The notes beneath the pieces were generated by a model, which did not search any database, had not been told where the DNA came from, and saw only the letters and a program-made list of their open reading frames with translations. From assembly GCF_023571765.1 (NCBI RefSeq), contig NZ_JAMJXC010000026.1:1-53220 (forward strand): a stretch of 53,220 nt of DNA, written 5' to 3'. The stretch is from Xanthobacter aminoxidans. GTDB lineage: Bacteria > Pseudomonadota > Alphaproteobacteria > Rhizobiales > Xanthobacteraceae. Within the stretch, counting starts at the first letter, position 1. Each line of letters starts with the position of its first letter. This document shows, piece by piece, positions 1 through 53,220 of this stretch. A program made the translations under genes and the position numbers.

Positions 1-124
1 CCCGCCTCCTGCTCCTTCAGCATCCCTATGATCTGTTCCTCTGTGAACCGTGAGGCTCGCATCGTCCGTCTCCATGATCGACGGACTCTACCTAAATCTG
101 GACGAGGATCAGGGGCTCACGTCA
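1..124 (-). mobile_element. IS3-family element end with orfA start (partial at window edge)
   Basis: Read on the minus strand, an ATG at 60-62 opens a frame beginning MRASRFTEEQIIGMLKEQ. This is the characteristic N-terminus of IS3-family (IS407-like) OrfA, the helix-turn-helix half of the transposase. The frame runs off the window at base 1. About 50 bases upstream of that ATG the terminal sequence begins near 124 (minus strand TGACGTGAGCCCC, 112-124), as expected for the left end of such elements. The bases beyond 124 are IS66 sequence, so this element was inserted into an older IS66 copy. The other end and any target duplication lie outside the window. Confidence 0.7.
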
Positions 125-206
125 GCGGCCAAATCCTGGGGCAAATCGGGAGCTTCGATCAGGCCGATGATTCTGCCACAAAGCAGTGCCGAAGCAATGG
201 TTTATC

Positions 207-461
207 TTATCCCGCCGCGGTCGGCCGCCAGGTCTGCTGCGGCATCCGCCAGTCGATCCCTTCGAGCAGGTAGCCGAGCTGCGCGGCCGTGATCGTCACC
301 GTGCCGTCGACCGTCGACGGCCAGAGGAACCGCCTCCGCTCCAGCCTCTTGGCGAACAGGCACATGCCCTGTCCGTCGTGCCAGAGAATCTTCACCAGGT
401 CGCCACGGCGGCCCCGGAACACGATCAGGTGGCCCGCGTGCGGATCGCGCTTCGACGTCTC
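207..461 (-). pseudogene. tnpB: IS66-family tnpB, 5'-truncated
   Basis: The minus-strand frame encodes the C-terminal three quarters of IS66 TnpB, with the landmarks [27 protein letters not shown] and QLGYLLEGIDWR. It can be aligned by eye with the full TnpB at 12599-12946. Homology starts near 461 (QETSKRDPH), so the first 30 or so residues are missing. Downstream, at about 125-165, the frame EAPDLPQDLAA matches the start of IS66 TnpC and is cut by the IS3-type end at 124. TnpB's biochemical role in IS66 transposition is poorly known. This copy cannot be functional. Confidence 0.7.
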
Positions 462-540
462 TTGCGCGATCAGCGCCTACCGCCCTAATTTATTTAAAGT
501 GTTGATAGCGCGGCGCGCTGGCCGCGGTTCGATTTTTCTA

Positions 541-1350
541 TCACTTGCCGGTCTGAAGCCAAGTCGTGAGAGTATCGGGATCGACCGCGGACAGCCCCCC
601 GTCCACATAGATCGAAGCGCCCGTGACGTAGGAGGACTCGTCGGAAGAGAGGAAGAGTGCAACGGATGCGATTTCTTCCGGCATTCCTGGTCTTTTAAGC
701 ATGCTGCCTTGACCGAATGCCCTCTTAAATTCATCAACTGTTTTACCGATAGAAATTGCTCTTCGCGCGTGAAACTGCGTAAAGATTGATCCTGGTAGAA
801 TTGCGTTGACACGGATATTATCCTTGGCATGATCGTAGGCGAGCGCGCGTGTCATGCCGTCGATCGCAGCCTTCGACGTATCATATTGGACCATATTGCC
901 TCCGGCGATGGTCGCTCGAATCGAGGACATATTGACGATCGCACCGCCACCAGCCTCCTTCATGGCCGGAATTGCGGCTTTGCAGACGAAGGCCACTCCC
1001 TTGATGTTGACGCCTAAAATCTTGTCCCAGCTTTCCTCCGTCGCTTCCAGAACCGACTGATAGAGACGAATACCAGCATTATTGACGAGGATATCGACAC
1101 GGCCAAAAAGCTGGACAGCTGCCGCGACGAACCCCACCGCCTCCCTCTCGACGTCCATGGGGCCCCCGTAGAAGAGAACCTTGTGGCCAGCCTCCTTCAG
1201 TTCGGCTTCCAGCGCCTGTCCATTCTGCTCGTCGATATCCGAGAAAGCTGTTGAAACGCCTTCGGCGACGAACCGCCGGACGATAGCCTCACCGATTCCT
1301 GAAGCCCCTCCGGTAACGAGCGCGACCTTGCCTTTGATTTGACCTCTCAT
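541..1350 (-). CDS. SDR-family NAD(P)-dependent oxidoreductase
   Basis: A classical short-chain dehydrogenase of 269 residues, the usual size. It has the cofactor motif TGGASGIG (residues 13-20), NNAG (90-93), the catalytic Ser in NMSS (143) and the catalytic pair Y156-DTS-K160. The ATG at 1348-1350 is preferred because AGGGGG lies just upstream. A longer in-frame start at 1458 adds a Gln-rich leader with no counterpart in the family. It is the last gene of a minus-strand run (importer, SDR, DUF1330-like, this SDR), with 150 bases to the next upstream gene. An alcohol or ketone substrate is likely but cannot be named. Confidence 0.85.
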   Translation of the reverse strand: MRGQIKGKVALVTGGASGIGEAIVRRFVAEGVSTAFSDIDEQNGQALEAELKEAGHKVLFYGGPMDVEREAVGFVAAAVQLFGRVDILVNNAGIRLYQSVLEATEESWDKILGVNIKGVAFVCKAAIPAMKEAGGGAIVNMSSIRATIAGGNMVQYDTSKAAIDGMTRALAYDHAKDNIRVNAILPGSIFTQFHARRAISIGKTVDEFKRAFGQGSMLKRPGMPEEIASVALFLSSDESSYVTGASIYVDGGLSAVDPDTLTTWLQTGK

Positions 1351-1500
1351 TTCCATCCCCCTGTCGATAGGAATTGATCGAAAAGACCTATACTTGCCGA
1401 CAACCACCCATTGCTGTTGTTGTTCACAACCTTCTCGGTAATTCATGTTCTCCCGCATGCCGAGAAGCTCGTCGCCGATACCTGTGGGCCGATTTCCAAG

Positions 1501-1806
1501 TCAGGTCGCTTCCGGCGGATCACACCCTTCGATGATGAACATGCTCCCTGTTGAGGCGTTGTGGCGGATACCAATGATCGCCTGATAGGCGGGCGATGCG
1601 TGCCAGGCTTTGGCGTGTTGTACCGACGGAAACTCCATCAACACGACCCGACTATCGGGCACCTGCTCTTCGAGAGGATGCTTGAGGCCGTTGCGCGCAA
1701 GGTAGCGGCCACCAAATGCGACCACGGTTTGTGGTGCAAGCGCGGCGTATTCAGCGTAGCGCTCGGCATCCTGAACATCGATGCTCGAAATCACATAGGC
1801 TTTCAT
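1501..1806 (-). CDS. DUF1330 family protein
   Basis: A small 101-residue protein beginning MKAYVISSIDV with the DUF1330 dimeric alpha/beta-barrel (ferredoxin-like) pattern. It contains the conserved stretch SRVVLMEFPSVQHAKAWHAS followed by a Y-rich segment and an Arg-His pair. The start at 1806 has an excellent ribosome site (GGGAGGAGG). An in-frame start 33 bases upstream is less likely. The function of the family is not established. Members often sit beside dehydrogenases in catabolic operons, as here between two SDR genes. It is 29 bases downstream of SDR 1836-2624 and probably translated from the same message. Confidence 0.8.
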   Translation of the reverse strand: MKAYVISSIDVQDAERYAEYAALAPQTVVAFGGRYLARNGLKHPLEEQVPDSRVVLMEFPSVQHAKAWHASPAYQAIIGIRHNASTGSMFIIEGCDPPEAT

Positions 1807-1835
1807 GATTGCCTCCTCCCTGAACTGTCGTGGGG

Positions 1836-2624
1836 TCAATACACCGCAGGCGTCGCTCCACCATCAACGGCGACGGCGGCGCCCTGGATCTGCCGAGCCT
1901 CGTCGGATGCGAGAAACAGCGCGAGCGCGGCGACGTCTTCAGGCTGGCACAAGCGTGTCAGGCCGTCCTTTGCGATCATCGCCGCGCGCACGTCATCGAC
2001 GGTCATCCCCATACTCTCCGCACGCTGTCGGAAGAGCTGGACCACGCGTTCGGTTTCGGTGAGGCCCGGCAGGATTGCGTTGACGTTGATGCCGTCGCGC
2101 TTGCCCAGTCCCGCAAGGCCCTTGGTGAAATTGTGCATCGCTGCATTCACCGACCCGCCGATCAGAAATTCAGGGTCGGGCACCCGCGCCGCAACGCCGA
2201 CTATGTTGACAATGTACCCCTTCGCTGCCTTCAGCAGCGGCCAGAATAACCGCGACAGTCGCACACATGAGTAGAATTTCAGCGCAAAGCCATCCTGCCA
2301 AGCATCGTCGCCCTGGGTAAGGAACGCACCAGCCCGCGTCGCGCCTGCCGAGTTAACGAGGACGTCACACCGGCCGTGCTTCTCGGTGACCAGGCGAAAC
2401 GCGTGCTCGCAACCTTCCATCTGGGCCAGATCAACTGCGCAAGCTTGGGGCCGTGGCGCGCCAATCGCGGCAATCGCATCAGCAGCGGCCTTGAGGTTGG
2501 CTTCCGACTTCGCCACCAGCACGGTCTGCGCGCCCTCGGCCGCAAACGCCGTCGCAATCGCGCGCCCGATGCCGCGGCTGCCGCCAGAAACAACAACGAT
2601 CTTGCCCTCGAATCGATGTCCCAT
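1836..2624 (-). CDS. SDR-fold protein lacking the YxxxK catalytic pair
   Basis: A 262-residue protein with a clear SDR nucleotide-binding half: SGGSRGIG near residues 13-20 and NSAG near 90. Where classical SDRs carry Y-x-x-x-K, this protein reads EFLIGGSVNAAMHNFTKGL. The Tyr position appears to be Ile, and Val/Asn occupy the expected Lys position. The C-terminal part is normal (LPGLTETERV; CQPEDVAALALFLASDEA; VDGG). ATG 2624 is favoured over ATG 2630 because the AGGGATGG ribosome site is correctly spaced. It may use altered catalysis or may bind rather than reduce its ligand. It lies immediately upstream of the DUF1330-like gene. Confidence 0.8.
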   Translation of the reverse strand: MGHRFEGKIVVVSGGSRGIGRAIATAFAAEGAQTVLVAKSEANLKAAADAIAAIGAPRPQACAVDLAQMEGCEHAFRLVTEKHGRCDVLVNSAGATRAGAFLTQGDDAWQDGFALKFYSCVRLSRLFWPLLKAAKGYIVNIVGVAARVPDPEFLIGGSVNAAMHNFTKGLAGLGKRDGINVNAILPGLTETERVVQLFRQRAESMGMTVDDVRAAMIAKDGLTRLCQPEDVAALALFLASDEARQIQGAAVAVDGGATPAVY

Positions 2625-2689
2625 CACCATCCCTGCGTTTCGTTACGCGGTTCAAGAATTCTCAATCTAAGCACGGGCCGGCCGCTCCC

Positions 2690-2930
2690 TAGCAAATGCG
2701 TCGATCGACAGTGATCGCATGAAAAGACGGGTGCATCCTCTGCGACGCCATCAATATCTGCCATGAGGAGCGGACGTCTGTTTGGACCGGGCCGGGACCA
2801 GCGAAATATTCGATTCCACGTTGTATGGAGCCTCGAACAGTCCCGCATTTCCGTGGCCCGAAACTCCCAGAACGCTGGGAATATTCTCCTTGATAGGAAA
2901 CTCCGTAATCAGTTCGTGTCCGTTGGGCAT
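2690..2930 (-). pseudogene. 5' remnant of a thiamine-diphosphate-dependent enzyme gene
   Basis: From ATG 2930 the minus strand reads MPNGHELITEFPIKENIPSV and continues with GVSGHGNAGLFEA. This is the N-terminal Pyr-domain start of acetolactate-synthase/benzoylformate-decarboxylase-like enzymes (typically about 550 residues). The frame meets a stop at 2751. A shifted frame then gives MADIDGVAEDAPVF, recalling the MADAY...PVA stretch that follows in the family. Only about 75-80 codons survive. It lies 71 bases downstream of the importer ATPase gene, so the intact enzyme was probably part of the importer operon. The identification is by recalled family sequence, not by a search. Confidence 0.6.
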
Positions 2931-3001
2931 GTTCGTTCTCCGCTCGGCAGGGAGTTGCGACCGGATTGTTCCAGGTACATTCCATTTCGGCACAACTCGA
3001 T

Positions 3002-3829
3002 TCACCCAGACCGCGTGGAAGCCCCTTCGGGGTGAGCGCTCCCAAGGGCCCCGGAGACGGCTCCCATCTCGCCCCCGGAAACCATCAGCTTCACAATCTC
3101 GTCTATATCGGTGGTGCACACGTGGAGGTCGCGCACCAGCGCGCCGGATTTCATCACCACGACGCGATCGCACACCGTCATGATGTCCTGGAGCCTGTGG
3201 CTGATGAGAATTACGGCGAGACCGGATTCCTTCAACGTGCGGATCAGTGTCAGCATACGCTCGATCTTCTCCACCGAAAGCGCCGCCGTCGGCTCGTCGA
3301 GGATCATGACCTTCGGCCCGAAAGCCATGGCCCGCGCCACCGCCACCGACTGCTTCTGGCCACCGGAGAGGCTGTCGACGCTGACCCGCGTGCGGTTTTC
3401 CAGACCTGGGTCGAGCCCGGCAATCAGCTTGCGCGTGATGCGGTCCATCTTGCGATTGTCGAGCAGCTTGACGCCGGCGAAGCTCCTCGTTTCCTCTCGG
3501 CCGAGAAAGACGTTCTGCGTGATGGTGAGATGGCCGATGACGGCGAGATCCTGATATACGATCTCGATCCCGCTCAGCCTGGCCTCGTGCGGGGAATTGA
3601 AGCCGATCGGCTTTCCATTGAGCCGTATCTCCCCCGAGGTGGGCTGCACCGCGCCGCACAGGATCTTCACCAGCGTGGATTTTCCCGCGCCATTATCGCC
3701 GACGATGCCGACCGCCTCGCCCTTGTGGAGATTGAGGCTCATGCCGCGCAGCGCCGAGACCTGGCCGTAGCGCTTCTCGATGTTGCGCAACTCGACAACG
3801 GGAGCGGCGTCCGTAGATTGCTGAATCAT
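3002..3829 (-). CDS. Sugar-type ABC importer ATPase (single-domain, FrcA-like)
   Basis: A 275-residue cytoplasmic ATPase with Walker A GDNGAGKST (44-52), Q-loop VYQD, signature SLSGGQKQ, Walker B VMILDEPTA and switch ISHR. It resembles one half of RbsA-type proteins, as in the single-domain ATPases of fructose-type CUT2 importers, rather than the usual roughly 500-residue double ATPase. ATG 3829 follows GGGGAGAG. Two such subunits would power the permease encoded 14 bases upstream. The gene order binding protein, permease, ATPase matches the CUT2 subgroup. The last 20 or so residues (after GGEMGAVSG) look unconserved. Confidence 0.87.
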   Translation of the reverse strand: MIQQSTDAAPVVELRNIEKRYGQVSALRGMSLNLHKGEAVGIVGDNGAGKSTLVKILCGAVQPTSGEIRLNGKPIGFNSPHEARLSGIEIVYQDLAVIGHLTITQNVFLGREETRSFAGVKLLDNRKMDRITRKLIAGLDPGLENRTRVSVDSLSGGQKQSVAVARAMAFGPKVMILDEPTAALSVEKIERMLTLIRTLKESGLAVILISHRLQDIMTVCDRVVVMKSGALVRDLHVCTTDIDEIVKLMVSGGEMGAVSGALGSAHPEGASTRSG

Positions 3830-3843
3830 GTCGCGCTCTCCCC

Positions 3844-4821
3844 TCACTTGATGATCCCGATCTTCGAGCGCTCAAGCGCGACGAGGATCGCCAACACCAG
3901 CACCATGCCCTTGACGATCATCTGTACGTCGCTGGTCAGGCCGATGATGATCAGCCCGTTCGCCAAGGCGCTGATGGCAATAGCGCCGATCACTGTATTG
4001 GTGACGTTGCCGACGCAGCCGGTAAGCGGCGTGCCGCCCAACACCACGGCGGTGATCACATCAAGCTCCAGCGAGGTGCCGAGATTGGGAGTGGCCGCAC
4101 CCTGACGCGAGGCCAGCACCAGACCGCCGAGGCCGGCGGCAAGGCCCGACAGCATGAACAGGCTGACCTTGATGCGATTGAGCGGCAAGCCCACCAGCCG
4201 CGCGATATGCTCGCTGCCGCCGAGCGCCCGGATGTAGAGGCCCATCTGCGTCTTGTTGAGGAGTATCCAGAACAGCGCCAGCAGCGCGGCGGCGATGAGC
4301 ACAACTGTGGGATAGGCGCCGAGATCGCCCAGAATCGGCACTCCGTAGACGGTGAAGGATTCTCCGTCCGAGATGAGATAGGCGATGCCGCGGGCGGTGG
4401 TGAGCATCGCCAGAGTGACCAGGAAAGAGGGCACCCGTAGATAGACGAACACCAGCCCGTTGACCGCGCCGGCGACGCCGCCGATCGCCACCCCGAGCAG
4501 GAGCGCCGGAATCGGCCCGACCTGCGGGACCAGCTGGGCGGCGACGATCCCCGCGACTGCAGCAACCGAGCCGACCGAAAGATCGATCGATCCGGAAATG
4601 ATGACCAGCGTCACACCGAAACCGACGATGGCCAGCACCGCGGCCTGGGTGAGCACGACCTGCGCGTTCGGGATGGTGAGGAAGCGGGTCGGGGCCAGCG
4701 CTCCGAAAATCACGACAATGACAAGGAGAGACACCAGCGGAATGAGAATCCCCCCCCGAAACGAGAGCTTCAGCTTTTCACCGGCAAGCTTACCGGCCAT
4801 TCTTTCTTGTATTGTAATCAC
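3844..4821 (-). CDS. CUT2-type ABC importer permease (RbsC/FrcC family)
   Basis: A 325-residue inner-membrane protein with 8-10 hydrophobic segments. It carries the family hallmark ISGSIDLSVGS near residue 75, and GGTPLTGCVGN near the fourth quarter. The start is GTG at 4821 behind AGGGGACA. The next in-frame ATG (4800) has a poorer ribosome site. It is separated from the binding-protein gene by 148 bases holding a perfect hairpin (4841-4874), and from the ATPase gene by 14 bases. Substrates of this family are usually pentoses, hexoses, polyols or related cyclic compounds. The neighbouring SDRs suggest a polyol-like or cyclic alcohol substrate, which is only inference. Confidence 0.88.
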   Translation of the reverse strand: MITIQERMAGKLAGEKLKLSFRGGILIPLVSLLVIVVIFGALAPTRFLTIPNAQVVLTQAAVLAIVGFGVTLVIISGSIDLSVGSVAAVAGIVAAQLVPQVGPIPALLLGVAIGGVAGAVNGLVFVYLRVPSFLVTLAMLTTARGIAYLISDGESFTVYGVPILGDLGAYPTVVLIAAALLALFWILLNKTQMGLYIRALGGSEHIARLVGLPLNRIKVSLFMLSGLAAGLGGLVLASRQGAATPNLGTSLELDVITAVVLGGTPLTGCVGNVTNTVIGAIAISALANGLIIIGLTSDVQMIVKGMVLVLAILVALERSKIGIIK

Positions 4822-4840
4822 ATTTGTCCCCTATTGGTGT

Positions 4841-4874
4841 ATATTCCGGGCCGGCACCAGCCGGCCCGGAATAT
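4841..4874 (-). terminator. Perfect 14-bp hairpin between binding-protein and permease genes
   Basis: ATATTCCGGGCCGG (4841-4854) and CCGGCCCGGAATAT (4861-4874) are exact reverse complements with a six-base loop. No T-run follows in the direction of minus-strand transcription. An RNA-stabilising or attenuating stem that keeps binding-protein mRNA in excess over permease mRNA is therefore more likely than a full terminator. Confidence 0.75.
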
Positions 4875-4969
4875 CCATGCCGATTGCCGACTATGGACAT
4901 ACATCCGTAATCCATCTCGGATGGGAAGGTAGGCGCAGACTATCCCTTGGCTCGCCCTCTTCGGCCCGA

Positions 4970-6103
4970 TCACGGCTTGTCGACCTGGACGACGAAGTCC
5001 GCTGGTGCATCCGCATTGAAGACACGCGAGCGCTGCTTCCAGTCCATGACCGTCGGATTCTTGTAGAATTTTTCCTCGAATTTCGCGGCATTGTCCTTGG
5101 TCACGACGGCAACGCTCACCAGGGAAATCGGCTTGGCTGGCTTGAGCCCGTGGAGGTAGTCGTACATTTGGACGACGCTCAGCGGACCTTCATGCCAATT
5201 CCCACCGGCCGAAACAGAAAATGAGCCCTGCTTCAATTTTTCGATCACTTCCGGAATCGCGTCAAATCCAGCAATTTTGACTTTATCTGCGACTCCACGA
5301 TCAGAAAGGATCTTCCAAGCACCCATGGCCCAGTCGTCATTGCCACCGTAAAGGCAGTCGAACTCCGGCCCGGGCAATGCCGTTAGCCAAGCTTCCATTG
5401 TGTTGGCACCCGCAGCGCGAACGCTATTTGCATACTCATCGCGCAGGATCTGCACCTCGGGATGTTCGGTGGTCGCTTTGGTGCGGCCGCGGGTGCGCGC
5501 TTGGTAGAGGGAAACGCCGCGCACGCCGTTGTTCACGACGATCTTGGTACAGCCCTGCCGCAGCAGTGCCGAAGCGATGTTATAGCCAGCCTGCTCATCG
5601 TTCGTGCCGACGAAACCAATATATTTTCCGGATTCTGGACCAACACCTGGCCAGCGGTCTGCAATGGTAACGGGAATTTGGCTCTTGGCAGCCATGTCGA
5701 GGATCGCCGGTCCCATTTGAGTATTGTACGGGACAACGATAAGGCCATCTACACCTCCAGCGATCAATCCCTGAAGCGTGTCGATTTGCTTTTCTTCACG
5801 ATTTTCGTGATCGACAATACGCAGGTCGACGTTAAGCGCCTTCGCCGCCTCCTGACTCGACTTAGCGAAGGCGACCCAGAATGGATTGGTGCGGTGGGGG
5901 ATCAGCATGCCGATGCGAAGGCCCTGCTTCGGCGTTGGCGCGCCGGCGGACTGTCCCGGCGTAGGAGATGGAAGGGGCGATGAAGCGGCCGGCGCTTCCT
6001 TGGTCATCACCGGCGCCTGGGCGAGGGCCGGAACGGGTACGAAGGCCAAGGCGGCGATGAAGGAGGCGAGCAAGCTTGTTCGTGCGGTCTCGATTTGGTT
6101 CAT
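4970..6103 (-). CDS. Periplasmic sugar-binding protein of ABC importer (RbsB-like)
   Basis: A 377-residue exported protein. A signal peptide (about residues 1-29, ending ALAQA) is followed by a Pro/Ser/Ala-rich linker (about 30-58) and a type I periplasmic-binding fold: IGMLIPHRTNPFWVAFAKSS, then VDGLIVVPYNTQ, then ADRWPGVG. The C-terminal part has GGNDDWAMGAWKIL and AGFDAIPEVI. ATG 6103 is preceded by GGAGAAGAG. It is the first gene of the importer operon. The linker is longer than in typical RbsB and could hold the mature domain away from the membrane. The upstream 240 bases are AT-rich and probably hold the promoter, although no convincing boxes are visible. Confidence 0.88.
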   Translation of the reverse strand: MNQIETARTSLLASFIAALAFVPVPALAQAPVMTKEAPAASSPLPSPTPGQSAGAPTPKQGLRIGMLIPHRTNPFWVAFAKSSQEAAKALNVDLRIVDHENREEKQIDTLQGLIAGGVDGLIVVPYNTQMGPAILDMAAKSQIPVTIADRWPGVGPESGKYIGFVGTNDEQAGYNIASALLRQGCTKIVVNNGVRGVSLYQARTRGRTKATTEHPEVQILRDEYANSVRAAGANTMEAWLTALPGPEFDCLYGGNDDWAMGAWKILSDRGVADKVKIAGFDAIPEVIEKLKQGSFSVSAGGNWHEGPLSVVQMYDYLHGLKPAKPISLVSVAVVTKDNAAKFEEKFYKNPTVMDWKQRSRVFNADAPADFVVQVDKP

Positions 6104-6344
6104 AATCTCTTCTCCGTTGGTTGCATTTTCCTCGATATAATTCGACGTATTATTTTTATTTGTTCGCCCTATTTTCGCTTGATCATAAATTAAGAACCTG
6201 CTCCGAAGATCTCGTTATTCCTAGGCATTGCTATTCGCTCCAGTGGCTCCGCGTCAATTCAGCTGGATGCAGAGCGTAGAAGCCCCGCCTGAGACACGAC
6301 CTTGCCGGCGATTAGGCGATTAGGCTGTCATAAACATAGAGAAC

Positions 6345-6666
6345 CTAGCCCGTGACGAAACTGCTGCAGGCATCCAGCCGCCACGTCACCGAGTGGGCCA
6401 CGTCGTCCAGGCTTCCGAGGCGGCGCACCGGGAGGCCGGCCACGATGGCCTGAGTGTCAGGTGGGTTGGCGCGGCTGAATAAGTCGGCGCGGATCTGTCC
6501 CGGGTCGATCGCATTTGCACGCTAGATTCTTCACCCCTACGTCGCGTAGCGCATCGATCATCAAGGACGGAACGCCGCAAAGGTCTAATCCGTCGATCGC
6601 AATGGTTTGTCCATAGACAACCACTCCCCCCATCGCCGCCGCCGCATTGTCGAATATCTTTCTCAT
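6345..6666 (-). pseudogene. Composite remnant: CoA-transferase subunit A start joined to SDR end
   Basis: From ATG 6666 the minus strand encodes MRKIFDNAAAAMGG and continues to GVKNLACK, about two thirds identical by eye to the first 50 residues of the intact subunit A at 7532. At about 6514 the frame changes. The sequence then encodes IDPGQIRADLFSRANPPD through LDACSSFVTG and a stop at 6345-6347, closely matching the C-terminal part of the SDR at 11292-12023. In the intact operon these are the first and last genes, in the same orientation. The remnant is therefore most simply an inverted diverged copy of the whole operon with everything between deleted. Confidence 0.75.
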
Positions 6667-6835
6667 GATCCGCTCAATGAGGAGCGGAAAGGGGAGAGGG
6701 CTACCGATTCTGCGCCGTGCATGCCCAAAGCGCGCCGCTTTAGGTCGATGCTTTTGATCAGGCCGCAACCTCCGCCGCGTAGCTTCAATGCGGTTGAGTG
6801 TTTCTTGTGTGTGCATCGGAGGCAATCCCGCGAAA

Positions 6836-6862
6836 CGCACAGCCTCTGTGCGACAATGCACA
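6836..6862 (-). promoter_or_regulatory. Operator-like block, remnant copy
   Basis: On the minus strand this 27-base block matches 7336-7362 at 25 of 27 positions. It contains the dyad CGCACAG / CTGTGCG with a three-base spacer. Its inner edge is about 170 bases upstream of the remnant ATG (6666), almost the same distance as in the intact operon. Conservation in a decayed copy suggests a protein-binding site that predates the duplication. Confidence 0.6.
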
Positions 6863-7004
6863 GGATTTGAGGCCGATAGCAGCGAGGATCATCTTCGCCT
6901 ATCGCGCAGGCCGACCGCGACGCCTCGGTAGGCGTCGCGGTCAGGCAAGCCTTGGTGAGATGGCGTTTCAATAAGGCGCCTGCCGCAGTCAGCTGCCTCA
7001 TGCT

Positions 7005-7234
7005 CTGCATGGGATGCGGGCAGGCCACCAGCTTCCGCAGCTTGGCGTTCTCATTCTCAAGCTGCTTCAACCGCCGCATCTCCAGCGGCGCCAGCCCTCC
7101 GACTTCTTCTTCCCGTTGAAATAGGTGGCCTGCCTGATGCCGGCCCGGCGTCAGATGTCCGCCACCGGCATCCCATCAGCCCCCTGCTGCAGGGCGAACG
7201 CCTTCTGGGCCTCCGAAAAATTCGATGCCTCCAT
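7005..7234 (-). pseudogene. IS3-family orfA relic
   Basis: From ATG 7234 the minus strand reads MEASNFSEAQKAFALQQGAD, then GMPVADI, a TGA stop where the family has a codon, and RRAGIRQATYFN, typical of IS3-family OrfA. A frameshift follows, after which MRRLKQLENENAKLRKLV continues the leucine-zipper region. An element end is probable near 7316 (minus strand TGATCTGAACCCAGAAAAC). OrfB is absent. The relic lies exactly between the two operator copies (6836-6862 and 7336-7362) and may have taken part in the rearrangement. Confidence 0.7.
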
Positions 7235-7335
7235 CGTCTTCCGCTCCTCCCTGCCAAGGGGCGACTGCGCGGGAAACTCTAGCTCCAAACGGTCAAGTTT
7301 TCTGGGTTCAGATCAGCCTGATGATATGCTGCGAA

Positions 7336-7364
7336 TGTGCATTGGCGCACAGAGACTGTGCGCC
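7336..7364 (+). promoter_or_regulatory. Operator-like perfect dyad upstream of the CoA-transferase operon
   Basis: GGCGCACAG (7344-7352) and CTGTGCGCC (7356-7364) are exact reverse complements with a three-base spacer. They lie within a 27-base block (7336-7362) also found upstream of the inverted remnant. The site is about 168 bases before the subunit A start. No regulator gene is adjacent, so the binding protein is unknown. Confidence 0.6.
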
Positions 7365-7531
7365 GCACGTAGTTGCTTCGACGGCCGCACATTGGGACAA
7401 TAGCACAACATCGAAGCATGCGTGATGCAACCAACGGACCTCTCGCCAGAGAAATCCCATCCGCTCAGTCCTGAGCATTCCGTAATTCGGTACGAATTAT
7501 CAATACTCCTCCACTCATCATTGTTGGGCTT

Positions 7532-8245
7532 ATGAAAAAGATATTCGACAACGCGGCGTCCGCAATGAACGGAGTGGTTGCCGACGGGCAAATCGTCGCG
7601 ATCGGTGGGTTCGGTCTTTGCGGAATCCCATCTTCGCTCATCGAAGCGCTGCGCGACTCTGGCGTCAAAAATCTAACGTGTATCAGTAATAACGCCGGCG
7701 TCGACGATTTCGGCCTAGGCCTGCTCCTTCACACGCGTCAGATCCGCAAGATGATCGCGTCTTATGTTGGAGAAAATAAGGAATTCGAGCGCCAATTCCT
7801 GAGCGGCGAACTCGAGCTGGAGTTCAATCCCCAAGGCACTTTGGCCGAACGCTTAAGAGCAGGCGGCGCGGGTATCGCGGCCTTCTTCACTCGTACCGGA
7901 GTGGGGACGCCCGTTGCGGAAAACAAGGAAGTGCGGGACTTCCAGGGCGCCTCTTACGTGATGGAGACGTCACTGAAAGCGGACATCTCGTTGGTTAAGG
8001 CAAAAACTGTCGATCATGACGGAAACCTTCGCTTTGCCCGCACTGCGCGTAATTTCAATCCCGAGATCGCGATGGCCGGAAAGCTGACAATCGTAGAGGC
8101 CGAGGAGTTAGTAGACACGGGAAGTATTGACCCCGACGACGTACATCTCTCGGGCATTTTCGTGGACCGGATCGTGATCGTCCCCAATCCGGAAAAGCGA
8201 GTTGAGCGCCTCGCGGCGCGACCGCGCCCGAAGCCGGAGGCTTGA
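7532..8245 (+). CDS. 3-oxoacid CoA-transferase subunit A
   Basis: A 237-residue subunit of a family I CoA-transferase, which moves CoA from a donor such as succinyl-CoA to a carboxylic acid. Visible landmarks are the GGFGLCG loop (25-31), CISNNAG, the long helix [20 protein letters not shown], and [29 protein letters not shown]. It is followed after one base by subunit B, the usual A-B order. No strong ribosome site is visible before ATG 7532. It heads a six-gene plus-strand operon and so probably activates the pathway substrate as a CoA thioester. Pairing with subunit B makes the class assignment firm; the acid is unknown. Confidence 0.9.
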
Positions 8246-8246
8246 T

Positions 8247-8876
8247 ATGGCTTGGACACATGACGAAATGGCAGCCATTGCCGCGCTTGAGCTTCAAGAC
8301 GGGGATTATGTGAATCTCGGGATCGGACTGCCGACGAAAGTGGCGCAGCACGTTCCTGATGGAGCGAAGGTGTGGCTCCACTCGGAGAACGGCCTGATCG
8401 GTATCGGCCCGTTTCCCTTCGAGGACGAAGTGGATATGGACCTGATCGAGGCTGGCAAGCAAACGGTCACGATCGTTCCCGGTGGATCAATCTGCTCTTC
8501 CTCTGAGTCTTTCGCGATGATTCGTGGCGGGCACCTCGATCTGACGATCCTGGGAGCGATGCAGGTGAGCGCCACCGGGGATCTCGCAAACTGGATGATC
8601 CCCAAAAAAATGGTGAAGGGCATGGGCGGCGCCATGGACTTGGTAGCCGGTGTTCGCCGCGTGCTTGTCGTCATGGAACACACGACGCGGACTGGCGAAT
8701 TTAAGATTCTGGACGAGTGCACATTGCCGCTGACCGGTAAGGCGGTTGTCGATCGCATTATTACAGATCTTGCTGTGATCGATGTAACCGATAAAGGTTT
8801 GGCCGTCAGAAAACTTGCGCCAAACGTAACGTCGGAATTTGTGCAGTCTAAGACCGAATCCGTCTTGCTATTCTAG
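8247..8876 (+). CDS. 3-oxoacid CoA-transferase subunit B
   Basis: A 209-residue catalytic subunit. It has GIGLPT (25-30) and the ENG motif with the catalytic glutamate at residue 47 ([10 protein letters not shown]), which forms the glutamyl-CoA intermediate in this family. [20 protein letters not shown] and [12 protein letters not shown] are also typical. ATG 8247 is preceded by GGAGG six bases upstream and overlaps the operon junction with subunit A (stop and start one base apart). A longer frame from 8202 is unlikely. All catalytic features are present, so the enzyme should be active. Confidence 0.92.
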
Positions 8877-8957
8877 ACGCGAGCTTGACAGCACGGGGGT
8901 ATATCGGGCCGGCCTGTTGACGAGACGGCCTAAGAGCGCAGGCGGGGCAAAGATAAG

Positions 8958-9836
8958 ATGAGCATCGCGAAGGTGGCGTTTATCGGCGCGGGGAGCATGG
9001 GCGCTCCCATGGCCATGCGTGTGAAGGAGGCCGGCTATCAACTCACGGTTTGCGATCCGAATTCCGACGTGGTGGATCGGTTCCGCAGCGTTGGCGCCAA
9101 CATAGCCAACACTGCTGCCGAGTGTGCCGCGGCGGACGTGGTGATCGTGCTCGTCGCCAATGACGAACAGATATTCGATGCCACGATCGGACCGAAAGGC
9201 ATCCTGCATGGCATTCCGTCGGGACACAGCCCGGTCGTGTGCATCATGTGCACGACCCATCCTGAAACCATCAAACGTGTGGCAGGTCCGCTTGTCGCCG
9301 CCGGCGCCAGGGTGATGGACGCGCCGATCAGCGGCGGGATTGTCGGGGCGCAAAAGGGGACGCTGACCATTCTGATGGGGGGCGAGCGTGAAGACTGCGA
9401 GCTCGTTAGCCCGTTGATGCGGGTTATGGGGAAGAACGTCTTTGAGTGCGGTGATCTGGGTTCCGCAGAAGTGGTCAAGGTAGCAAACAACGCAATCTGT
9501 ATCGCGGTCCAATTCCTGACCGCAGAGGTGATGGATCTCGCTGAACGGCAAGGCGTGTCGTTCGAGAAGCTCGCGCCGATCCTGAACGTGAGTTCCGGGC
9601 GCAACTTTCTAACGGTCGATGCCGAAGAAGGCCGGCATCAGTACGCCGCCTGGGCTCGCTCGCCTGATGCTTTCGGTTCGTTAATGAAGATCCTGGCCAA
9701 GGATCTGCACTTGGCTGAAAATTTGGCCGCGTCAGCAGGTCTGCAACTCAATCTTCTCAGTCGAATTGCAGATTATGCCGATTACGTAGATTCCGGAACT
9801 TTCGAACGATGGCAACGGCACGGTAAGTTGCCGTAG
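8958..9836 (+). CDS. 3-hydroxyisobutyrate-dehydrogenase-like NAD(P) enzyme
   Basis: A 292-residue beta-hydroxyacid dehydrogenase-family protein of normal length. It has the Rossmann motif GAGSMG (10-15), the substrate loop DAPISGG near residue 120, and the catalytic Lys in EVVKVANN near residue 172. The C-terminal helical domain ends with KDLHLAENLAASAG. Members oxidise beta-hydroxyacids or reduce aldehydes with NAD(P). In this operon it could oxidise a hydroxyacid released after ring or C-C cleavage. It starts 81 bases after subunit B with no obvious promoter between. The exact substrate cannot be read from the motifs. Confidence 0.87.
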   Translation: MSIAKVAFIGAGSMGAPMAMRVKEAGYQLTVCDPNSDVVDRFRSVGANIANTAAECAAADVVIVLVANDEQIFDATIGPKGILHGIPSGHSPVVCIMCTTHPETIKRVAGPLVAAGARVMDAPISGGIVGAQKGTLTILMGGEREDCELVSPLMRVMGKNVFECGDLGSAEVVKVANNAICIAVQFLTAEVMDLAERQGVSFEKLAPILNVSSGRNFLTVDAEEGRHQYAAWARSPDAFGSLMKILAKDLHLAENLAASAGLQLNLLSRIADYADYVDSGTFERWQRHGKLP

Positions 9837-9879
9837 TCATCCAGATCGACGAATTGACCAATTTGACCGCCATGGAAGC

Positions 9880-10308
9880 ATGACAGCACGCATGGAACGC
9901 AACAGCGATTATTTCGGCATCGAAGTTCCCTTCATGCGGCACATTGGCCTCGAGCCGGTATCGATGGGTCCAGACATCTGCTCGACTCGTCTGCCGCTCA
10001 ATACAGAAACTGTAAACAGCAGAGGCGTAGTCCACGGCGGCGCATTAATGAGCGTCCTTGACTTCACACTAAGTGCTGCGGCGCGGAGCCACGCTCCGCT
10101 CAATTACAGCGTCGTGACAATCGATTTGGCAACCCATTTCCTCAATGAAGCCAAATCCGAACTATGGATCGAGGGACGCTGTATCCGGCGGGGGAGGTCG
10201 ATTGTTTTCTGTGAGGGCGATGTGCGCGACCGGGATGGCCAGCTTGTCACTATCGCGCGAGGCGTCTTCAAGCTGCTTGATATCGATCGCGGCCACCGTG
10301 GCCGATAG
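9880..10308 (+). CDS. PaaI-type hotdog-fold thioesterase
   Basis: A 142-residue hotdog protein with the PaaI-family signature GVVHGGALMSVLDFTLSAAA (near residues 48-67) and the central strand YSVVTIDLATHFLNEAK. Such enzymes hydrolyse acyl- or phenylacetyl-CoA thioesters in the cytoplasm and recycle CoA when a pathway stalls. It begins 43 bases after the dehydrogenase gene. Family Asp or Glu catalytic positions are plausible (the Asp in SVLDFTLS) but cannot be assigned with certainty. It probably clears dead-end CoA esters or releases the product acid. Confidence 0.82.
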   Translation: MTARMERNSDYFGIEVPFMRHIGLEPVSMGPDICSTRLPLNTETVNSRGVVHGGALMSVLDFTLSAAARSHAPLNYSVVTIDLATHFLNEAKSELWIEGRCIRRGRSIVFCEGDVRDRDGQLVTIARGVFKLLDIDRGHRGR

Positions 10309-10429
10309 CGGAGTTGCATGATTGTTCTTGCTCCGACGGTCTCGCGGGAGAAAAACCGCCTTCGCTTCGATTCAGCCAACAAGCCAATCTTCACTTCCTG
10401 CCGGGATAAAGCCGAGAGAGAATGTAATT

Positions 10430-11212
10430 ATGAGACAGTTTCAAGACATTATTTACAGTGAAGACGGCCCCATCGCGATGATTACATTGAATCGGCCCGA
10501 GGATGGGAACATGTTCACATCGCAGACGGCGCTTGAAGTGCGCGACTGCATCAACGAGATCCGGCGGGAAACGCGCACCCGCGTGCTGGTCATCACCGGC
10601 GCCGGGGACAAGTTTTTCTGCATTGGCGGCAGCAAGGAAGGGCTTCCCGACACGTTGATGTATGAGGGTACGATCCCAACCGTCGAGATGTACGAGGCAA
10701 TCGACAAGCTTCAAAAGCCGGTAATCGCCTGTGTCAATGGCTTCGCCGTCGGCGGCGGTAACGTCCTTCAGGTCGTGTGCGATATCACCATTGCCAAGGA
10801 AAGTGCTGTCTTTCGACAGGTTGGCCCAATGATGGGAAGCTTCGACGCGGGTTACGGAACCTGGTATCTGGAAGACCTAGTCGGCAAGAAGCGCGCGAAA
10901 GAGATGTGGTACCGCAACCCAAAGCTTACGGCTCAAGAGGCGCTCGAGTGGGGTCTCATCAACCACGTAGTGCCCGACGACAAACTCCGCGAGTTCACAC
11001 GACAGATCGCGCTGGAGATCGCGGATCGCGGACCTTATGCCCTAGCGGCAATCAAAAGCTCCTTCCTGGCGCGACATGGTGGCGTTGCTGGCTTTGCAAG
11101 GGTAGCTCATGATCTGATGCTGCCGACCTATCTGCAAACGGACGAGCATGAGGAGCTTAATAAATCATTCAAGGAAAAACGGCGACCAGATACTACTAAA
11201 TTCGGACGCTGA
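10430..11212 (+). CDS. BadI/MenB-like crotonase (putative 2-ketocycloalkane-carboxyl-CoA hydrolase)
   Basis: A 260-residue enoyl-CoA hydratase-superfamily protein. The stretch FRQVGPMMGSFDAGYGTWYL followed by VGKKRAKEMWY is characteristic of the MenB/BadI branch rather than ordinary hydratases. MenB closes a ring and BadI opens a 2-ketocyclohexane-carboxyl-CoA ring hydrolytically. The oxyanion elements GGSKEG and NGFAVGGGNVLQVVCD are present. ATG 10430 is chosen because homology starts there (FQDIIYSEDGPIA); an upstream in-frame start at 10322 is unlikely. With a CoA-transferase, dehydrogenases and a thioesterase, a hydrolytic ring-opening or C-C cleavage role is a reasonable inference. Simple hydratase activity is the alternative. 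Confidence 0.82.
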   Translation: MRQFQDIIYSEDGPIAMITLNRPEDGNMFTSQTALEVRDCINEIRRETRTRVLVITGAGDKFFCIGGSKEGLPDTLMYEGTIPTVEMYEAIDKLQKPVIACVNGFAVGGGNVLQVVCDITIAKESAVFRQVGPMMGSFDAGYGTWYLEDLVGKKRAKEMWYRNPKLTAQEALEWGLINHVVPDDKLREFTRQIALEIADRGPYALAAIKSSFLARHGGVAGFARVAHDLMLPTYLQTDEHEELNKSFKEKRRPDTTKFGR

Positions 11213-11291
11213 TTTTAATACCTAGGAAGTAAGCTATAAAATCGCGTCTTTTACTTACTGCATCGATCAGGCTGAACATGGGATTACGTCG

Positions 11292-12023
11292 ATGATAAAT
11301 TCCGGTTCGGCAATCCGTGAGCGGGTATTGATCACCGGCGGCAACGCCGGCATCGGGGCAGCCATCGCGACGTGCTGCCGCCAGGAGGGGTGGGATCCGG
11401 TAGTGATCGACCGTGCCGTCGACCACTCGCCCGGCGCCATTCAGGCTGATCTATCCGATCCCGCGGATACAGCGCGGGCCCTGAACCTGGCGCTTTCGGG
11501 GGGGCCGATCACCCGCTTGGTCAATAATGTCGGCACGGTGGTGCCGGCAGCGGTGGAGAACCAGACTCTGCCTGAGTTCGATCTGGCTGTCTCCTTGAAC
11601 TTGCGCTGCGCGTTCCAGTGTCTGCAGGCGGTACTGCCAAGTATGAAGGCTGCCGGCTTCGGCCGGGTGGTCAACCTGTCTTCGCGCGCCGCGCTGGGCA
11701 AGGAATTGCGTACAGCTTATGCGGCAACCAAAGCAGGACTGATCGGCATGACGCGGGTCTGGGCGCTGGAGCTGGGGCCGCTGGGCATCACCGCTAATGC
11801 TGTAGGTCCGGGGCCGATCCGCACCGAATTGTTCGAACGTGCCAACCCACCCGACTCACCTCGCACCCAGGCCATCGTGGCCGCCGTCCCGGTTCGGCGG
11901 CTCGGAACGCCGGACGACGTGGCCCACGCGGCGGTCTGGCTGTTGGACGCCCGTAGCGGCTTCGTCACGGGCCAAGTGCTCTACGTCTGCGGTGGCATGA
12001 CCGTGGGCGCGGCCGGCGTCTGA
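11292..12023 (+). CDS. SDR-family oxidoreductase (FabG-like)
   Basis: A 243-residue classical SDR: TGGNAGIG (15-22), NNVG (78-81), SS at 130-131 and the catalytic pair Y143-AAT-K147. The C-terminal part (TPDDVAHAAVWLLDARSGFVTGQ) is normal. It lies 79 bases after the crotonase gene and ends the operon. Its C-terminal third is the sequence found fused to the subunit A fragment in the inverted remnant at 6345-6514. It probably interconverts a hydroxy- and keto-intermediate (possibly the beta-keto ester used by the crotonase), which is inference. Confidence 0.87.
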   Translation: MINSGSAIRERVLITGGNAGIGAAIATCCRQEGWDPVVIDRAVDHSPGAIQADLSDPADTARALNLALSGGPITRLVNNVGTVVPAAVENQTLPEFDLAVSLNLRCAFQCLQAVLPSMKAAGFGRVVNLSSRAALGKELRTAYAATKAGLIGMTRVWALELGPLGITANAVGPGPIRTELFERANPPDSPRTQAIVAAVPVRRLGTPDDVAHAAVWLLDARSGFVTGQVLYVCGGMTVGAAGV

Positions 12024-12404
12024 GAGACTTCTCTGATGGGGTTGATTTGGTCAAGCGTAACCGTCGTCTTCAGGCCAAGTGGCCAAATGCATGCTGCGTT
12101 GAGTAGCCGGTGAAAGTCGCGACGAGCCTCGGCGCGTCCGGGGAAACCATCTGGGTCCAGCTCAAGGGTGTTCGCGAAGACCGGCACCCATCGCCAGGCG
12201 GGATTGGTGCGCCTGCTTGCTGGCACGTCGCGGATCGGTGGCAGTAAGACCAGAGATTCTGAGGCCTCGTTCGGCAGGAGTCGCTCCAACCGTTGCAGCG
12301 GAGAGGGACCGCGCCGGAGCTGTGCCCGGCGAACCATGATCGACGCCGCTCGGCGGCCGGGGCCGGCAGGAGCTTTCCGCGTCACCTACCTGCCGCCCCT
12401 GATG
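12024..12404. other. Gene-poor stretch between SDR and IS66 remnant
   Basis: No convincing complete gene. A minus-strand frame at about 12030-12190 reads [20 protein letters not shown] and looks protein-like, but I recognise no family and it may be a decayed fragment or chance in high-GC DNA. The left end of the IS66 element probably lies here, although no terminal repeat could be fixed. Confidence 0.3.
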
Positions 12405-12602
12405 ACAAGAGGGGATTCGAGCGCAGGATTTGTTCCGGCTGTGATCGTGCCGGAGATCGCGGCAGCGACCGGCCCGCTGACGGCGGACGGCAGCGGCCGG
12501 ATCGAGATCGTGATGGCGAACGGGCGGCGTGTGATCGTGAACCGAGATGTCGACGTCGAGGCTCTGCTCCGGATCGTGCAAGCGCTGGAGCGGCTTGCGT
12601 GA
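12405..12602 (+). pseudogene. tnpA: IS66-family tnpA, 5'-truncated
   Basis: The frame ends with [20 protein letters not shown] and then [15 protein letters not shown], the standard C-terminus of IS66 TnpA. TnpA also has an N-terminal helix-turn-helix; no such sequence is visible upstream of about 12405 in any frame, so the gene has lost its start. Its stop overlaps the tnpB start by four bases (GTGA), the normal translational coupling in these elements. Confidence 0.6.
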
Positions 12603-12946
12603 TCCCGGTTCCGACGGGCGTCCGGGTCTGGCTGGCGACGGGTTACACGGATATGCGCCGGGGCTTCCCGGGCCTGTCGCTGCAGGTGCAGGAAGTGCTT
12701 CGCCGGGATCCGCTGAGCGGGCATCTGTTCTGCTTTCGGGGGCGCCGTGGCGATCTTTTGAAGGTGATCTGGCATGACGGCCAGGGCGTCTGTCTGTTCA
12801 CGAAGCGGCTGGAACGGGGCCGGTTCCTGTGGCCGAGCCCGGCGGACGGAGCGGTGACGATCTCGACGGCACAACTCGGCTATCTTCTGTCCGGAATCGA
12901 TTGGCGCAATCCTCAGGAAACGTGGCGGCCGACCCGGGTCGGCTAG
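12599..12946 (+). CDS. tnpB: IS66-family accessory protein TnpB
   Basis: A complete 115-residue TnpB starting at GTG 12599 ([20 protein letters not shown]) and ending [17 protein letters not shown]. It has [18 protein letters not shown] and TKRLERGRF. The length is normal for the family. The start codon overlaps the tnpA stop. It is needed for IS66 transposition but is not the transposase itself, and its neighbours tnpA and tnpC are both broken, so the element is probably immobile. It is a different copy from the fragment at 207-461. Confidence 0.88.
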
Positions 12947-12991
12947 CATTTACCTTTTGAAATCGCGAGTAAAATCTGATTCACTGGCGTT

Positions 12992-13832
12992 ATGATGGTG
13001 AAGGCTGACGATCTTCCTTCAGACCTCGCAAGTGCCCTGGCGGCGCTGCCGACCTGCGCCGCCGGCGGCGGTCTATTACGCCTCGGGCGACCGACGCGGA
13101 GAGCACCCGCAGAAGCATCTGGCCGGGTTCGCCGGCATCCTTCAGTGCGACTTTTACGGTGGCTTCGAGCCGCTGTTCGATCCGCAGCGGAAGGAACAAC
13201 CGATCACGCCGGCCTTTTGCTTTGCTCATGCGCGGCGTGGCTTCTTCGAGCTGGCCGATATCGCGAAAAAGACTCGTGACGGCAAGAAGGGCAAACCGGT
13301 CTCCCCGATCGCCTTGGAGGCGGTCAGGCGCCTCGACGCGTTGTTCGAGATCGAGCGCTCCATCAACGGGCGCAACGCCGACGAGCGGCGGGCTGTGCGC
13401 CAGGAGAAGAGCAAACCGCTTCTCGACGACATGCAGGCCTGGCTGCTCCGCGAACGCGAAACCCTCTCGCGCTCCGCCGAGGTCCTGAAGCCGGTCAACT
13501 ACATGCTCAGGCGCTGGGCCGACTTCGCCCGCTTCCTCGAGGATGGCAGGATCTGCCTCAGCAACAACGCCGCCGAAAGAGCGCTGCGGGGCATCGCCCT
13601 GGGACGGCGGAACTGGACCTTTGCCGGCTCCCAGCGTGGCGCCGATCGCGCCGCCGTCATGCTCACCCTCATCGCCACGGCCCGCCTCAACGATGTCGAT
13701 CCGAAAGCCTGGCTCGCCGATATCCTGGCCCGCATCGCCGATCTTCCCGCATCGCGTCTGCACGAACTGCTGCCCTGGGAATGGAAGCATCTGCGAGAGG
13801 CCGACAAGCCCGCCGATCAGCAGGCCGCCTGA
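12992..13832 (+). pseudogene. tnpC: IS66-family transposase tnpC with internal deletion
   Basis: ATG 12992 opens MMVKADDLPSDLASALAAL, the usual TnpC N-terminus, but after about 19 codons the sequence jumps to the C-terminal half in another frame. That half begins APPAAVYYASGDRRGEHPQ and continues through GGFEPLFD, HARRGFFELADIA, the conserved LSNNAAERALRGIALGRRNW and a normal C-terminus (stop at 13832). The deleted part (roughly 230 residues) contains much of the DDE domain. The protein cannot be an active transposase. The right end of the element probably follows within 13833-13910. Confidence 0.75.
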
Positions 13833-14160
13833 CCCCCACGCCGCACCATCATAGCGCCAACATCGCTCGCGCGCGGGCACCTAGCCCCGCGGCCCTCGTC
13901 GTATGCGTACGGCGCAAATGGACGCGCGGCTTGTGATCTTCCTCCCGCCCGTAATGGGCGCTTCGCGCTGCGGGGTACCGTCTTGGCCTATCCGCTTCTT
14001 CAGACGAATGGAGTTTGGCTCTCCACCCGAGCCTCGCCGCTGCTCTCTACGCCGTCCAGGAACCGCAGTGCTGCCTCGATGAGGTTCGGCTGCGCGTTCG
14101 AGAGGACACCGGCGCCCACTTCGTATTTCGACGTTCCTTGGCGTCGGCGCCGCACTCCTC

Positions 14161-14541
14161 GTGCCGTGCACCGCCACAGCCTTGAATCGGCAATTGGAGC
14201 CGATCCAGCCGGGGCTTTACTCTTCCGGGCAGGAGGGCGGCTGCGATGACCCGGACAGCAAGGACACGATGCTGATCACTAGGTCGGAGATCCATCAATA
14301 CGAAATCCATTGCCGCATTCGGCGCATATCGGCCCAGGGGTATTTCTGCGTGATCGATACCGACTGCGACTCCGTGGGAGAGAGGGGAACGATCAAGTAC
14401 GAGATTGCGCCGCTCTATCTCGGCACCCTAGCCGTGCAGATGCGGAAAGGTGGCCTGATGATCGCGACGGGAGAGCCGCTTCTCTACCGCCTGTGTCCGG
14501 TTCGGCGGGCCAGTCCCAAGGCCGATGACTACTCTCGCTGA
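14161..14541 (+). CDS. Hypothetical exported Cys-containing protein, start uncertain
   Basis: The frame open from 14083 to 14541 has no family I recognise. In-frame sequence before GTG 14161 reads STFLGVGAALLVPCTATAL, a good signal peptide, so translation probably begins upstream of 14161. The only candidates there are non-standard codons (for example ATT 14125), so the gene may be 5'-truncated by the IS66 insertion. The mature part has several Cys residues (GGCDDPD, IHCRIRR, YFCVIDTDCD, RLCP) and a repeated pattern of short beta-strand-like segments, suggesting a disulfide-bonded periplasmic protein. It is 21 bases upstream of the next gene. Confidence 0.5.
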   Translation: MPCTATALNRQLEPIQPGLYSSGQEGGCDDPDSKDTMLITRSEIHQYEIHCRIRRISAQGYFCVIDTDCDSVGERGTIKYEIAPLYLGTLAVQMRKGGLMIATGEPLLYRLCPVRRASPKADDYSR

Positions 14542-14562
14542 TGACCTGACGGAGGTTGCACG

Positions 14563-15024
14563 ATGACCATGGATCCGACAGGCGGAAACAATGGACCCGA
14601 TGAGAAGCGGGAGAGCGGGACGGAACGCCAGCAGCAAACACCATGCGTCGGCATCTTCTGGTTCGTGATGCAGGCCGGCCGGCCCGAGCTTCTCACCTGC
14701 CAGACGCCCTGGCGGGACGCGGAGGACTATGGCGACTTCAAAACCGAGGCGACCGCACACTATGATTTCTGGCCCGGGCTGCGGAAAAGGCTGAAGCTGG
14801 TAGGCGAGTATGAGGACTGGCCGCGTGGGCGTGTCGTCTACCATGTGCGCGACGCGGTCTTCACCGCCTATATCGATCGGCAGCTTGCCGGCGCCGCATT
14901 CCGCGCGGTGATCCTCGACGCCTTCCATCTTCAGCCTGAACGGACCCGCTTCGCTTTCGACGCCCATTACAGCGGCGCGAAATTCAAGGTGTCGGGCCGG
15001 CCCGTCCGCTCAAGTGCGTCTTGA
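14563..15024 (+). CDS. Conserved-looking hypothetical protein
   Basis: A 153-residue soluble protein with a good ribosome site (GGAGG) before ATG 14563. The N-terminal 28 residues are polar and probably disordered. A compact domain follows, beginning CVGIFWFVMQAGRPELLTC and continuing with YEDWPRGRVVYHVRDAVFTA. The spacing of TPWRDAEDYGDFKT and EDWPRGRVVY suggests a real conserved domain, but I cannot assign a family. It forms a pair with the exported protein upstream. Together they look like cargo between IS66 and the region 4 cluster. Confidence 0.6.
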   Translation: MTMDPTGGNNGPDEKRESGTERQQQTPCVGIFWFVMQAGRPELLTCQTPWRDAEDYGDFKTEATAHYDFWPGLRKRLKLVGEYEDWPRGRVVYHVRDAVFTAYIDRQLAGAAFRAVILDAFHLQPERTRFAFDAHYSGAKFKVSGRPVRSSAS

Positions 15025-15149
15025 ATTCCCGCCAGATCGATGACCGTCGACCTGGAGCTCCTGAAGCCGTACCGCCCCGGTAGCTGGCCGGTGCGGAACA
15101 GCTCCTGCGCGCACGGAAAGCTGGGATTGCCGCGACCGCTTGGTGGGCC

Positions 15150-15290
15150 TCACAGCCTGATGTCGCCGGGATTCCCGCGGGCTAGGATCTCGATGCCCTT
15201 AAGCTGCTCGGCATTATCTGTCAGCAGCTTCTTCCAGGCGCCGTCGCGCTGGTCTTTGTCGAAGCCGTAGATGATGAGACGCACCCGGTT
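15150..15290 (-). pseudogene. 3' fragment of an unrecognised gene
   Basis: A minus-strand frame ending at the stop 15150-15152 encodes RLIIYGFDKDQRDGAWKKLL and then EILARGNPGDIRL. The pattern (hydrophobic strand, then YGFDKDQRDGAW) looks like genuine protein sequence, but no start is present and an in-frame stop lies just upstream, near 15300. It is probably the surviving 3' end of a gene disrupted at this boundary. I do not recognise the family. Confidence 0.35.
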
Positions 15291-15308
15291 ACGGTGTGAC
15301 GCAGGCCC

Positions 15309-16196
15309 TCACCGCAGCAGGACGGGGCGCACCGGGGCGGCTGTTGCCCCTCGGAAACGCGGGGCGAGCATGGCAAAGCAGGACACAAACAGCCCGGCCT
15401 GAGCCACCTTCTCAAGGGCCAGATTCTCGATCAGGTAGACGCCATGCTCCACCAGCGCCAGCTGATGCACCGGCAGCAGGAGCCCCAGGTCCGGGTTGGG
15501 CATCACCTCCACGGCCATGTTGTCCGCTCCGATCGCCACCACGCCACGGGCGATCAACCATTCGGCTGCCGCGACATCGATGCCGGGTTCGCCCTCCAGA
15601 TAGCGCGCGTTGTCGGTCTCGAAATGGCGGCCCCAGCCGGTGCGGATCATGGCGACGTCGCCCGGCTCCACGGTGAAGCCGCCGCGCGCCGCCGCGCGCT
15701 CCAGGTCGTCGACGCTCACCACCTCGCCCGCGGCGAGGCCGTTTGCACCGCCCACGTCAAAGAGAATGCCGCGCGTCACCATGGGCGGGATGTGTTCGGC
15801 GCCGAGCGTCTCCAGCCCCCAACTGGTCACCTCCTCCTCGGCATCTCGCCCGCCGAACATGCGCGCGCCCACCGAGGCATGCCCCAGCGCATCCACATGG
15901 GTGCCCACGTGCATGGTCATCTCGACGCGCTCGAGGTTGGTCCCGACCTCGTTGCGCACACCGGCCTTGCGGCGACGACTGATGGTGTCGCGCCAACTGG
16001 CGAACATGGACATGAGGAAGGGCGTTTGGTTCGGCCGCATCATCGGCGCGCCGTAATAGATGTCGTGGCTAATGTCGTGGATGCCGCCCTCGCGGACGAG
16101 AGACAGCGCCGCGAGTGTCTTCTGGGGCGTCAGGTGTATCCCGGCGCCGTGCTCCTTGCGGAAATCCCACTGGGAATGGCAGTGGCAACACTCCAT
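15309..16196 (-). CDS. Cyclase-family metal-dependent hydrolase (kynurenine-formamidase-like)
   Basis: A 295-residue protein of the cyclase/arylformamidase family (PF04199 type) with the metal-binding motif HVGTHVDALGH near residue 115. A second conserved region reads GDVAMIRTGWGRHF. The C-terminal part includes GADNMAVEVMPNPD and HQLALVEHGVYLIENLAL, both typical. Family members hydrolyse amide or lactone bonds (for example N-formylkynurenine, isatin) with a divalent metal. ATG 16196 is preceded by GGAGAGGAA. The Cys/His-rich N-terminus (MECCHCHSQW) is unusual for the family and could bind a metal. It is the last gene of the minus-strand cluster, 45 bases after the sulfurtransferase gene. Confidence 0.85.
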   Translation of the reverse strand: MECCHCHSQWDFRKEHGAGIHLTPQKTLAALSLVREGGIHDISHDIYYGAPMMRPNQTPFLMSMFASWRDTISRRRKAGVRNEVGTNLERVEMTMHVGTHVDALGHASVGARMFGGRDAEEEVTSWGLETLGAEHIPPMVTRGILFDVGGANGLAAGEVVSVDDLERAAARGGFTVEPGDVAMIRTGWGRHFETDNARYLEGEPGIDVAAAEWLIARGVVAIGADNMAVEVMPNPDLGLLLPVHQLALVEHGVYLIENLALEKVAQAGLFVSCFAMLAPRFRGATAAPVRPVLLR

Positions 16197-16241
16197 ATGC
16201 GTTTCCTCTCCTGGCCCGGCCGCGATCATCAATTCCCCTCG

Positions 16242-17123
16242 TCACGCTTCGCCGGTGACCATCGGGCGCGAAGGATCCGCGGACCAGTCGGTCAGCGAGC
16301 CGTCATAGAGCGCCGCGTCGCTACGACCGATCAGATGCAAAGCGAACGTGATGCCGCTGGCGGCGATGCCGCCGCCGCAATAGCTGATGATCCGCGGGCG
16401 TTCGAGAACGCCCGCGGAGGCGAAGATGCAGCGAATCTCCTCCGCGCTGCGAAACCATGACGTCCCACGACGCAGCAGATCCCGGAAAGGCACGCTCACG
16501 CTGCCCGGAATGCGGCCCGGGCGGCCGTAATGCGCGCCGCCGCGCCCCGAGAACTGCTCCGGCGAGAGCGCGTTCACCAGAGCCCCGCGCGGATCATTCA
16601 TCGTGGCTGCGACCTCCTGGGCGTCGGCCCTCAGGCTGGGGCGCAGGCGGGCGGTGAAGGTTCCAGGCACCGGCTCGGGTCCGGCGTCGGCGGTCAGCGG
16701 CAGGCCAGCCTCGCGCCATCCCTCCAGACCGCCATCCAGCACACGCACGTCGTGCGCGCCGGAGGCGGTGAGCACCCACCATGTCCGGACCACGGGCCCG
16801 AGATAGCCGCTGCCATAAAGCACGATGGTGTCGCCATCGTTCACGCCATGGGCGCGCATGGCATGCGTGACGTGCTCCATCGCCGGAAGGCCGTAGGGCA
16901 CGGTTCCCTGCGGCGCTGACAGCTCGTGGAACATGGAAAGATAGCGGGCGCCGGGGACATGTTCGCGCTCCCAGTCCGAGCGACCGCTGACGAGCCGCGA
17001 GCGGCCGACTGGCTGGGGCAGCATCTCGGCGCTGCAGTCGAAGATCCGGAGGCCGGGGGCGCCCAGATGGGTGGCGAGCCATTCGCGGGTGCACAGGATG
17101 GATGGTTCCGCGCGTATTGGCAT
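16242..17123 (-). CDS. Sulfurtransferase, two rhodanese domains (SseA-like)
   Basis: A 293-residue tandem-rhodanese protein. The N-terminal domain (about 1-140) has IFDCSAEM and the RVLDGGLEGWREAGLPL stretch. The C-terminal domain carries the active-site Cys in YCGGGIAASG near residue 250, followed by ALYDGSLTDWS. This class transfers sulfane sulfur from thiosulfate or 3-mercaptopyruvate to an acceptor. The loop CGGGIAAS differs from the CG[ST]GVTA loop typical of 3-mercaptopyruvate sulfurtransferases, so the donor is uncertain. Its start overlaps the LivF-like stop (TGATG), showing tight coupling to an importer. A paralogue lies at 24991-25872. Confidence 0.85.
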   Translation of the reverse strand: MPIRAEPSILCTREWLATHLGAPGLRIFDCSAEMLPQPVGRSRLVSGRSDWEREHVPGARYLSMFHELSAPQGTVPYGLPAMEHVTHAMRAHGVNDGDTIVLYGSGYLGPVVRTWWVLTASGAHDVRVLDGGLEGWREAGLPLTADAGPEPVPGTFTARLRPSLRADAQEVAATMNDPRGALVNALSPEQFSGRGGAHYGRPGRIPGSVSVPFRDLLRRGTSWFRSAEEIRCIFASAGVLERPRIISYCGGGIAASGITFALHLIGRSDAALYDGSLTDWSADPSRPMVTGEA

Positions 17124-17875
17124 CAGACCGGGGGAGGGCTGGCGGCGAGGGATTCCAGCGCCAGCGGGTCGTCGCCCAGGTAGGCGCGCTTCAGATCCGC
17201 GTCGGCCAGGAGTTCCGCGGCCGGCGCGGAACGCACCAGCCGGCCGCTTTCCAGCACATGCCCGGTTTTCGAAAGCGACAGGGCCAGATGCGAATTCTGC
17301 TCCACCAGCAGCACCGTCACCCCGGTGGCGGCGATGCGGCGGATGGCGTTGGCCATCACATGAATCACCGCCGGAGCGAGACCGAGAGAGGGCTCGTCCA
17401 GCAGCAGCAGACGGGGGCGCGCCATCACCGCCCGGCCGATGGCCGCCATCTGCTGCTCGCCCCCGGAGAGGTTGCGGCCCAGGCTGTTGCGCCGTTCGGC
17501 GAGGCGGGGGAACAGCGCATACACCTTGTCGAGATCGGCCCGCACACCCGTCTGGTCGCGCCGCAGATAGGCGCCGCAGACAAGGTTGTCGTGGACGCTC
17601 ATCTCCGGGAACAGCCGCCGTCCCTCGGGGGACAGGGCGATGCCATCCCGGATCCGCTGCTCGGTGGGCAGGTTCTCGATCGCCCGCCCGTCGATCAGGA
17701 TGCGTCCGGCGTGGAGCGGCACCAGGCCGGCGATGCCGCGCATGATGGTGGACTTGCCGGCACCGTTGGCTCCCAGGATCGCGGCCACCGTACCGGATTC
17801 GACGGTGAGCGAGACCCCGAGCACTGCCGCAATGGCGCCGTGCCGGATCGAGACCTCCTGGAGTTCAAGCCGCAT
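17123..17875 (-). CDS. livF: Branched-chain-type ABC importer ATPase (LivF-like, system 1)
   Basis: A 250-residue ATPase with Walker A GANGAGKST near residue 35, LSPEGRRLFPEMSVHDNL (the LivF hallmark), signature LSGGEQQM and Walker B LLLLDEPSLGLAP. It pairs with the LivG-like ATPase, whose gene overlaps it by 11 bases, to energise uptake through LivH/LivM. Homologous systems import branched-chain amino acids, amides, urea and, in many Alphaproteobacteria, aromatic or other carboxylic acids. The name reflects family, not proven substrate. The tail after DDPLALESLA is not conserved. Confidence 0.9.
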   Translation of the reverse strand: MRLELQEVSIRHGAIAAVLGVSLTVESGTVAAILGANGAGKSTIMRGIAGLVPLHAGRILIDGRAIENLPTEQRIRDGIALSPEGRRLFPEMSVHDNLVCGAYLRRDQTGVRADLDKVYALFPRLAERRNSLGRNLSGGEQQMAAIGRAVMARPRLLLLDEPSLGLAPAVIHVMANAIRRIAATGVTVLLVEQNSHLALSLSKTGHVLESGRLVRSAPAAELLADADLKRAYLGDDPLALESLAASPPPV

Positions 17876-18641
17876 CCGCGGCCCTCCCCAGATAGGCTTC
17901 GATGAATTCCGGCGTCTGGCGGACCTGCGCGGGCGTCCCGTCTGCGATCAGGCGCCCCTGCGACAGCGCGATGATGCGGTCGCACAGCCGCATCACCATC
18001 GGCAGGTCGTGCTCGATCAGCACCAGCGCGATGCCGCGGGTGTCATGCACGGCGCGGAACAGGGCTTCCATCCGCGCCGTCTCGGCCCCGTTGAGGCCGG
18101 CGGCGGGCTCGTCCGCCAGCAGCATCCGGGGGCGCGTCGCGATCGCCATGGCGACGCCGAGGATCTTCTGCAAGCCGTACGGCAGCGTGGAGGCCACGTC
18201 CTCCGCATTCTCGCCGAGGCCGGTGAAAGCCAGCACATCCTCGGCGGTCGCGCGTGCCTCCTCGCGCGCGCCGCGCAGGCGCCGGCCGGCGAACAGCGCC
18301 ATCGGCGTGCCGATGCCATGGAAGAGCACGGCCTGCTCCAGATGCTGGCGCACGGTCATGTCCGGCAGCACCATCGCGGCCTGGAAACTGCGCACCAGTC
18401 CTGCCTTGGCGATGCGGGCGGGCGTCCAGCCGGAAATGTCGTGGCCATCGAAATGGATCGAGCCGGAGCCTGCGGGCAAACCGCCGGTGATGAGGTTGAA
18501 GAGTGTCGTCTTGCCCGCCCCGTTGGGGCCGATCAGCCCGGTGATGCGCCCCGGATCCACCGCGAACGACACCCCCTCCACCGCCCGGATGCCGCCGAAG
18601 CTACGCGAGACGTTGCGGACCTGCAGTTGCGCCGCGCTCAT
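17865..18641 (-). CDS. livG: Branched-chain-type ABC importer ATPase (LivG-like, system 1)
   Basis: A 258-residue ATPase with Walker A GPNGAGKTT near residue 36 and the LivG-type ARIAKAGLVRSFQAAMVLPD. It also has an unusual signature region (TLPYGLQKILGVAMA) and Walker B MLLADEPAAGLN. The signature lacks the usual LSGGQ and reads LPYGLQK, as in many LivG proteins of this subfamily. Its start overlaps the LivM-like stop by four bases. The C-terminal FIEAYLGRAADAA is the standard LivG ending. Confidence 0.9.
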   Translation of the reverse strand: MSAAQLQVRNVSRSFGGIRAVEGVSFAVDPGRITGLIGPNGAGKTTLFNLITGGLPAGSGSIHFDGHDISGWTPARIAKAGLVRSFQAAMVLPDMTVRQHLEQAVLFHGIGTPMALFAGRRLRGAREEARATAEDVLAFTGLGENAEDVASTLPYGLQKILGVAMAIATRPRMLLADEPAAGLNGAETARMEALFRAVHDTRGIALVLIEHDLPMVMRLCDRIIALSQGRLIADGTPAQVRQTPEFIEAYLGRAADAA

Positions 18642-19558
18642 TTCAGCCTCCGCGCGAGACCCGCCAGCCCCTGCGGTAGGAAGACCATGAGCAGCAGCAG
18701 GGAGACGCCATAAAGGAATTGCTGCCAGCCGAGCGCCGTGCGGAAGAGTTCGGGAAGCGGCACCAGCAGCAGGGCGCCCGCCAGGGGACCAAGGATGGCC
18801 CCGACCCCGCCGACAACATTCATCACCAGCGCATTGATGGTGGCGGTGACGTTGAAGGCCTCGGGCGAGATGTAGCCCATATAGTGGGCATAGAGACTGC
18901 CCGAGGCACCAGCGATGCCGGCGCTGACAGTGAAGACGAAGCGGCGCCAGGCCAGGGCTTCGATACCCAGCGACTGGACCAGCGGCTCATTGCGCTCCAG
19001 CCCGCGCAGCACCTGGCCCGGCTGGCCGGACAGCATCGCACGCACCACCAGCAGCGCCACGGCCGTCGTGACCAGCACCAGCACGTAGAAGCTCTCCCGG
19101 CTGCGGAGGGTGAACCCCAGGATGGCGGCAGGAGGGATGCGCATGATCCCGTTATTGCCGCCGAAGGGAAAGACGAACTCCACGAACACCAGCACGATGG
19201 CCTCGCCGAGCACGAAGGTGAGGAGGGCAAAATTCACGCCGCGGACCTTCAGGATGACGGAGCCGATCAGCCAGGCCGCGAGAGCGGGGATGGCTATGCC
19301 CGCGCTCATTCCCAGGAGGAAGGGCGTGCCCACGTCCCGCGTCAGAAGGGCGGAGGCATAGGCGCCCATGCCCATGAAGCCCGCCTGGGCCAGCGACAGC
19401 TGGCCGATGCGAAGCATCAGGTGCAGGCTCAGTGCCAGCAGCGACTTGATGCCGATGAGGATCGCGATGTGCCAGACGAAGCGGCCATCCACGGCAAAGG
19501 GCACGAGGACGACCCCGGCCGCGATCGCGGCCAGGACAATCCGGGAAGGGCGCATCAC
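18638..19558 (-). CDS. livM: Branched-chain-type ABC importer permease (LivM-like, system 1)
   Basis: A 306-residue inner-membrane protein with about eight hydrophobic segments. Markers are LSLAQAGFMGMGAYASALL (LivM N-terminal motif), RVRGVNFALLTFVLGEA-like sequence in the middle and NVVGGVGAILGPLAGALLLV near residue 250. It overlaps the LivH-like gene upstream and the LivG-like gene downstream by four bases each, so the three are translationally coupled. Length and topology are normal. Confidence 0.9.
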   Translation of the reverse strand: MMRPSRIVLAAIAAGVVLVPFAVDGRFVWHIAILIGIKSLLALSLHLMLRIGQLSLAQAGFMGMGAYASALLTRDVGTPFLLGMSAGIAIPALAAWLIGSVILKVRGVNFALLTFVLGEAIVLVFVEFVFPFGGNNGIMRIPPAAILGFTLRSRESFYVLVLVTTAVALLVVRAMLSGQPGQVLRGLERNEPLVQSLGIEALAWRRFVFTVSAGIAGASGSLYAHYMGYISPEAFNVTATINALVMNVVGGVGAILGPLAGALLLVPLPELFRTALGWQQFLYGVSLLLLMVFLPQGLAGLARRLK

Positions 19559-20403
19559 GATCTCCCCAGGAGGCCTGCCGGCCGCACCAGCAGGACAAGG
19601 ATCACGGCCGCGAAGGACACCAGGGCGGCGATGGTCGCGTTGAAGAGAATGGAGATGCCGGAATCAATCGTGGCCAGCAGGCACGAGGCCACTAACGCGC
19701 CGGGGATGGAGCCGAGCCCGCCGAGCACGACGATGATGAAGGCCTTCATCAGTGCCGCCTCGCCCATGTTGGGCTCCGCGCCATAGATCGGCGCCACCAG
19801 CGCCCCCGCCAAGCCGGCCAGCGCGCATCCGATGCCGAACGCCACCGGATACGTCTTCCAGGGCGTGATGCCTTGCAGTCGCGCCACCTCGGGCGCCTGC
19901 GCCACAGCCCGCATGGCCAGCCCGAGCCGGGAATGATTGAGGAGCCACCAGATGAGGGCCACCATCACCAGCGCCACGCCCGCGGCAAACAGCTGGTCGC
20001 GCGGAATGAACGCCCCCGCGACCTCGATCGAGCCGGAAAACGGCCGTGCGATGGGCTGGCTGTCGACGCCGAACAGGATGGTGACGGCGCCCTTGATGGC
20101 GATGGCCAAAGCCAGCCCCACGATCATGCCGCCGGTCTCATCGCCGGTGAAGCGCCGGAACAGCGCGCGCTCTGCGACGACGCCGATGCCGCCGGCCACC
20201 AGCGCCGCCAAAGGCAGGGCGACCAGATAGTCGAGGCCGAACTGGTGCTGGGCCACGAAGACCGCGTAGGCCCCGATCAGCAGGAACTCGCCATGCGCGA
20301 AGTTGACCACGCGCATGATCCCGAAGATCAGCGTGAAGCCAAGGGCGATCAACATGTAGGTCGCCGACGAAAGGCCGGCGACCACGAGAAACTGCTGAAA
20401 CAT
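19555..20403 (-). CDS. livH: Branched-chain-type ABC importer permease (LivH-like, system 1)
   Basis: A 282-residue inner-membrane permease. Typical LivH elements are TLIFGIMRVVNFAHGEFLLI near residue 25, GLAMRAVAQAPEVARLQGI in the cytoplasmic loop, and VVLGGLGSIPGALVASCLLA near residue 225. It follows the binding-protein gene by 20 bases. It forms the translocation pore with the LivM-like subunit. Confidence 0.9.
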   Translation of the reverse strand: MFQQFLVVAGLSSATYMLIALGFTLIFGIMRVVNFAHGEFLLIGAYAVFVAQHQFGLDYLVALPLAALVAGGIGVVAERALFRRFTGDETGGMIVGLALAIAIKGAVTILFGVDSQPIARPFSGSIEVAGAFIPRDQLFAAGVALVMVALIWWLLNHSRLGLAMRAVAQAPEVARLQGITPWKTYPVAFGIGCALAGLAGALVAPIYGAEPNMGEAALMKAFIIVVLGGLGSIPGALVASCLLATIDSGISILFNATIAALVSFAAVILVLLVRPAGLLGRS

Positions 20404-20423
20404 GACCTGTATGATCCGCCCGC

Positions 20424-21596
20424 TCAGTCCGGCTTGGCCTCGCCGATGACGACACCCTTGCCGTTCTGAATCTCGACCATCACGACGGCGCGGTAGATCT
20501 GGTGATCCACGCTGTAGGCCGCCTTGCCACCCCAGGTCAGCGGCCCCACCGAGCCCTGGAACGGGGTGTTGGCCTCAAGGGCCGCGACCACGGCGTCACT
20601 CTTGGTGGAGCCGGCCTTCTGCAAGGACGAGAAGAGCAGGTTGGCCGCGTCGTAGAACATGACCACGTAGTCGTTCATCTCGGTCTTGTGCAGCGTGCCG
20701 AAGCGCGCGCCGAGGCGGTTCCATGTGTCGGTGCCGGGGGCGGCCATGGTGGTGCCCACCACGCCCTGCGCATATTCGGGGCCGGCCGCCTTCACGATCT
20801 CCTCGACGTCATAGCCGCCGAACTTTGTGAAGCTGCCCTTGTATCCCTGCTCGCGCGCCTGACGGATGATGAGGCCCGCGGTGCGCGGCGGTGCGGTGTC
20901 GAGCTCGATGGTGTCCGGATTCTGCGCGAGGACCTTGGTCAGAAGGGCGCGGAAGTCGTTCTGGCTGCGCTCGAAGAATTCCGCCGCGACCACATCGAAT
21001 CCGCCCTTCGTGTACGCCGCCTTCTGGATCTTCTGGCTGTTCCAGCCGGTCTCGTCATTGGCGGCGACCAAAGCGACGCGCTGCAGGTTCGGCCTGTTCT
21101 TTTTCAGCCAGGCAACGGTGGAGGGCGAGAATTCCTGCGTGGTCGGGCCGACGCGGAAGATATACTTGCTGTCCTTCAGCACATCCGCCGCCCACGCCCC
21201 GGTGAACAACAGCACGCCCTCGCGCTCGGTCAGCGGCTTGATGGCGAGGAGCGAGGCCGAGCCGATGGGGCCGAAGACAAAGCGCACATCGTCGGGGCCG
21301 ATCAGCCGGTTGATCGCCGTGACCGCCTCTGCAGCCTTGTACTGGTCGTCGTAGGAAATGACCTCGAGCTTGTAGCTGGTGGCGCCGACCTTGAGGCCGC
21401 CTCGCGCATTCACCTCCTCCGCGGCGATCTTGACCCCGCCGTCCATGCCAAGTCCCCAGGCGGCGCCGGGGCCGGTCAGCGGGCCGAGGACGCCGATGCG
21501 CAGCACCTCCTGCGCCTGGGCAAGACCCGCGGAAAGCGCGAGCAGCGAAGCGGCCATCGCCGCCAGCGCGATCCTGCGGTTGAACATGGCAGACAT
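20424..21596 (-). CDS. livK: Branched-chain-type ABC importer binding protein (LivK-like, system 1)
   Basis: A 390-residue exported binding protein. The signal peptide is about residues 1-28 (RRIALAAMAASLLAL ... AQA-Q). The mature fold begins EVLRIGVLGPLTGPGAAWGL, with YDDQYKAAEAVTAINRLI and FVFGPIGSASLLAIKPL typical of Leu/Ile/Val-binding-protein relatives. ATG 21596 is chosen because the signal peptide starts there and GGAGACC precedes it. A longer frame from 21656 would bury the signal. Ligand cannot be inferred; the ligand-pocket positions do not point to one amino acid. Confidence 0.9.
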   Translation of the reverse strand: MSAMFNRRIALAAMAASLLALSAGLAQAQEVLRIGVLGPLTGPGAAWGLGMDGGVKIAAEEVNARGGLKVGATSYKLEVISYDDQYKAAEAVTAINRLIGPDDVRFVFGPIGSASLLAIKPLTEREGVLLFTGAWAADVLKDSKYIFRVGPTTQEFSPSTVAWLKKNRPNLQRVALVAANDETGWNSQKIQKAAYTKGGFDVVAAEFFERSQNDFRALLTKVLAQNPDTIELDTAPPRTAGLIIRQAREQGYKGSFTKFGGYDVEEIVKAAGPEYAQGVVGTTMAAPGTDTWNRLGARFGTLHKTEMNDYVVMFYDAANLLFSSLQKAGSTKSDAVVAALEANTPFQGSVGPLTWGGKAAYSVDHQIYRAVVMVEIQNGKGVVIGEAKPD

Positions 21597-21749
21597 GGAT
21601 CCGGTCTCCTTGTGCGACGGCTGCTTTGCGCGCCGCCCTCGATGGTGATGGCCCACAAAACCCAGGCCGCGTTTATTGTCAATTATCTTTATCGAAAAAA
21701 TTAAATAATTGCTCCAAGTCTGGCTATCGCTTTGTCCAAGATCATCTTT
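21597..21749 (-). promoter_or_regulatory. AT-rich gap, probable promoter of the LivK-like gene
   Basis: This 153-base gap lies between the GMC oxidoreductase stop and the importer start and is markedly AT-rich in otherwise GC-rich DNA (about 21677-21720). On the minus strand it contains TTGACA (21682-21677), but no good matching -10 element is visible. TTGGAG (from 21717) with GATAAT further along is an alternative. The gap suggests that the importer can be transcribed separately from the oxidoreductase. Confidence 0.3.
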
Positions 21750-23267
21750 TCAGTTTTTGGCGAGAAATCGCGCCGCTACATTCTCGGCCCAGGCCCCAAT
21801 GCTAAGGGTGGGCGGCGCCGCTGTCGGGCGGGGAAAGGCGGCGGCATCCACCACATGCAGGCCGGGCACGCCGTGGACCTCGCCATCGGCGCCCACCACG
21901 CCGACGGCTTCCAGGCGGCCCAGGCACGCCCCTCCCATGGGATGGACGGTCGAGGGTCGACGGCCGGCATAGACGGGGCGCCCGGAGAGGCGCGCCATCT
22001 CCTGCATGACCTCGTAGATGCGGCCGTAGATGGGGCTGTTCGCCGGATCGAAATCGATACGGAAGCGCCCGCCCGCAATGCTGGCGGTCCCGTCCATGGC
22101 ATCCTCACCCATACCGCTCACGACCATGCCGCGCTTGAGGCGCTGGCGGACGAAGCGCGGGAAGGGATAGGCGTCGACGCTCGGCATGTTGTTGCGGCCG
22201 ATGCCCACCTGCGGCCGGGATTCGTCGCGCAGGCGGATCGCCCCCTTGCTGGGAATGCCTTCGGTGTAGTCCGTATCGGGGGTATTGAGGTCCCAGAAGC
22301 CGCGGATGTCGCCATTGCCGCTGAATCGCCGGCCGAGATGCGGCATGCCCCGGAGGCCACCGTGCACGTCCCGGCTCTGCAGCAGCAGCCGCAGCGTGTT
22401 CATCGTGCCCGCGCCGAGGAAGACGTGGTCCGCCTCGATGGCCGATCGCCGGCGGGCGGCGTGGTCCACATAGTCGATGCGAAACCTGCGGGCCGCGCCG
22501 GGTTGCGCGATGATCGCCACCACTTCGCTGAGCGGGCGGACATCCAGCCCATGCCGGAGCGCCGGTCCGAGATAGATGAAGTCCATGGTGGACTTCGAGC
22601 CCGATGGCGCGCCGAGGAAGCCATGGTCGCCGCTGCCGTAGTCGGTCTCCCAGCGGCTGATGCCCGCCTCGGTCGTCACCAATTGCGGGTTCGCAGGGTC
22701 GCGGGGAAACAGGAAGCCGACCCGCACCTCGTCCTTCGGGACGACCGGCGCGAAGTGCGGATGATCGCCATAAAGCTTGAGCGCGCCATGCGGAGGGGTG
22801 TTGGACAGGCCGGGCCTTGCCGAGCCGACCCTGGCCAGGAATGCGGCGTAGTGGGGCGCCATTGTCGCCTCGTCCAGGCCGTCGCAATGACCGTCCCAGA
22901 AATCGGGCCGCGCGGGACGCCGATGCAGGGCGGAATAGACGTGGCTCCCCCCGCCGACGCCGGAGGAGCAGATGACCTCCATGCCGCGCGAGACATAGAC
23001 CTCGAGCAGGCCCTTGCGGCTGATCCGCAGGCTGCCGCCCGGCAGCAGCGGATGGTGTACCGCGCGCAGCGCCCGCCGGAACAGGCTCAGGCCGCGTGGA
23101 AACGCAGTCCGGTTCGCGATGCCCATGGAGCGCACGGGCACCGTGTCCCACCAGGGACCGCGTTCGAGGACGGTGACCTTCGCCCCGCCCTCCGCCAGTC
23201 GCGCCGCCGAGACACTGCCGCCGAAGCCGCTCCCTATGACGACCACCTCGGTGGCATCCGCCGCCAT
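21750..23267 (-). CDS. GMC-type flavin oxidoreductase (cholesterol-oxidase-like)
   Basis: A 505-residue FAD enzyme. The dinucleotide motif VIGSGFGGSVSAARLAEGG is at about residues 10-28. GVGGGSHVYSALHRRP (the FAD-contact loop) follows near residue 105. The C-terminal HPMGGACLGRLEA and GLHVVDAAAFPRPTAAPPT carry the conserved His and Pro/Asn region of the GMC active site. The overall pattern is closer to the bacterial cholesterol-oxidase/ChoD branch than to choline dehydrogenase, but many such proteins act on other alcohols. ATG 23267 has a strong GGAGGGGGAG site. It is the first gene of the minus-strand cluster, divergent from a LysR gene, and may catalyse the first oxidation. Confidence 0.85.
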   Translation of the reverse strand: MAADATEVVVIGSGFGGSVSAARLAEGGAKVTVLERGPWWDTVPVRSMGIANRTAFPRGLSLFRRALRAVHHPLLPGGSLRISRKGLLEVYVSRGMEVICSSGVGGGSHVYSALHRRPARPDFWDGHCDGLDEATMAPHYAAFLARVGSARPGLSNTPPHGALKLYGDHPHFAPVVPKDEVRVGFLFPRDPANPQLVTTEAGISRWETDYGSGDHGFLGAPSGSKSTMDFIYLGPALRHGLDVRPLSEVVAIIAQPGAARRFRIDYVDHAARRRSAIEADHVFLGAGTMNTLRLLLQSRDVHGGLRGMPHLGRRFSGNGDIRGFWDLNTPDTDYTEGIPSKGAIRLRDESRPQVGIGRNNMPSVDAYPFPRFVRQRLKRGMVVSGMGEDAMDGTASIAGGRFRIDFDPANSPIYGRIYEVMQEMARLSGRPVYAGRRPSTVHPMGGACLGRLEAVGVVGADGEVHGVPGLHVVDAAAFPRPTAAPPTLSIGAWAENVAARFLAKN

Positions 23268-23364
23268 AACTCCCCCTCCGGACCCGTTTCCTCCCGCGCG
23301 CGCCGGGCCACGGCAGCTGTCGAGTGACGCGGGAAGTTTGACAAACCGCCAGCCCAAATGTCCA

Positions 23365-23386
23365 ATGCATTGCAGCCGCATTGCAT
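23365..23386. promoter_or_regulatory. Imperfect dyad in the GMC / LysR intergenic region
   Basis: ATGCATTGCAG (23365-23375) faces CCGCATTGCAT (23376-23386); nine of the eleven base pairs match. It lies just upstream of the chosen LysR start (23408) and about 100 bases upstream of the GMC start. That is a plausible position for LysR autoregulation and divergent activation. Confidence 0.4.
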
Positions 23387-23407
23387 AAGATAATGTTATG
23401 GCCGAAG

Positions 23408-24331
23408 ATGAGAATTAACCCGCGCCAGGTGGAAGCGTTTCGCCTGGTTTTCCAGACCGGCAGCATGACCACCGCGGCGCAGATGATGGGCATCACGCAG
23501 CCCGCCGTGAGCCGGCTGATCCGCGACCTCGAGGCGACCCTGGAATTGGCCCTGTTCATCCGCAGCGGCAGCGGCATCAGCGCCACGACCGACGCGATTA
23601 CGTTCTTCACGGAGGTCGAGCGCAGCTTCGTCGGTCTTCAGCAACTGGAGCATGCGGCGCTGGCGATCCGCCAGAAGCGGGAAGGCCTGCTGCACGTTGC
23701 CGCCACCGGTGCGTTCGGGGTTCTCTGCCTGCCGCGCGCCCTTGCGGCCGTGCGCGAGGCGCGCCCTGGACTGCGCGTGCGCCTCACCGTGACACGTTCG
23801 TCGGAAATCCTGGACATGGTGGCGACGCGGCGCTGCCACCTCGGCATCACCGCCATCCCTCCGCAGACCGCAGGCATCGATCACGAGAACCTGCCCGCGG
23901 TCCCCATCGTCTGCCTGCTCCCGCCCGGCCATCCCCTCGTCGCGCGGCGCGAGCTACGCCCGCGCGACCTCGTCGGGGAGATCATCTATGGGCCACCGGA
24001 AAACACCCGCCTCCACCAGCAGATCGCCCAGGCCTTCGAGCAGGACGGTGTGGGCTATGATCTCGCCGGAGAATGCACGCTCGGCAACTCCATCTGCGCG
24101 TTCGTGGCCTTGGGCGCCGGCGTCGCCATCCTCGATGCGCTGGCTGCGCGCGGTGCGGTGGAGCCCCCCATCATCTTGCGCCCCTTCGTGCCGCATCTGC
24201 GATGGGAGCCGAAATTGCTCTTCCCGGCGGGCAGCCCTCGCTCGCAGCCGCTCGCGATGCTCATTCGCGAAATCCGGGCCCGCCTCGCCGACCTTGCCGC
24301 TTCGTCGCCGGAAGGCATTGTCTGGCGCTGA
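23408..24331 (+). CDS. LysR-family transcriptional regulator (region 4)
   Basis: A 307-residue LysR protein. The winged helix-turn-helix is at about residues 1-62 (NPRQVEAFRLVFQTGSMTTA and then ITQPAVSRLIRDLE). An effector-binding domain of two subdomains follows (LHVAATGAFGVLCLPRALAA, then GIDHENLPAVPIVCLLPPGH). ATG 23408 is chosen because family homology begins there. In-frame TTG 23381 and ATG 23393 would add up to nine residues, and none has a good ribosome site. It is divergent from the GMC gene and is the likely ligand-dependent regulator of the region 4 cluster. Confidence 0.88.
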   Translation: MRINPRQVEAFRLVFQTGSMTTAAQMMGITQPAVSRLIRDLEATLELALFIRSGSGISATTDAITFFTEVERSFVGLQQLEHAALAIRQKREGLLHVAATGAFGVLCLPRALAAVREARPGLRVRLTVTRSSEILDMVATRRCHLGITAIPPQTAGIDHENLPAVPIVCLLPPGHPLVARRELRPRDLVGEIIYGPPENTRLHQQIAQAFEQDGVGYDLAGECTLGNSICAFVALGAGVAILDALAARGAVEPPIILRPFVPHLRWEPKLLFPAGSPRSQPLAMLIREIRARLADLAASSPEGIVWR

Positions 24332-24341
24332 AGGGAGGACC

Positions 24342-24680
24342 TCAGCGGGGGGAAGGCTCGGGCAAAGGCTCGCTGGCGCCGTTTACGCGCAACTCGTCGG
24401 CCTCATTGTCGACGACGACGTAATTCTCATAATAAGTGACCGTCGGGCGGGCGCCAAACCGCGCCTCTACCTTCTTTGCCCAGTCTTCGTTGTACCAAGC
24501 CTCGGCCTGCTCGCGCGTCTCCCAAAGGTAAACGCCGCCGCCGCCCGCATCTCCGTTAAGGAAATACTTGCGCTTCAGGCCGTCGAGCCCGGCATAGAGC
24601 GGAGCCGAGAGCCGTGCCGATGCGGTGGCCTCTTCCGCGCTGCGCTGGAGGCCCGGAATCTGCACGATCGCGATCAGCAT
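24342..24680 (-). CDS. YdhR-family (putative monooxygenase-fold) small protein
   Basis: A 112-residue dimeric alpha/beta-barrel protein. It resembles the YdhR family: MLIAIVQIPG start, the central LDGLKRKYFLNGDAGGGGVY (near residues 35-55), YLWETREQAEAWYNEDWAKK, then RFGARPTVTYYENYVVVDN. YdhR-type proteins are annotated as putative monooxygenases, although enzyme activity is not established for most. ATG 24680 has a modest AAGGAAAG site. It converges with LysR, ending 10 bases from it. It may act on a flavin-oxidised intermediate of the cluster, which is inference. Confidence 0.8.
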   Translation of the reverse strand: MLIAIVQIPGLQRSAEEATASARLSAPLYAGLDGLKRKYFLNGDAGGGGVYLWETREQAEAWYNEDWAKKVEARFGARPTVTYYENYVVVDNEADELRVNGASEPLPEPSPR

Positions 24681-24990
24681 GGACGCTTTCCTTCTTTGCA
24701 TGCCCGCGCATTTCCCCGCCCGCGCACGCGGCTGTCAAATCTCAATTCCTGATGCCTGATGCCGGCATGTTATGCACCAAGAATTGTATGGACTTAGTGG
24801 GGCGTGCGCGCTGGTCTTGGGGGCGGCCCACAGTAGAATTGAGCGAGATGTTGACGTCTTGGGCCGCGTCTTTGCGGGCGCGACGCGGTGGCGGGCCGTT
24901 GCGGAGGCGACGGCCGTCGTCCCGGGGCATCGGACGCGTGTTCCAGGTTCCGTGGCCCGTTGCCAATCTGGCTGGTTGGCTGGCCGTACT
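24681..24990. other. 310-base stretch without a convincing gene
   Basis: This stretch lies between the YdhR-like gene and the second sulfurtransferase gene. It should contain the promoter of the YdhR-like gene near 24700-24800 (AT-rich patch with TTGTATGG). Short frames on both strands are Arg-rich and look like GC-driven chance frames. No IS end or RNA gene is seen. Confidence 0.4.
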
Positions 24991-25872
24991 TCAGTCCCTG
25001 CCGGTCTTGAGGGGGCGTGTCGAATCCGCGGTCCACTCGGCAAGCGATCCGTCATATTCGAGCGTATTCTCGTAGCCGATGACAGAGAGTGCGAGCGCCC
25101 CCAGCGCGGATGCAACGCCGCCCCCGCAATAGGTCACCACCAGCTCTCCGTCGAGGGCGGTGCGGGCCTCGAACAGGCGGCGCAGCTCGTCGGCCGGGCG
25201 CAGGGTGTTGTCGGTGTCGTCCACCAGCTGCGTGAACGGGAGGTTCGTGCTGCCGGGAATATGGCCCGGCCGCGCCCGCCCCGACACGCGTCCGGAAAAA
25301 TCGTCCTCCTGCAGCAGGCAGACCAGCCGGCCCGAGCGCCGGCCCTCGACGATGTCGAGCACATCGCGGGTGGTGGCCGCGGTGGGTGCCGGGAGCGGGA
25401 GCGTGTAGTTCGCCCTGGCATAGGGCGAGAGGCCGTTTTCCATGGGGCGACCCTCGGCGCGGTACTTGCGCAGGCCGCCGTCGAGCACGCTCACGCGTGG
25501 ATGCCCGTAAGAGCGGAAGACCCACCACAGGCGGGCTGCCCATTGGTTGGCAAGATCGTCATAGATGACCACGTGCGAGGTTCGCGAGATGCCGAGCCGG
25601 CTGGCCGCCGTTGCGAACTGGGCCGCCGTGGGACGGGTGAACGGGAAGGGCGCCGTGGGATTGGAGAATTGCGTGAACAGGTCGGCAAATCGCGCCCCCG
25701 GAATGTGCCCGCGCCGTTCGTAATCGTCGAGCCCGCTCCGGAACTCGGCACGTGTTCCGTCCGCCCGCGCAGGCTCCAGGTAGACGCTGGCCTCGAGAAC
25801 GATCAGATCGTCATCGCCCAGATGTTCTCCAAGCCACTGCGTGGAGACGAGAGATTGAGCGGCAGGCATCAT
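24991..25872 (-). CDS. Sulfurtransferase, two rhodanese domains (second copy)
   Basis: A 293-residue tandem-rhodanese protein, paralogous to 16242-17123 but clearly diverged. The N-terminal domain has HIPGARFADLFTQF, VIYDDLANQWAARLWWVFRS and VSVLDGGLRKYRAEG. The C-terminal domain has GHIPGSTNLPF and the active-site loop YCGGGVASALG near residue 255, then EYDGSLAEWTADSTRP. The loop is nearly the same as in the first copy (CGGGxAS), suggesting similar chemistry. ATG 25872 (or 25869) is chosen; no strong ribosome site is visible. It is divergent from a small HTH gene, with a dyad between them. Confidence 0.85.
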   Translation of the reverse strand: MMPAAQSLVSTQWLGEHLGDDDLIVLEASVYLEPARADGTRAEFRSGLDDYERRGHIPGARFADLFTQFSNPTAPFPFTRPTAAQFATAASRLGISRTSHVVIYDDLANQWAARLWWVFRSYGHPRVSVLDGGLRKYRAEGRPMENGLSPYARANYTLPLPAPTAATTRDVLDIVEGRRSGRLVCLLQEDDFSGRVSGRARPGHIPGSTNLPFTQLVDDTDNTLRPADELRRLFEARTALDGELVVTYCGGGVASALGALALSVIGYENTLEYDGSLAEWTADSTRPLKTGRD

Positions 25873-25932
25873 GAGAATCCGGTTCGGGATGGGCGGCAGG
25901 GCCAAAGCCGGCTTGCTTCCGCGTCGGGCTCG

Positions 25933-25958
25933 ATATAAATTCTAAACTAGATTTATAT
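25933..25958. promoter_or_regulatory. AT-rich dyad between sulfurtransferase and HTH genes
   Basis: ATATAAATTCTA (25933-25944) and TAGATTTATAT (25948-25958) are reverse complements apart from one bulged base, around a three-base centre. It lies in the 101-base gap between divergent genes, next to both starts. It is a good candidate operator for a dimeric regulator, possibly the HTH protein at 25974. Confidence 0.5.
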
Positions 25959-25973
25959 TTGAAATGCAAGGAA

Positions 25974-26435
25974 ATGCGCGGCGCTCCCCTCAAAACCGCC
26001 GCCGCTGCCGAGACCGTCGGCGACGGCGCGCAGAACCAGGCGGATGGGTCCCCGGAGGGCGGGCTTCCGGCAGCAGATGCCTTGCCGTCCGATGCCCTTT
26101 CGTCGTTCGCCCGCTACGACGCCAACGTCAAGGATCTTTCCGTCGAGGAGGTGGAGCGCCGCCGGCTGCGCAACCCGCGCGACCGCACCATCTATCGCGA
26201 GGTCGCGCGCCAGTTCGGGGTGGGTGAGCAGTCCCTTCGCCTCTGGGTGAAGAAGAGGGATGCTGAGCGGCTCAAGGGGGATATCCCCCCCGAGGAGCAG
26301 GGCGAGGCTGCCGTGTGTGTCGATCCGTGTCGCGCGGATCTTGGGTTTCGGCATGGGGCGCTCAAGCCGCGAGCCAGCGGGCGACATCATCCGGCTTCGG
26401 GAGGCCACCGGCATGTACCACCTTGCCGTCGATGA
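25974..26435 (+). CDS. Small protein with helix-turn-helix motif (uncertain)
   Basis: The frame from ATG 25974 (AAGGAA just upstream) has an Ala-rich start. A protein-like segment then reads YDANVKDLSVEEVERRRL, followed by TIYREVARQFGVGEQSLRLWV, a helix-turn-helix resembling transposase OrfA or Cro-like DNA-binding domains. After about residue 115 the sequence becomes Pro/Arg/His-rich and overlaps the thioredoxin gene on the other strand. The real protein may be shorter or frameshifted. It could be a regulator of the divergent sulfurtransferase gene, or an IS3 orfA derivative. Low confidence. Confidence 0.4.
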   Translation: MRGAPLKTAAAAETVGDGAQNQADGSPEGGLPAADALPSDALSSFARYDANVKDLSVEEVERRRLRNPRDRTIYREVARQFGVGEQSLRLWVKKRDAERLKGDIPPEEQGEAAVCVDPCRADLGFRHGALKPRASGRHHPASGGHRHVPPCRR

Positions 26436-26598
26436 CGATGCCGGGGGTCGAAGCGATGCCGTAGCCGGCGATCACCGCATAGTCGGTGACCTTTTCCACC
26501 GTGACATCGAGCCCGAGTTTGGCCGCCGCATCCCGCACCATCTGCGCCGTCGTCTCACAGCGGGAGCAGCCGGGGCCGAGCACTTTCACGTCTTTCAT
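26362..26598 (-). CDS. Small thioredoxin-family redox protein
   Basis: A 78-residue protein with the redox motif CSRC (GPGCSRCETTAQMV) near residues 11-14 and the cis-Pro region IASTPGIVIDG. It is shorter than thioredoxin and belongs to the small MTH895-like group often encoded beside ArsR regulators and ArsP-type permeases. It begins 19 bases after the permease gene and is the last gene of the ArsR operon. It probably reduces or carries a metalloid or disulfide in the cytoplasm. Confidence 0.88.
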   Translation of the reverse strand: MKDVKVLGPGCSRCETTAQMVRDAAAKLGLDVTVEKVTDYAVIAGYGIASTPGIVIDGKVVHAGGLPKPDDVARWLAA

Positions 26599-26617
26599 GA
26601 CTTCAGCCTTTCCGGTT

Positions 26618-27682
26618 TCAAGAAAACAGCGCGTTGAACAGGAAACCCACTGCGAGGATGCCGGCGCCGACCACGCTCACGAACACGGCAATCAGCTTCA
26701 GGCTCAAGACTTTGCGCAGGATGATCATTTCCGGCAGCGACAAGGCGATCACCGCCATCATGAAGGCGAGCACGGTGCCCAGCGCCGCGCCCTTGGCCAG
26801 CAGAGCCTCCACCACCGGGATGATGCCCGCGGCATTGGAATACATGGGAATGCCCAGCAGGACCGCGGCCGGCACCGACCACCACGCATCCCGCCCCATG
26901 ATGGAGGCGAGGAGGTCCGCCGGGACATAGCCGTGGATGAAGGCGCCCGCCGCGATGCCGGCGATGATCCACATCCAGACCTTGCCGACAATGTCGCGCA
27001 CGGCCTCAAGGCCGGCCTTGATGCGATCCACCAGCGTCATGCCGTTCGGCGGCAGATCGACGGGAGCCGCGCGCACGTTGCGCACCCAGTCTTCCAGCCA
27101 GCCTTCCAGGTGCAGCCGGCCGATGACCCAGCCGGCAACGATGGCCACCCCAAGGCCGAAGGCCAGGTAGGTGAGCGCCACCTTCCAGCCCACGAGCGCG
27201 AACAGCAGGCCCAGAGCCACCTCGTTGACCATGGGCGCAGAGATGAGGAAGGAGAAGGTGACGCCGAGGGGCACCCCGGCGGAGACGAAACCGACGAACA
27301 GGGGCACCGCCGAGCAGGAGCAGAAGGGCGTGACGATGCCGAGACCGGCGGCGGCGACATTGCCGAGCCCCTCGCGCCGTCCGGCGAGCAGCGCACGCGT
27401 GCGCTCGGCGGAGAAGAAGCTGCGCACCACGCCCATGGCGAACACCACCAGCGTCAGCAGCATCAGCACCTTGGGCGTATCGTAGATGAAGAACGCGACC
27501 GCTTCGGCCAGATGGCTGCCGGGTTCCACCGGCAGACGGGCCACCAGCCATTGGGAGAACGGCGCGAGCTGGGCATAGACCACGAACCAGATCGCGATCG
27601 CCGCGACCGTTGCCGCCGCCCAGGCCAAAGGCGATGCCTCCCGCGGCGGCTTGCGCTCGGTCAATGACAGGTCAGCGCTCAT
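26618..27682 (-). CDS. Permease of the YraQ/ArsP (DUF318) family
   Basis: A 354-residue inner-membrane protein with about eight to ten hydrophobic segments. The hallmark CSCSAVPLFVGFVSAGVPLG (near residues 119-138) is followed by SFLISAPMVNEVAL. The second repeat has IPMYSNAAGIIPVVEALLAKG. ArsP members export trivalent organoarsenicals; YraQ relatives are of unknown function. It lies between an ArsR regulator (four-base overlap) and a CxxC thioredoxin, an arrangement typical of metalloid-resistance loci. A cytoplasmic loop (about residues 150-230) with VRNVRAAPVDLPPNGMT is normal for the family. Confidence 0.85.
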   Translation of the reverse strand: MSADLSLTERKPPREASPLAWAAATVAAIAIWFVVYAQLAPFSQWLVARLPVEPGSHLAEAVAFFIYDTPKVLMLLTLVVFAMGVVRSFFSAERTRALLAGRREGLGNVAAAGLGIVTPFCSCSAVPLFVGFVSAGVPLGVTFSFLISAPMVNEVALGLLFALVGWKVALTYLAFGLGVAIVAGWVIGRLHLEGWLEDWVRNVRAAPVDLPPNGMTLVDRIKAGLEAVRDIVGKVWMWIIAGIAAGAFIHGYVPADLLASIMGRDAWWSVPAAVLLGIPMYSNAAGIIPVVEALLAKGAALGTVLAFMMAVIALSLPEMIILRKVLSLKLIAVFVSVVGAGILAVGFLFNALFS

Positions 27683-27978
27683 GCGGCTCTCCTATCGGAC
27701 GAAGCATTCAGGCTGTTGAGAACAGCATCGACGATGGCGGCCTGCTCGGCCGGTAGTTCAGGATTGCGACGGTAGCGCACCCATTGGGCGTCCCGCCGGT
27801 CGATCACCATGCCGGCCTGCTTGAGCACCGCCATATGGCGCGACATGCGGGATTGGGTGACGCCGAGGACGCGCACAAGCTCGCATACACAATGCTCGCG
27901 CCCGTCCCACAGGAGTCGGACTGCCGCGAGGCGGGTGTGTTCAGCCAGGGCCGACAGAAGGGTGAGCGCGGAGTCCAT
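27679..27978 (-). CDS. ArsR-family metalloregulator
   Basis: A 99-residue winged-helix repressor. EHCVCELVRVLGVTQSRMSR (near residues 28-47) combines the type-I metalloid site CVC with the recognition helix. The N-terminal helix LLSALAEHTRLAAVRLLWDG is also typical. The two Cys in HCVCEL match the As(III)/Sb(III)-sensing site of ArsR. It heads the operon ArsR-permease-thioredoxin. A palindrome 25 bases upstream (28003-28020) is its probable operator. Confidence 0.9.
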   Translation of the reverse strand: MDSALTLLSALAEHTRLAAVRLLWDGREHCVCELVRVLGVTQSRMSRHMAVLKQAGMVIDRRDAQWVRYRRNPELPAEQAAIVDAVLNSLNASSDRRAA

Positions 27979-28002
27979 GGCTTCAATTTACGCTCATGCG
28001 CA

Positions 28003-28020
28003 TATGCGTGCAAGCGCATA
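28003..28020. promoter_or_regulatory. Palindrome upstream of arsR, probable ArsR operator
   Basis: TATGCG (28003-28008) and CGCATA (28015-28020) are exact reverse complements with a six-base spacer, within the AT-richer stretch 28000-28035 upstream of the ArsR start (27978). The size and position fit autorepression of the ArsR operon. The divergent Spy-like gene is 240 bases away, and it is unclear whether it is co-regulated. Confidence 0.5.
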
Positions 28021-28260
28021 AATAATATCATTGTCGGTGGTGCGGAGGTTTCGGCCATCGAGGACGACCGTTTCGGGTCTGACGGCCCGCCGCTCTGGTT
28101 CGCGCGGGAGGACGGGGAAGCCATTCGCCGTGCATCGCGCGTGTGGTGCCACGCCTGATCGACCCGGCAGGACGGCGCAGGCGCAGCCTAAGATGTTCGG
28201 GCTCGCCCCCGGCGCAGTTCGGAGGGGCGGACATGTCCGCCCAGAGGTAGGGAGAGCGTC

Positions 28261-28824
28261 ATGAAGATCAAATCCGTTTCCGTTGCGCGGTTCGCAGCGC
28301 TCGCGCTGGCCGCGGCATTGTCCGCTGTGCCGGCGAGCGCCCAGATGGGCGGTGGGCCCGGCTCTGGTCCGGGCATGATGGGCCAGGGTGAGGGCTATAT
28401 GGGGCCCGGCCAGGGAGGGTGGGGCCCCGGATTCCACCGCTCGGCTCGGAGCATGATGGGTGGCTGCGGAGGCTGGATGACGGGTGATGCCGACGGCCAG
28501 TTGCCCGCCTTCATCGAGGGGCGTGTCGCCTTCCTGAAGGCCGAGCTCGGCGTCACCGATGCGCAGGCCAAGGTGTGGGATGCCTATGTGGCGGCGATGA
28601 AGAACAATTTCATCAGCATGCAGGGCCTGCGCCAGGCCATGCGCGCCAGCTTTGACGCGGACACGCCGATGGATCGTCTTGAGTCCCGCATTTCGGTGAT
28701 GGAAGCCCGCGCCGCTGCTCTCAAGGATATGAAGCAGCCGCTAAGCAACCTCTACGCCGCGCTAAGCGATGACCAGAAGAAGAAGGCCAACGACCTGCTC
28801 ACCGGCATGGGATGCATGATGTGA
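28261..28824 (+). CDS. Exported Spy/CpxP-like (LTxxQ) protein with Met/Gly-rich N-terminus
   Basis: A 187-residue periplasmic protein. The signal peptide is about residues 1-28 (cleavage ASA-Q). A Met/Gly-rich segment (about 29-75: MGGGPG, GMMGQG, MMGGCGGWM) follows. A helical LTxxQ-type domain then includes LGVTDAQAKVWDAYVAAMKN and LSDDQKKKANDLLTGMG. Such proteins act as periplasmic chaperones or metal-stress sensors. The Met-rich segment could bind soft metals such as Cu or Ag, which fits the neighbouring ArsR module. ATG 28261 has GGGAGAG just upstream. Confidence 0.82.
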   Translation: MKIKSVSVARFAALALAAALSAVPASAQMGGGPGSGPGMMGQGEGYMGPGQGGWGPGFHRSARSMMGGCGGWMTGDADGQLPAFIEGRVAFLKAELGVTDAQAKVWDAYVAAMKNNFISMQGLRQAMRASFDADTPMDRLESRISVMEARAAALKDMKQPLSNLYAALSDDQKKKANDLLTGMGCMM

Positions 28825-28871
28825 GCCTGACGGAACGAGACGCGCCACCGGAAGGCCTGTCAGAAATGTCC

Positions 28872-29636
28872 TCAGCCCCCCGACACTTCGAGCCAGCGGC
28901 CAATCTCGGCTCGTATGCGTTCGTCGGAGCGAAACGCATCAGCATCGCCTTCCATGGTCTTCTGTCCAAGCTCCAGGATGTAGACGTAGTCGGAGACCTG
29001 GATGCAGGGGCGCACGTTTTGATCCACGAGGATGACGGCAATTCCCTGACGCGCCAGTCGGGCGATGTGATCATAGACCTCGGAAGCATATTTCGGAGCG
29101 ATCATCGCTGTCGGCTCGTCGAAGAGCAGGGCCTTTGGCTCGATCAGCAACGCCCGGGCGATCTCCAGGAAGCGGCGCTGGCCGCCGCTGAGTTCGCCCG
29201 CCCGCCCATGGCGGAAGGGAGCCAGCATGGGGAAGTCGCCGAGCACTCTGTCGATGGCCCGTCGTACCCGCGCGCCATCGCGACGAACGGGCCAGCACCC
29301 GAGGATCAGGTTGTCCTCCACGGACAAGTCTAGGAAGAGGCTGCTGTTCTGGGGCACGTAGCCGACGCCGACGTGCACCATGTCGTGAGAAGGTGTTCCG
29401 AGCAAAGACCGGCCATCGAACACGATATCCCCGGCGCTGGGCTTCAAGAAGCCCAGCAGCGTCTTGAGGACGGTCGATTTGCCTGCGCCATTGGGGCCAA
29501 TGATGCCGGTAACCTCGCCGGAGCGGAAGGACAGGGTGAGATTTTTCAGAACATGGATGTCGCCGAAATAGGCGGCATACACATTGCGGAACGAGATCAG
29601 GGTCGAGTCGGGTCCAATTTGTGCCAAGGCGTTCAA
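28872..29636 (-). CDS. livF: Branched-chain-type ABC importer ATPase (LivF-like, system 2)
   Basis: A 254-residue ATPase with Walker A GPNGAGKST near residue 46, GYVPQNSSLFLDLSVEDNL (LivF-type), signature LSGGQRRF and Walker B ALLFDEPTAMIAP. It lies 13 bases after the LivG-like gene and ends system 2. It is clearly diverged from the system 1 ATPase (17123-17875), so the two importers are not recent duplicates. Confidence 0.9.
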   Translation of the reverse strand: MNALAQIGPDSTLISFRNVYAAYFGDIHVLKNLTLSFRSGEVTGIIGPNGAGKSTVLKTLLGFLKPSAGDIVFDGRSLLGTPSHDMVHVGVGYVPQNSSLFLDLSVEDNLILGCWPVRRDGARVRRAIDRVLGDFPMLAPFRHGRAGELSGGQRRFLEIARALLIEPKALLFDEPTAMIAPKYASEVYDHIARLARQGIAVILVDQNVRPCIQVSDYVYILELGQKTMEGDADAFRSDERIRAEIGRWLEVSGG

Positions 29637-29649
29637 GATAAGCTCCCGA

Positions 29650-30360
29650 TCAATGCTGGACGCCCAAATAGGCTTCGATGACGGCCGGGTCGCACCGGAC
29701 CGCTGCCGGTGAGCCGGAGCTGAGCACGCGGCCTTCGTGCAGCACCACGATGTCGCGCGCGAGCCGGTAGAGGATGCCGGGATCGTGGCAGACGAGCATG
29801 ACCGCGACTGACCGCGACAGCATCTCTGCCACCTCGTCGAGGAAGACGCGGCACAGGTCGGAATGCATCCCCGCCAGCGGCTCGTCGAAGAGGACGACCC
29901 GCGGCGCGAGGATCAGAATCCTGGCGAGTTCCAGCAGCTTCTGCTGGCCGCCCGAAAGCTCGCCCGCATAATTGTTCGCGAGGGTCGCGAGCTTCACCTT
30001 TTCGAGGGCGTGGTGCGCCCGGTCGAGCCGGATGCCGGAGGGCTCCCCGCGTGCGGGAACCACGAGCAGGTTTTCCAGCACGGTGAGGCTCCGGAACGAA
30101 CGCGGGACCTGAAAGGTTCGCCCGACACCCGCACGGCTGACGTGGTCGGGTCGCTGCCCGCAGATGCCACGACCGCCCAGTTCAATGGCTCCTGCATCCG
30201 GCGTGGCAAAGCCGCAGATGCAGTTCAGAAGGGTGGACTTGCCGGCACCGTTCACCCCCATGATGCCGAGGACCTCGCCGGGATGGACGGAGAGAGATAC
30301 GTCGCTCAGCGCTCGGACCCGGCCGTAGCTTTTGGAGAGATTAGAGATTTGAAGGCTCAT
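29650..30360 (-). CDS. livG: Branched-chain-type ABC importer ATPase (LivG-like, system 2)
   Basis: A 236-residue ATPase beginning MSLQISNLSKSYGRVRAL. Walker A is GVNGAGKST near residue 38, then GVGRTFQVPRSFRSLTVLEN, signature LSGGQQKL and Walker B VVLFDEPLAGMH. The start at 30360 is chosen because homology begins there and it overlaps the LivH-like stop by four bases. The frame stays open upstream over LivH, but that part is a shadow. The C-terminal AVIEAYLG is standard. Confidence 0.9.
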   Translation of the reverse strand: MSLQISNLSKSYGRVRALSDVSLSVHPGEVLGIMGVNGAGKSTLLNCICGFATPDAGAIELGGRGICGQRPDHVSRAGVGRTFQVPRSFRSLTVLENLLVVPARGEPSGIRLDRAHHALEKVKLATLANNYAGELSGGQQKLLELARILILAPRVVLFDEPLAGMHSDLCRVFLDEVAEMLSRSVAVMLVCHDPGILYRLARDIVVLHEGRVLSSGSPAAVRCDPAVIEAYLGVQH

Positions 30361-31241
30361 GATTTCCACTCGGCTTGGCCAATGAGGCCCGCGGGACGGA
30401 TTGCGACGACCAGGACGAGGATCAGAAAGCCAGCGAGAACACCCGCGCTCTGCCCGATCCACAAGGTGGTGAGCTGCTCCGAGAAGGCGAAGATCATCCC
30501 GCCCAGCAAGGCTCCGAGGGGGCTGCCGAGCCCGCCCAGAACGATCACGACGAAGCCAGTGATGGTGTAGTCCAACCCGGAAAACGGCGTGAAGGCCGGG
30601 AAGACGAGCGCGAGAAGTACCCCCGTCACACCGGCGATCCCCGCGCTGACCGAAAAGGCGACGAGCGAGAGGCGCTCGACATCGACGCCGACGATCCGGA
30701 GCGCGTCGCGGTTCATGACGGCGGCGCGCAGCGCCTTGCCGGAGGTCGTGCGGTAGAGGAATAGGAACAGCGCCGGAACCAGCACCATGGCGACGCCCAC
30801 CGCGACGACCCGCGCCTTGGGGATCACCAGCCCCAGCACCCGGTACGATAGGGGCTGGAATTGGAAGATAACCGACCGGGCATCCGCGTCGAAGAGAAAG
30901 AGCAGCCCCGACGCGACCATCAGCGAGACGCCATAGAAGAACAGGAAGGATGCCATTTCCGGATCGCGCGCCGCCTGCAGCCGGCGTCCGGCGACGGCGA
31001 ACAGCGCAAACGCCAGCAGGAACAGCAGAATGAACGCGACGGGGATTGCCGCCAGAGGCGAATAGCCGAGTTGGGTCGTCACCACATAGGCCACGTAACT
31101 CCCGGCTAGGACCATCTCTCCATGGGCCAGGTTGGCGATGCGCATGGCGCCGTAGACGATGGTGAGGCTGAGGCCCAGCAGGCCGTAGAGGATGCCGAGG
31201 GCGATCGCGTTGACGATGGCGCCTGTCATCAGGGAAGTCAT
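30357..31241 (-). CDS. livH: Branched-chain-type ABC importer permease (LivH-like, system 2)
   Basis: A 294-residue inner-membrane permease with LSLTIVYGAMRIANLAHGEM near residue 25, LRAAVMNRDALRIVGVDVER in the cytoplasmic loop and VIVLGGLGSPLGALLGGMIF near residue 235, all typical of LivH. It lies nine bases after the LivM-like gene and overlaps LivG by four bases. Confidence 0.9.
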   Translation of the reverse strand: MTSLMTGAIVNAIALGILYGLLGLSLTIVYGAMRIANLAHGEMVLAGSYVAYVVTTQLGYSPLAAIPVAFILLFLLAFALFAVAGRRLQAARDPEMASFLFFYGVSLMVASGLLFLFDADARSVIFQFQPLSYRVLGLVIPKARVVAVGVAMVLVPALFLFLYRTTSGKALRAAVMNRDALRIVGVDVERLSLVAFSVSAGIAGVTGVLLALVFPAFTPFSGLDYTITGFVVIVLGGLGSPLGALLGGMIFAFSEQLTTLWIGQSAGVLAGFLILVLVVAIRPAGLIGQAEWKS

Positions 31242-31250
31242 GGGGCGCTC

Positions 31251-32258
31251 CTAGAAGAACCAGCGGCGGAATCGCGGGTGGCGCTGCAGCAGCGAGCCGA
31301 CGATGCCCCGTGGGAAGAACAGGACCGTCGCCGAGACGATCAGCCCGAGGATGAAGAGGTTGGCAATGGGAAAGCGGGTCCAGATGAGTTCGTCGGTGAT
31401 GGTCATGAGCACAGCGCCAACCACTGGCCCCATGACGGTGCCGAGGCCGCCCAGCGCGGCATAGATGATAGCCTTGGTCGAGATCAGGATGTTGAACGCG
31501 GCCGCGGGGTCGATGGCGGAGGAATAGAGGCCTTCGAGCGCCCCGCACACCGCCGCGATGGTGCCGGAAAGCATCCACATGGCGAGCCGAAGCCCCTTCG
31601 CGTTGACGCCGATGATCTGCGCCGCATCGAGGTCGTCGCCGATCGCCTTGAGCCGGAGCCCATGGGGCGTGACCGAGATCGCCGTGGCGATCGCCACCGC
31701 CCCCATGGAGACGGCGACCATCAGATAATAGAGGCGGATCGGATCATGCCGCCCGGTGATGGTGATCCCGCTGCTGCCCCCGGCAACGTCCTCCGGCAGG
31801 AGGACGATAACGCTACGCAGCACGATGGCGAGCGACAGGCTGACCACCGAGAAGAACACGCCGCGTAGCCGCAGCGTGGGTGCAAACAGCACCGCGAGCA
31901 GCGCTCCGGCCGCCGTAGCTCCGACGAGCGCCGCCCAGGTCGGCGCGTGGTGGAACTGGCTCAGCACCGCTGCGGCGTAGGCGCCGATGCCGAAGAAGGC
32001 GGCAAAGCCGAAGGGCACATAGCCTGTCATTCCAGCCATCAGATTGAGCGCGGACGCGAGCGCGATCCACTGGAACAAGTAGAACCAGAACGAGACACCC
32101 GCCGAGACGGCCGGGATCGAGACCGCAATGAGGCTGATACCTGCAAGCGTGAGACACCAGATCCAGACACTGGCGCGATGCAGCCGGAACAGCGGCGCAC
32201 GTTGCCGCACGGATGGGGCGGTTTCGGCTGAAGGGGCAGATTGCATGACCATGGACAT
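31251..32258 (-). CDS. livM: Branched-chain-type ABC importer permease (LivM-like, system 2)
   Basis: A 335-residue inner-membrane permease. LMAGMTGYVPFGFAAFFGIG is the LivM N-terminal motif. RLRGVFFSVVSLSLAIVLRS and AALGGLGTVMGPVVGAVLM are also typical. ATG 32258 follows AGGAAG; a longer frame from 32327 has no such site. The binding-protein gene ends 71 bases upstream. The first 35 residues are hydrophilic, a normal cytoplasmic leader. Confidence 0.88.
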   Translation of the reverse strand: MSMVMQSAPSAETAPSVRQRAPLFRLHRASVWIWCLTLAGISLIAVSIPAVSAGVSFWFYLFQWIALASALNLMAGMTGYVPFGFAAFFGIGAYAAAVLSQFHHAPTWAALVGATAAGALLAVLFAPTLRLRGVFFSVVSLSLAIVLRSVIVLLPEDVAGGSSGITITGRHDPIRLYYLMVAVSMGAVAIATAISVTPHGLRLKAIGDDLDAAQIIGVNAKGLRLAMWMLSGTIAAVCGALEGLYSSAIDPAAAFNILISTKAIIYAALGGLGTVMGPVVGAVLMTITDELIWTRFPIANLFILGLIVSATVLFFPRGIVGSLLQRHPRFRRWFF

Positions 32259-32329
32259 CGAGACTTCCTGCGTGGCCGCCGTATTCAGGACGAGGAGCGG
32301 CGGATGCTTCCGCCGCAGGCGAAGCAAGG

Positions 32330-33586
32330 CTACATCTTCGCCTTCTGGTCCCAGGTGGGCATGGGAAAGAGCGGCGCCGAGGTCGCGACCGCAGCCGGCG
32401 CGATGACCTCCCTTCCACCTTTCGCGGTATTCTGGATGACCAAGATGTCGTAGCCGGTCTGGAAGCCCGTCTCGTCGATCCGATAGGTGCCGTTCAGCAC
32501 AGTGAGGTGGCCGCTGAGATCAAGAGCCGCGGCCTTGAGGTCGGGCGCCGTCAGGCTCGGCGCACGCTCGATGATCGCGCCCAGCACCATGAGGCTCGCA
32601 AAGGCGACAGCAGAATTGATGTCTGACTGCGGCCCGTTCGGATACTTGGTGTTGTAGGCATCGAGATATTGCGCGGCGGTGGGTCCAAGATTGACCGCGT
32701 AGGCGACGCGCGGGTCGATGTTCGATTGTCCCCAGAGGCCGATGGCGTCGTTGCCGAGCGCGAGGATCGACGAGTTCTGGGAGAAGGTCGAAAAAATCGC
32801 CGGAAAATTAATGTCGTTTTCCTTCATCTGCCGCAGCATGACGATCATGTCCGTGTCGTAGGACGTGATGCACAGAAGATCGGTCTTTGCTGCGGCAGCT
32901 TTGTTGAGGATGGTTGTAAAATCCTTCGCGCCCCGGCTGTACTTCTCCGCAACGCCGACAGCGAGACCGTTCTTCTCGGCCGTGGCACGAAAGCTGCCGG
33001 CGAGCGCGTCCGAATAGGGCTCGTCGACCGCGATGGTGGAAACGACCTTGCCGCCGAAGCGCTTCAGCGCCTGGACCGGCACCTCCGGCACCCGCGAAAC
33101 GGGGGTGGTGCCTCCATTGACGATATATTTGTAGCCCTGCTTGAATACCGAATCGGCGGCGACGGCCCACCCCATCATAAAGATGTCGTTGCGGTCGGTG
33201 ATCGTCGCCGCGGCCGCCGTCAGAGTCGAACCGTAAGGAGCGAGCACGAGGTCGACCTTTTCGTCGAAGATCAGGCTTTCGTACACGCGTGGCGCGAGCT
33301 GCTTGTCACTGCGGTCGTCGCGGACCACAAGCTCGACCGGGTAGCGCTGCCCCTGGTGGAGCAGGCCGCCCTGCGCGTTAACCTGTTCGAGCCACAGATC
33401 GATCGCCCGGCGGCCGGACTGGGAATCATGAGCGAATGTCCCCGTCGAGGCGACCGACATGCCGATCCGGATCGACTTACGCCCGCTGGTTTGCGCATGC
33501 GTCGGAGCGACGAACGGCCCGATCGCCGCTCCGACCGCAAGGAAACCGATGCCTCTCGACATCTTAAGAAATTGGCGCCGTTTCAT
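32330..33586 (-). CDS. livK: Branched-chain-type ABC importer binding protein (LivK-like, system 2)
   Basis: A 418-residue exported binding protein. The N-terminus MKRRQFLKMSRGIGFL has a twin-arginine-like motif (RRQFLK), and a signal is likely to about residue 31 (cleavage THA-Q), suggesting export in folded form. The mature fold starts SIRIGMSVASTGTFAHDS, and the central part is typical of the family. The gene order K-M-H-G-F differs from system 1 (K-H-M-G-F), further evidence of independent origin. The ligand is unknown. Confidence 0.88.
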   Translation of the reverse strand: MKRRQFLKMSRGIGFLAVGAAIGPFVAPTHAQTSGRKSIRIGMSVASTGTFAHDSQSGRRAIDLWLEQVNAQGGLLHQGQRYPVELVVRDDRSDKQLAPRVYESLIFDEKVDLVLAPYGSTLTAAAATITDRNDIFMMGWAVAADSVFKQGYKYIVNGGTTPVSRVPEVPVQALKRFGGKVVSTIAVDEPYSDALAGSFRATAEKNGLAVGVAEKYSRGAKDFTTILNKAAAAKTDLLCITSYDTDMIVMLRQMKENDINFPAIFSTFSQNSSILALGNDAIGLWGQSNIDPRVAYAVNLGPTAAQYLDAYNTKYPNGPQSDINSAVAFASLMVLGAIIERAPSLTAPDLKAAALDLSGHLTVLNGTYRIDETGFQTGYDILVIQNTAKGGREVIAPAAVATSAPLFPMPTWDQKAKM

Positions 33587-33651
33587 TATATTCCCCTGGA
33601 TTTATTTAGTTTTTGCGATTGTTTTTTCTCATAGCCGTGTTGCTGCTATTG

Positions 33652-34644
33652 TTACCGCGCGCCAGCAATCTTGGTCTCGATGCGGTAGATGCTGGTGGCC
33701 GCCGAGATATAGAGCGTCTTGCGGTCGGGGCCGCCGAACACCAGATTGCTGCCGCCCTCCGGCAGCGCGATCATTCCGAGCGGTGCACCATCGGGCGACA
33801 ATGCCCAGACGCCCCCCGGTGCGGTCGTCCAGAGATTTCCCGCGACGTCGACCCGCATCCCATCGGTAATTCCGTCGCCTGGAACGTCTGCAAAATCGTA
33901 AAACAGCGAGCCGTTGCTGATATTGCCGTCGGCATCGACGTCATACCGTCGGATAAAATTGTCGATTGAGCCGTTGGCGTAGAGCACCGTTTCGTCGGGC
34001 GAGAAGGCGAGGCCGTTCACATTGGGGATGTCGTCGATGACGCGAATGACCTCACTGTCACGGATGCGGTAAATGGCATTGATGTCGAGCTCCCGCGAGG
34101 GGTCCTCGCCGAGCCCGAGCATGCCGCCGAAGGTATCGGTGAAGTAGATGTAGCCGTTCCTGCAGACAACGACGTCGTTGGGGCCGCCAAAGCGTTTGCC
34201 ATCAAAGCGATCGGCGACCACCGTCCGCCTGCCATCCTCCTCGATCCGATCGATGGATCTGCCACCCCACGTGGCGATGACGACTCGCCCTTCCAAGTCC
34301 AGCGTGATGCCGTTGGAGCCGAACATGTTGAACTGCTCGTAGCCGGGATCATCCGGCGCCTTGCCGTTCGTAAACGGCATGCCTACGCGCCAGACATCGT
34401 GCCCTTGGTACCCTGCTTTCTCGAGAAAAACATCGAGGGAGCCCGCCCCAGCCCGGTCCGGTGTCCAGCGGTAGATAACGTTGGCCGGAATGTCGCTAAA
34501 CAGCAGATGTCCGTGGGTTCCATTCTGAACCCAGGTCACGCCCTCGGTGAAACCGAAGCCTGTGGTGATCTGCTGCAGGTCTGCCGTGGCCGACACGAGG
34601 TCGGCAAAGCGGGGATCGAGAGCCCTGATAGGGGAAGACGACAT
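33652..34644 (-). CDS. SMP-30/gluconolactonase-family lactonase
   Basis: A 330-residue six-bladed beta-propeller protein. It has FTEGVTWVQNG (metal-ligand Glu), FGGPNDVVVCRNGYIYFTD (Asn/Asp ligand region) and NVNGLAFSPDETVLY, the hallmark motifs of the SMP-30/gluconolactonase family, which hydrolyse sugar or other lactones with a divalent metal. No signal peptide is visible, so it is probably cytoplasmic. It lies 65 bases upstream of the LivK-like gene on the same strand. A lactone intermediate in the pathway served by importer 2 is a reasonable inference. Confidence 0.88.
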   Translation of the reverse strand: MSSSPIRALDPRFADLVSATADLQQITTGFGFTEGVTWVQNGTHGHLLFSDIPANVIYRWTPDRAGAGSLDVFLEKAGYQGHDVWRVGMPFTNGKAPDDPGYEQFNMFGSNGITLDLEGRVVIATWGGRSIDRIEEDGRRTVVADRFDGKRFGGPNDVVVCRNGYIYFTDTFGGMLGLGEDPSRELDINAIYRIRDSEVIRVIDDIPNVNGLAFSPDETVLYANGSIDNFIRRYDVDADGNISNGSLFYDFADVPGDGITDGMRVDVAGNLWTTAPGGVWALSPDGAPLGMIALPEGGSNLVFGGPDRKTLYISAATSIYRIETKIAGAR

Positions 34645-34716
34645 GACAATCTCCTCTCGCCGAGCGCGCGTCAGGCGCTCGGTCGCTAGAACCGCGTGTT
34701 TCGAACAAAAATGGAA

Positions 34717-35334
34717 TCAGGCCGGCTTCGGGGCGAGCCGCTCGGCCTCGAGCGCCGCCTGCACCGACGGACGCGCCTCGACTCGCTCCATGAAGGCCCA
34801 GATGGCGGGCCAGTCCCGAAGATCGATGGCGAAGAACTTCATCCAGCGCAGGACGGTGTAGAGGTAGGCGTCGGCCACGCTGAAATGGCCGTTCAGCAGA
34901 TAGGGCTGCGTATCGAGAACCGCCGTGATCTCGCGGAAGCGGTGGAACAGCCGTTCCTTGAAATGACTTTGCACCGCCTCGGGCAACCAGGCGTTAAAAA
35001 GCGGCGCCGAACCCGAATGCACTTCGCTGGTGATGAAATTGAGCCATTCCTGAAGCCGGACCCGCTCCCACGATCCGGCCCGCGGGGCGAGACCCGCGTC
35101 CGGCTTGAGGTCGGCGAGAAACTGCACGATGGCGGGGCCCTCTGTCAGCACTTGGCCGTCATCGAGCTGCAGCGCGGCGACGTAGCCCTTCGGGTTGATG
35201 GTGCGGAAGTCCTCGCCTGTCGCCGTCTCCTTCGTCTTGTTATTGATCATCACCAGATCAAAGCCGAGGCCCAACTCCCGCAAAACGATATGGGGTGAGA
35301 GCGAGCAGGTGTTTTCGGCGGAATAAAGCTTCAT
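34717..35334 (-). CDS. Glutathione S-transferase, beta-class-like
   Basis: A 205-residue GST. The N-terminal thioredoxin-like domain starts MKLYSAENTCSLSPHIVLRE with the beta-class catalytic Cys at residue 10. It has GYVAALQLDDGQVLTEGPAI with the cis-Pro-equivalent region shifted (VAAL) and the SNAIL-like TEGPAI. The C-terminal helical domain has LNGHFSVADAYLYTVLRW. It is not an obvious zeta-class maleylpyruvate isomerase. It could detoxify an electrophile or cleave an ether/thioether in the operon that includes SMP-30 and importer 2. Confidence 0.87.
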   Translation of the reverse strand: MKLYSAENTCSLSPHIVLRELGLGFDLVMINNKTKETATGEDFRTINPKGYVAALQLDDGQVLTEGPAIVQFLADLKPDAGLAPRAGSWERVRLQEWLNFITSEVHSGSAPLFNAWLPEAVQSHFKERLFHRFREITAVLDTQPYLLNGHFSVADAYLYTVLRWMKFFAIDLRDWPAIWAFMERVEARPSVQAALEAERLAPKPA

Positions 35335-35426
35335 CGCTTCCTCGAGATCGTAACGGTCCGGAATTCCGCGCCGGACAAAGCCGGCGCGGTATCCAGTCGG
35401 GTATGGCTAGGCACGTGGACGGGGTG

Positions 35427-35903
35427 TCACGCGTAGGTCGGCTGGAGCTCGTCGTTCAGCACCTGGTAGCCGTTCTTGAGGACGAGGCTTTCGTCGAGGA
35501 AGTGCACGATCCGCGTGGGCGAGCAGTGGATGCCGAGCACGCGAAGCTGCTTGTCGCCATGGGTACGGAAGGCGTGGGGCAGGATCGGCGGGAATTCGAT
35601 AACGTCGCCGGCGCGCGCGACGCCACCTTCTTCCTCCTTACCGATGAGCCAAGCAAAGGCCTCCCCCTCCAGCACCACCAGGCATTCAGTGTAAGGATGC
35701 CAGTGGGCGCCAATCTGATAGTTGGGCTCACAGGTCTGCATTCCGATGAAGACGGGCGTCTCGCCCCGATCGATCAACGGATTGTAGTAGGAGCGCGGTG
35801 CGAACACGATCTTCTGCGCCGTTGTGGGAGAAGCGATCCGCATTTTGCCTTCCGGCAGCCGCAAGCTCTTCGTGACGCCGTCACGCACCTGGTTTACTGT
35901 CAT
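35427..35903 (-). CDS. Cupin-domain protein
   Basis: About 158 residues with one cupin barrel. Motif 1 is IGAHWHPYTECLVVLEGEAF (His-x-His ... Glu metal ligands) and motif 2 is EFPPILPHAFRTHG (His ligand). ATG 35903 is preferred because GGAG lies six bases upstream; in-frame ATGs at 35906 and 35915 are alternatives. Single-domain cupins include isomerases, dioxygenases and sugar-binding proteins. With all metal ligands present it could be an enzyme. It is the first gene of the minus-strand run and divergent from a LysR gene. Confidence 0.8.
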   Translation of the reverse strand: MTVNQVRDGVTKSLRLPEGKMRIASPTTAQKIVFAPRSYYNPLIDRGETPVFIGMQTCEPNYQIGAHWHPYTECLVVLEGEAFAWLIGKEEEGGVARAGDVIEFPPILPHAFRTHGDKQLRVLGIHCSPTRIVHFLDESLVLKNGYQVLNDELQPTYA

Positions 35904-36148
35904 CATCAGCTCCATCTGTGGCAGACCCCGGTCATTCGCGAGAATAGATCATGACCCGCGTGCTCGCGGGTAGAACCGTGTGCTGTACACGCTGTTGCCG
36001 AATCGGCATCACCCCTTCGCGGTCAATTGCGATAGGCATGCGCCTGTGCTTTGCTTAGGCTGAGATCCTGACCACGCCGCGCGCTGACTCGCATCGACGC
36101 GGGCAGGTTTCGGGCTTATGCGGCGCCCTCGTTGCGCACTGAGGGAAG

Positions 36149-37036
36149 ATGAACCACACGGCCCTGCGCTATTTCGTCGAGGTCGCCGATTGCCGCTCAA
36201 TCCGGCAGGCGGCCAACAGGCTGCATGTCGCGGCCTCCGCGATCAGCCGGCAGATTGCCAATCTAGAGCATGAGCTGGGCGCAGAACTGATCGAGCGCGG
36301 CCCGAGCGGCATTCGCCTGACCGCGGCCGGGGAGGTCGTGGCACAGCACTGCCGGTCGACGTTCCGGGAGTTCCAGCGCATCCGCTCGCTCGTTGACGAC
36401 CTGAAGGGGCTGCGCCGCGGTCAGATCGACATCTTCTGCGTCGAGGGTCTGGTGGTCGAATTCCTGCCCAGGGTTCTTGGCGCCTTTCATGGCGAGAACC
36501 CCGGCATCGACTATCGCGTCGTTACCGCGCCGACGGACCGCATCGTCGAGGCCATCGTCAAGGACGAGTGTGATTTTGGCATCACTATCAATGCCATAGC
36601 CAGGCCGGACATCAAGACCGTGGCGTCGCGGATCGATACGCTCGAGGTCGTCATCGCTCCCGGGCATCCGCTCGCCGAGCGCGCATCGATCACAGTGGAG
36701 GAAGCGGCGGCATACCCCATGGCGCTGTTGCAGCCATCCTTCGGCGCGCGCCAATTCATGGATGCGCAGTTCGCGCGGCGAGGTCTCGCGCCGCGCGAAC
36801 TGATGACATCGAACTCCGTCGTCGCCTTGAAGGCCATGGTGCAGCACGGGGGCGCCTTGACCTTCATGTCGCCAATGTTCATCGGCGACGAACTCTCACG
36901 GGGTGTGCTGTGCGCGCGGCCGGTGACCCCTGAACCGCTTGGTCCGTATCGTCTCGAGGTTCAAGCTCACCGCGATCGGCGACTTCCGTTCGCCGCCCAC
37001 GCGCTCCTGTCGCATCTCGAACGCGCCCTCAACTGA
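36149..37036 (+). CDS. LysR-family transcriptional regulator (region 6)
   Basis: A 295-residue LysR protein. The DNA-binding domain is at about residues 1-60 ([20 protein letters not shown], then [20 protein letters not shown]) and the effector domain is normal ([20 protein letters not shown]). ATG 36149 follows GAGGGAAG. It is divergent from the cupin/GST/SMP-30/importer group (233-base gap) and convergent with RutC, overlapping it by eight bases. It is the likely regulator of region 6. No clear T-N11-A site could be picked out in the gap. Confidence 0.88.
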
Positions 37037-37412
37037 GGTGCGCAATGGACGCTATCTCCACCAGGAACTCCGGCCGCACGAGATCGGCGCGGATGCAGTA
37101 GCGGGCAGGTGGACTGGAGGGAAAGAACTCCGCATAGACACGGTTCATGGCGGTGTAATCGTCGAGCGACTTCAAGAAAATGCTGTTGAACGCGATGTCG
37201 TCCATTGTTCCGCCGGCGGTCTCGACGACGGATTTGATCGTAAAGAGCACATGACGAGTCTGGGTTTCCACGTCGCCGACGCCGACGGTCGTGCCGTCCG
37301 ATGCCATGGCAAGCACGCCGGAGACGTAGACGACATTGCCCGCCCGCGTGCCAGGAGAATAGGGCGCCAGCGGCGGCGGGCTGCCGGGGGGAATGATGAT
37401 CTGCTTCGGCAT
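37029..37412 (-). CDS. rutC: RidA-family protein, RutC-like
   Basis: A 127-residue trimeric RidA-family deaminase. The sequence [20 protein letters not shown], then [38 protein letters not shown] and [12 protein letters not shown] matches RutC throughout. RutC hydrolyses 3-aminoacrylate/peracid-type intermediates in the Rut pyrimidine pathway, and RidA proteins hydrolyse reactive enamines. The conserved active-site Arg in ARYCIRADL is present. It lies 61 bases downstream of the RutD-like gene, the RutC-RutD pairing of Rut operons, but RutA, B, F and G are absent here. Confidence 0.85.
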
Positions 37413-37473
37413 GGCGTGTTCCTGTCTTGAGGTGCGGGATCGTGGTCGCGGGCGTTCTGATCGGGCTGGACGG

Positions 37474-38277
37474 CTATGCTATGCTGCTCTGCTGGCGCAG
37501 AAAGTTCAGAACACGGTCGTTGAATTCGCCAGCGTTCGTAATCGAGCAGGCATGCCCCCCTTTTGATACGAACTCAAGGGAGGCATTGGGTATCGCCGCC
37601 GCCAGTTCCTCCGAGTAGTAGGGCGGCGTGAGAAAGTCGTCGCGTGCGCAGGTGACAAGTGTCGGCGCCACGATTTTCCCCAACGCATGCATCTGGTCAT
37701 GCCGCAGCACCGCATCGAGACGGCTGGCGATGATCTTCGCTGGTGCCGACGACGCCACCGCTTGACGTTCGGCTTGAGCCAGCTCTGCATCGTGCTCATG
37801 CACCCACGCGCTCGGATAAAGGAAAATGGGCGAAGAACGCACATAGGAGTCTATCCCTATGTGCAGCGCAGCTTCCTTGCGCAGTCCCATGGCGCGGCGG
37901 GAGAATGCGTCGGTTCGACCTCGGGTGCCATAGAGGACTTGGCTCGCGACGATCTCAGGATGCTGTGAGGAGATTACCTGCAGCATCATTCCACCCGTCG
38001 AATGCCCGATGAAATGTGCGGACGGTATGTCTAGCGCTGACATGAGCCCGATCGTGTCCGACGCGAGAAGCTCGATCGAATACGCAACATCGCTATGTGT
38101 TGATTGACCGGTCCCGCGGTGATCAAATCGGTAGACACGAAAGTGCTTCGCGAACGCCTGGACCTGCGGCGCCCAATATGACGCCAGCCCACCCATCCCC
38201 GTGATCAGGATCAACGGCTCACCCGAGCCGTCGACTTCATAGTAAAGTTCTGCATCTCTGATCGGCGCTAAAGACAC
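37474..38277 (-). CDS. rutD: Alpha/beta hydrolase, RutD-like
   Basis: A 267-residue alpha/beta hydrolase. The nucleophile elbow is GHSTGG (near residue 92) and an oxyanion region GMGGLASYW lies near residue 28. [18 protein letters not shown] and [18 protein letters not shown] match RutD by eye, and [19 protein letters not shown] carries the catalytic His. RutD is proposed to act on aminoacrylate/carbamate-type intermediates. Ser, Asp (CARDDFLTP) and His are all present, so hydrolase activity is likely. It is the upstream gene of the pair with RutC. The AT-rich 38278-38340 probably holds the promoter. Confidence 0.83.
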
Positions 38278-38640
38278 AGCGTACCTCCGAATACATATTC
38301 CAAATAATTAATGTTAAACTGTTCCGTCTCGCCGCATGTGGCTTGATTCATTTGCCAATGCTGCGAGCTAAACATGCTGCGCATATGTTAGACGTCAATC
38401 TGTCGGGCATGTAGCAGCTTGTCGGAAACGCCGCGTTGCCAAACGGGCAACACGTATTCCGCTGAGTTCAGGATGAGCATCCCTGAGGCGCCCGACATCG
38501 CCGTTAGCCTGATCGACCATCCGCGCGGGCTATCTAGGGGTCGGGGAAGCGGCCATGGGTCCGGCCGGTGCGCCGATTGTGAATGTGGTCACGCATGCGA
38601 GGGGCTGGAAGCGGCGAGCATTGCAGCTGGGCGATTCCCA
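38278..38640. other. Gap between RutD-like gene and IS3 remnant
   Basis: The first 80 bases are AT-rich (AATTAATGTTAAACTG and similar) and probably contain the minus-strand promoter of the RutD-like gene. The rest has no convincing gene. Short frames show no family pattern. IS3-like coding begins near 38641. Confidence 0.4.
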
Positions 38641-39112
38641 GTGAGCGGCCCCGGCCGGAACTCATCGATGACATCCGGATGATCCGCGCTGAGAGTAGAG
38701 GGACCTATGGTGCGCCGCGGATCCGTGAGGTCTTGCAAGGGCAAGGCCGGCGCGTGGGCCGTGCCCACATCGAGCGGCTGATGCGCCGTGCCGGCATTCG
38801 GAGCATGGCCGCCTTGCGCGTCGCTCCAGGACGACCACAGCCGGCCTTCCTATCCGATTGCTCCCAACAGGCTCGCCCGGAACTTCACGACCACGGCTCC
38901 GAGCCAGGTCTGGCTGGCGGACCTGACCGACCTCCCCACCGGTGAGTGGTGGCTCTACCTGGCCGGCGCGCTCGACATGCACACCCGCAAGCTAGTCGGC
39001 TGGTCCATGCGCGAGATCCCTGCACACCAGCTCGCGCTTGAGGCGCTCGCCATGGCGATTGACCGCCAGAGGCCAGCGCCCGGTCTAATCCACCAATCAG
39101 ATCGCGCCATCC
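38641..39112 (+). pseudogene. IS3-family orfB transposase relic
   Basis: The first frame reads ELIDDIRMIRAESRGTYGAP and then RVGRAHIERLMRRAGIR, the standard OrfB linker. A frameshift near 38840 moves to another frame with YPIAPNRLARNFTTTAPSQV, WLADLTDLPTGEWWLYLAGA (first catalytic Asp), LDMHTRKLVGWSM and LIHQSDRAIQ (second Asp region). It stops near 39112, before the catalytic Glu. The element is truncated at both ends, frameshifted and inactive. 39113-39318 has no recognised gene. Confidence 0.7.
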
Positions 39113-39318
39113 AAGGCGGATTCAATCGGTCGTCGCAACACCTGAGCCAAGGAGGTTGCGATGGGCATTCGAAGGCGGCGGTCCGATCGGTCTGGAAGAC
39201 GCCCGTTGCCAGGCCCATCGCCAGGCGCTTTCCACCGGGGGTTCGATTTCCACCAGCAGACGGCACGATCTGGAAAACCCTGTTCCGGGTTTCTCGGACT
39301 ATCCGGCATCCAGAAACG

Positions 39319-40818
39319 CTACTCCTTGAACGCCTCCTCGCGGCCCTTCTGCACCGAGGGCAGCAGCACCACCACCAGTGCGGCCAGGGCGAGCAGCAGC
39401 AGCACGGCCGAGATGGGGCGGGTGACGAACACGGTGGGGTCGCCGCGCGAGATCAGCATGGCCCGGCGCAGATACTCTTCCAGCATGGGGCCGATGACGA
39501 AGCCGAGCAGCAGCGGGGCGGGCTCGCAATCGAGCTTCACCAGCGCGTAGCCGAGCAGGCCGAACAGGGCCATGGTGTACACGTCGAACGTGTTGTTGTT
39601 CACGCTGTACACGCCGATGCAGCAGAAGGCGATGATGGCCGGGAACATCACGTGGTAGGGCACGGTGAGCAGGCGCACCCACATGCCGATGAGCGGCAGG
39701 TTGAGCAGCACCAGCATGAAGTTGCCCACCCACATGGAGGCGATGACGCCCCAGAATAGGTCGGGCTTCTCCGTCACCACGTTGGGACCGGGCGTGATGC
39801 CCTGGATGATGAGGGCGCCGATCATCAGCGCCATCACCGGGTTGGAGGGGATGCCCAGCGTCAGCATGGGAATGAAGGAGGTCTGCGCGCCGGCGTTGTT
39901 GGCGCTCTCCGGCCCCGCCACGCCCTCGATGGCACCCCGCCCGAACTCGCGCGGGTATTTCGAGATCTTCTTCTCGATGGAATAGGAGGCGAAGGAGGAC
40001 AGCATGGCGCCGCCGCCCGGCAGGATGCCGAGGAAGGAGCCGATCACCGTGCCACGCAGGACCGGCGCGATGATGCGCTTGAACTCCTCCTTCGTGAGCA
40101 TCAGGCTCTTCACCTTGGCCGCCACCAGCGAGCGCTGGTGTTCATCCTCCAGGTTGCGGATGATCTCGCTGATGCCGAACATGCCCATGGCCAGCGCAAC
40201 GAAGTCGAAGCCGTCGGAGAGTTCCTGCATGTCGAAGGTGAAGCGCGGCGTGCCGGTGTAGATGTCCTGGCCGGAGAGGCCGAGGATCAGCCCCAGCACG
40301 ATCATGGCGATGGCCTTGACCACCGAGCCCGAGGCCAGCGTCACCGAGGCGATGAGGCCGAGCACCATCAGCGAGAAATATTCCGGCGGCCCGAACTGCA
40401 GCGCGAGGTTGGCGAGCGGTGGCGCGAACAGGGCGAGCAGCAGGGTCGCCACCGAGCCGGCGAAGAAGGAGCCCAGCGCCGCGGTGGCGAGCGCCGCGCC
40501 CGCCCGGCCCTTGCGGGCCATCTGGTGGCCGTCGATGGCGGTGACCACGGACGAGGATTCGCCCGGCAGGTTGATGAGGATGGCGGTGGTGGAGCCGCCA
40601 TACTGCGCACCGTAATAGATGCCGGCGAGCATGATGAGGGCGGAGACCGGCGGCAGGCCGAAGGTGAGCGGCAGCAGCATGGCGATGGTCGCCACCGGGC
40701 CGAGGCCGGGCAAAACGCCGATCAGCGTGCCGAGCAGCGCCCCGACGAAGCAGTAGAAGACGTTCTGCAGCGACAGCGCGACGGAGAAGCCGAGGGCGAG
40801 GTTGTCGAGAAGGTCCAC
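39319..40818 (-). CDS. tctA: Tripartite tricarboxylate transporter large permease TctA
   Basis: A 499-residue inner-membrane protein with about twelve hydrophobic segments. It has VGALLGTLIGVLPGLGPVAT near residue 30, YYGAQYGGSTTAILINLPGE near residue 68 (TctA hallmark) and GILPGGGAMLSSFASYSIEK near residue 265 (second repeat). It forms the transport unit with the small subunit TctB and the periplasmic TctC, all encoded in order C-B-A. Length and topology are standard. It ends the gentisate operon. Confidence 0.92.
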   Translation of the reverse strand: MDLLDNLALGFSVALSLQNVFYCFVGALLGTLIGVLPGLGPVATIAMLLPLTFGLPPVSALIMLAGIYYGAQYGGSTTAILINLPGESSSVVTAIDGHQMARKGRAGAALATAALGSFFAGSVATLLLALFAPPLANLALQFGPPEYFSLMVLGLIASVTLASGSVVKAIAMIVLGLILGLSGQDIYTGTPRFTFDMQELSDGFDFVALAMGMFGISEIIRNLEDEHQRSLVAAKVKSLMLTKEEFKRIIAPVLRGTVIGSFLGILPGGGAMLSSFASYSIEKKISKYPREFGRGAIEGVAGPESANNAGAQTSFIPMLTLGIPSNPVMALMIGALIIQGITPGPNVVTEKPDLFWGVIASMWVGNFMLVLLNLPLIGMWVRLLTVPYHVMFPAIIAFCCIGVYSVNNNTFDVYTMALFGLLGYALVKLDCEPAPLLLGFVIGPMLEEYLRRAMLISRGDPTVFVTRPISAVLLLLALAALVVVLLPSVQKGREEAFKE

Positions 40819-40828
40819 GGGCGCCTCC

Positions 40829-41290
40829 TCAGTATCCGCCGAGCCACGGGCCGAGCAGCGGCAGCGGCAGGCCGAGGCCCTTGATGAAGACGGCCCAGGC
40901 GAACACCACCATCACGGCGGTGTTCAGCAGCGCCGTCCGGAAGGTGAACAGGCGCGAGGCCAGCGCCGAGACGAACACCGAGATGCCGAGGGCAGGCAGG
41001 AAGCCGAGGGGCCGCACGCCGAAGCCGAAGAACACCACCGCGCCGGTGATGATGAGCACCGCCCGCCAGGCGATGCCGCTCGGCATCTCGCCGGGGAAGC
41101 GCAGGCCGTTGATGAGAATGATGAGCCCGAGCAGGCCGAGCAGACCCGAGAGCACCAGCGGGAAATAACCCGGCCCCATGCGCACCGCCGTGCCCATGGG
41201 CAGGTCCTGGGTCTGCCAGCCGAACAAGAGCCCGAGGGCGATGAAGAGGAGGCCCGAGAGGACGTCTCTTGAGTTGATGATCGTTTTCAT
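40829..41290 (-). CDS. tctB: Tripartite tricarboxylate transporter small permease TctB
   Basis: A 153-residue membrane protein with four hydrophobic segments and the TctB-type GLLFIALGLLFGWQTQDLPM near the N-terminus. It lies 10 bases upstream of tctA on the same strand. It is separated from tctC by 271 bases that contain a two-stage GC hairpin (41511-41544). TctB sequences are poorly conserved, so context supports the call. Confidence 0.87.
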   Translation of the reverse strand: MKTIINSRDVLSGLLFIALGLLFGWQTQDLPMGTAVRMGPGYFPLVLSGLLGLLGLIILINGLRFPGEMPSGIAWRAVLIITGAVVFFGFGVRPLGFLPALGISVFVSALASRLFTFRTALLNTAVMVVFAWAVFIKGLGLPLPLLGPWLGGY

Positions 41291-41510
41291 GTGTCCGGAT
41301 CGCAGAGAGGGGGTGGGGAGCCGGCGCGATCACGCGCCTGCGCGTACGGGAAGCCAACCCCGTGCGATCAGCACCGTCCAGCGCCGTCCGGGAGGTTCTT
41401 CGGGCGAGGCGGGCGAGCGCTCGCGCGAAGCGCCTTCGCGAGGACAAGTATCCGGAGCGTTTCTCAGTCGTTTCCGGCGGAGAAAGCTCTGGAGGGCTCT
41501 TCGGCAAGAG

Positions 41511-41544
41511 AGGGCGCGCTCCCCCGGCGGGGTTGCCGCGCCCT
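41511..41544 (-). terminator. GC-rich hairpin between tctC and tctB
   Basis: AGGGCGCG (41511-41518) pairs with CGCGCCCT (41537-41544), and CCCC...GGGG inside can extend the stem. It is followed on the minus strand by no clear T-run, so partial attenuation or RNA processing is more likely than full termination. It would allow more binding protein than permease, as does the hairpin at 4841-4874. Confidence 0.5.
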
Positions 41545-41561
41545 CGCAATGGGCTGGTCGT

Positions 41562-42539
41562 CTAGCGGATGACCAGGTTTTGAGCCTTGATGATCTGGCC
41601 GAACTGGCCGTATTCCTGCTCCATCATCTTATGGAGGGACGGCAGGTCCATTGTCGCCACCTCGAAGCCCGCTTCGCGGAGCGCCTTCACGTTCGCCGGG
41701 TCGGCGAGGGACCTTTCAAGCAGCGACCGCAGGGTGGCAAGCACGGGAGCCGGGGTGTCCCGCGGCGCCATCAGGGCGAACCAGGAGCGCATGTCAGCCC
41801 CCTTCACTCCGAGATCCGCGACGGTCGGAACGTCGGGAAGGGCGGGCAGGCGGGCCGGGCCCGTCACTGCCAGCGCCCGCGCGCGGTCCCCCTTGATCAG
41901 GGGCATGGCCGCGTTCGGCGTTTCGACGATAAAGTCCACCTCGCCGCCCAGGAAGCCGATGAGCGAGGGGGCGGTGCCCTTGTAGGGTACATGGGCCGCC
42001 TTCACGCCGCTGGCTTCCAGCAGGCGCTCGAGGCCAAGATGCTGGACGGTGCCGAGGCCGGGGGTCCCGTAGTTCAGCTGTCCGGGATGAGCCCGTGCGT
42101 ATGCGACGAGCGCGTCATAGCTGTCGAACCGGGAATTCGCAGGCACCAGCAGGATGAAGGGGGCCTCGGTGATGAGCCCGATGGGCGCGAAGGACCTGAA
42201 CCCGTCGTAGGTGATCTTCGCGTAGAGATGCGGCGCCACCACCATGGCGCTCGATGTTGCGAGCAGCAGCGTGTAGCCGTCCGGTTGGGTGTGGGCGACC
42301 TTGGCGGCGCCGATTGTGGAGCCCGCGCCGGCCACGTTCTCCACCACGAATGGCTCGCCCGAAAGGCTTTGCATGGCACGCGCGATGATGCGGCCTGCTG
42401 CGTCGGTCGGTCCGCCCGCGGCGAACGGGACGATCACCGTCACCGCGCGGGATGGAAAATTCTGCGCTGCCGCGGGTGGGTGCGGGAGCGCGGCGAGCAG
42501 CGATAAGGCGCAGGCCACTGAGGCAATGAAGCGGAACAT
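41562..42539 (-). CDS. tctC: Tripartite tricarboxylate transporter binding protein (Bug family)
   Basis: A 325-residue exported Bug-family protein. The signal peptide is about residues 1-25 (cleavage AAA-Q). PSRAVTVIVPFAAGGPTDAA is the ligand-carboxylate-binding loop of Bug proteins, and NVAGAGSTIGAAKVAHTQPD and YGTPGLGTVQHLG are also standard. It lies 138 bases downstream of the hydroxylase gene. Context suggests 3-hydroxybenzoate, gentisate or a related aromatic acid as ligand. Bug proteins bind many mono- and dicarboxylates, so this is inference. Confidence 0.9.
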   Translation of the reverse strand: MFRFIASVACALSLLAALPHPPAAAQNFPSRAVTVIVPFAAGGPTDAAGRIIARAMQSLSGEPFVVENVAGAGSTIGAAKVAHTQPDGYTLLLATSSAMVVAPHLYAKITYDGFRSFAPIGLITEAPFILLVPANSRFDSYDALVAYARAHPGQLNYGTPGLGTVQHLGLERLLEASGVKAAHVPYKGTAPSLIGFLGGEVDFIVETPNAAMPLIKGDRARALAVTGPARLPALPDVPTVADLGVKGADMRSWFALMAPRDTPAPVLATLRSLLERSLADPANVKALREAGFEVATMDLPSLHKMMEQEYGQFGQIIKAQNLVIR

Positions 42540-42677
42540 CCTGGTCCTCCCTGGAGCCGGATCGAGCCGGCCTTGATCTTTGGGAGCGCGCGCGTCGTCC
42601 GGCCCGCTTGCCGGCGGATCGCCGCCCGCCCCGTTGTGGTCCGGCCTTGGGGCCCGGCCCCTCTTCCCATCCGCTCG

Positions 42678-43880
42678 CTACACCGCCACGGTGTCGACGT
42701 CGTAGGTGAAGATCCATTCATAGCGGTTGAGGATCGCCGCGCGGCTCCACTCCTTGTTCACATAGGCCTCGGCGCCGTCCTGCGTGGCGAGGGCGGCGTT
42801 GTGGAAGCGTTCCGTATTGGCCGAGGCGCCGCGCACCTTGCGGGCGGTGATCTCGATGCGTGCCGCCTCGTAGCCCGCCAGTGCCGCTGGAATGTCGCCT
42901 GCGTGCCTCTCGAAGCTCCGCCCCAGCACCACCGCATCCTCGATGGCCATGACTGCGCCCTGGGCGAGGAAGGGCAGGGTGGGATGGCAGGCGTCGCCGA
43001 GCAGCGTCACTCGCCCGCGCGTCCACGCCGCCATGGGCGGGCGGCCCATGAGCGCCCATTTGAACAGGGAGGGCGCGGTGGCGATCATGGTCTGGATGTC
43101 CGGGTGCCAGCCGGCGAAGTCCGTCGCGCATTCCTCCCGTGTGCCCTGCGTGCTCCAGGATTCCACCTGCCAGTCGTCGCGGCCCACCGTGGCGACGAAA
43201 TTCATCAGCGCGCCGCCGCGCAGGGGATAGCAGACGACGTGCGCGCCAGGCCCCACCCAGTTGGTCGCGACCGGGCGCTTCATGTGGTCCGGCAGGCGCT
43301 CCATGGGAATGACGCCGCGCCACGCCATCATGCCGGAGAATTGTGCCGCGCTGTCGCCCCACAGGCTCCGGCGGATGCGCGAATGCACGCCATCGGCGCC
43401 GATCAGCGCGTCGCCCTCGATGCGCGTGCCGTCTTCCAGCAGGAGTGCCACCTTCTCCCCTGTCTCGACATGGCCGGCGACCCGGCTGCCGAGGTGCAGG
43501 GCGTCCGGCTTCAGCTTCTGCACCTCGTCCATCAGCACCTGCAGCAGGTCTGGCCGGAACACGGTGAGATAGGGGAAGCCGTAGCGGGCTTCCGCCTCTT
43601 TGCCGAGATCGAACAGCTTCCAGGTCTGGCCGCTGTTCCAGAGCCGGATTTCCTTGCCGTCGGCATCGCAGGACAGGGCCCGGAGCGGCTCGAAGGCGCC
43701 GAGAGTCTGGAGCGCGCGGTTGCCGTTAGGGCTGATCTGCACGCCGGCCCCCACCTCGCGCAGGGCTCCGGCCTGCTCGTACACGTCCACGTCGAAGCCG
43801 CGCCGGAGCAGCGACAGCGCCGCCGCCATGCCTCCGATGCCGCCACCGGCGAGCAGGATACGACCCGATTGCGATCCCAT
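42678..43880 (-). CDS. FAD-dependent aromatic hydroxylase, probable 3-hydroxybenzoate 6-monooxygenase
   Basis: A 400-residue class A flavoprotein monooxygenase. The FAD-binding motif GGGIGGMAAALSLLRRGF is near residues 12-29, ALIGADGVHSRIRRSLWG is near residue 165, and the GD motif LLGDACHPTLPFLAQGAVMA is near residue 290. The C-terminal RYEWIFTYDVDTVAV is typical of the salicylate/3-hydroxybenzoate hydroxylase group. Adjacent gentisate dioxygenase and hydrolase genes make 6-hydroxylation of 3-hydroxybenzoate (or 5-hydroxylation of salicylate) to gentisate the likely reaction, with NAD(P)H and O2. Confirmed chemistry would need assay. Confidence 0.87.
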   Translation of the reverse strand: MGSQSGRILLAGGGIGGMAAALSLLRRGFDVDVYEQAGALREVGAGVQISPNGNRALQTLGAFEPLRALSCDADGKEIRLWNSGQTWKLFDLGKEAEARYGFPYLTVFRPDLLQVLMDEVQKLKPDALHLGSRVAGHVETGEKVALLLEDGTRIEGDALIGADGVHSRIRRSLWGDSAAQFSGMMAWRGVIPMERLPDHMKRPVATNWVGPGAHVVCYPLRGGALMNFVATVGRDDWQVESWSTQGTREECATDFAGWHPDIQTMIATAPSLFKWALMGRPPMAAWTRGRVTLLGDACHPTLPFLAQGAVMAIEDAVVLGRSFERHAGDIPAALAGYEAARIEITARKVRGASANTERFHNAALATQDGAEAYVNKEWSRAAILNRYEWIFTYDVDTVAV

Positions 43881-43933
43881 GACACTCTCGTTTGGTTGCG
43901 GACGCCGTCACCCGCTCCCGTACCGCAACGCGC

Positions 43934-43944
43934 GGGGGGGGGGG
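43934..43944. repeat. Run of eleven G between dioxygenase and hydroxylase genes
   Basis: Eleven G in a row on the plus strand (C on the coding strand) lie 54 bases upstream of the hydroxylase start in the 105-base gap. Such a tract is prone to slipped-strand length change. It sits outside coding sequence, so it could only tune expression. It is also a common place for sequencing error. Confidence 0.85.
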
Positions 43945-43985
43945 CGGGTGGCCGGCGGTTCCGGCAGTTGATGCGAAGGGGGCCC

Positions 43986-44966
43986 TCAGGCAGGCCGCGC
44001 GGCGTCGGAGATGAGGAAGCCGAGCTTGCTGAGCGTCGGCTCGTCATTGACCTCCAGGACGAGGATGTCCGTGGCCGCCGTTACCTTTGAGGCGTGCCAG
44101 GAGGGGGCGCAGAAGACGTCGCCCCGGGTGAGCGCGAAGTCATGTCCGCCCACCTGTGCGGAGCCCTCGCCTTCAATCACTGCAAAGATGCGGCTCGCCG
44201 TGGTGCGCGGCGTCGCGCTCTCGGCCCCGGCGGGGATCTCGGTATAGGTCACGGCGAGCGTGGGGATATGCCGTTCGATATCGATGCGGTGGCGCCGGCT
44301 GCCGTCCGGGCTCCGCGGCGTGGAGGCAAGACGCGCGCGCATCGCCGCCAGCGGGAACACGAACGGCGATGCCTCCGGATCGGGCTCCTTGACCACCGTC
44401 TGGTGCCCGCCGGGCAGGTTCTCGCAGAACATCGGCTCCAGCCGATGCACCAGCGGCACATCGAGGAAATCGATCCAGTAGGCGTTGGCGCCGCCCGTGT
44501 TGAAATGGCTGTGCCAGTGCCAGTTGGGGGTGAGAAGGAAGTCGCCGGCGCGCATGGGCAGCTTGAGGCCGTTCACCACCGTATGGACGCCCTCCTGCGC
44601 ATCGAGGATGAGGCGCATGGCGTTGGCAGTGTGGCGATGGGCGCGGGCATACTCGCCCGGCTTGATCATCTGGTAAGCGCACACGATGGTGCGTACCGTG
44701 TCGTAGTCGTTGTCGTCGACCGGGTTGAACATGAGCAGGTTGCGGCGCTCTGCATCCTCGGTGCTCATCCATTCGCCAGCGCGGTCCATGGCCTCGGCGG
44801 CCTCGGCGTAGCGCCAGTTGCGCGGGCGGAACGCAGTGCGCGGCTCGGGCCACAGGGAGGAGCGCTTCTTGTGCCAGCCCGCCGTCAGACAGTTCTCGTT
44901 GAAGATCCTGTAGAGATCGTCGAGGCTGTCGGCGGCGCGGATCTCGGAGATTGTCGTGCTTTTCAT
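43986..44966 (-). CDS. Gentisate 1,2-dioxygenase (bicupin)
   Basis: A 326-residue bicupin Fe(II) dioxygenase. The first cupin has ARAHRHTANAMRLILDAQEG with the metal-ligand histidines and PNWHWHSHFNTGG. The second, C-terminal cupin (about residues 240-315) has RIFAVIEGEGSAQVGGHDFA and APSWHASKV. The N-terminal RNLLMFNPVDDNDY block is characteristic of gentisate/salicylate dioxygenases. The enzyme opens gentisate between C1 and C2 to maleylpyruvate. It lies 13 bases downstream of the fumarylacetoacetate-hydrolase-family gene. Confidence 0.9.
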   Translation of the reverse strand: MKSTTISEIRAADSLDDLYRIFNENCLTAGWHKKRSSLWPEPRTAFRPRNWRYAEAAEAMDRAGEWMSTEDAERRNLLMFNPVDDNDYDTVRTIVCAYQMIKPGEYARAHRHTANAMRLILDAQEGVHTVVNGLKLPMRAGDFLLTPNWHWHSHFNTGGANAYWIDFLDVPLVHRLEPMFCENLPGGHQTVVKEPDPEASPFVFPLAAMRARLASTPRSPDGSRRHRIDIERHIPTLAVTYTEIPAGAESATPRTTASRIFAVIEGEGSAQVGGHDFALTRGDVFCAPSWHASKVTAATDILVLEVNDEPTLSKLGFLISDAARPA

Positions 44967-44979
44967 CTTTTGCCTCGCC

Positions 44980-45867
44980 TCAGACAGGCATCTTCTGGAA
45001 ATCGTAGGGTTTGGCGAAGACGACGTTGTGCCCGCGCCGGCCTTGTACCACCGGCATGCTCATGCGCCCGACGCCGCCGACCTCGATCGTCACCACGTCT
45101 CCATCGACGATGGGTCCCACCCCCGCAGGCGTGCCGGTGGCGAAGATGTCGCCGGGATGGAGCGTGGTGGCGGAGGAGGTGATGGCGATCATGTTCGGGA
45201 TGTCGACGATGAGGTCGCGCGTGTTGGCCGACTGCCGCAACTCGTCGTTCACCCAAAGCCGCATGTCGAGATTGCCGGGGTCGGCGATCTCGTCTGCCGT
45301 CACGATCCAGGGGCCGACCGGCGTGAAGGTCTCGTAGGATTTGCGCATCACCCGCTCTTCCTTGCCGCGCACGGTGATGTCGAGCAGGCAGCAATAGCCG
45401 AACACGTGGTCGAGCGCCTTCTCGGGCGGAATCTCGCGTCCGGTCTTGCCGATGATAAGGCCGATCTCGCATTCGTGGTGGATCTGGCGGCCGGGCAGGT
45501 CCGGTAGCTCGATGGCGTCGTGCGGGCCGCAGAGCGAGGAATTGGCCTTCAGGAAGAAGCCCTGGATGTTGGCGAGGCCGGTCGAGGCCATCTCTCGTGC
45601 ATGGTCGTGATAGTTGACCGGGAATGCGACGAGCTTGTTCGGCCACGGCACCGGCGTTTCGAGCCGCGCGCTGGCGAGGGGTACGCCCGCCTCCCCCGCA
45701 AGCAGGGCGGCGATGCGCGGTCGCAGCGCATCGAAGTCGCGGATCAGCCGGTTCATCGCGACAGGCGGCCAATCCGCCTCGGAGGCGCCGCACAGGGCGC
45801 TGAGATCGACGATTTTCACCCCGTCGGTCACGCCCACACGCCAACCGTCGAAACGCACCAGCTTCAT
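44980..45867 (-). CDS. Fumarylacetoacetate-hydrolase-family enzyme (fumaryl-/maleylpyruvate hydrolase)
   Basis: A 295-residue FAH-superfamily hydrolase. The metal site is IHHECEIGLIIGKTGREI near residue 130 (Glu ligands), with YCCLLDITVRGKEE and PVGPWIVTADEI typical of the family. ITSSATTLHPGDIFATGTPAG is the C-terminal landmark. In the gentisate pathway it cleaves fumarylpyruvate to fumarate and pyruvate, or maleylpyruvate directly if no isomerase is present. No zeta-class GST isomerase is encoded in this operon. It is the first gene of the minus-strand operon, divergent from the MarR gene. Confidence 0.88.
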   Translation of the reverse strand: MKLVRFDGWRVGVTDGVKIVDLSALCGASEADWPPVAMNRLIRDFDALRPRIAALLAGEAGVPLASARLETPVPWPNKLVAFPVNYHDHAREMASTGLANIQGFFLKANSSLCGPHDAIELPDLPGRQIHHECEIGLIIGKTGREIPPEKALDHVFGYCCLLDITVRGKEERVMRKSYETFTPVGPWIVTADEIADPGNLDMRLWVNDELRQSANTRDLIVDIPNMIAITSSATTLHPGDIFATGTPAGVGPIVDGDVVTIEVGGVGRMSMPVVQGRRGHNVVFAKPYDFQKMPV

Positions 45868-46003
45868 CTAGGATCTCCTTCCGCACCGCGGGTCATTCAT
45901 GCTGCGGCGCAGCGGTAGATCGCGGATTTCTTCTCGTCGGATATTTGCGCAAGGACCGCAGACAACCGGAAACGACCTGTCCGCAGCTGCGTTCGTCATG
46001 GGT

Positions 46004-46061
46004 CACGATAGCGGCGCAATGCCGTCGAACAAGACGCATAGAGGGATGGAACCGATCTCGG
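46004..46061. repeat. Imperfect direct repeat, left copy
   Basis: Contains CACGATAGCG (46004-46013), and a 34-base stretch (46028-46061) that matches 52183-52216 at 30 positions, including ACAAGACGCAT and GAACCGATCTCGG. The copies have the same orientation and bracket the module from the MarR gene to the acyl-CoA dehydrogenase gene. Confidence 0.6.
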
Positions 46062-46123
46062 ATCGAGAACGATCGAGGCTCCGGCACCCGCATTGTCGCG
46101 GCGCCCGGCATCGGCTAGCATTC

Positions 46124-46142
46124 GGTATCAGGCTTCCTTATT
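46124..46142. promoter_or_regulatory. Degenerate operator-like site upstream of the MarR gene
   Basis: Fifteen of nineteen bases match the right half and flank of the 24-bp palindrome at 47760-47783 (shared TATCAGG, TCCT, ATT). It lies 20 bases before the MarR start, a suitable position for autorepression by the same regulator. Weak on its own. Confidence 0.4.
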
Positions 46143-46161
46143 CAGAAGGGCCGACCCGGCC

Positions 46162-46680
46162 ATGGCGACAGCGAAATCGAAGGCCGTGGCGCCGCGCAGA
46201 TCGGCAAAGCCCGCGAAGGCAGCGCCCCGCCCAGGAGGCGCGCCTGCGTCCACGCGCACGCTCTACCTCCTGTCGCGCGCGCACTATGCGGTGCGCGGGC
46301 GCATCGATCAGGTGCTGTCGCCGGCGGGGCTGACCGGGGTGCAATACACCATCCTCAGCCTGCTGAAGGGCCGCGCACAGCTCTCGTCGGCCGACATTGC
46401 ACGGCACTATCATGTGAAGCCCCAGTCCATGAACGAGGTGATCTTCGCCCTTGAGCGGCGGGACCTGATCTGCCGCACGCCCGATCCCCGCAACCGCCGC
46501 ACGCTGCGCATCACGCTGACCGATTCCGGCGATGCCACGCTGCATGCTTGCGACGCCATGGTGCAGGCGCTGGAGGCGGACCTCTTCGCCGACATCGAGG
46601 CCGACGAGCTGGAGCGTTTCCGCGTGACCCTGAAGCGCATGCTGAATGCCCTTTCGCCGGATACGGACGAGGCGGGCTGA
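46162..46680 (+). CDS. MarR-family transcriptional regulator
   Basis: A 172-residue MarR protein. A Lys/Ala/Pro-rich leader (about 1-32) is followed by the winged helix: LTGVQYTILSLLKGRAQLSS, then HVKPQSMNEVIFALERRDLI and the wing PDPRNRRTLRITLT. MarR regulators of hydroxycinnamate genes are released from DNA by the CoA thioester of the substrate in several bacteria. This gene lies next to such a module and a 24-bp palindrome, so a similar role is likely. ATG 46162 is chosen because it is the first good start before the conserved domain. The Lys-rich leader could contact DNA outside the core site. Confidence 0.85.
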   Translation: MATAKSKAVAPRRSAKPAKAAPRPGGAPASTRTLYLLSRAHYAVRGRIDQVLSPAGLTGVQYTILSLLKGRAQLSSADIARHYHVKPQSMNEVIFALERRDLICRTPDPRNRRTLRITLTDSGDATLHACDAMVQALEADLFADIEADELERFRVTLKRMLNALSPDTDEAG

Positions 46681-46727
46681 CCCGTGAAGCGCCCGGCGCA
46701 ACTGCCAGCCCCTTCGGACATCCGGCC

Positions 46728-47663
46728 ATGAACTTCGAGGATCTGGAAGCCTTCATCTTGGTGGCGCGGCACGGCGGTTTTTCCCGTGCGGCCACCCAGC
46801 GCCGGGTCGCCCAGTCCGCCCTGAGCAAGCGCGTCACGCGGCTGGAGCATCACCTCAACGTGCGCCTCCTGGAGCGGCACGGCCGCGGCGTGCGGCTGAC
46901 CGAGCACGGCATCGCGCTGCTCGACCGGGCCAGCGGCCTCGTCGCCGAACTGAAGGAGATCGAGCGCGACATGCTCTCTCGGGCGGAGGAGGCGAGCGGG
47001 GAGATCCGCATAGCCCTTCCGCCCACCACTGCCACCGTGCTGGCGCCGCTGGTCCTCGCCCAGATCCGGCGCAATTTCCCGCGGGTGAGGCTGCACATCC
47101 GCGAGGGGTTCAGCGGGGCGATCCACGACTGGCTCCTCGAAGGACGCGTGGAGATCGCTCTTCTCTACAATCCGGAGGAGAGCGCGGAACTGGTGATCAC
47201 GCCCTTCCTGCGGGAGCCGGTCTACCTGATTGCCCCCGCGGACCATCCGCCCTTTCCGGAGGGCACCATGGGTCGCGGGCGTTTCCGACTGAAGAAGATC
47301 GGCGCCCTGCCGCTGGTCCTGCCCGGACCGACGCACAGCCTGCGTGCGCTCATGGAACGCTCCGCGGCCGAGCACCGCGTCGCGCTCGACATCGTGACCG
47401 AGATCGACGGCATGCGCGCCACCAAGGCGGTGGTGGAGGCAGGGCTCGGATTCACTGCCTTCAGCTATGCGGGCGTCTATGAGGAAGTGAATGCCGGGAC
47501 GCTGAAGACCATTCCCTTCACGCCCCCGCTCTACTGGACGCTGGCCATGGCCGAGCGCCGATCCACCCAGATCTCCCGGGCGCTCGTGGAGGTGCGCAAG
47601 GCCATCACCGAGCAGGTGGACGTGCTCCGCGCCCGCGGCTTCTGGCGCGGCAATCCCGCCTGA
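46728..47663 (+). CDS. LysR-family transcriptional regulator (region 8)
   Basis: A 311-residue LysR protein. The DNA-binding domain is MNFEDLEAFILVARHGGFSR, then VAQSALSKRVTRLEHHLNV, and the effector domain begins GEIRIALPPTTATVLAPLVL. ATG 46728 is chosen because homology begins there; the frame upstream overlaps MarR and is a shadow. It lies between the MarR gene (47 bases) and the hydratase-lyase gene on the same strand. It may respond to a pathway acid. Which of the flanking operons it controls is not clear. Confidence 0.85.
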   Translation: MNFEDLEAFILVARHGGFSRAATQRRVAQSALSKRVTRLEHHLNVRLLERHGRGVRLTEHGIALLDRASGLVAELKEIERDMLSRAEEASGEIRIALPPTTATVLAPLVLAQIRRNFPRVRLHIREGFSGAIHDWLLEGRVEIALLYNPEESAELVITPFLREPVYLIAPADHPPFPEGTMGRGRFRLKKIGALPLVLPGPTHSLRALMERSAAEHRVALDIVTEIDGMRATKAVVEAGLGFTAFSYAGVYEEVNAGTLKTIPFTPPLYWTLAMAERRSTQISRALVEVRKAITEQVDVLRARGFWRGNPA

Positions 47664-47733
47664 ATCGTCGCGCCGCGCCGACCTGCTTTGCTTCCGCCTG
47701 CGGGAAGGTGTCTCCGCCGCGGGATTTTTTGCG

Positions 47734-47761
47734 TTGACGCCGATCGCGTCGCAGATATAAG
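47734..47761 (+). promoter_or_regulatory. Sigma-70-type promoter of the hydroxycinnamate operon
   Basis: TTGACG (47734-47739) and TATAAG (47756-47761) are spaced by 16 bases, close to consensus. The 24-bp palindrome begins inside the -10 element and covers the expected start point, so a protein bound there would block initiation. The hydratase-lyase start is 89 bases downstream of the -10. Confidence 0.6.
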
Positions 47762-47783
47762 GATACCTGATATCAGGTATCCT
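47760..47783. promoter_or_regulatory. Perfect 24-bp palindrome, probable MarR operator
   Basis: The left arm AGGATACCTGAT (47760-47771) and the right arm ATCAGGTATCCT (47772-47783) are exact reverse complements with no spacer. The site overlaps the -10 and start region of the hydratase-lyase promoter. The size suits a MarR dimer. A partial copy lies upstream of the MarR gene itself. Confidence 0.75.
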
Positions 47784-47849
47784 GATTATTGAGCATCTTC
47801 GCGCCGGTCACTGGGCGGGGGACGATCACCGCAGGGAAAGGACACGATC

Positions 47850-48704
47850 ATGGGCAGCAACGACGCGCAGGCAGCTGAGCGGCAGGTTCCGGGCGGCAAG
47901 ACGGTGAAGGTGGAGTTCGAGGACGGCATCGCCTGGTTGAAGATCAATCGCCCCGAGAAGCGCAACGCCATGAGCCTCGAACTCGCCTATGAGATGAACG
48001 AGGTCATGGACGCGCTTGAGGTCGATGACCGCGCCGGGGTGGTGGTGCTCACCGGAGAGGGCGAGGCTTGGTCCGCCGGCATGGATCTCAAGGGCTTCTT
48101 CCGGACGGTCGATGCCATGTCGGACGTGGACCGCATCCAGGCCTACCGCAAGAACCGAGACTGGCAGTTCCGAAAGCTGATGGTCTACGGCAAGCCCACC
48201 ATCGCCATGGTCAACGGCTGGTGCTTCGGCGGCGCCTTCACGCCGCTCGTGTGCTGCGATCTGGCCATTGCCGCGGACGAGGCGGTCTTCGGTCTCTCCG
48301 AGATCAACTGGGGAATCATCCCGGGCGGCGTGGTGCCGAAGGCCATTTCGACTTTGATGAACCATCGGCAGGCGCTCTATTACTCCATGACCGGGGAGCA
48401 GTTCGACGGACGCAAGGCGGCCGAACTCGGCCTCGTCAACGAATCCGTTCCGGCGGCGCAACTGGTGGAGCGCACCCGGGCGCTGGCGCGGGTGCTGCTC
48501 GGCAAGAATCCCGCGGTGCTGCGCGCGACCAAGATTTCCTACCGTTTCGCCCAGGACATGAGCTGGGAGCAGGCGGCCGAATATCTGCACGCCAAGGGCG
48601 ACCAGACCACGGCGCTCGACCCGGAGCGCGGGCGTGAGCAAGGCCTGAAACAGTTCCTCGACGACAAGACCTACAAGCCCGGCCTCGGCGCCTATCAGCG
48701 CTGA
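47850..48704 (+). CDS. p-Hydroxycinnamoyl-CoA hydratase/lyase (feruloyl-/p-coumaroyl-CoA)
   Basis: A 284-residue crotonase-family enzyme that closely follows the hydroxycinnamoyl-CoA hydratase-lyase pattern: WLKINRPEKRNAMSLELAYE, GEAWSAGMDLKGFFR, KPTIAMVNGWCFGGAFTPLV (oxyanion hole), CDLAIAADEAVFGLSEINWG with the catalytic Glu region, and GREQGLKQFLDDKTYKPGLG. It hydrates feruloyl-CoA or p-coumaroyl-CoA and cleaves it to acetyl-CoA and vanillin or 4-hydroxybenzaldehyde. The vanillin dehydrogenase usually found nearby is not in this window. ATG 47850 follows GGAAAGGA. It is the first structural gene of the operon. Confidence 0.93.
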   Translation: MGSNDAQAAERQVPGGKTVKVEFEDGIAWLKINRPEKRNAMSLELAYEMNEVMDALEVDDRAGVVVLTGEGEAWSAGMDLKGFFRTVDAMSDVDRIQAYRKNRDWQFRKLMVYGKPTIAMVNGWCFGGAFTPLVCCDLAIAADEAVFGLSEINWGIIPGGVVPKAISTLMNHRQALYYSMTGEQFDGRKAAELGLVNESVPAAQLVERTRALARVLLGKNPAVLRATKISYRFAQDMSWEQAAEYLHAKGDQTTALDPERGREQGLKQFLDDKTYKPGLGAYQR

Positions 48705-48839
48705 CGTTCGGGCGCTGCCGTTCGGGCTACTCCTGTGGCAGCCTCGCGAAGAGAATGCAGCGCCCGGCCACAGGGCGCGCGGGGGCAGGGAAAACAGGAC
48801 CGGCGCCGGGCATCGGCCCGCGCCGGCAGGGAGGAAACC

Positions 48840-50948
48840 TTGGAACAGCAAGTGCGCCCCGCGCGCCGGCCCCTCGACCGGCTGCTGCGGCCCCGCTCGG
48901 TGGCCATCGTCGGGGTCTCATCGAAGCCCGGATCGCTCGGCGGCGATGTGCTCGACAATCTCGAACGCTTCGGCTTTGCCGGCGACATCCATCTGGTCCA
49001 CGCCCGCGAGGCCGAGGTCCGCGGCAGGCGCTGCGTGCGATCCACGGCGGATCTGCCCGAGGGCGTCGACTGCGTGGTGCTCGCCATTCCGGCCGCGGGG
49101 GTCCTGGAGGCGGTCAGAGGCTGCGCGTCGCGCAAGGTGGGCGGCGTCATCATCTTCGCCGCCGGCTTTGCCGAGCAGGACGCGGACGGCCGGGCGGCGC
49201 AGGCAGAGCTCGCCGCCATCAGCCGCGCCACGGGCATGGTCATCGAGGGACCGAACTGTCTCGGCACGTTGAACTATGCGGACGGCATTCCCCTCAGCTT
49301 CAGCGCCACCGAGCCGCATCCGCTGGCGGGACCCGGCATCGCCGTCGTTTCCCAGAGCGGCATCATGGCGGCGTGCGTGCGCGCAGCACTCCACGGGCGC
49401 GGTCTCGACGTGTCGCTCTCCGTTTCCACCGGCAACGAGGCGGCGAGCGGAGTGGAGGACTATGTCGAATACCTTGTGGACCACGACGAGACACGGGTGA
49501 TCGTCCTTGTCGTGGAGCATTTCCGTCAAGGGCGTAGATTTCTGGACCTCGCCCGGCGCGCGCATGCGGCGGGCAAGCCCATTGTGCTGCTGCATCCGGG
49601 AAAGTCGGGCGCGGCGCGGGAGGCGGCGCGCACCCACACCGGCGCGATGGCGGGCGATCATGCCGTCATGCGCACGTTGGCGGAGGCCGCCGGAGTGCTC
49701 GTGGCCGACACGCTCGAGGAACTCATCGACCTCAGCGAATGTCTGCAGCGATGCCGGCAGCGGCCGTTCGGCGGCGTCTCGGTCCTAGGCGAGTCCGGGG
49801 CGCTCAGGGCCCTCATCCTGGACTATTGCGAGGAGATCGCCCTCGTCCTGCCCCAGCCCGAGGGGCAGGTCGCGCAGGCCCTGGCAAGCCTCGCGCCAGG
49901 CCTCATCCTGCCAGTGAATCCGCTCGACCTCACCGCCCAGGCTCTGGTGGATCCGAGCCTCTACGCGCGTGCTCTTGCGCCGTTGCTTGAAGACCCGCGC
50001 AGCGGCGCCGTGCTGCTTGCGATCAGCCTCACCAGTCCGGGCATGGCGAAGCGGAAGATGCCGCCGCTGCTCGACCTCATTCGCACGTTTGCCGACCGTC
50101 GGGCGCTGATCTTCGCCATGCTCGGCGACGATGCAGGCATCGGCGACGCATACATTGATGCCGTGCGCGCTCTGGGCGTGCCCTTTTTCCGCTCGCCCGA
50201 GCGCGCCCTGCGCGCCCTCGCGCGCCTCTCGGCCTGGGCCGCTCGGCCGGTGCGCGAAAGTGCGCCCGTTCCGGCCGGCGAGCCCCTCCCGCTGGGGGTG
50301 ATGCCGGAATATGCGTCGAAATCCGTGCTGGAGGCCGCCGGTGTGCCCATGCCGCCGCGTATCCTCGCCCCTACCGTCGAGGCGGCGGGTGCCGCGGCCG
50401 AGTCGCTCGGCTATCCGGTGGCCTTGAAGGCGCAGGCTCCCGGCCTGCCGCACAAGAGCGACGTGGGCGGGGTGGTGCTGAACCTGCGCGATCCCGTCGC
50501 CTTGGCTGAGGGCTGGGAGAAGCTCAACGCCAACGTTGCCGCGGCGGCGCCGGGCATCGCGCTCGATGGCGTGCTGGTGGAGCGCATGGCGCCGGCCGGC
50601 ACGGAGCTGATCCTCGGCGCCCGCAATGATCCCGATTGGGGACCGGTGCTGGCGGTGGGGCTCGGTGGCGTGTTCGCGGAGGCGCTGGGCGATGTCCGCC
50701 TTGTTCCCGCAGACACCGAGCCGGCCGATATCGTCCTCGCCCTCCGGCAGCTAAAGAGTGCGAAGGTGCTTGGCCCTTTCCGCGGCTCCGCGGCCCGCGA
50801 CGTGACGGCGGTGGGGCGGATCGCCGCCGCGCTCGGCGCGTTCATGCGCGCCCATCCGGAGGTGGCGGAGGTGGATATCAATCCGCTGATGGTATTCGCC
50901 GAGGGGGAGGGCGCGCTCCCCCTCGACGCGCTGATCGTCGTGCGCTGA
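48840..50948 (+). CDS. ADP-forming acyl-CoA synthetase, probable feruloyl-/p-coumaroyl-CoA synthetase
   Basis: A 702-residue ADP (NDP)-forming acyl-CoA synthetase. The CoA-binding domain is at about residues 12-140 (RPRSVAIVGVSSKPGSLGG). The ligase-like domain includes GPNCLGTLNYADGIPLSFS and VSQSGIMAACVRAALHGRG. The ATP-grasp domain is at about 480-700 (YPVALKAQAPGLPHKSDVGG, then VLVERMAPAGTELILGARND). TTG 48840 is chosen because GGGAGGAAACC sits directly in front; upstream in-frame starts lack this. Neighbouring hydratase-lyase suggests it activates ferulate or p-coumarate. The more common AMP-forming 4-coumarate-CoA ligase type is absent. SYK-6-type FerA belongs to the same class. Confidence 0.87.
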   Translation: MEQQVRPARRPLDRLLRPRSVAIVGVSSKPGSLGGDVLDNLERFGFAGDIHLVHAREAEVRGRRCVRSTADLPEGVDCVVLAIPAAGVLEAVRGCASRKVGGVIIFAAGFAEQDADGRAAQAELAAISRATGMVIEGPNCLGTLNYADGIPLSFSATEPHPLAGPGIAVVSQSGIMAACVRAALHGRGLDVSLSVSTGNEAASGVEDYVEYLVDHDETRVIVLVVEHFRQGRRFLDLARRAHAAGKPIVLLHPGKSGAAREAARTHTGAMAGDHAVMRTLAEAAGVLVADTLEELIDLSECLQRCRQRPFGGVSVLGESGALRALILDYCEEIALVLPQPEGQVAQALASLAPGLILPVNPLDLTAQALVDPSLYARALAPLLEDPRSGAVLLAISLTSPGMAKRKMPPLLDLIRTFADRRALIFAMLGDDAGIGDAYIDAVRALGVPFFRSPERALRALARLSAWAARPVRESAPVPAGEPLPLGVMPEYASKSVLEAAGVPMPPRILAPTVEAAGAAAESLGYPVALKAQAPGLPHKSDVGGVVLNLRDPVALAEGWEKLNANVAAAAPGIALDGVLVERMAPAGTELILGARNDPDWGPVLAVGLGGVFAEALGDVRLVPADTEPADIVLALRQLKSAKVLGPFRGSAARDVTAVGRIAAALGAFMRAHPEVAEVDINPLMVFAEGEGALPLDALIVVR

Positions 50949-50958
50949 GGGGGGCGCC

Positions 50959-52113
50959 ATGGATCTCGACCTGACCGAGGAACAGGAACTGCTGGTTGCC
51001 AGCATCGACACCCTCATGCGGCGGCATGCACCCGAGGAACGGCTGCGGTCCTGGGATGCGGCGCGTAGCTTTCCCGAGGCGCTATATCGCGAATGGGTGA
51101 CGGCGGGCCTGCTTCAGCTGCCCTTCCCGGTCGAATATGGCGGCCTCGGCGGCGATGCTATGGACGTGGCGCTGGCGGTGGAGGCCATCTCGCGCTTCAG
51201 TACAGACCTGTCGATGAACTATTCCAGCACGGTGTTCTGCGGCCTCAACGTCTTGCGCAAGGGCAGCGAAGACCAGAAGCAGTATTGGCTGCCGCGCATC
51301 ATGTCGGGTGCCGTCAAACACGTGATCTCCATCTCCGAGCCCGGCGCCGGAACCGACGTGGGCGCCATGACCACCCACGCCCGGCAGGACGGCGAGGACT
51401 ATGTCGTCAACGGCCAGAAGCTCTGGAACACCGGCGCCGGTCTCCAGGATGCGGTGCTCAACGTCTATCTGAAGACGGATCGCAACGCGCCGTTCCGGGA
51501 CGGCATGTCGCTGCTGCTGGTGGACAATGACACGAGCGGGGTGGAACTGCGCAAGCTGGAGATGCTGGGACGGCGCTGCACGGGCACCTATGAGGTCTTT
51601 TTCAACGATGTCCGCGTGCCCGCCACCCGCCTCGTCGGCGGAGAGGGCGGTGGATGGGGTTGCCTCATGTCCGGACTTCAGCTGGAACGGGCGGTCTCGG
51701 CCGCGAGCAGCTGCGGCGGCGCGCAGGCGGTGGTGGACCTCGCCGTGGCCTATGCGCGCCAGCGCCATCAGTTCGGCGCGCCGATCGGCAGCTTCCAGGC
51801 CATCGGCCACGCCGTCGCAGACATGCAGACGGCGGTAGACGCGGCACGGATGCTGATGCTGCGCGCCGTCTTCCTCGTGACCCGGGGGCGCGACGCCTTG
51901 CGCGAGATCACCGAGGCCAAGCTGTTCGCCTCCGAAACCTTCGTGAAGGTGGCCGGCCAGGGCGTGCAGATCATGGGGGCCTACGGGCTGAGCACCGAAT
52001 ATGCCATGGAGAGGCACTATCGGGATGCCCGCTCGGCGACCATCGCGGCCGGGACATCGGAGACACTGCGGACCCTGGTGGCCGGGCTCATGGGACTGAA
52101 GGCCCGCAGGTGA
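50959..52113 (+). CDS. Acyl-CoA dehydrogenase with relocated catalytic Glu
   Basis: A 384-residue FAD-dependent acyl-CoA dehydrogenase. It has ISISEPGAGTDVGAM (flavin contact), YVVNGQKLWNTGAG and QIMGAYGLSTEYAMERHYRD. The position of the medium-chain catalytic Glu (Y-E-G-T) reads A-A-G-T at residue 364, but Glu243 in GLQLERAVSA matches the base used by isovaleryl-CoA and long-chain dehydrogenases. It starts 10 bases after the synthetase gene. It may oxidise dihydro-hydroxycinnamoyl-CoA to the unsaturated ester used by the hydratase-lyase, extending the pathway to phenylpropanoates with a saturated side chain. This is inference. Confidence 0.88.
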   Translation: MDLDLTEEQELLVASIDTLMRRHAPEERLRSWDAARSFPEALYREWVTAGLLQLPFPVEYGGLGGDAMDVALAVEAISRFSTDLSMNYSSTVFCGLNVLRKGSEDQKQYWLPRIMSGAVKHVISISEPGAGTDVGAMTTHARQDGEDYVVNGQKLWNTGAGLQDAVLNVYLKTDRNAPFRDGMSLLLVDNDTSGVELRKLEMLGRRCTGTYEVFFNDVRVPATRLVGGEGGGWGCLMSGLQLERAVSAASSCGGAQAVVDLAVAYARQRHQFGAPIGSFQAIGHAVADMQTAVDAARMLMLRAVFLVTRGRDALREITEAKLFASETFVKVAGQGVQIMGAYGLSTEYAMERHYRDARSATIAAGTSETLRTLVAGLMGLKARR

Positions 52114-52169
52114 GGCTGCTCACGGACACAGGGCGCCCAGCGGTGTGTTCCGGCGTGTCAGATTAGCGG

Positions 52170-52216
52170 CACGATAGCGCTGGACAAGACGCATTGAGCG
52201 ATAGAACCGATCTCGG
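52170..52216. repeat. Imperfect direct repeat, right copy
   Basis: CACGATAGCG (52170-52179) is followed after three bases by the 34-base stretch 52183-52216 that matches 46028-46061. In the left copy the two parts are separated by 14 bases. It lies 57 bases after the acyl-CoA dehydrogenase stop. Confidence 0.6.
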
Positions 52217-52551
52217 TGGACCTTTCCCTACAGGCGCTTGCACGTTCCCTGTTCTCGGAAAAACTATTCGCTGTTCCGATTTATGGGATCTTGTGAGAAA
52301 AATCATGATATCAATATTATATACGAGCCAAAGTCATGAATGGAATCCGGAATCGGCAAAATTTCCTGCAAATTACCGGGAAACAGGGAAATTCAGCGGA
52401 GACGAGTTCGCAGCCGACTGCGGCCACCGCCAGATACCATTAAAAACTCAATAAAAACAATAAGTTTGCCTGGCACCTAACCTCAAGCCCCTCATTCTGC
52501 CCCACATTTCGTTTCTGTCGTCTCGTGCGCGCGAGGACAGCATTTAGCGAG
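52217..52551. other. AT-rich gene-free stretch
   Basis: This stretch is markedly AT-rich compared with its flanks. It contains a near-inverted pair (AATTTCCTG at about 52359 and CAGGGAAATT at about 52385) and many A/T runs. A short plus-strand frame (52194-52454) has no family pattern. It may be a repeat-derived spacer or a recombination remnant; no tRNA-like fold is evident. Confidence 0.4.
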
Positions 52552-52920
52552 CTATTCGCGTGCCTTCGTCGCAGCCGCCTTCTCGCCCTGCAGGCGCAGG
52601 ATGATTTCGACCTGCTGAACCGCGATGGCCAGTTCGTAGTCGTCCAGATTGTTCACGGCCGACACCATGCGGTCGATCAGCTTCGAGCGCTCCGTCGGCT
52701 CAGGCAGGTCTTCAGGCTCGCGCTTCACCCCGAGCAGCGCATCGGGCGTCGTGCCCAACGCCTTCGATATCTTAACCAGCGTCGCCAAGTCCGGCTCCCT
52801 CGCCCCGCTCACATAATGGAAGTAGCGACGCTCGTTCAGGCCGGCCCGGCGGGCGGCTTCGGCGTTGGAGAGATTGAGCGCCGCGGCACGGGCTCGAAGA
52901 TTGGCTGCAAAGAGATCCAT
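52552..52920 (-). CDS. XRE-family helix-turn-helix regulator
   Basis: A 122-residue XRE/Cro-like DNA-binding protein. The five-helix domain is at about residues 5-62 (NLSNAEAARRAGLNERRYFH, then GAREPDLATLVKISKALGTT) and a short helical tail (EIILRLQGEKAA) may mediate dimerisation. The start overlaps two GAACAAAATGT repeats upstream (52923-52970), probable autoregulatory operators. It is divergent from the exported-protein gene at 53007 and may control it. Confidence 0.85.
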   Translation of the reverse strand: MDLFAANLRARAAALNLSNAEAARRAGLNERRYFHYVSGAREPDLATLVKISKALGTTPDALLGVKREPEDLPEPTERSKLIDRMVSAVNNLDDYELAIAVQQVEIILRLQGEKAAATKARE

Positions 52921-52922
52921 GA

Positions 52923-52970
52923 GAACAAAATGTTCATGGCACCCCTTGTGCCGTCTACGAACAAAATGTA
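52923..52970. promoter_or_regulatory. Repeated GAACAAAATGT sites between divergent genes
   Basis: GAACA-AAA-TGTTC (52923-52935) is a perfect 5-3-5 palindrome, and GAACAAAATGTA recurs at 52959-52970. The spacing is 36 bases. The sites lie directly upstream of the XRE start and between the two divergent genes, so they are good candidate operators for the XRE protein. Confidence 0.55.
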
Positions 52971-53006
52971 TATTAATAGTTGTCCATTATGTGCACAAGC
53001 GCAACC

Positions 53007-53220
53007 ATGAAACTCTCAGCCAATTTCCATAATGCGACGTTCGCCGCTGTCATTCTCGCCGTTCTCGGCCCGGCGCCCGCCTTCGCCCAGCGTGGCGTCG
53101 AGTTCGGCTACAAGGACCGCATCTTCGAGCAGAAATATCTCCTGCCGGACGGCCTGAACGCGTTCGAGGTCCAGAACTATCTGCTCATGTCCGGCCTTCG
53201 GGCGATGGCCGTCACCGGCG
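53007..53220 (+). CDS. Exported protein, N-terminal part (window edge)
   Basis: From ATG 53007 the frame encodes a signal peptide of about 28 residues (ATFAAVILAVLGPAPAFA, cleavage before QRG). It is followed by VEFGYKDRIFEQKYLLPDGL and NAFEVQNYLLMSGLRAMAVT before the window ends. I do not recognise the family from 71 residues. It is divergent from the XRE gene. The AT-rich gap with repeated operator-like sites suggests regulated expression. Confidence 0.7.
   Translation, partial: MKLSANFHNATFAAVILAVLGPAPAFAQRGVEFGYKDRIFEQKYLLPDGLNAFEVQNYLLMSGLRAMAVTG

Follow-up and report, generated by a model that had tools for sequence, protein, structure and literature searches.

In phloroglucinol breakdown, a Mn-dependent enzyme of the cyclase family is a proven C-C hydrolase that acts with an SDR and a 3-hydroxyacyl-CoA-dehydrogenase-like (3HCDH-like) enzyme (PMC10470551). 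The Clostridium scatologenes cluster for this route combines the cyclase-family key cleaving enzyme with a transporter and a regulator, as does the block described here, which lies within a 53,220-nt stretch of Xanthobacter aminoxidans DNA (the whole stretch that was analyzed, hereafter the window). SDR and 3HCDH-like partners are also encoded in a related cluster from Roseovarius, but the phloroglucinol route is anaerobic and reductive, and the portion of PMC10470551 drawn on here names no GMC, YdhR or rhodanese. An SDR, a 3HCDH and a beta-keto acid cleavage enzyme are all absent from the scanned genes of the window block; the Roseovarius 3HCDH has no ortholog in the other cluster loci searched, where SDR matches reach only 23 to 36%.

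The cyclase-family hydrolase of the window (Cyc) has the fold family and the HxGTHxDxxxH motif of isatin hydrolase and bacterial kynurenine formamidase, but the portion of PMC6117287 that describes these enzymes gives Pro where Cyc has Leu, and Cyc has LIEN in place of the isatin hydrolase signature GLQC/GLAS. Read against HxG[T/A]HxDxPxH, the metal motif HVGTHVDALGH (residues 108-118) keeps the metal-site letters with Leu at the Pro position, and HxGTHxDALGH is invariant in all five aligned proteins. LIEN aligns with the residues I(L/I)E in kynurenine formamidase, and an isatin hydrolase identity was rejected because the GLQC/GLAS signature is absent. An earlier note on this DNA had called the enzyme kynurenine-formamidase-like. 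Cyc scores 32.1 against the curated kynurenine formamidase (KynB) family, for which the cut-off is 223, and for this reason more than one kind of bond may be its target.

By sequence, the best solved relative of the GMC flavoenzyme is cholesterol oxidase, with which it has the FAD motif and the catalytic His in common. Of the catalytic His and Asn of cholesterol oxidase, the His is kept (His441), whereas the Asn position is occupied by Pro484, invariant in all ten aligned proteins, and the score against the curated cholesterol oxidase family is 67.6 bits versus a cut-off of 850. Cholesterol oxidation was rejected on this score and alignment. Because the enzyme lacks the cholesterol oxidase Asn, alcohol oxidation is itself something that we infer. 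A structure model of the GMC protein was of low confidence (mean pLDDT 61).

The tandem rhodanese RhoA resembles 3-mercaptopyruvate sulfurtransferase (SseA) in its two rhodanese domains and catalytic Cys, but the two arginines with which known sulfurtransferases bind mercaptopyruvate are both replaced, their positions aligning with Gln and His, and RhoA scores 145.5 bits against the curated family, below the cut-off of 250. Cys249, in the C-terminal domain, is invariant in all five aligned proteins, the second rhodanese RhoB included, and the loop CGGGIA is kept. With this cysteine preserved, RhoA may still act in sulfur transfer.

The YdhR family has no settled role. Escherichia coli YdhR (JW1657, entry 1wd6) has about 10% identity to the window protein, which scores below the Pfam PF08803 cut-off and differs from it in being encoded within a predicted catabolic regulon. 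The closest solved relatives of the importer's binding protein are leucine-binding proteins, and its true start probably lies near codon 21 of its frame.

Gene set and recurrence

The block is a real unit whose genes belong together, because other genomes also group those for GMC, YdhR, the cyclase-family hydrolase and RhoA. This is the co-occurrence for which the earlier note had proposed to search, and every gene type that it named is present in the block. A minus-strand operon comprises the genes for GMC, the Liv-type binding protein, LivHMGF, RhoA and Cyc, with the lysR gene divergent; beyond lysR lie ydhR and then rhoB (Table 1). The reported overlap of a sulfurtransferase gene with that of the importer ATPase is confirmed, rhoA overlapping the livF stop by 1 nt. 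An IS66 transposase is found to the left of the block, and the mechanical ORF list of the window includes non-genes, such as 23396-23932.

Table 1. Features of the block and its predicted control elements, in window coordinates (L numbers are database loci)
Feature	Position	Strand	Remarks
Cyclase-family (PF04199) metal hydrolase, cyc	15309..16232	-	Orthologs 54-74% in L040, L041, L042, L046
Tandem-rhodanese sulfurtransferase, rhoA	16242..17123	-	Orthologs 66-70% in L039, L040, L041
LivF-type ABC ATPase	17123..17875	-	76% ortholog in L041
LivG-type ABC ATPase	17865..18641	-	75% ortholog in L041
LivM-type permease	18638..19558	-	72% ortholog in L041
LivH-type permease	19555..20403	-	83% ortholog in L041
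Liv-type periplasmic binding protein (Peripla_BP_6)	20424..21656	-	75% ortholog in L041
GMC flavoprotein oxidoreductase	21750..23267	-	Module anchor; ATG at 23267
Predicted LysR operator 1	23359..23400	-	CATAACAT-N26-ATTNGACA; upstream of GMC operon and of lysR
LysR-type regulator	23408..24331	+	Start inferred; another in-frame ATG at 23393
YdhR-like dimeric alpha+beta barrel protein	24345..24680	-	Orthologs in 6/9 GMC loci
Predicted LysR operator 2	24733..24774	-	94 nt upstream of ydhR ATG
Second tandem rhodanese, rhoB	24991..25905	-	Neighbor, judged outside module

Among nine database GMC loci, YdhR accompanies GMC in six, the cyclase recurs in four, RhoA in three and LysR in two; in Roseovarius the GMC and ydhR genes are about 10 kb apart, with other cluster genes in between. 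Neither YdhR, the cyclase, RhoA nor a window-type LysR was found at L043, L044 and L047, which have GMC, or at L090 and L091 (GMC 38% and 44%). When the seven clusters with both GMC and YdhR are considered, rhoA is present in four and rhoB in one; rhoA is missing from both Albimonas clusters and that of Brucella thiophenivorans, and these three draft genomes have no rhoA ortholog elsewhere (best match 34-40%). RhoB is at most 38% identical to all 17 tandem-rhodanese places returned by the RhoA search of ten cluster or GMC genomes, and the related clusters hold no ortholog of it. With a predicted LysR operator also lying between rhoB and ydhR, RhoB was rejected as a pathway member. The earlier interpretation is thus partly supported: its view of the block as a unit stands, its placing of both rhodaneses in one pathway does not, and its organosulfur substrate is unproven.

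The distribution is sporadic. No GMC ortholog was found in 13 genomes of the same genus (best match 27% identity); at a threshold of 0.001 some match occurred in 33 of 61 genomes, with a best value of 8.5e-17 at 33% identity once the window's own genome is set aside, and further GMC searches used a threshold of 1e-60. In the family of Roseovarius a RhoA ortholog occurs in one and a cyclase ortholog in two of 335 genomes, all of them the cluster genomes used as seeds; these counts, obtained at strict thresholds (1e-70 and 1e-80) with the best few candidates per genome scored, leave out more distant relatives. GMC matches on plasmids came to 13 records. Of the two neighborhoods viewed, that on a Sphingobium plasmid holds a GMC-YdhR pair beside an aldehyde dehydrogenase, and no YdhR is annotated next to the Pseudonocardia relative (32%). 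Related loci vary in the order and strand of their genes and in the kind of importer: L040 has a nearby TRAP-type DctP gene, L039 a different ABC system, and the Liv set of L045 (B. thiophenivorans) is only 36-51% identical to that of the window. L045 lacks a cyclase and encodes an alpha/beta hydrolase. The gene set is rare and apparently mobile.

Two side observations concern GMC neighbors. In both Albimonas an amidase gene adjoins GMC, and GMC relatives at 49-51% have biotin carboxylase, PEP mutase, acyl-CoA dehydrogenase and mutase genes nearby, with no common theme.

LysR and the predicted operators

Orthologs of the regulator (64% in L041, 53% in L045) are both encoded divergently from GMC, as in the window. 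LysR-type operators typically contain a T-N11-A dyad in the divergent promoter, and the LysR/GMC divergent promoter holds such a dyad, CATAA-N7-TTATG, at 23384-23400, inside predicted operator 1 (one match in the window versus 0.00 expected). The surrounding two-part, 42-nt element, a pattern composed after the sites had been seen, has exactly two copies in the window versus 0.00 expected. With its last base left free, the only matches in 120 loci are one before GMC in L041 and those before both GMC and ydhR in L045. We predict that this element is the LysR operator.

The motif came from the GMC-LysR gap and was defined from three genomes only; a scan with it revealed the sites on the ydhR side. 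The distance from element to ydhR ATG is 94 nt in the window, 94 nt in L045 and 95 nt in L108 (Roseovarius); the L045 element is near-identical to that of the window, and in L108 only the first half-site is present. The window ydhR site scores 19/26, against background maxima in other loci that reach 18, and the Roseovarius site scores 16, no better than background, the evidence there being the exact CATAACATT half-site and the spacing. None of 42 shuffled sequences, which kept base content only, gave a motif match. As a predicted operator copy precedes ydhR, this gene would join the regulon and rhoB would stay out.

Candidate routes for the module

Literature searches found no characterized pathway that matches the combination of GMC, YdhR, cyclase and rhodanese, in line with the earlier failure to match the block to one. 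Our best reading is a catabolic module under LysR control, undescribed as far as the literature was searched; the full explanation, a LysR-controlled and sporadically distributed module for one small imported compound, we put at a probability of about 0.5. Weighing against it are the inconstant importer, the GMC loci that lack the other genes, the YdhR relatives encoded apart from GMC and the definition of the operator motif from three genomes only. LysR would bind the predicted operators before the GMC operon and ydhR, from which it follows, as a prediction from DNA, that GMC, importer, RhoA, cyclase and YdhR would be induced together. In the order of steps that we infer, the Liv-type importer would take up a small substrate, either polar or carboxylated, whose hydroxyl the GMC flavoenzyme would oxidize to a carbonyl, and YdhR could isomerize, decarboxylate or oxygenate the activated product. 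The cyclase-family hydrolase would then cleave beside the new carbonyl, splitting a C-C bond of a 1,3-dicarbonyl in a retro-Claisen reaction or opening a lactone or amide. RhoA may be an accessory of one sub-lineage, dealing with a sulfur-bearing or thiol-adduct intermediate or with persulfides. It is doubtful, though conceivable, that the module represents a new, horizontally spread pathway in which GMC and YdhR make an activated carbonyl for the cyclase-family hydrolase to cleave, while one branch uses a dedicated rhodanese, its substrate pocket remodeled, to accept sulfur from a pathway intermediate; if so, the YdhR family would gain a catabolic role.

The earlier note had proposed an organosulfur substrate, and a version of this in which the imported compound carries sulfur, removed as sulfane sulfur by RhoA after GMC oxidation and hydrolysis, seems to us rather unlikely. 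It accords with the translational coupling of rhoA to livF, the retention of RhoA at 66-70% in one sub-lineage of the GMC tree (four rows, one change, support 88/87), its conserved catalytic Cys and loop, and a GST gene that overlaps rhoA in Roseovarius. However, the argument is weakened because RhoB, outside the module, has no ortholog in related clusters, because RhoA is missing from three of the seven GMC-YdhR clusters and because its substrate arginines are replaced; moreover, neither a C-S lyase nor a dioxygenase nor a gene for sulfite handling is among the scanned block genes. The route could also be free of sulfur: GMC might oxidize a primary or cyclic alcohol and the hydrolase open a lactone, lactam or N-acyl bond, with RhoA only repairing Fe-S clusters or protecting from oxidative stress. 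Such a route, possible but on balance unlikely, would suit the formamidase-type alignment of LIEN, the amidase gene of both Albimonas, the alpha/beta hydrolase gene of the cyclase-free L045 and the aldehyde dehydrogenase that adjoins the Sphingobium pair, but it leaves YdhR and the conserved RhoA unexplained.

Cyanide can be detoxified by rhodaneses, and hydroxynitrile lyases from some plants belong to the GMC proteins; a GMC enzyme of that kind might thus free cyanide from a cyanohydrin for RhoA to convert to thiocyanate. We consider this very improbable, as the GMC protein resembles cholesterol oxidase, no hydroxynitrile lyase is among the best 60 of its 62 solved-structure matches, and three of the seven clusters do without RhoA. 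That the block is a chance neighborhood of unrelated genes can hardly be credited: the variation in gene order, strand and importer type among relatives would fit, but the set recurs in several genera, the sampled genomes with a RhoA or cyclase ortholog all carry the cluster, and the predicted operator is common to several loci. The name B. thiophenivorans hints at a connection with thiophene, which was discarded; that cluster shows no rhoA or cyclase gene (although only about 380 nt of contig follow GMC), its genome holds no ortholog of either, and a literature search on the link returned nothing on these genes.

Under the preferred reading of a LysR-controlled catabolic module, a loose list of neighbors becomes a defined predicted regulon that has a minimal gene set and an operator open to testing, and knowing the inducer would point to a substrate that scattered Alphaproteobacteria degrade. 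A YdhR-like protein thereby comes under the same predicted control as a GMC oxidase and a metal hydrolase; literature searches brought up no catabolic role for its family. Relatives of YdhR are also encoded apart from GMC, at 45-46% identity in L111 and L112, where their neighbors have no common theme; plasmid records with a YdhR relative number 19.

Gene layout in the window and the predicted LysR operator

The genes from GMC to cyc are closely spaced, with 4-nt overlaps at livH/livM and livM/livG, an 11-nt overlap at livG/livF, and one base common to livF and rhoA (TGATG). The genes listed in the earlier note are all present, but the LysR gene does not head the block as that note had described it; it lies between two units, the GMC operon and the ydhR side.

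Features of the window
Feature	Position	Strand	Remark
IS66 TnpB and transposase genes	12293-13832		transposase about 12.4-13.9 kb
Binding protein, LivH, LivM, LivG, LivF, rhoA (tandem rhodanese), cyc (PF04199 metal hydrolase)	operon end at 15309	-	downstream of GMC
GMC flavoenzyme	21750-23267	-	first gene of compact operon
Predicted operator 1	23359-23400		before GMC operon
LysR gene	23408-24331	+	head to head with GMC
ydhR	24345-24680	-	far side of LysR from GMC
Predicted operator 2	24733-24774		before ydhR
rhoB, second tandem rhodanese	24991-25905	-	310 nt further upstream of ydhR
ArsP_1-type permease, ArsR-type HTH protein	26618-27978	-	upstream of rhoB
Second Liv-type importer (ATPase, two permeases, binding protein), then SMP-30/gluconolactonase-type protein, GST, LysR regulator	28872-37036		likely a further catabolic block

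The GMC-LysR gaps of the window, Roseovarius dicentrarchi (L041) and Brucella thiophenivorans (L045) have three blocks in common, CATAACATT, ATTnGACATT and TTGTCAAA, at nearly constant spacing (38 nt, then 17-18 nt). A three-block scan returned one further site in L045, upstream of ydhR (score 21/23), and no match in 42 shuffled sequences. The second-highest score in the whole 53 kb of the window likewise falls upstream of ydhR; at 19/26 it is followed by a site at 17 and is barely higher than the chance maxima of other loci (up to 18). The strict pattern CATAACAT-N24..28-ATTNGACA has exactly two matches in the window versus 0.00 in 100 dinucleotide shuffles. Shortened by one base, the pattern matched cluster sites only among 120 loci, including the L041 site and the pair in L045. 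Before the Roseovarius ydhR only the half-site CATAACATT was found (0.04 expected in 13 kb). The element stands 94 nt from the ydhR ATG in the window, 94 nt in L045 and 95 nt in Roseovarius. LysR proteins follow a T-N11-A rule for their binding sites, with which a CATAA-N7-TTATG dyad inside the predicted element at the window's GMC site agrees. In the four clusters without this LysR (L039, L040, L042 and L046), the scan reached only 16-18/26, which is background. From the predicted operator sites, we infer that LysR would govern GMC-to-cyc and ydhR jointly. Control of rhoB, which lies upstream of the predicted second operator, by that operator is not obvious; rhoB may instead be a partner of the ArsP_1-type permease and ArsR-type genes.

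Recurrence of the gene set in other genomes

Scanning genome contigs with the GMC protein gave nine loci, with YdhR in six, the cyclase in four, rhoA in three and LysR in two. Oceanicola (L039) has ydhR, GMC and rhoA, and Pseudooceanicola (L040) has these and cyc. In R. dicentrarchi (L041 and L108) LysR and GMC are divergent; a 3HCDH-like gene, a binding protein, LivHMGF, GST, rhoA, SDR and cyc follow, and ydhR lies beyond a GntR gene. Two Albimonas loci (L042, L046) carry cyc, GMC and a divergent ydhR without rhoA, and B. thiophenivorans, on a contig that stops about 380 nt past GMC, has an alpha/beta hydrolase, a Liv importer, ydhR and LysR, divergent from GMC. No YdhR, cyclase, rhoA or this LysR was found within the flanks of L043, L044 and L047 (GMC at 49-51% identity); a Liv set is present in L047 at low identity. 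Because the importer type varies among loci, GMC with YdhR is the stable core of the module. Support for the regulon and for the gene set is good, and we put the probability that the gene set is a real co-regulated unit at about 0.85. The module is real, coherent and made of known families; a literature search found no description of this gene combination.

The GMC relatives in L043 (5330-11530) and L044 (5240-11452), at 51% identity, adjoin biotin carboxylase, conserved carboxylase-domain (PYC_OADA) and PEP-mutase-type genes, with ORF lengths and order alike in both (Pfam on L043 only), and may represent a separate pathway that uses this GMC subfamily. A tandem pair of cyclase-family genes (26-27% identity to cyc) lies away from the GMC cluster in Albimonas pacifica (L118, 6276-8367).

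The sulfur question and a proposed pathway

An organosulfur substrate had been suggested on the strength of the two rhodaneses. rhoB does not hold up as a conserved member: its identity to the 17 tandem-rhodanese places that a search with rhoA located in ten genomes never exceeds 38%. rhoA is a real member, but it is confined to one sub-lineage: the four GMC proteins that are accompanied by rhoA group together on one side of a branch (support 88/87; no value as low in 500 shuffles), and no rhoA ortholog was found genome-wide in the draft genomes of both Albimonas or B. thiophenivorans (best 34-40%). The window's genome has many rhodanese domains, with 29 matches. A sulfur-bearing substrate is thus possible in the rhoA sub-lineage and is not indicated for the module overall.

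In the pathway that we consider most likely, the substrate would be taken up, GMC would oxidise a hydroxyl, YdhR would act on the product and cyc would cleave by hydrolysis, with rhoA as an accessory. This chemistry, a carbonyl formed and then C-C cleavage, is offered tentatively. The GST gene overlaps rhoA by 4 nt in R. dicentrarchi (L041, 17307-18817), which hints at a glutathione-linked step.

Distribution and probable horizontal transfer

No GMC ortholog was found in 13 other genomes of the genus (best match 27% identity). At 1e-60, the window's own genome was the only one of 397 in the order with a GMC match. The class gave two of 385, again the window's own and one at 44% identity, and the Roseovarius family three of 394: two seeds and an incomplete gene, 38% identical, where a contig begins. 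Among 335 Roseovarius-family genomes, rhoA had an ortholog in one and the cyclase in two, all cluster genomes used as seeds, and none was seen outside cluster genomes at the thresholds used. YdhR is less exclusive: Oceanicola (L111) and the L044 genome (L112) carry relatives at 45-46% identity that do not lie near GMC. This scattered occurrence would most naturally come from horizontal transfer. The IS66 genes, which share 92.6% DNA identity with a Xanthobacter flavus plasmid, lie where GC content steps up: it is 57-61% to the left of 12 kb and 65-69% at 12-28 kb. On Sphingobium plasmid pEP2 (L119, 1148-2072 and 8926-10846) the GMC-YdhR pair occurs twice, flanked by insertion sequences; in one of the two copies the GMC gene is shortened.
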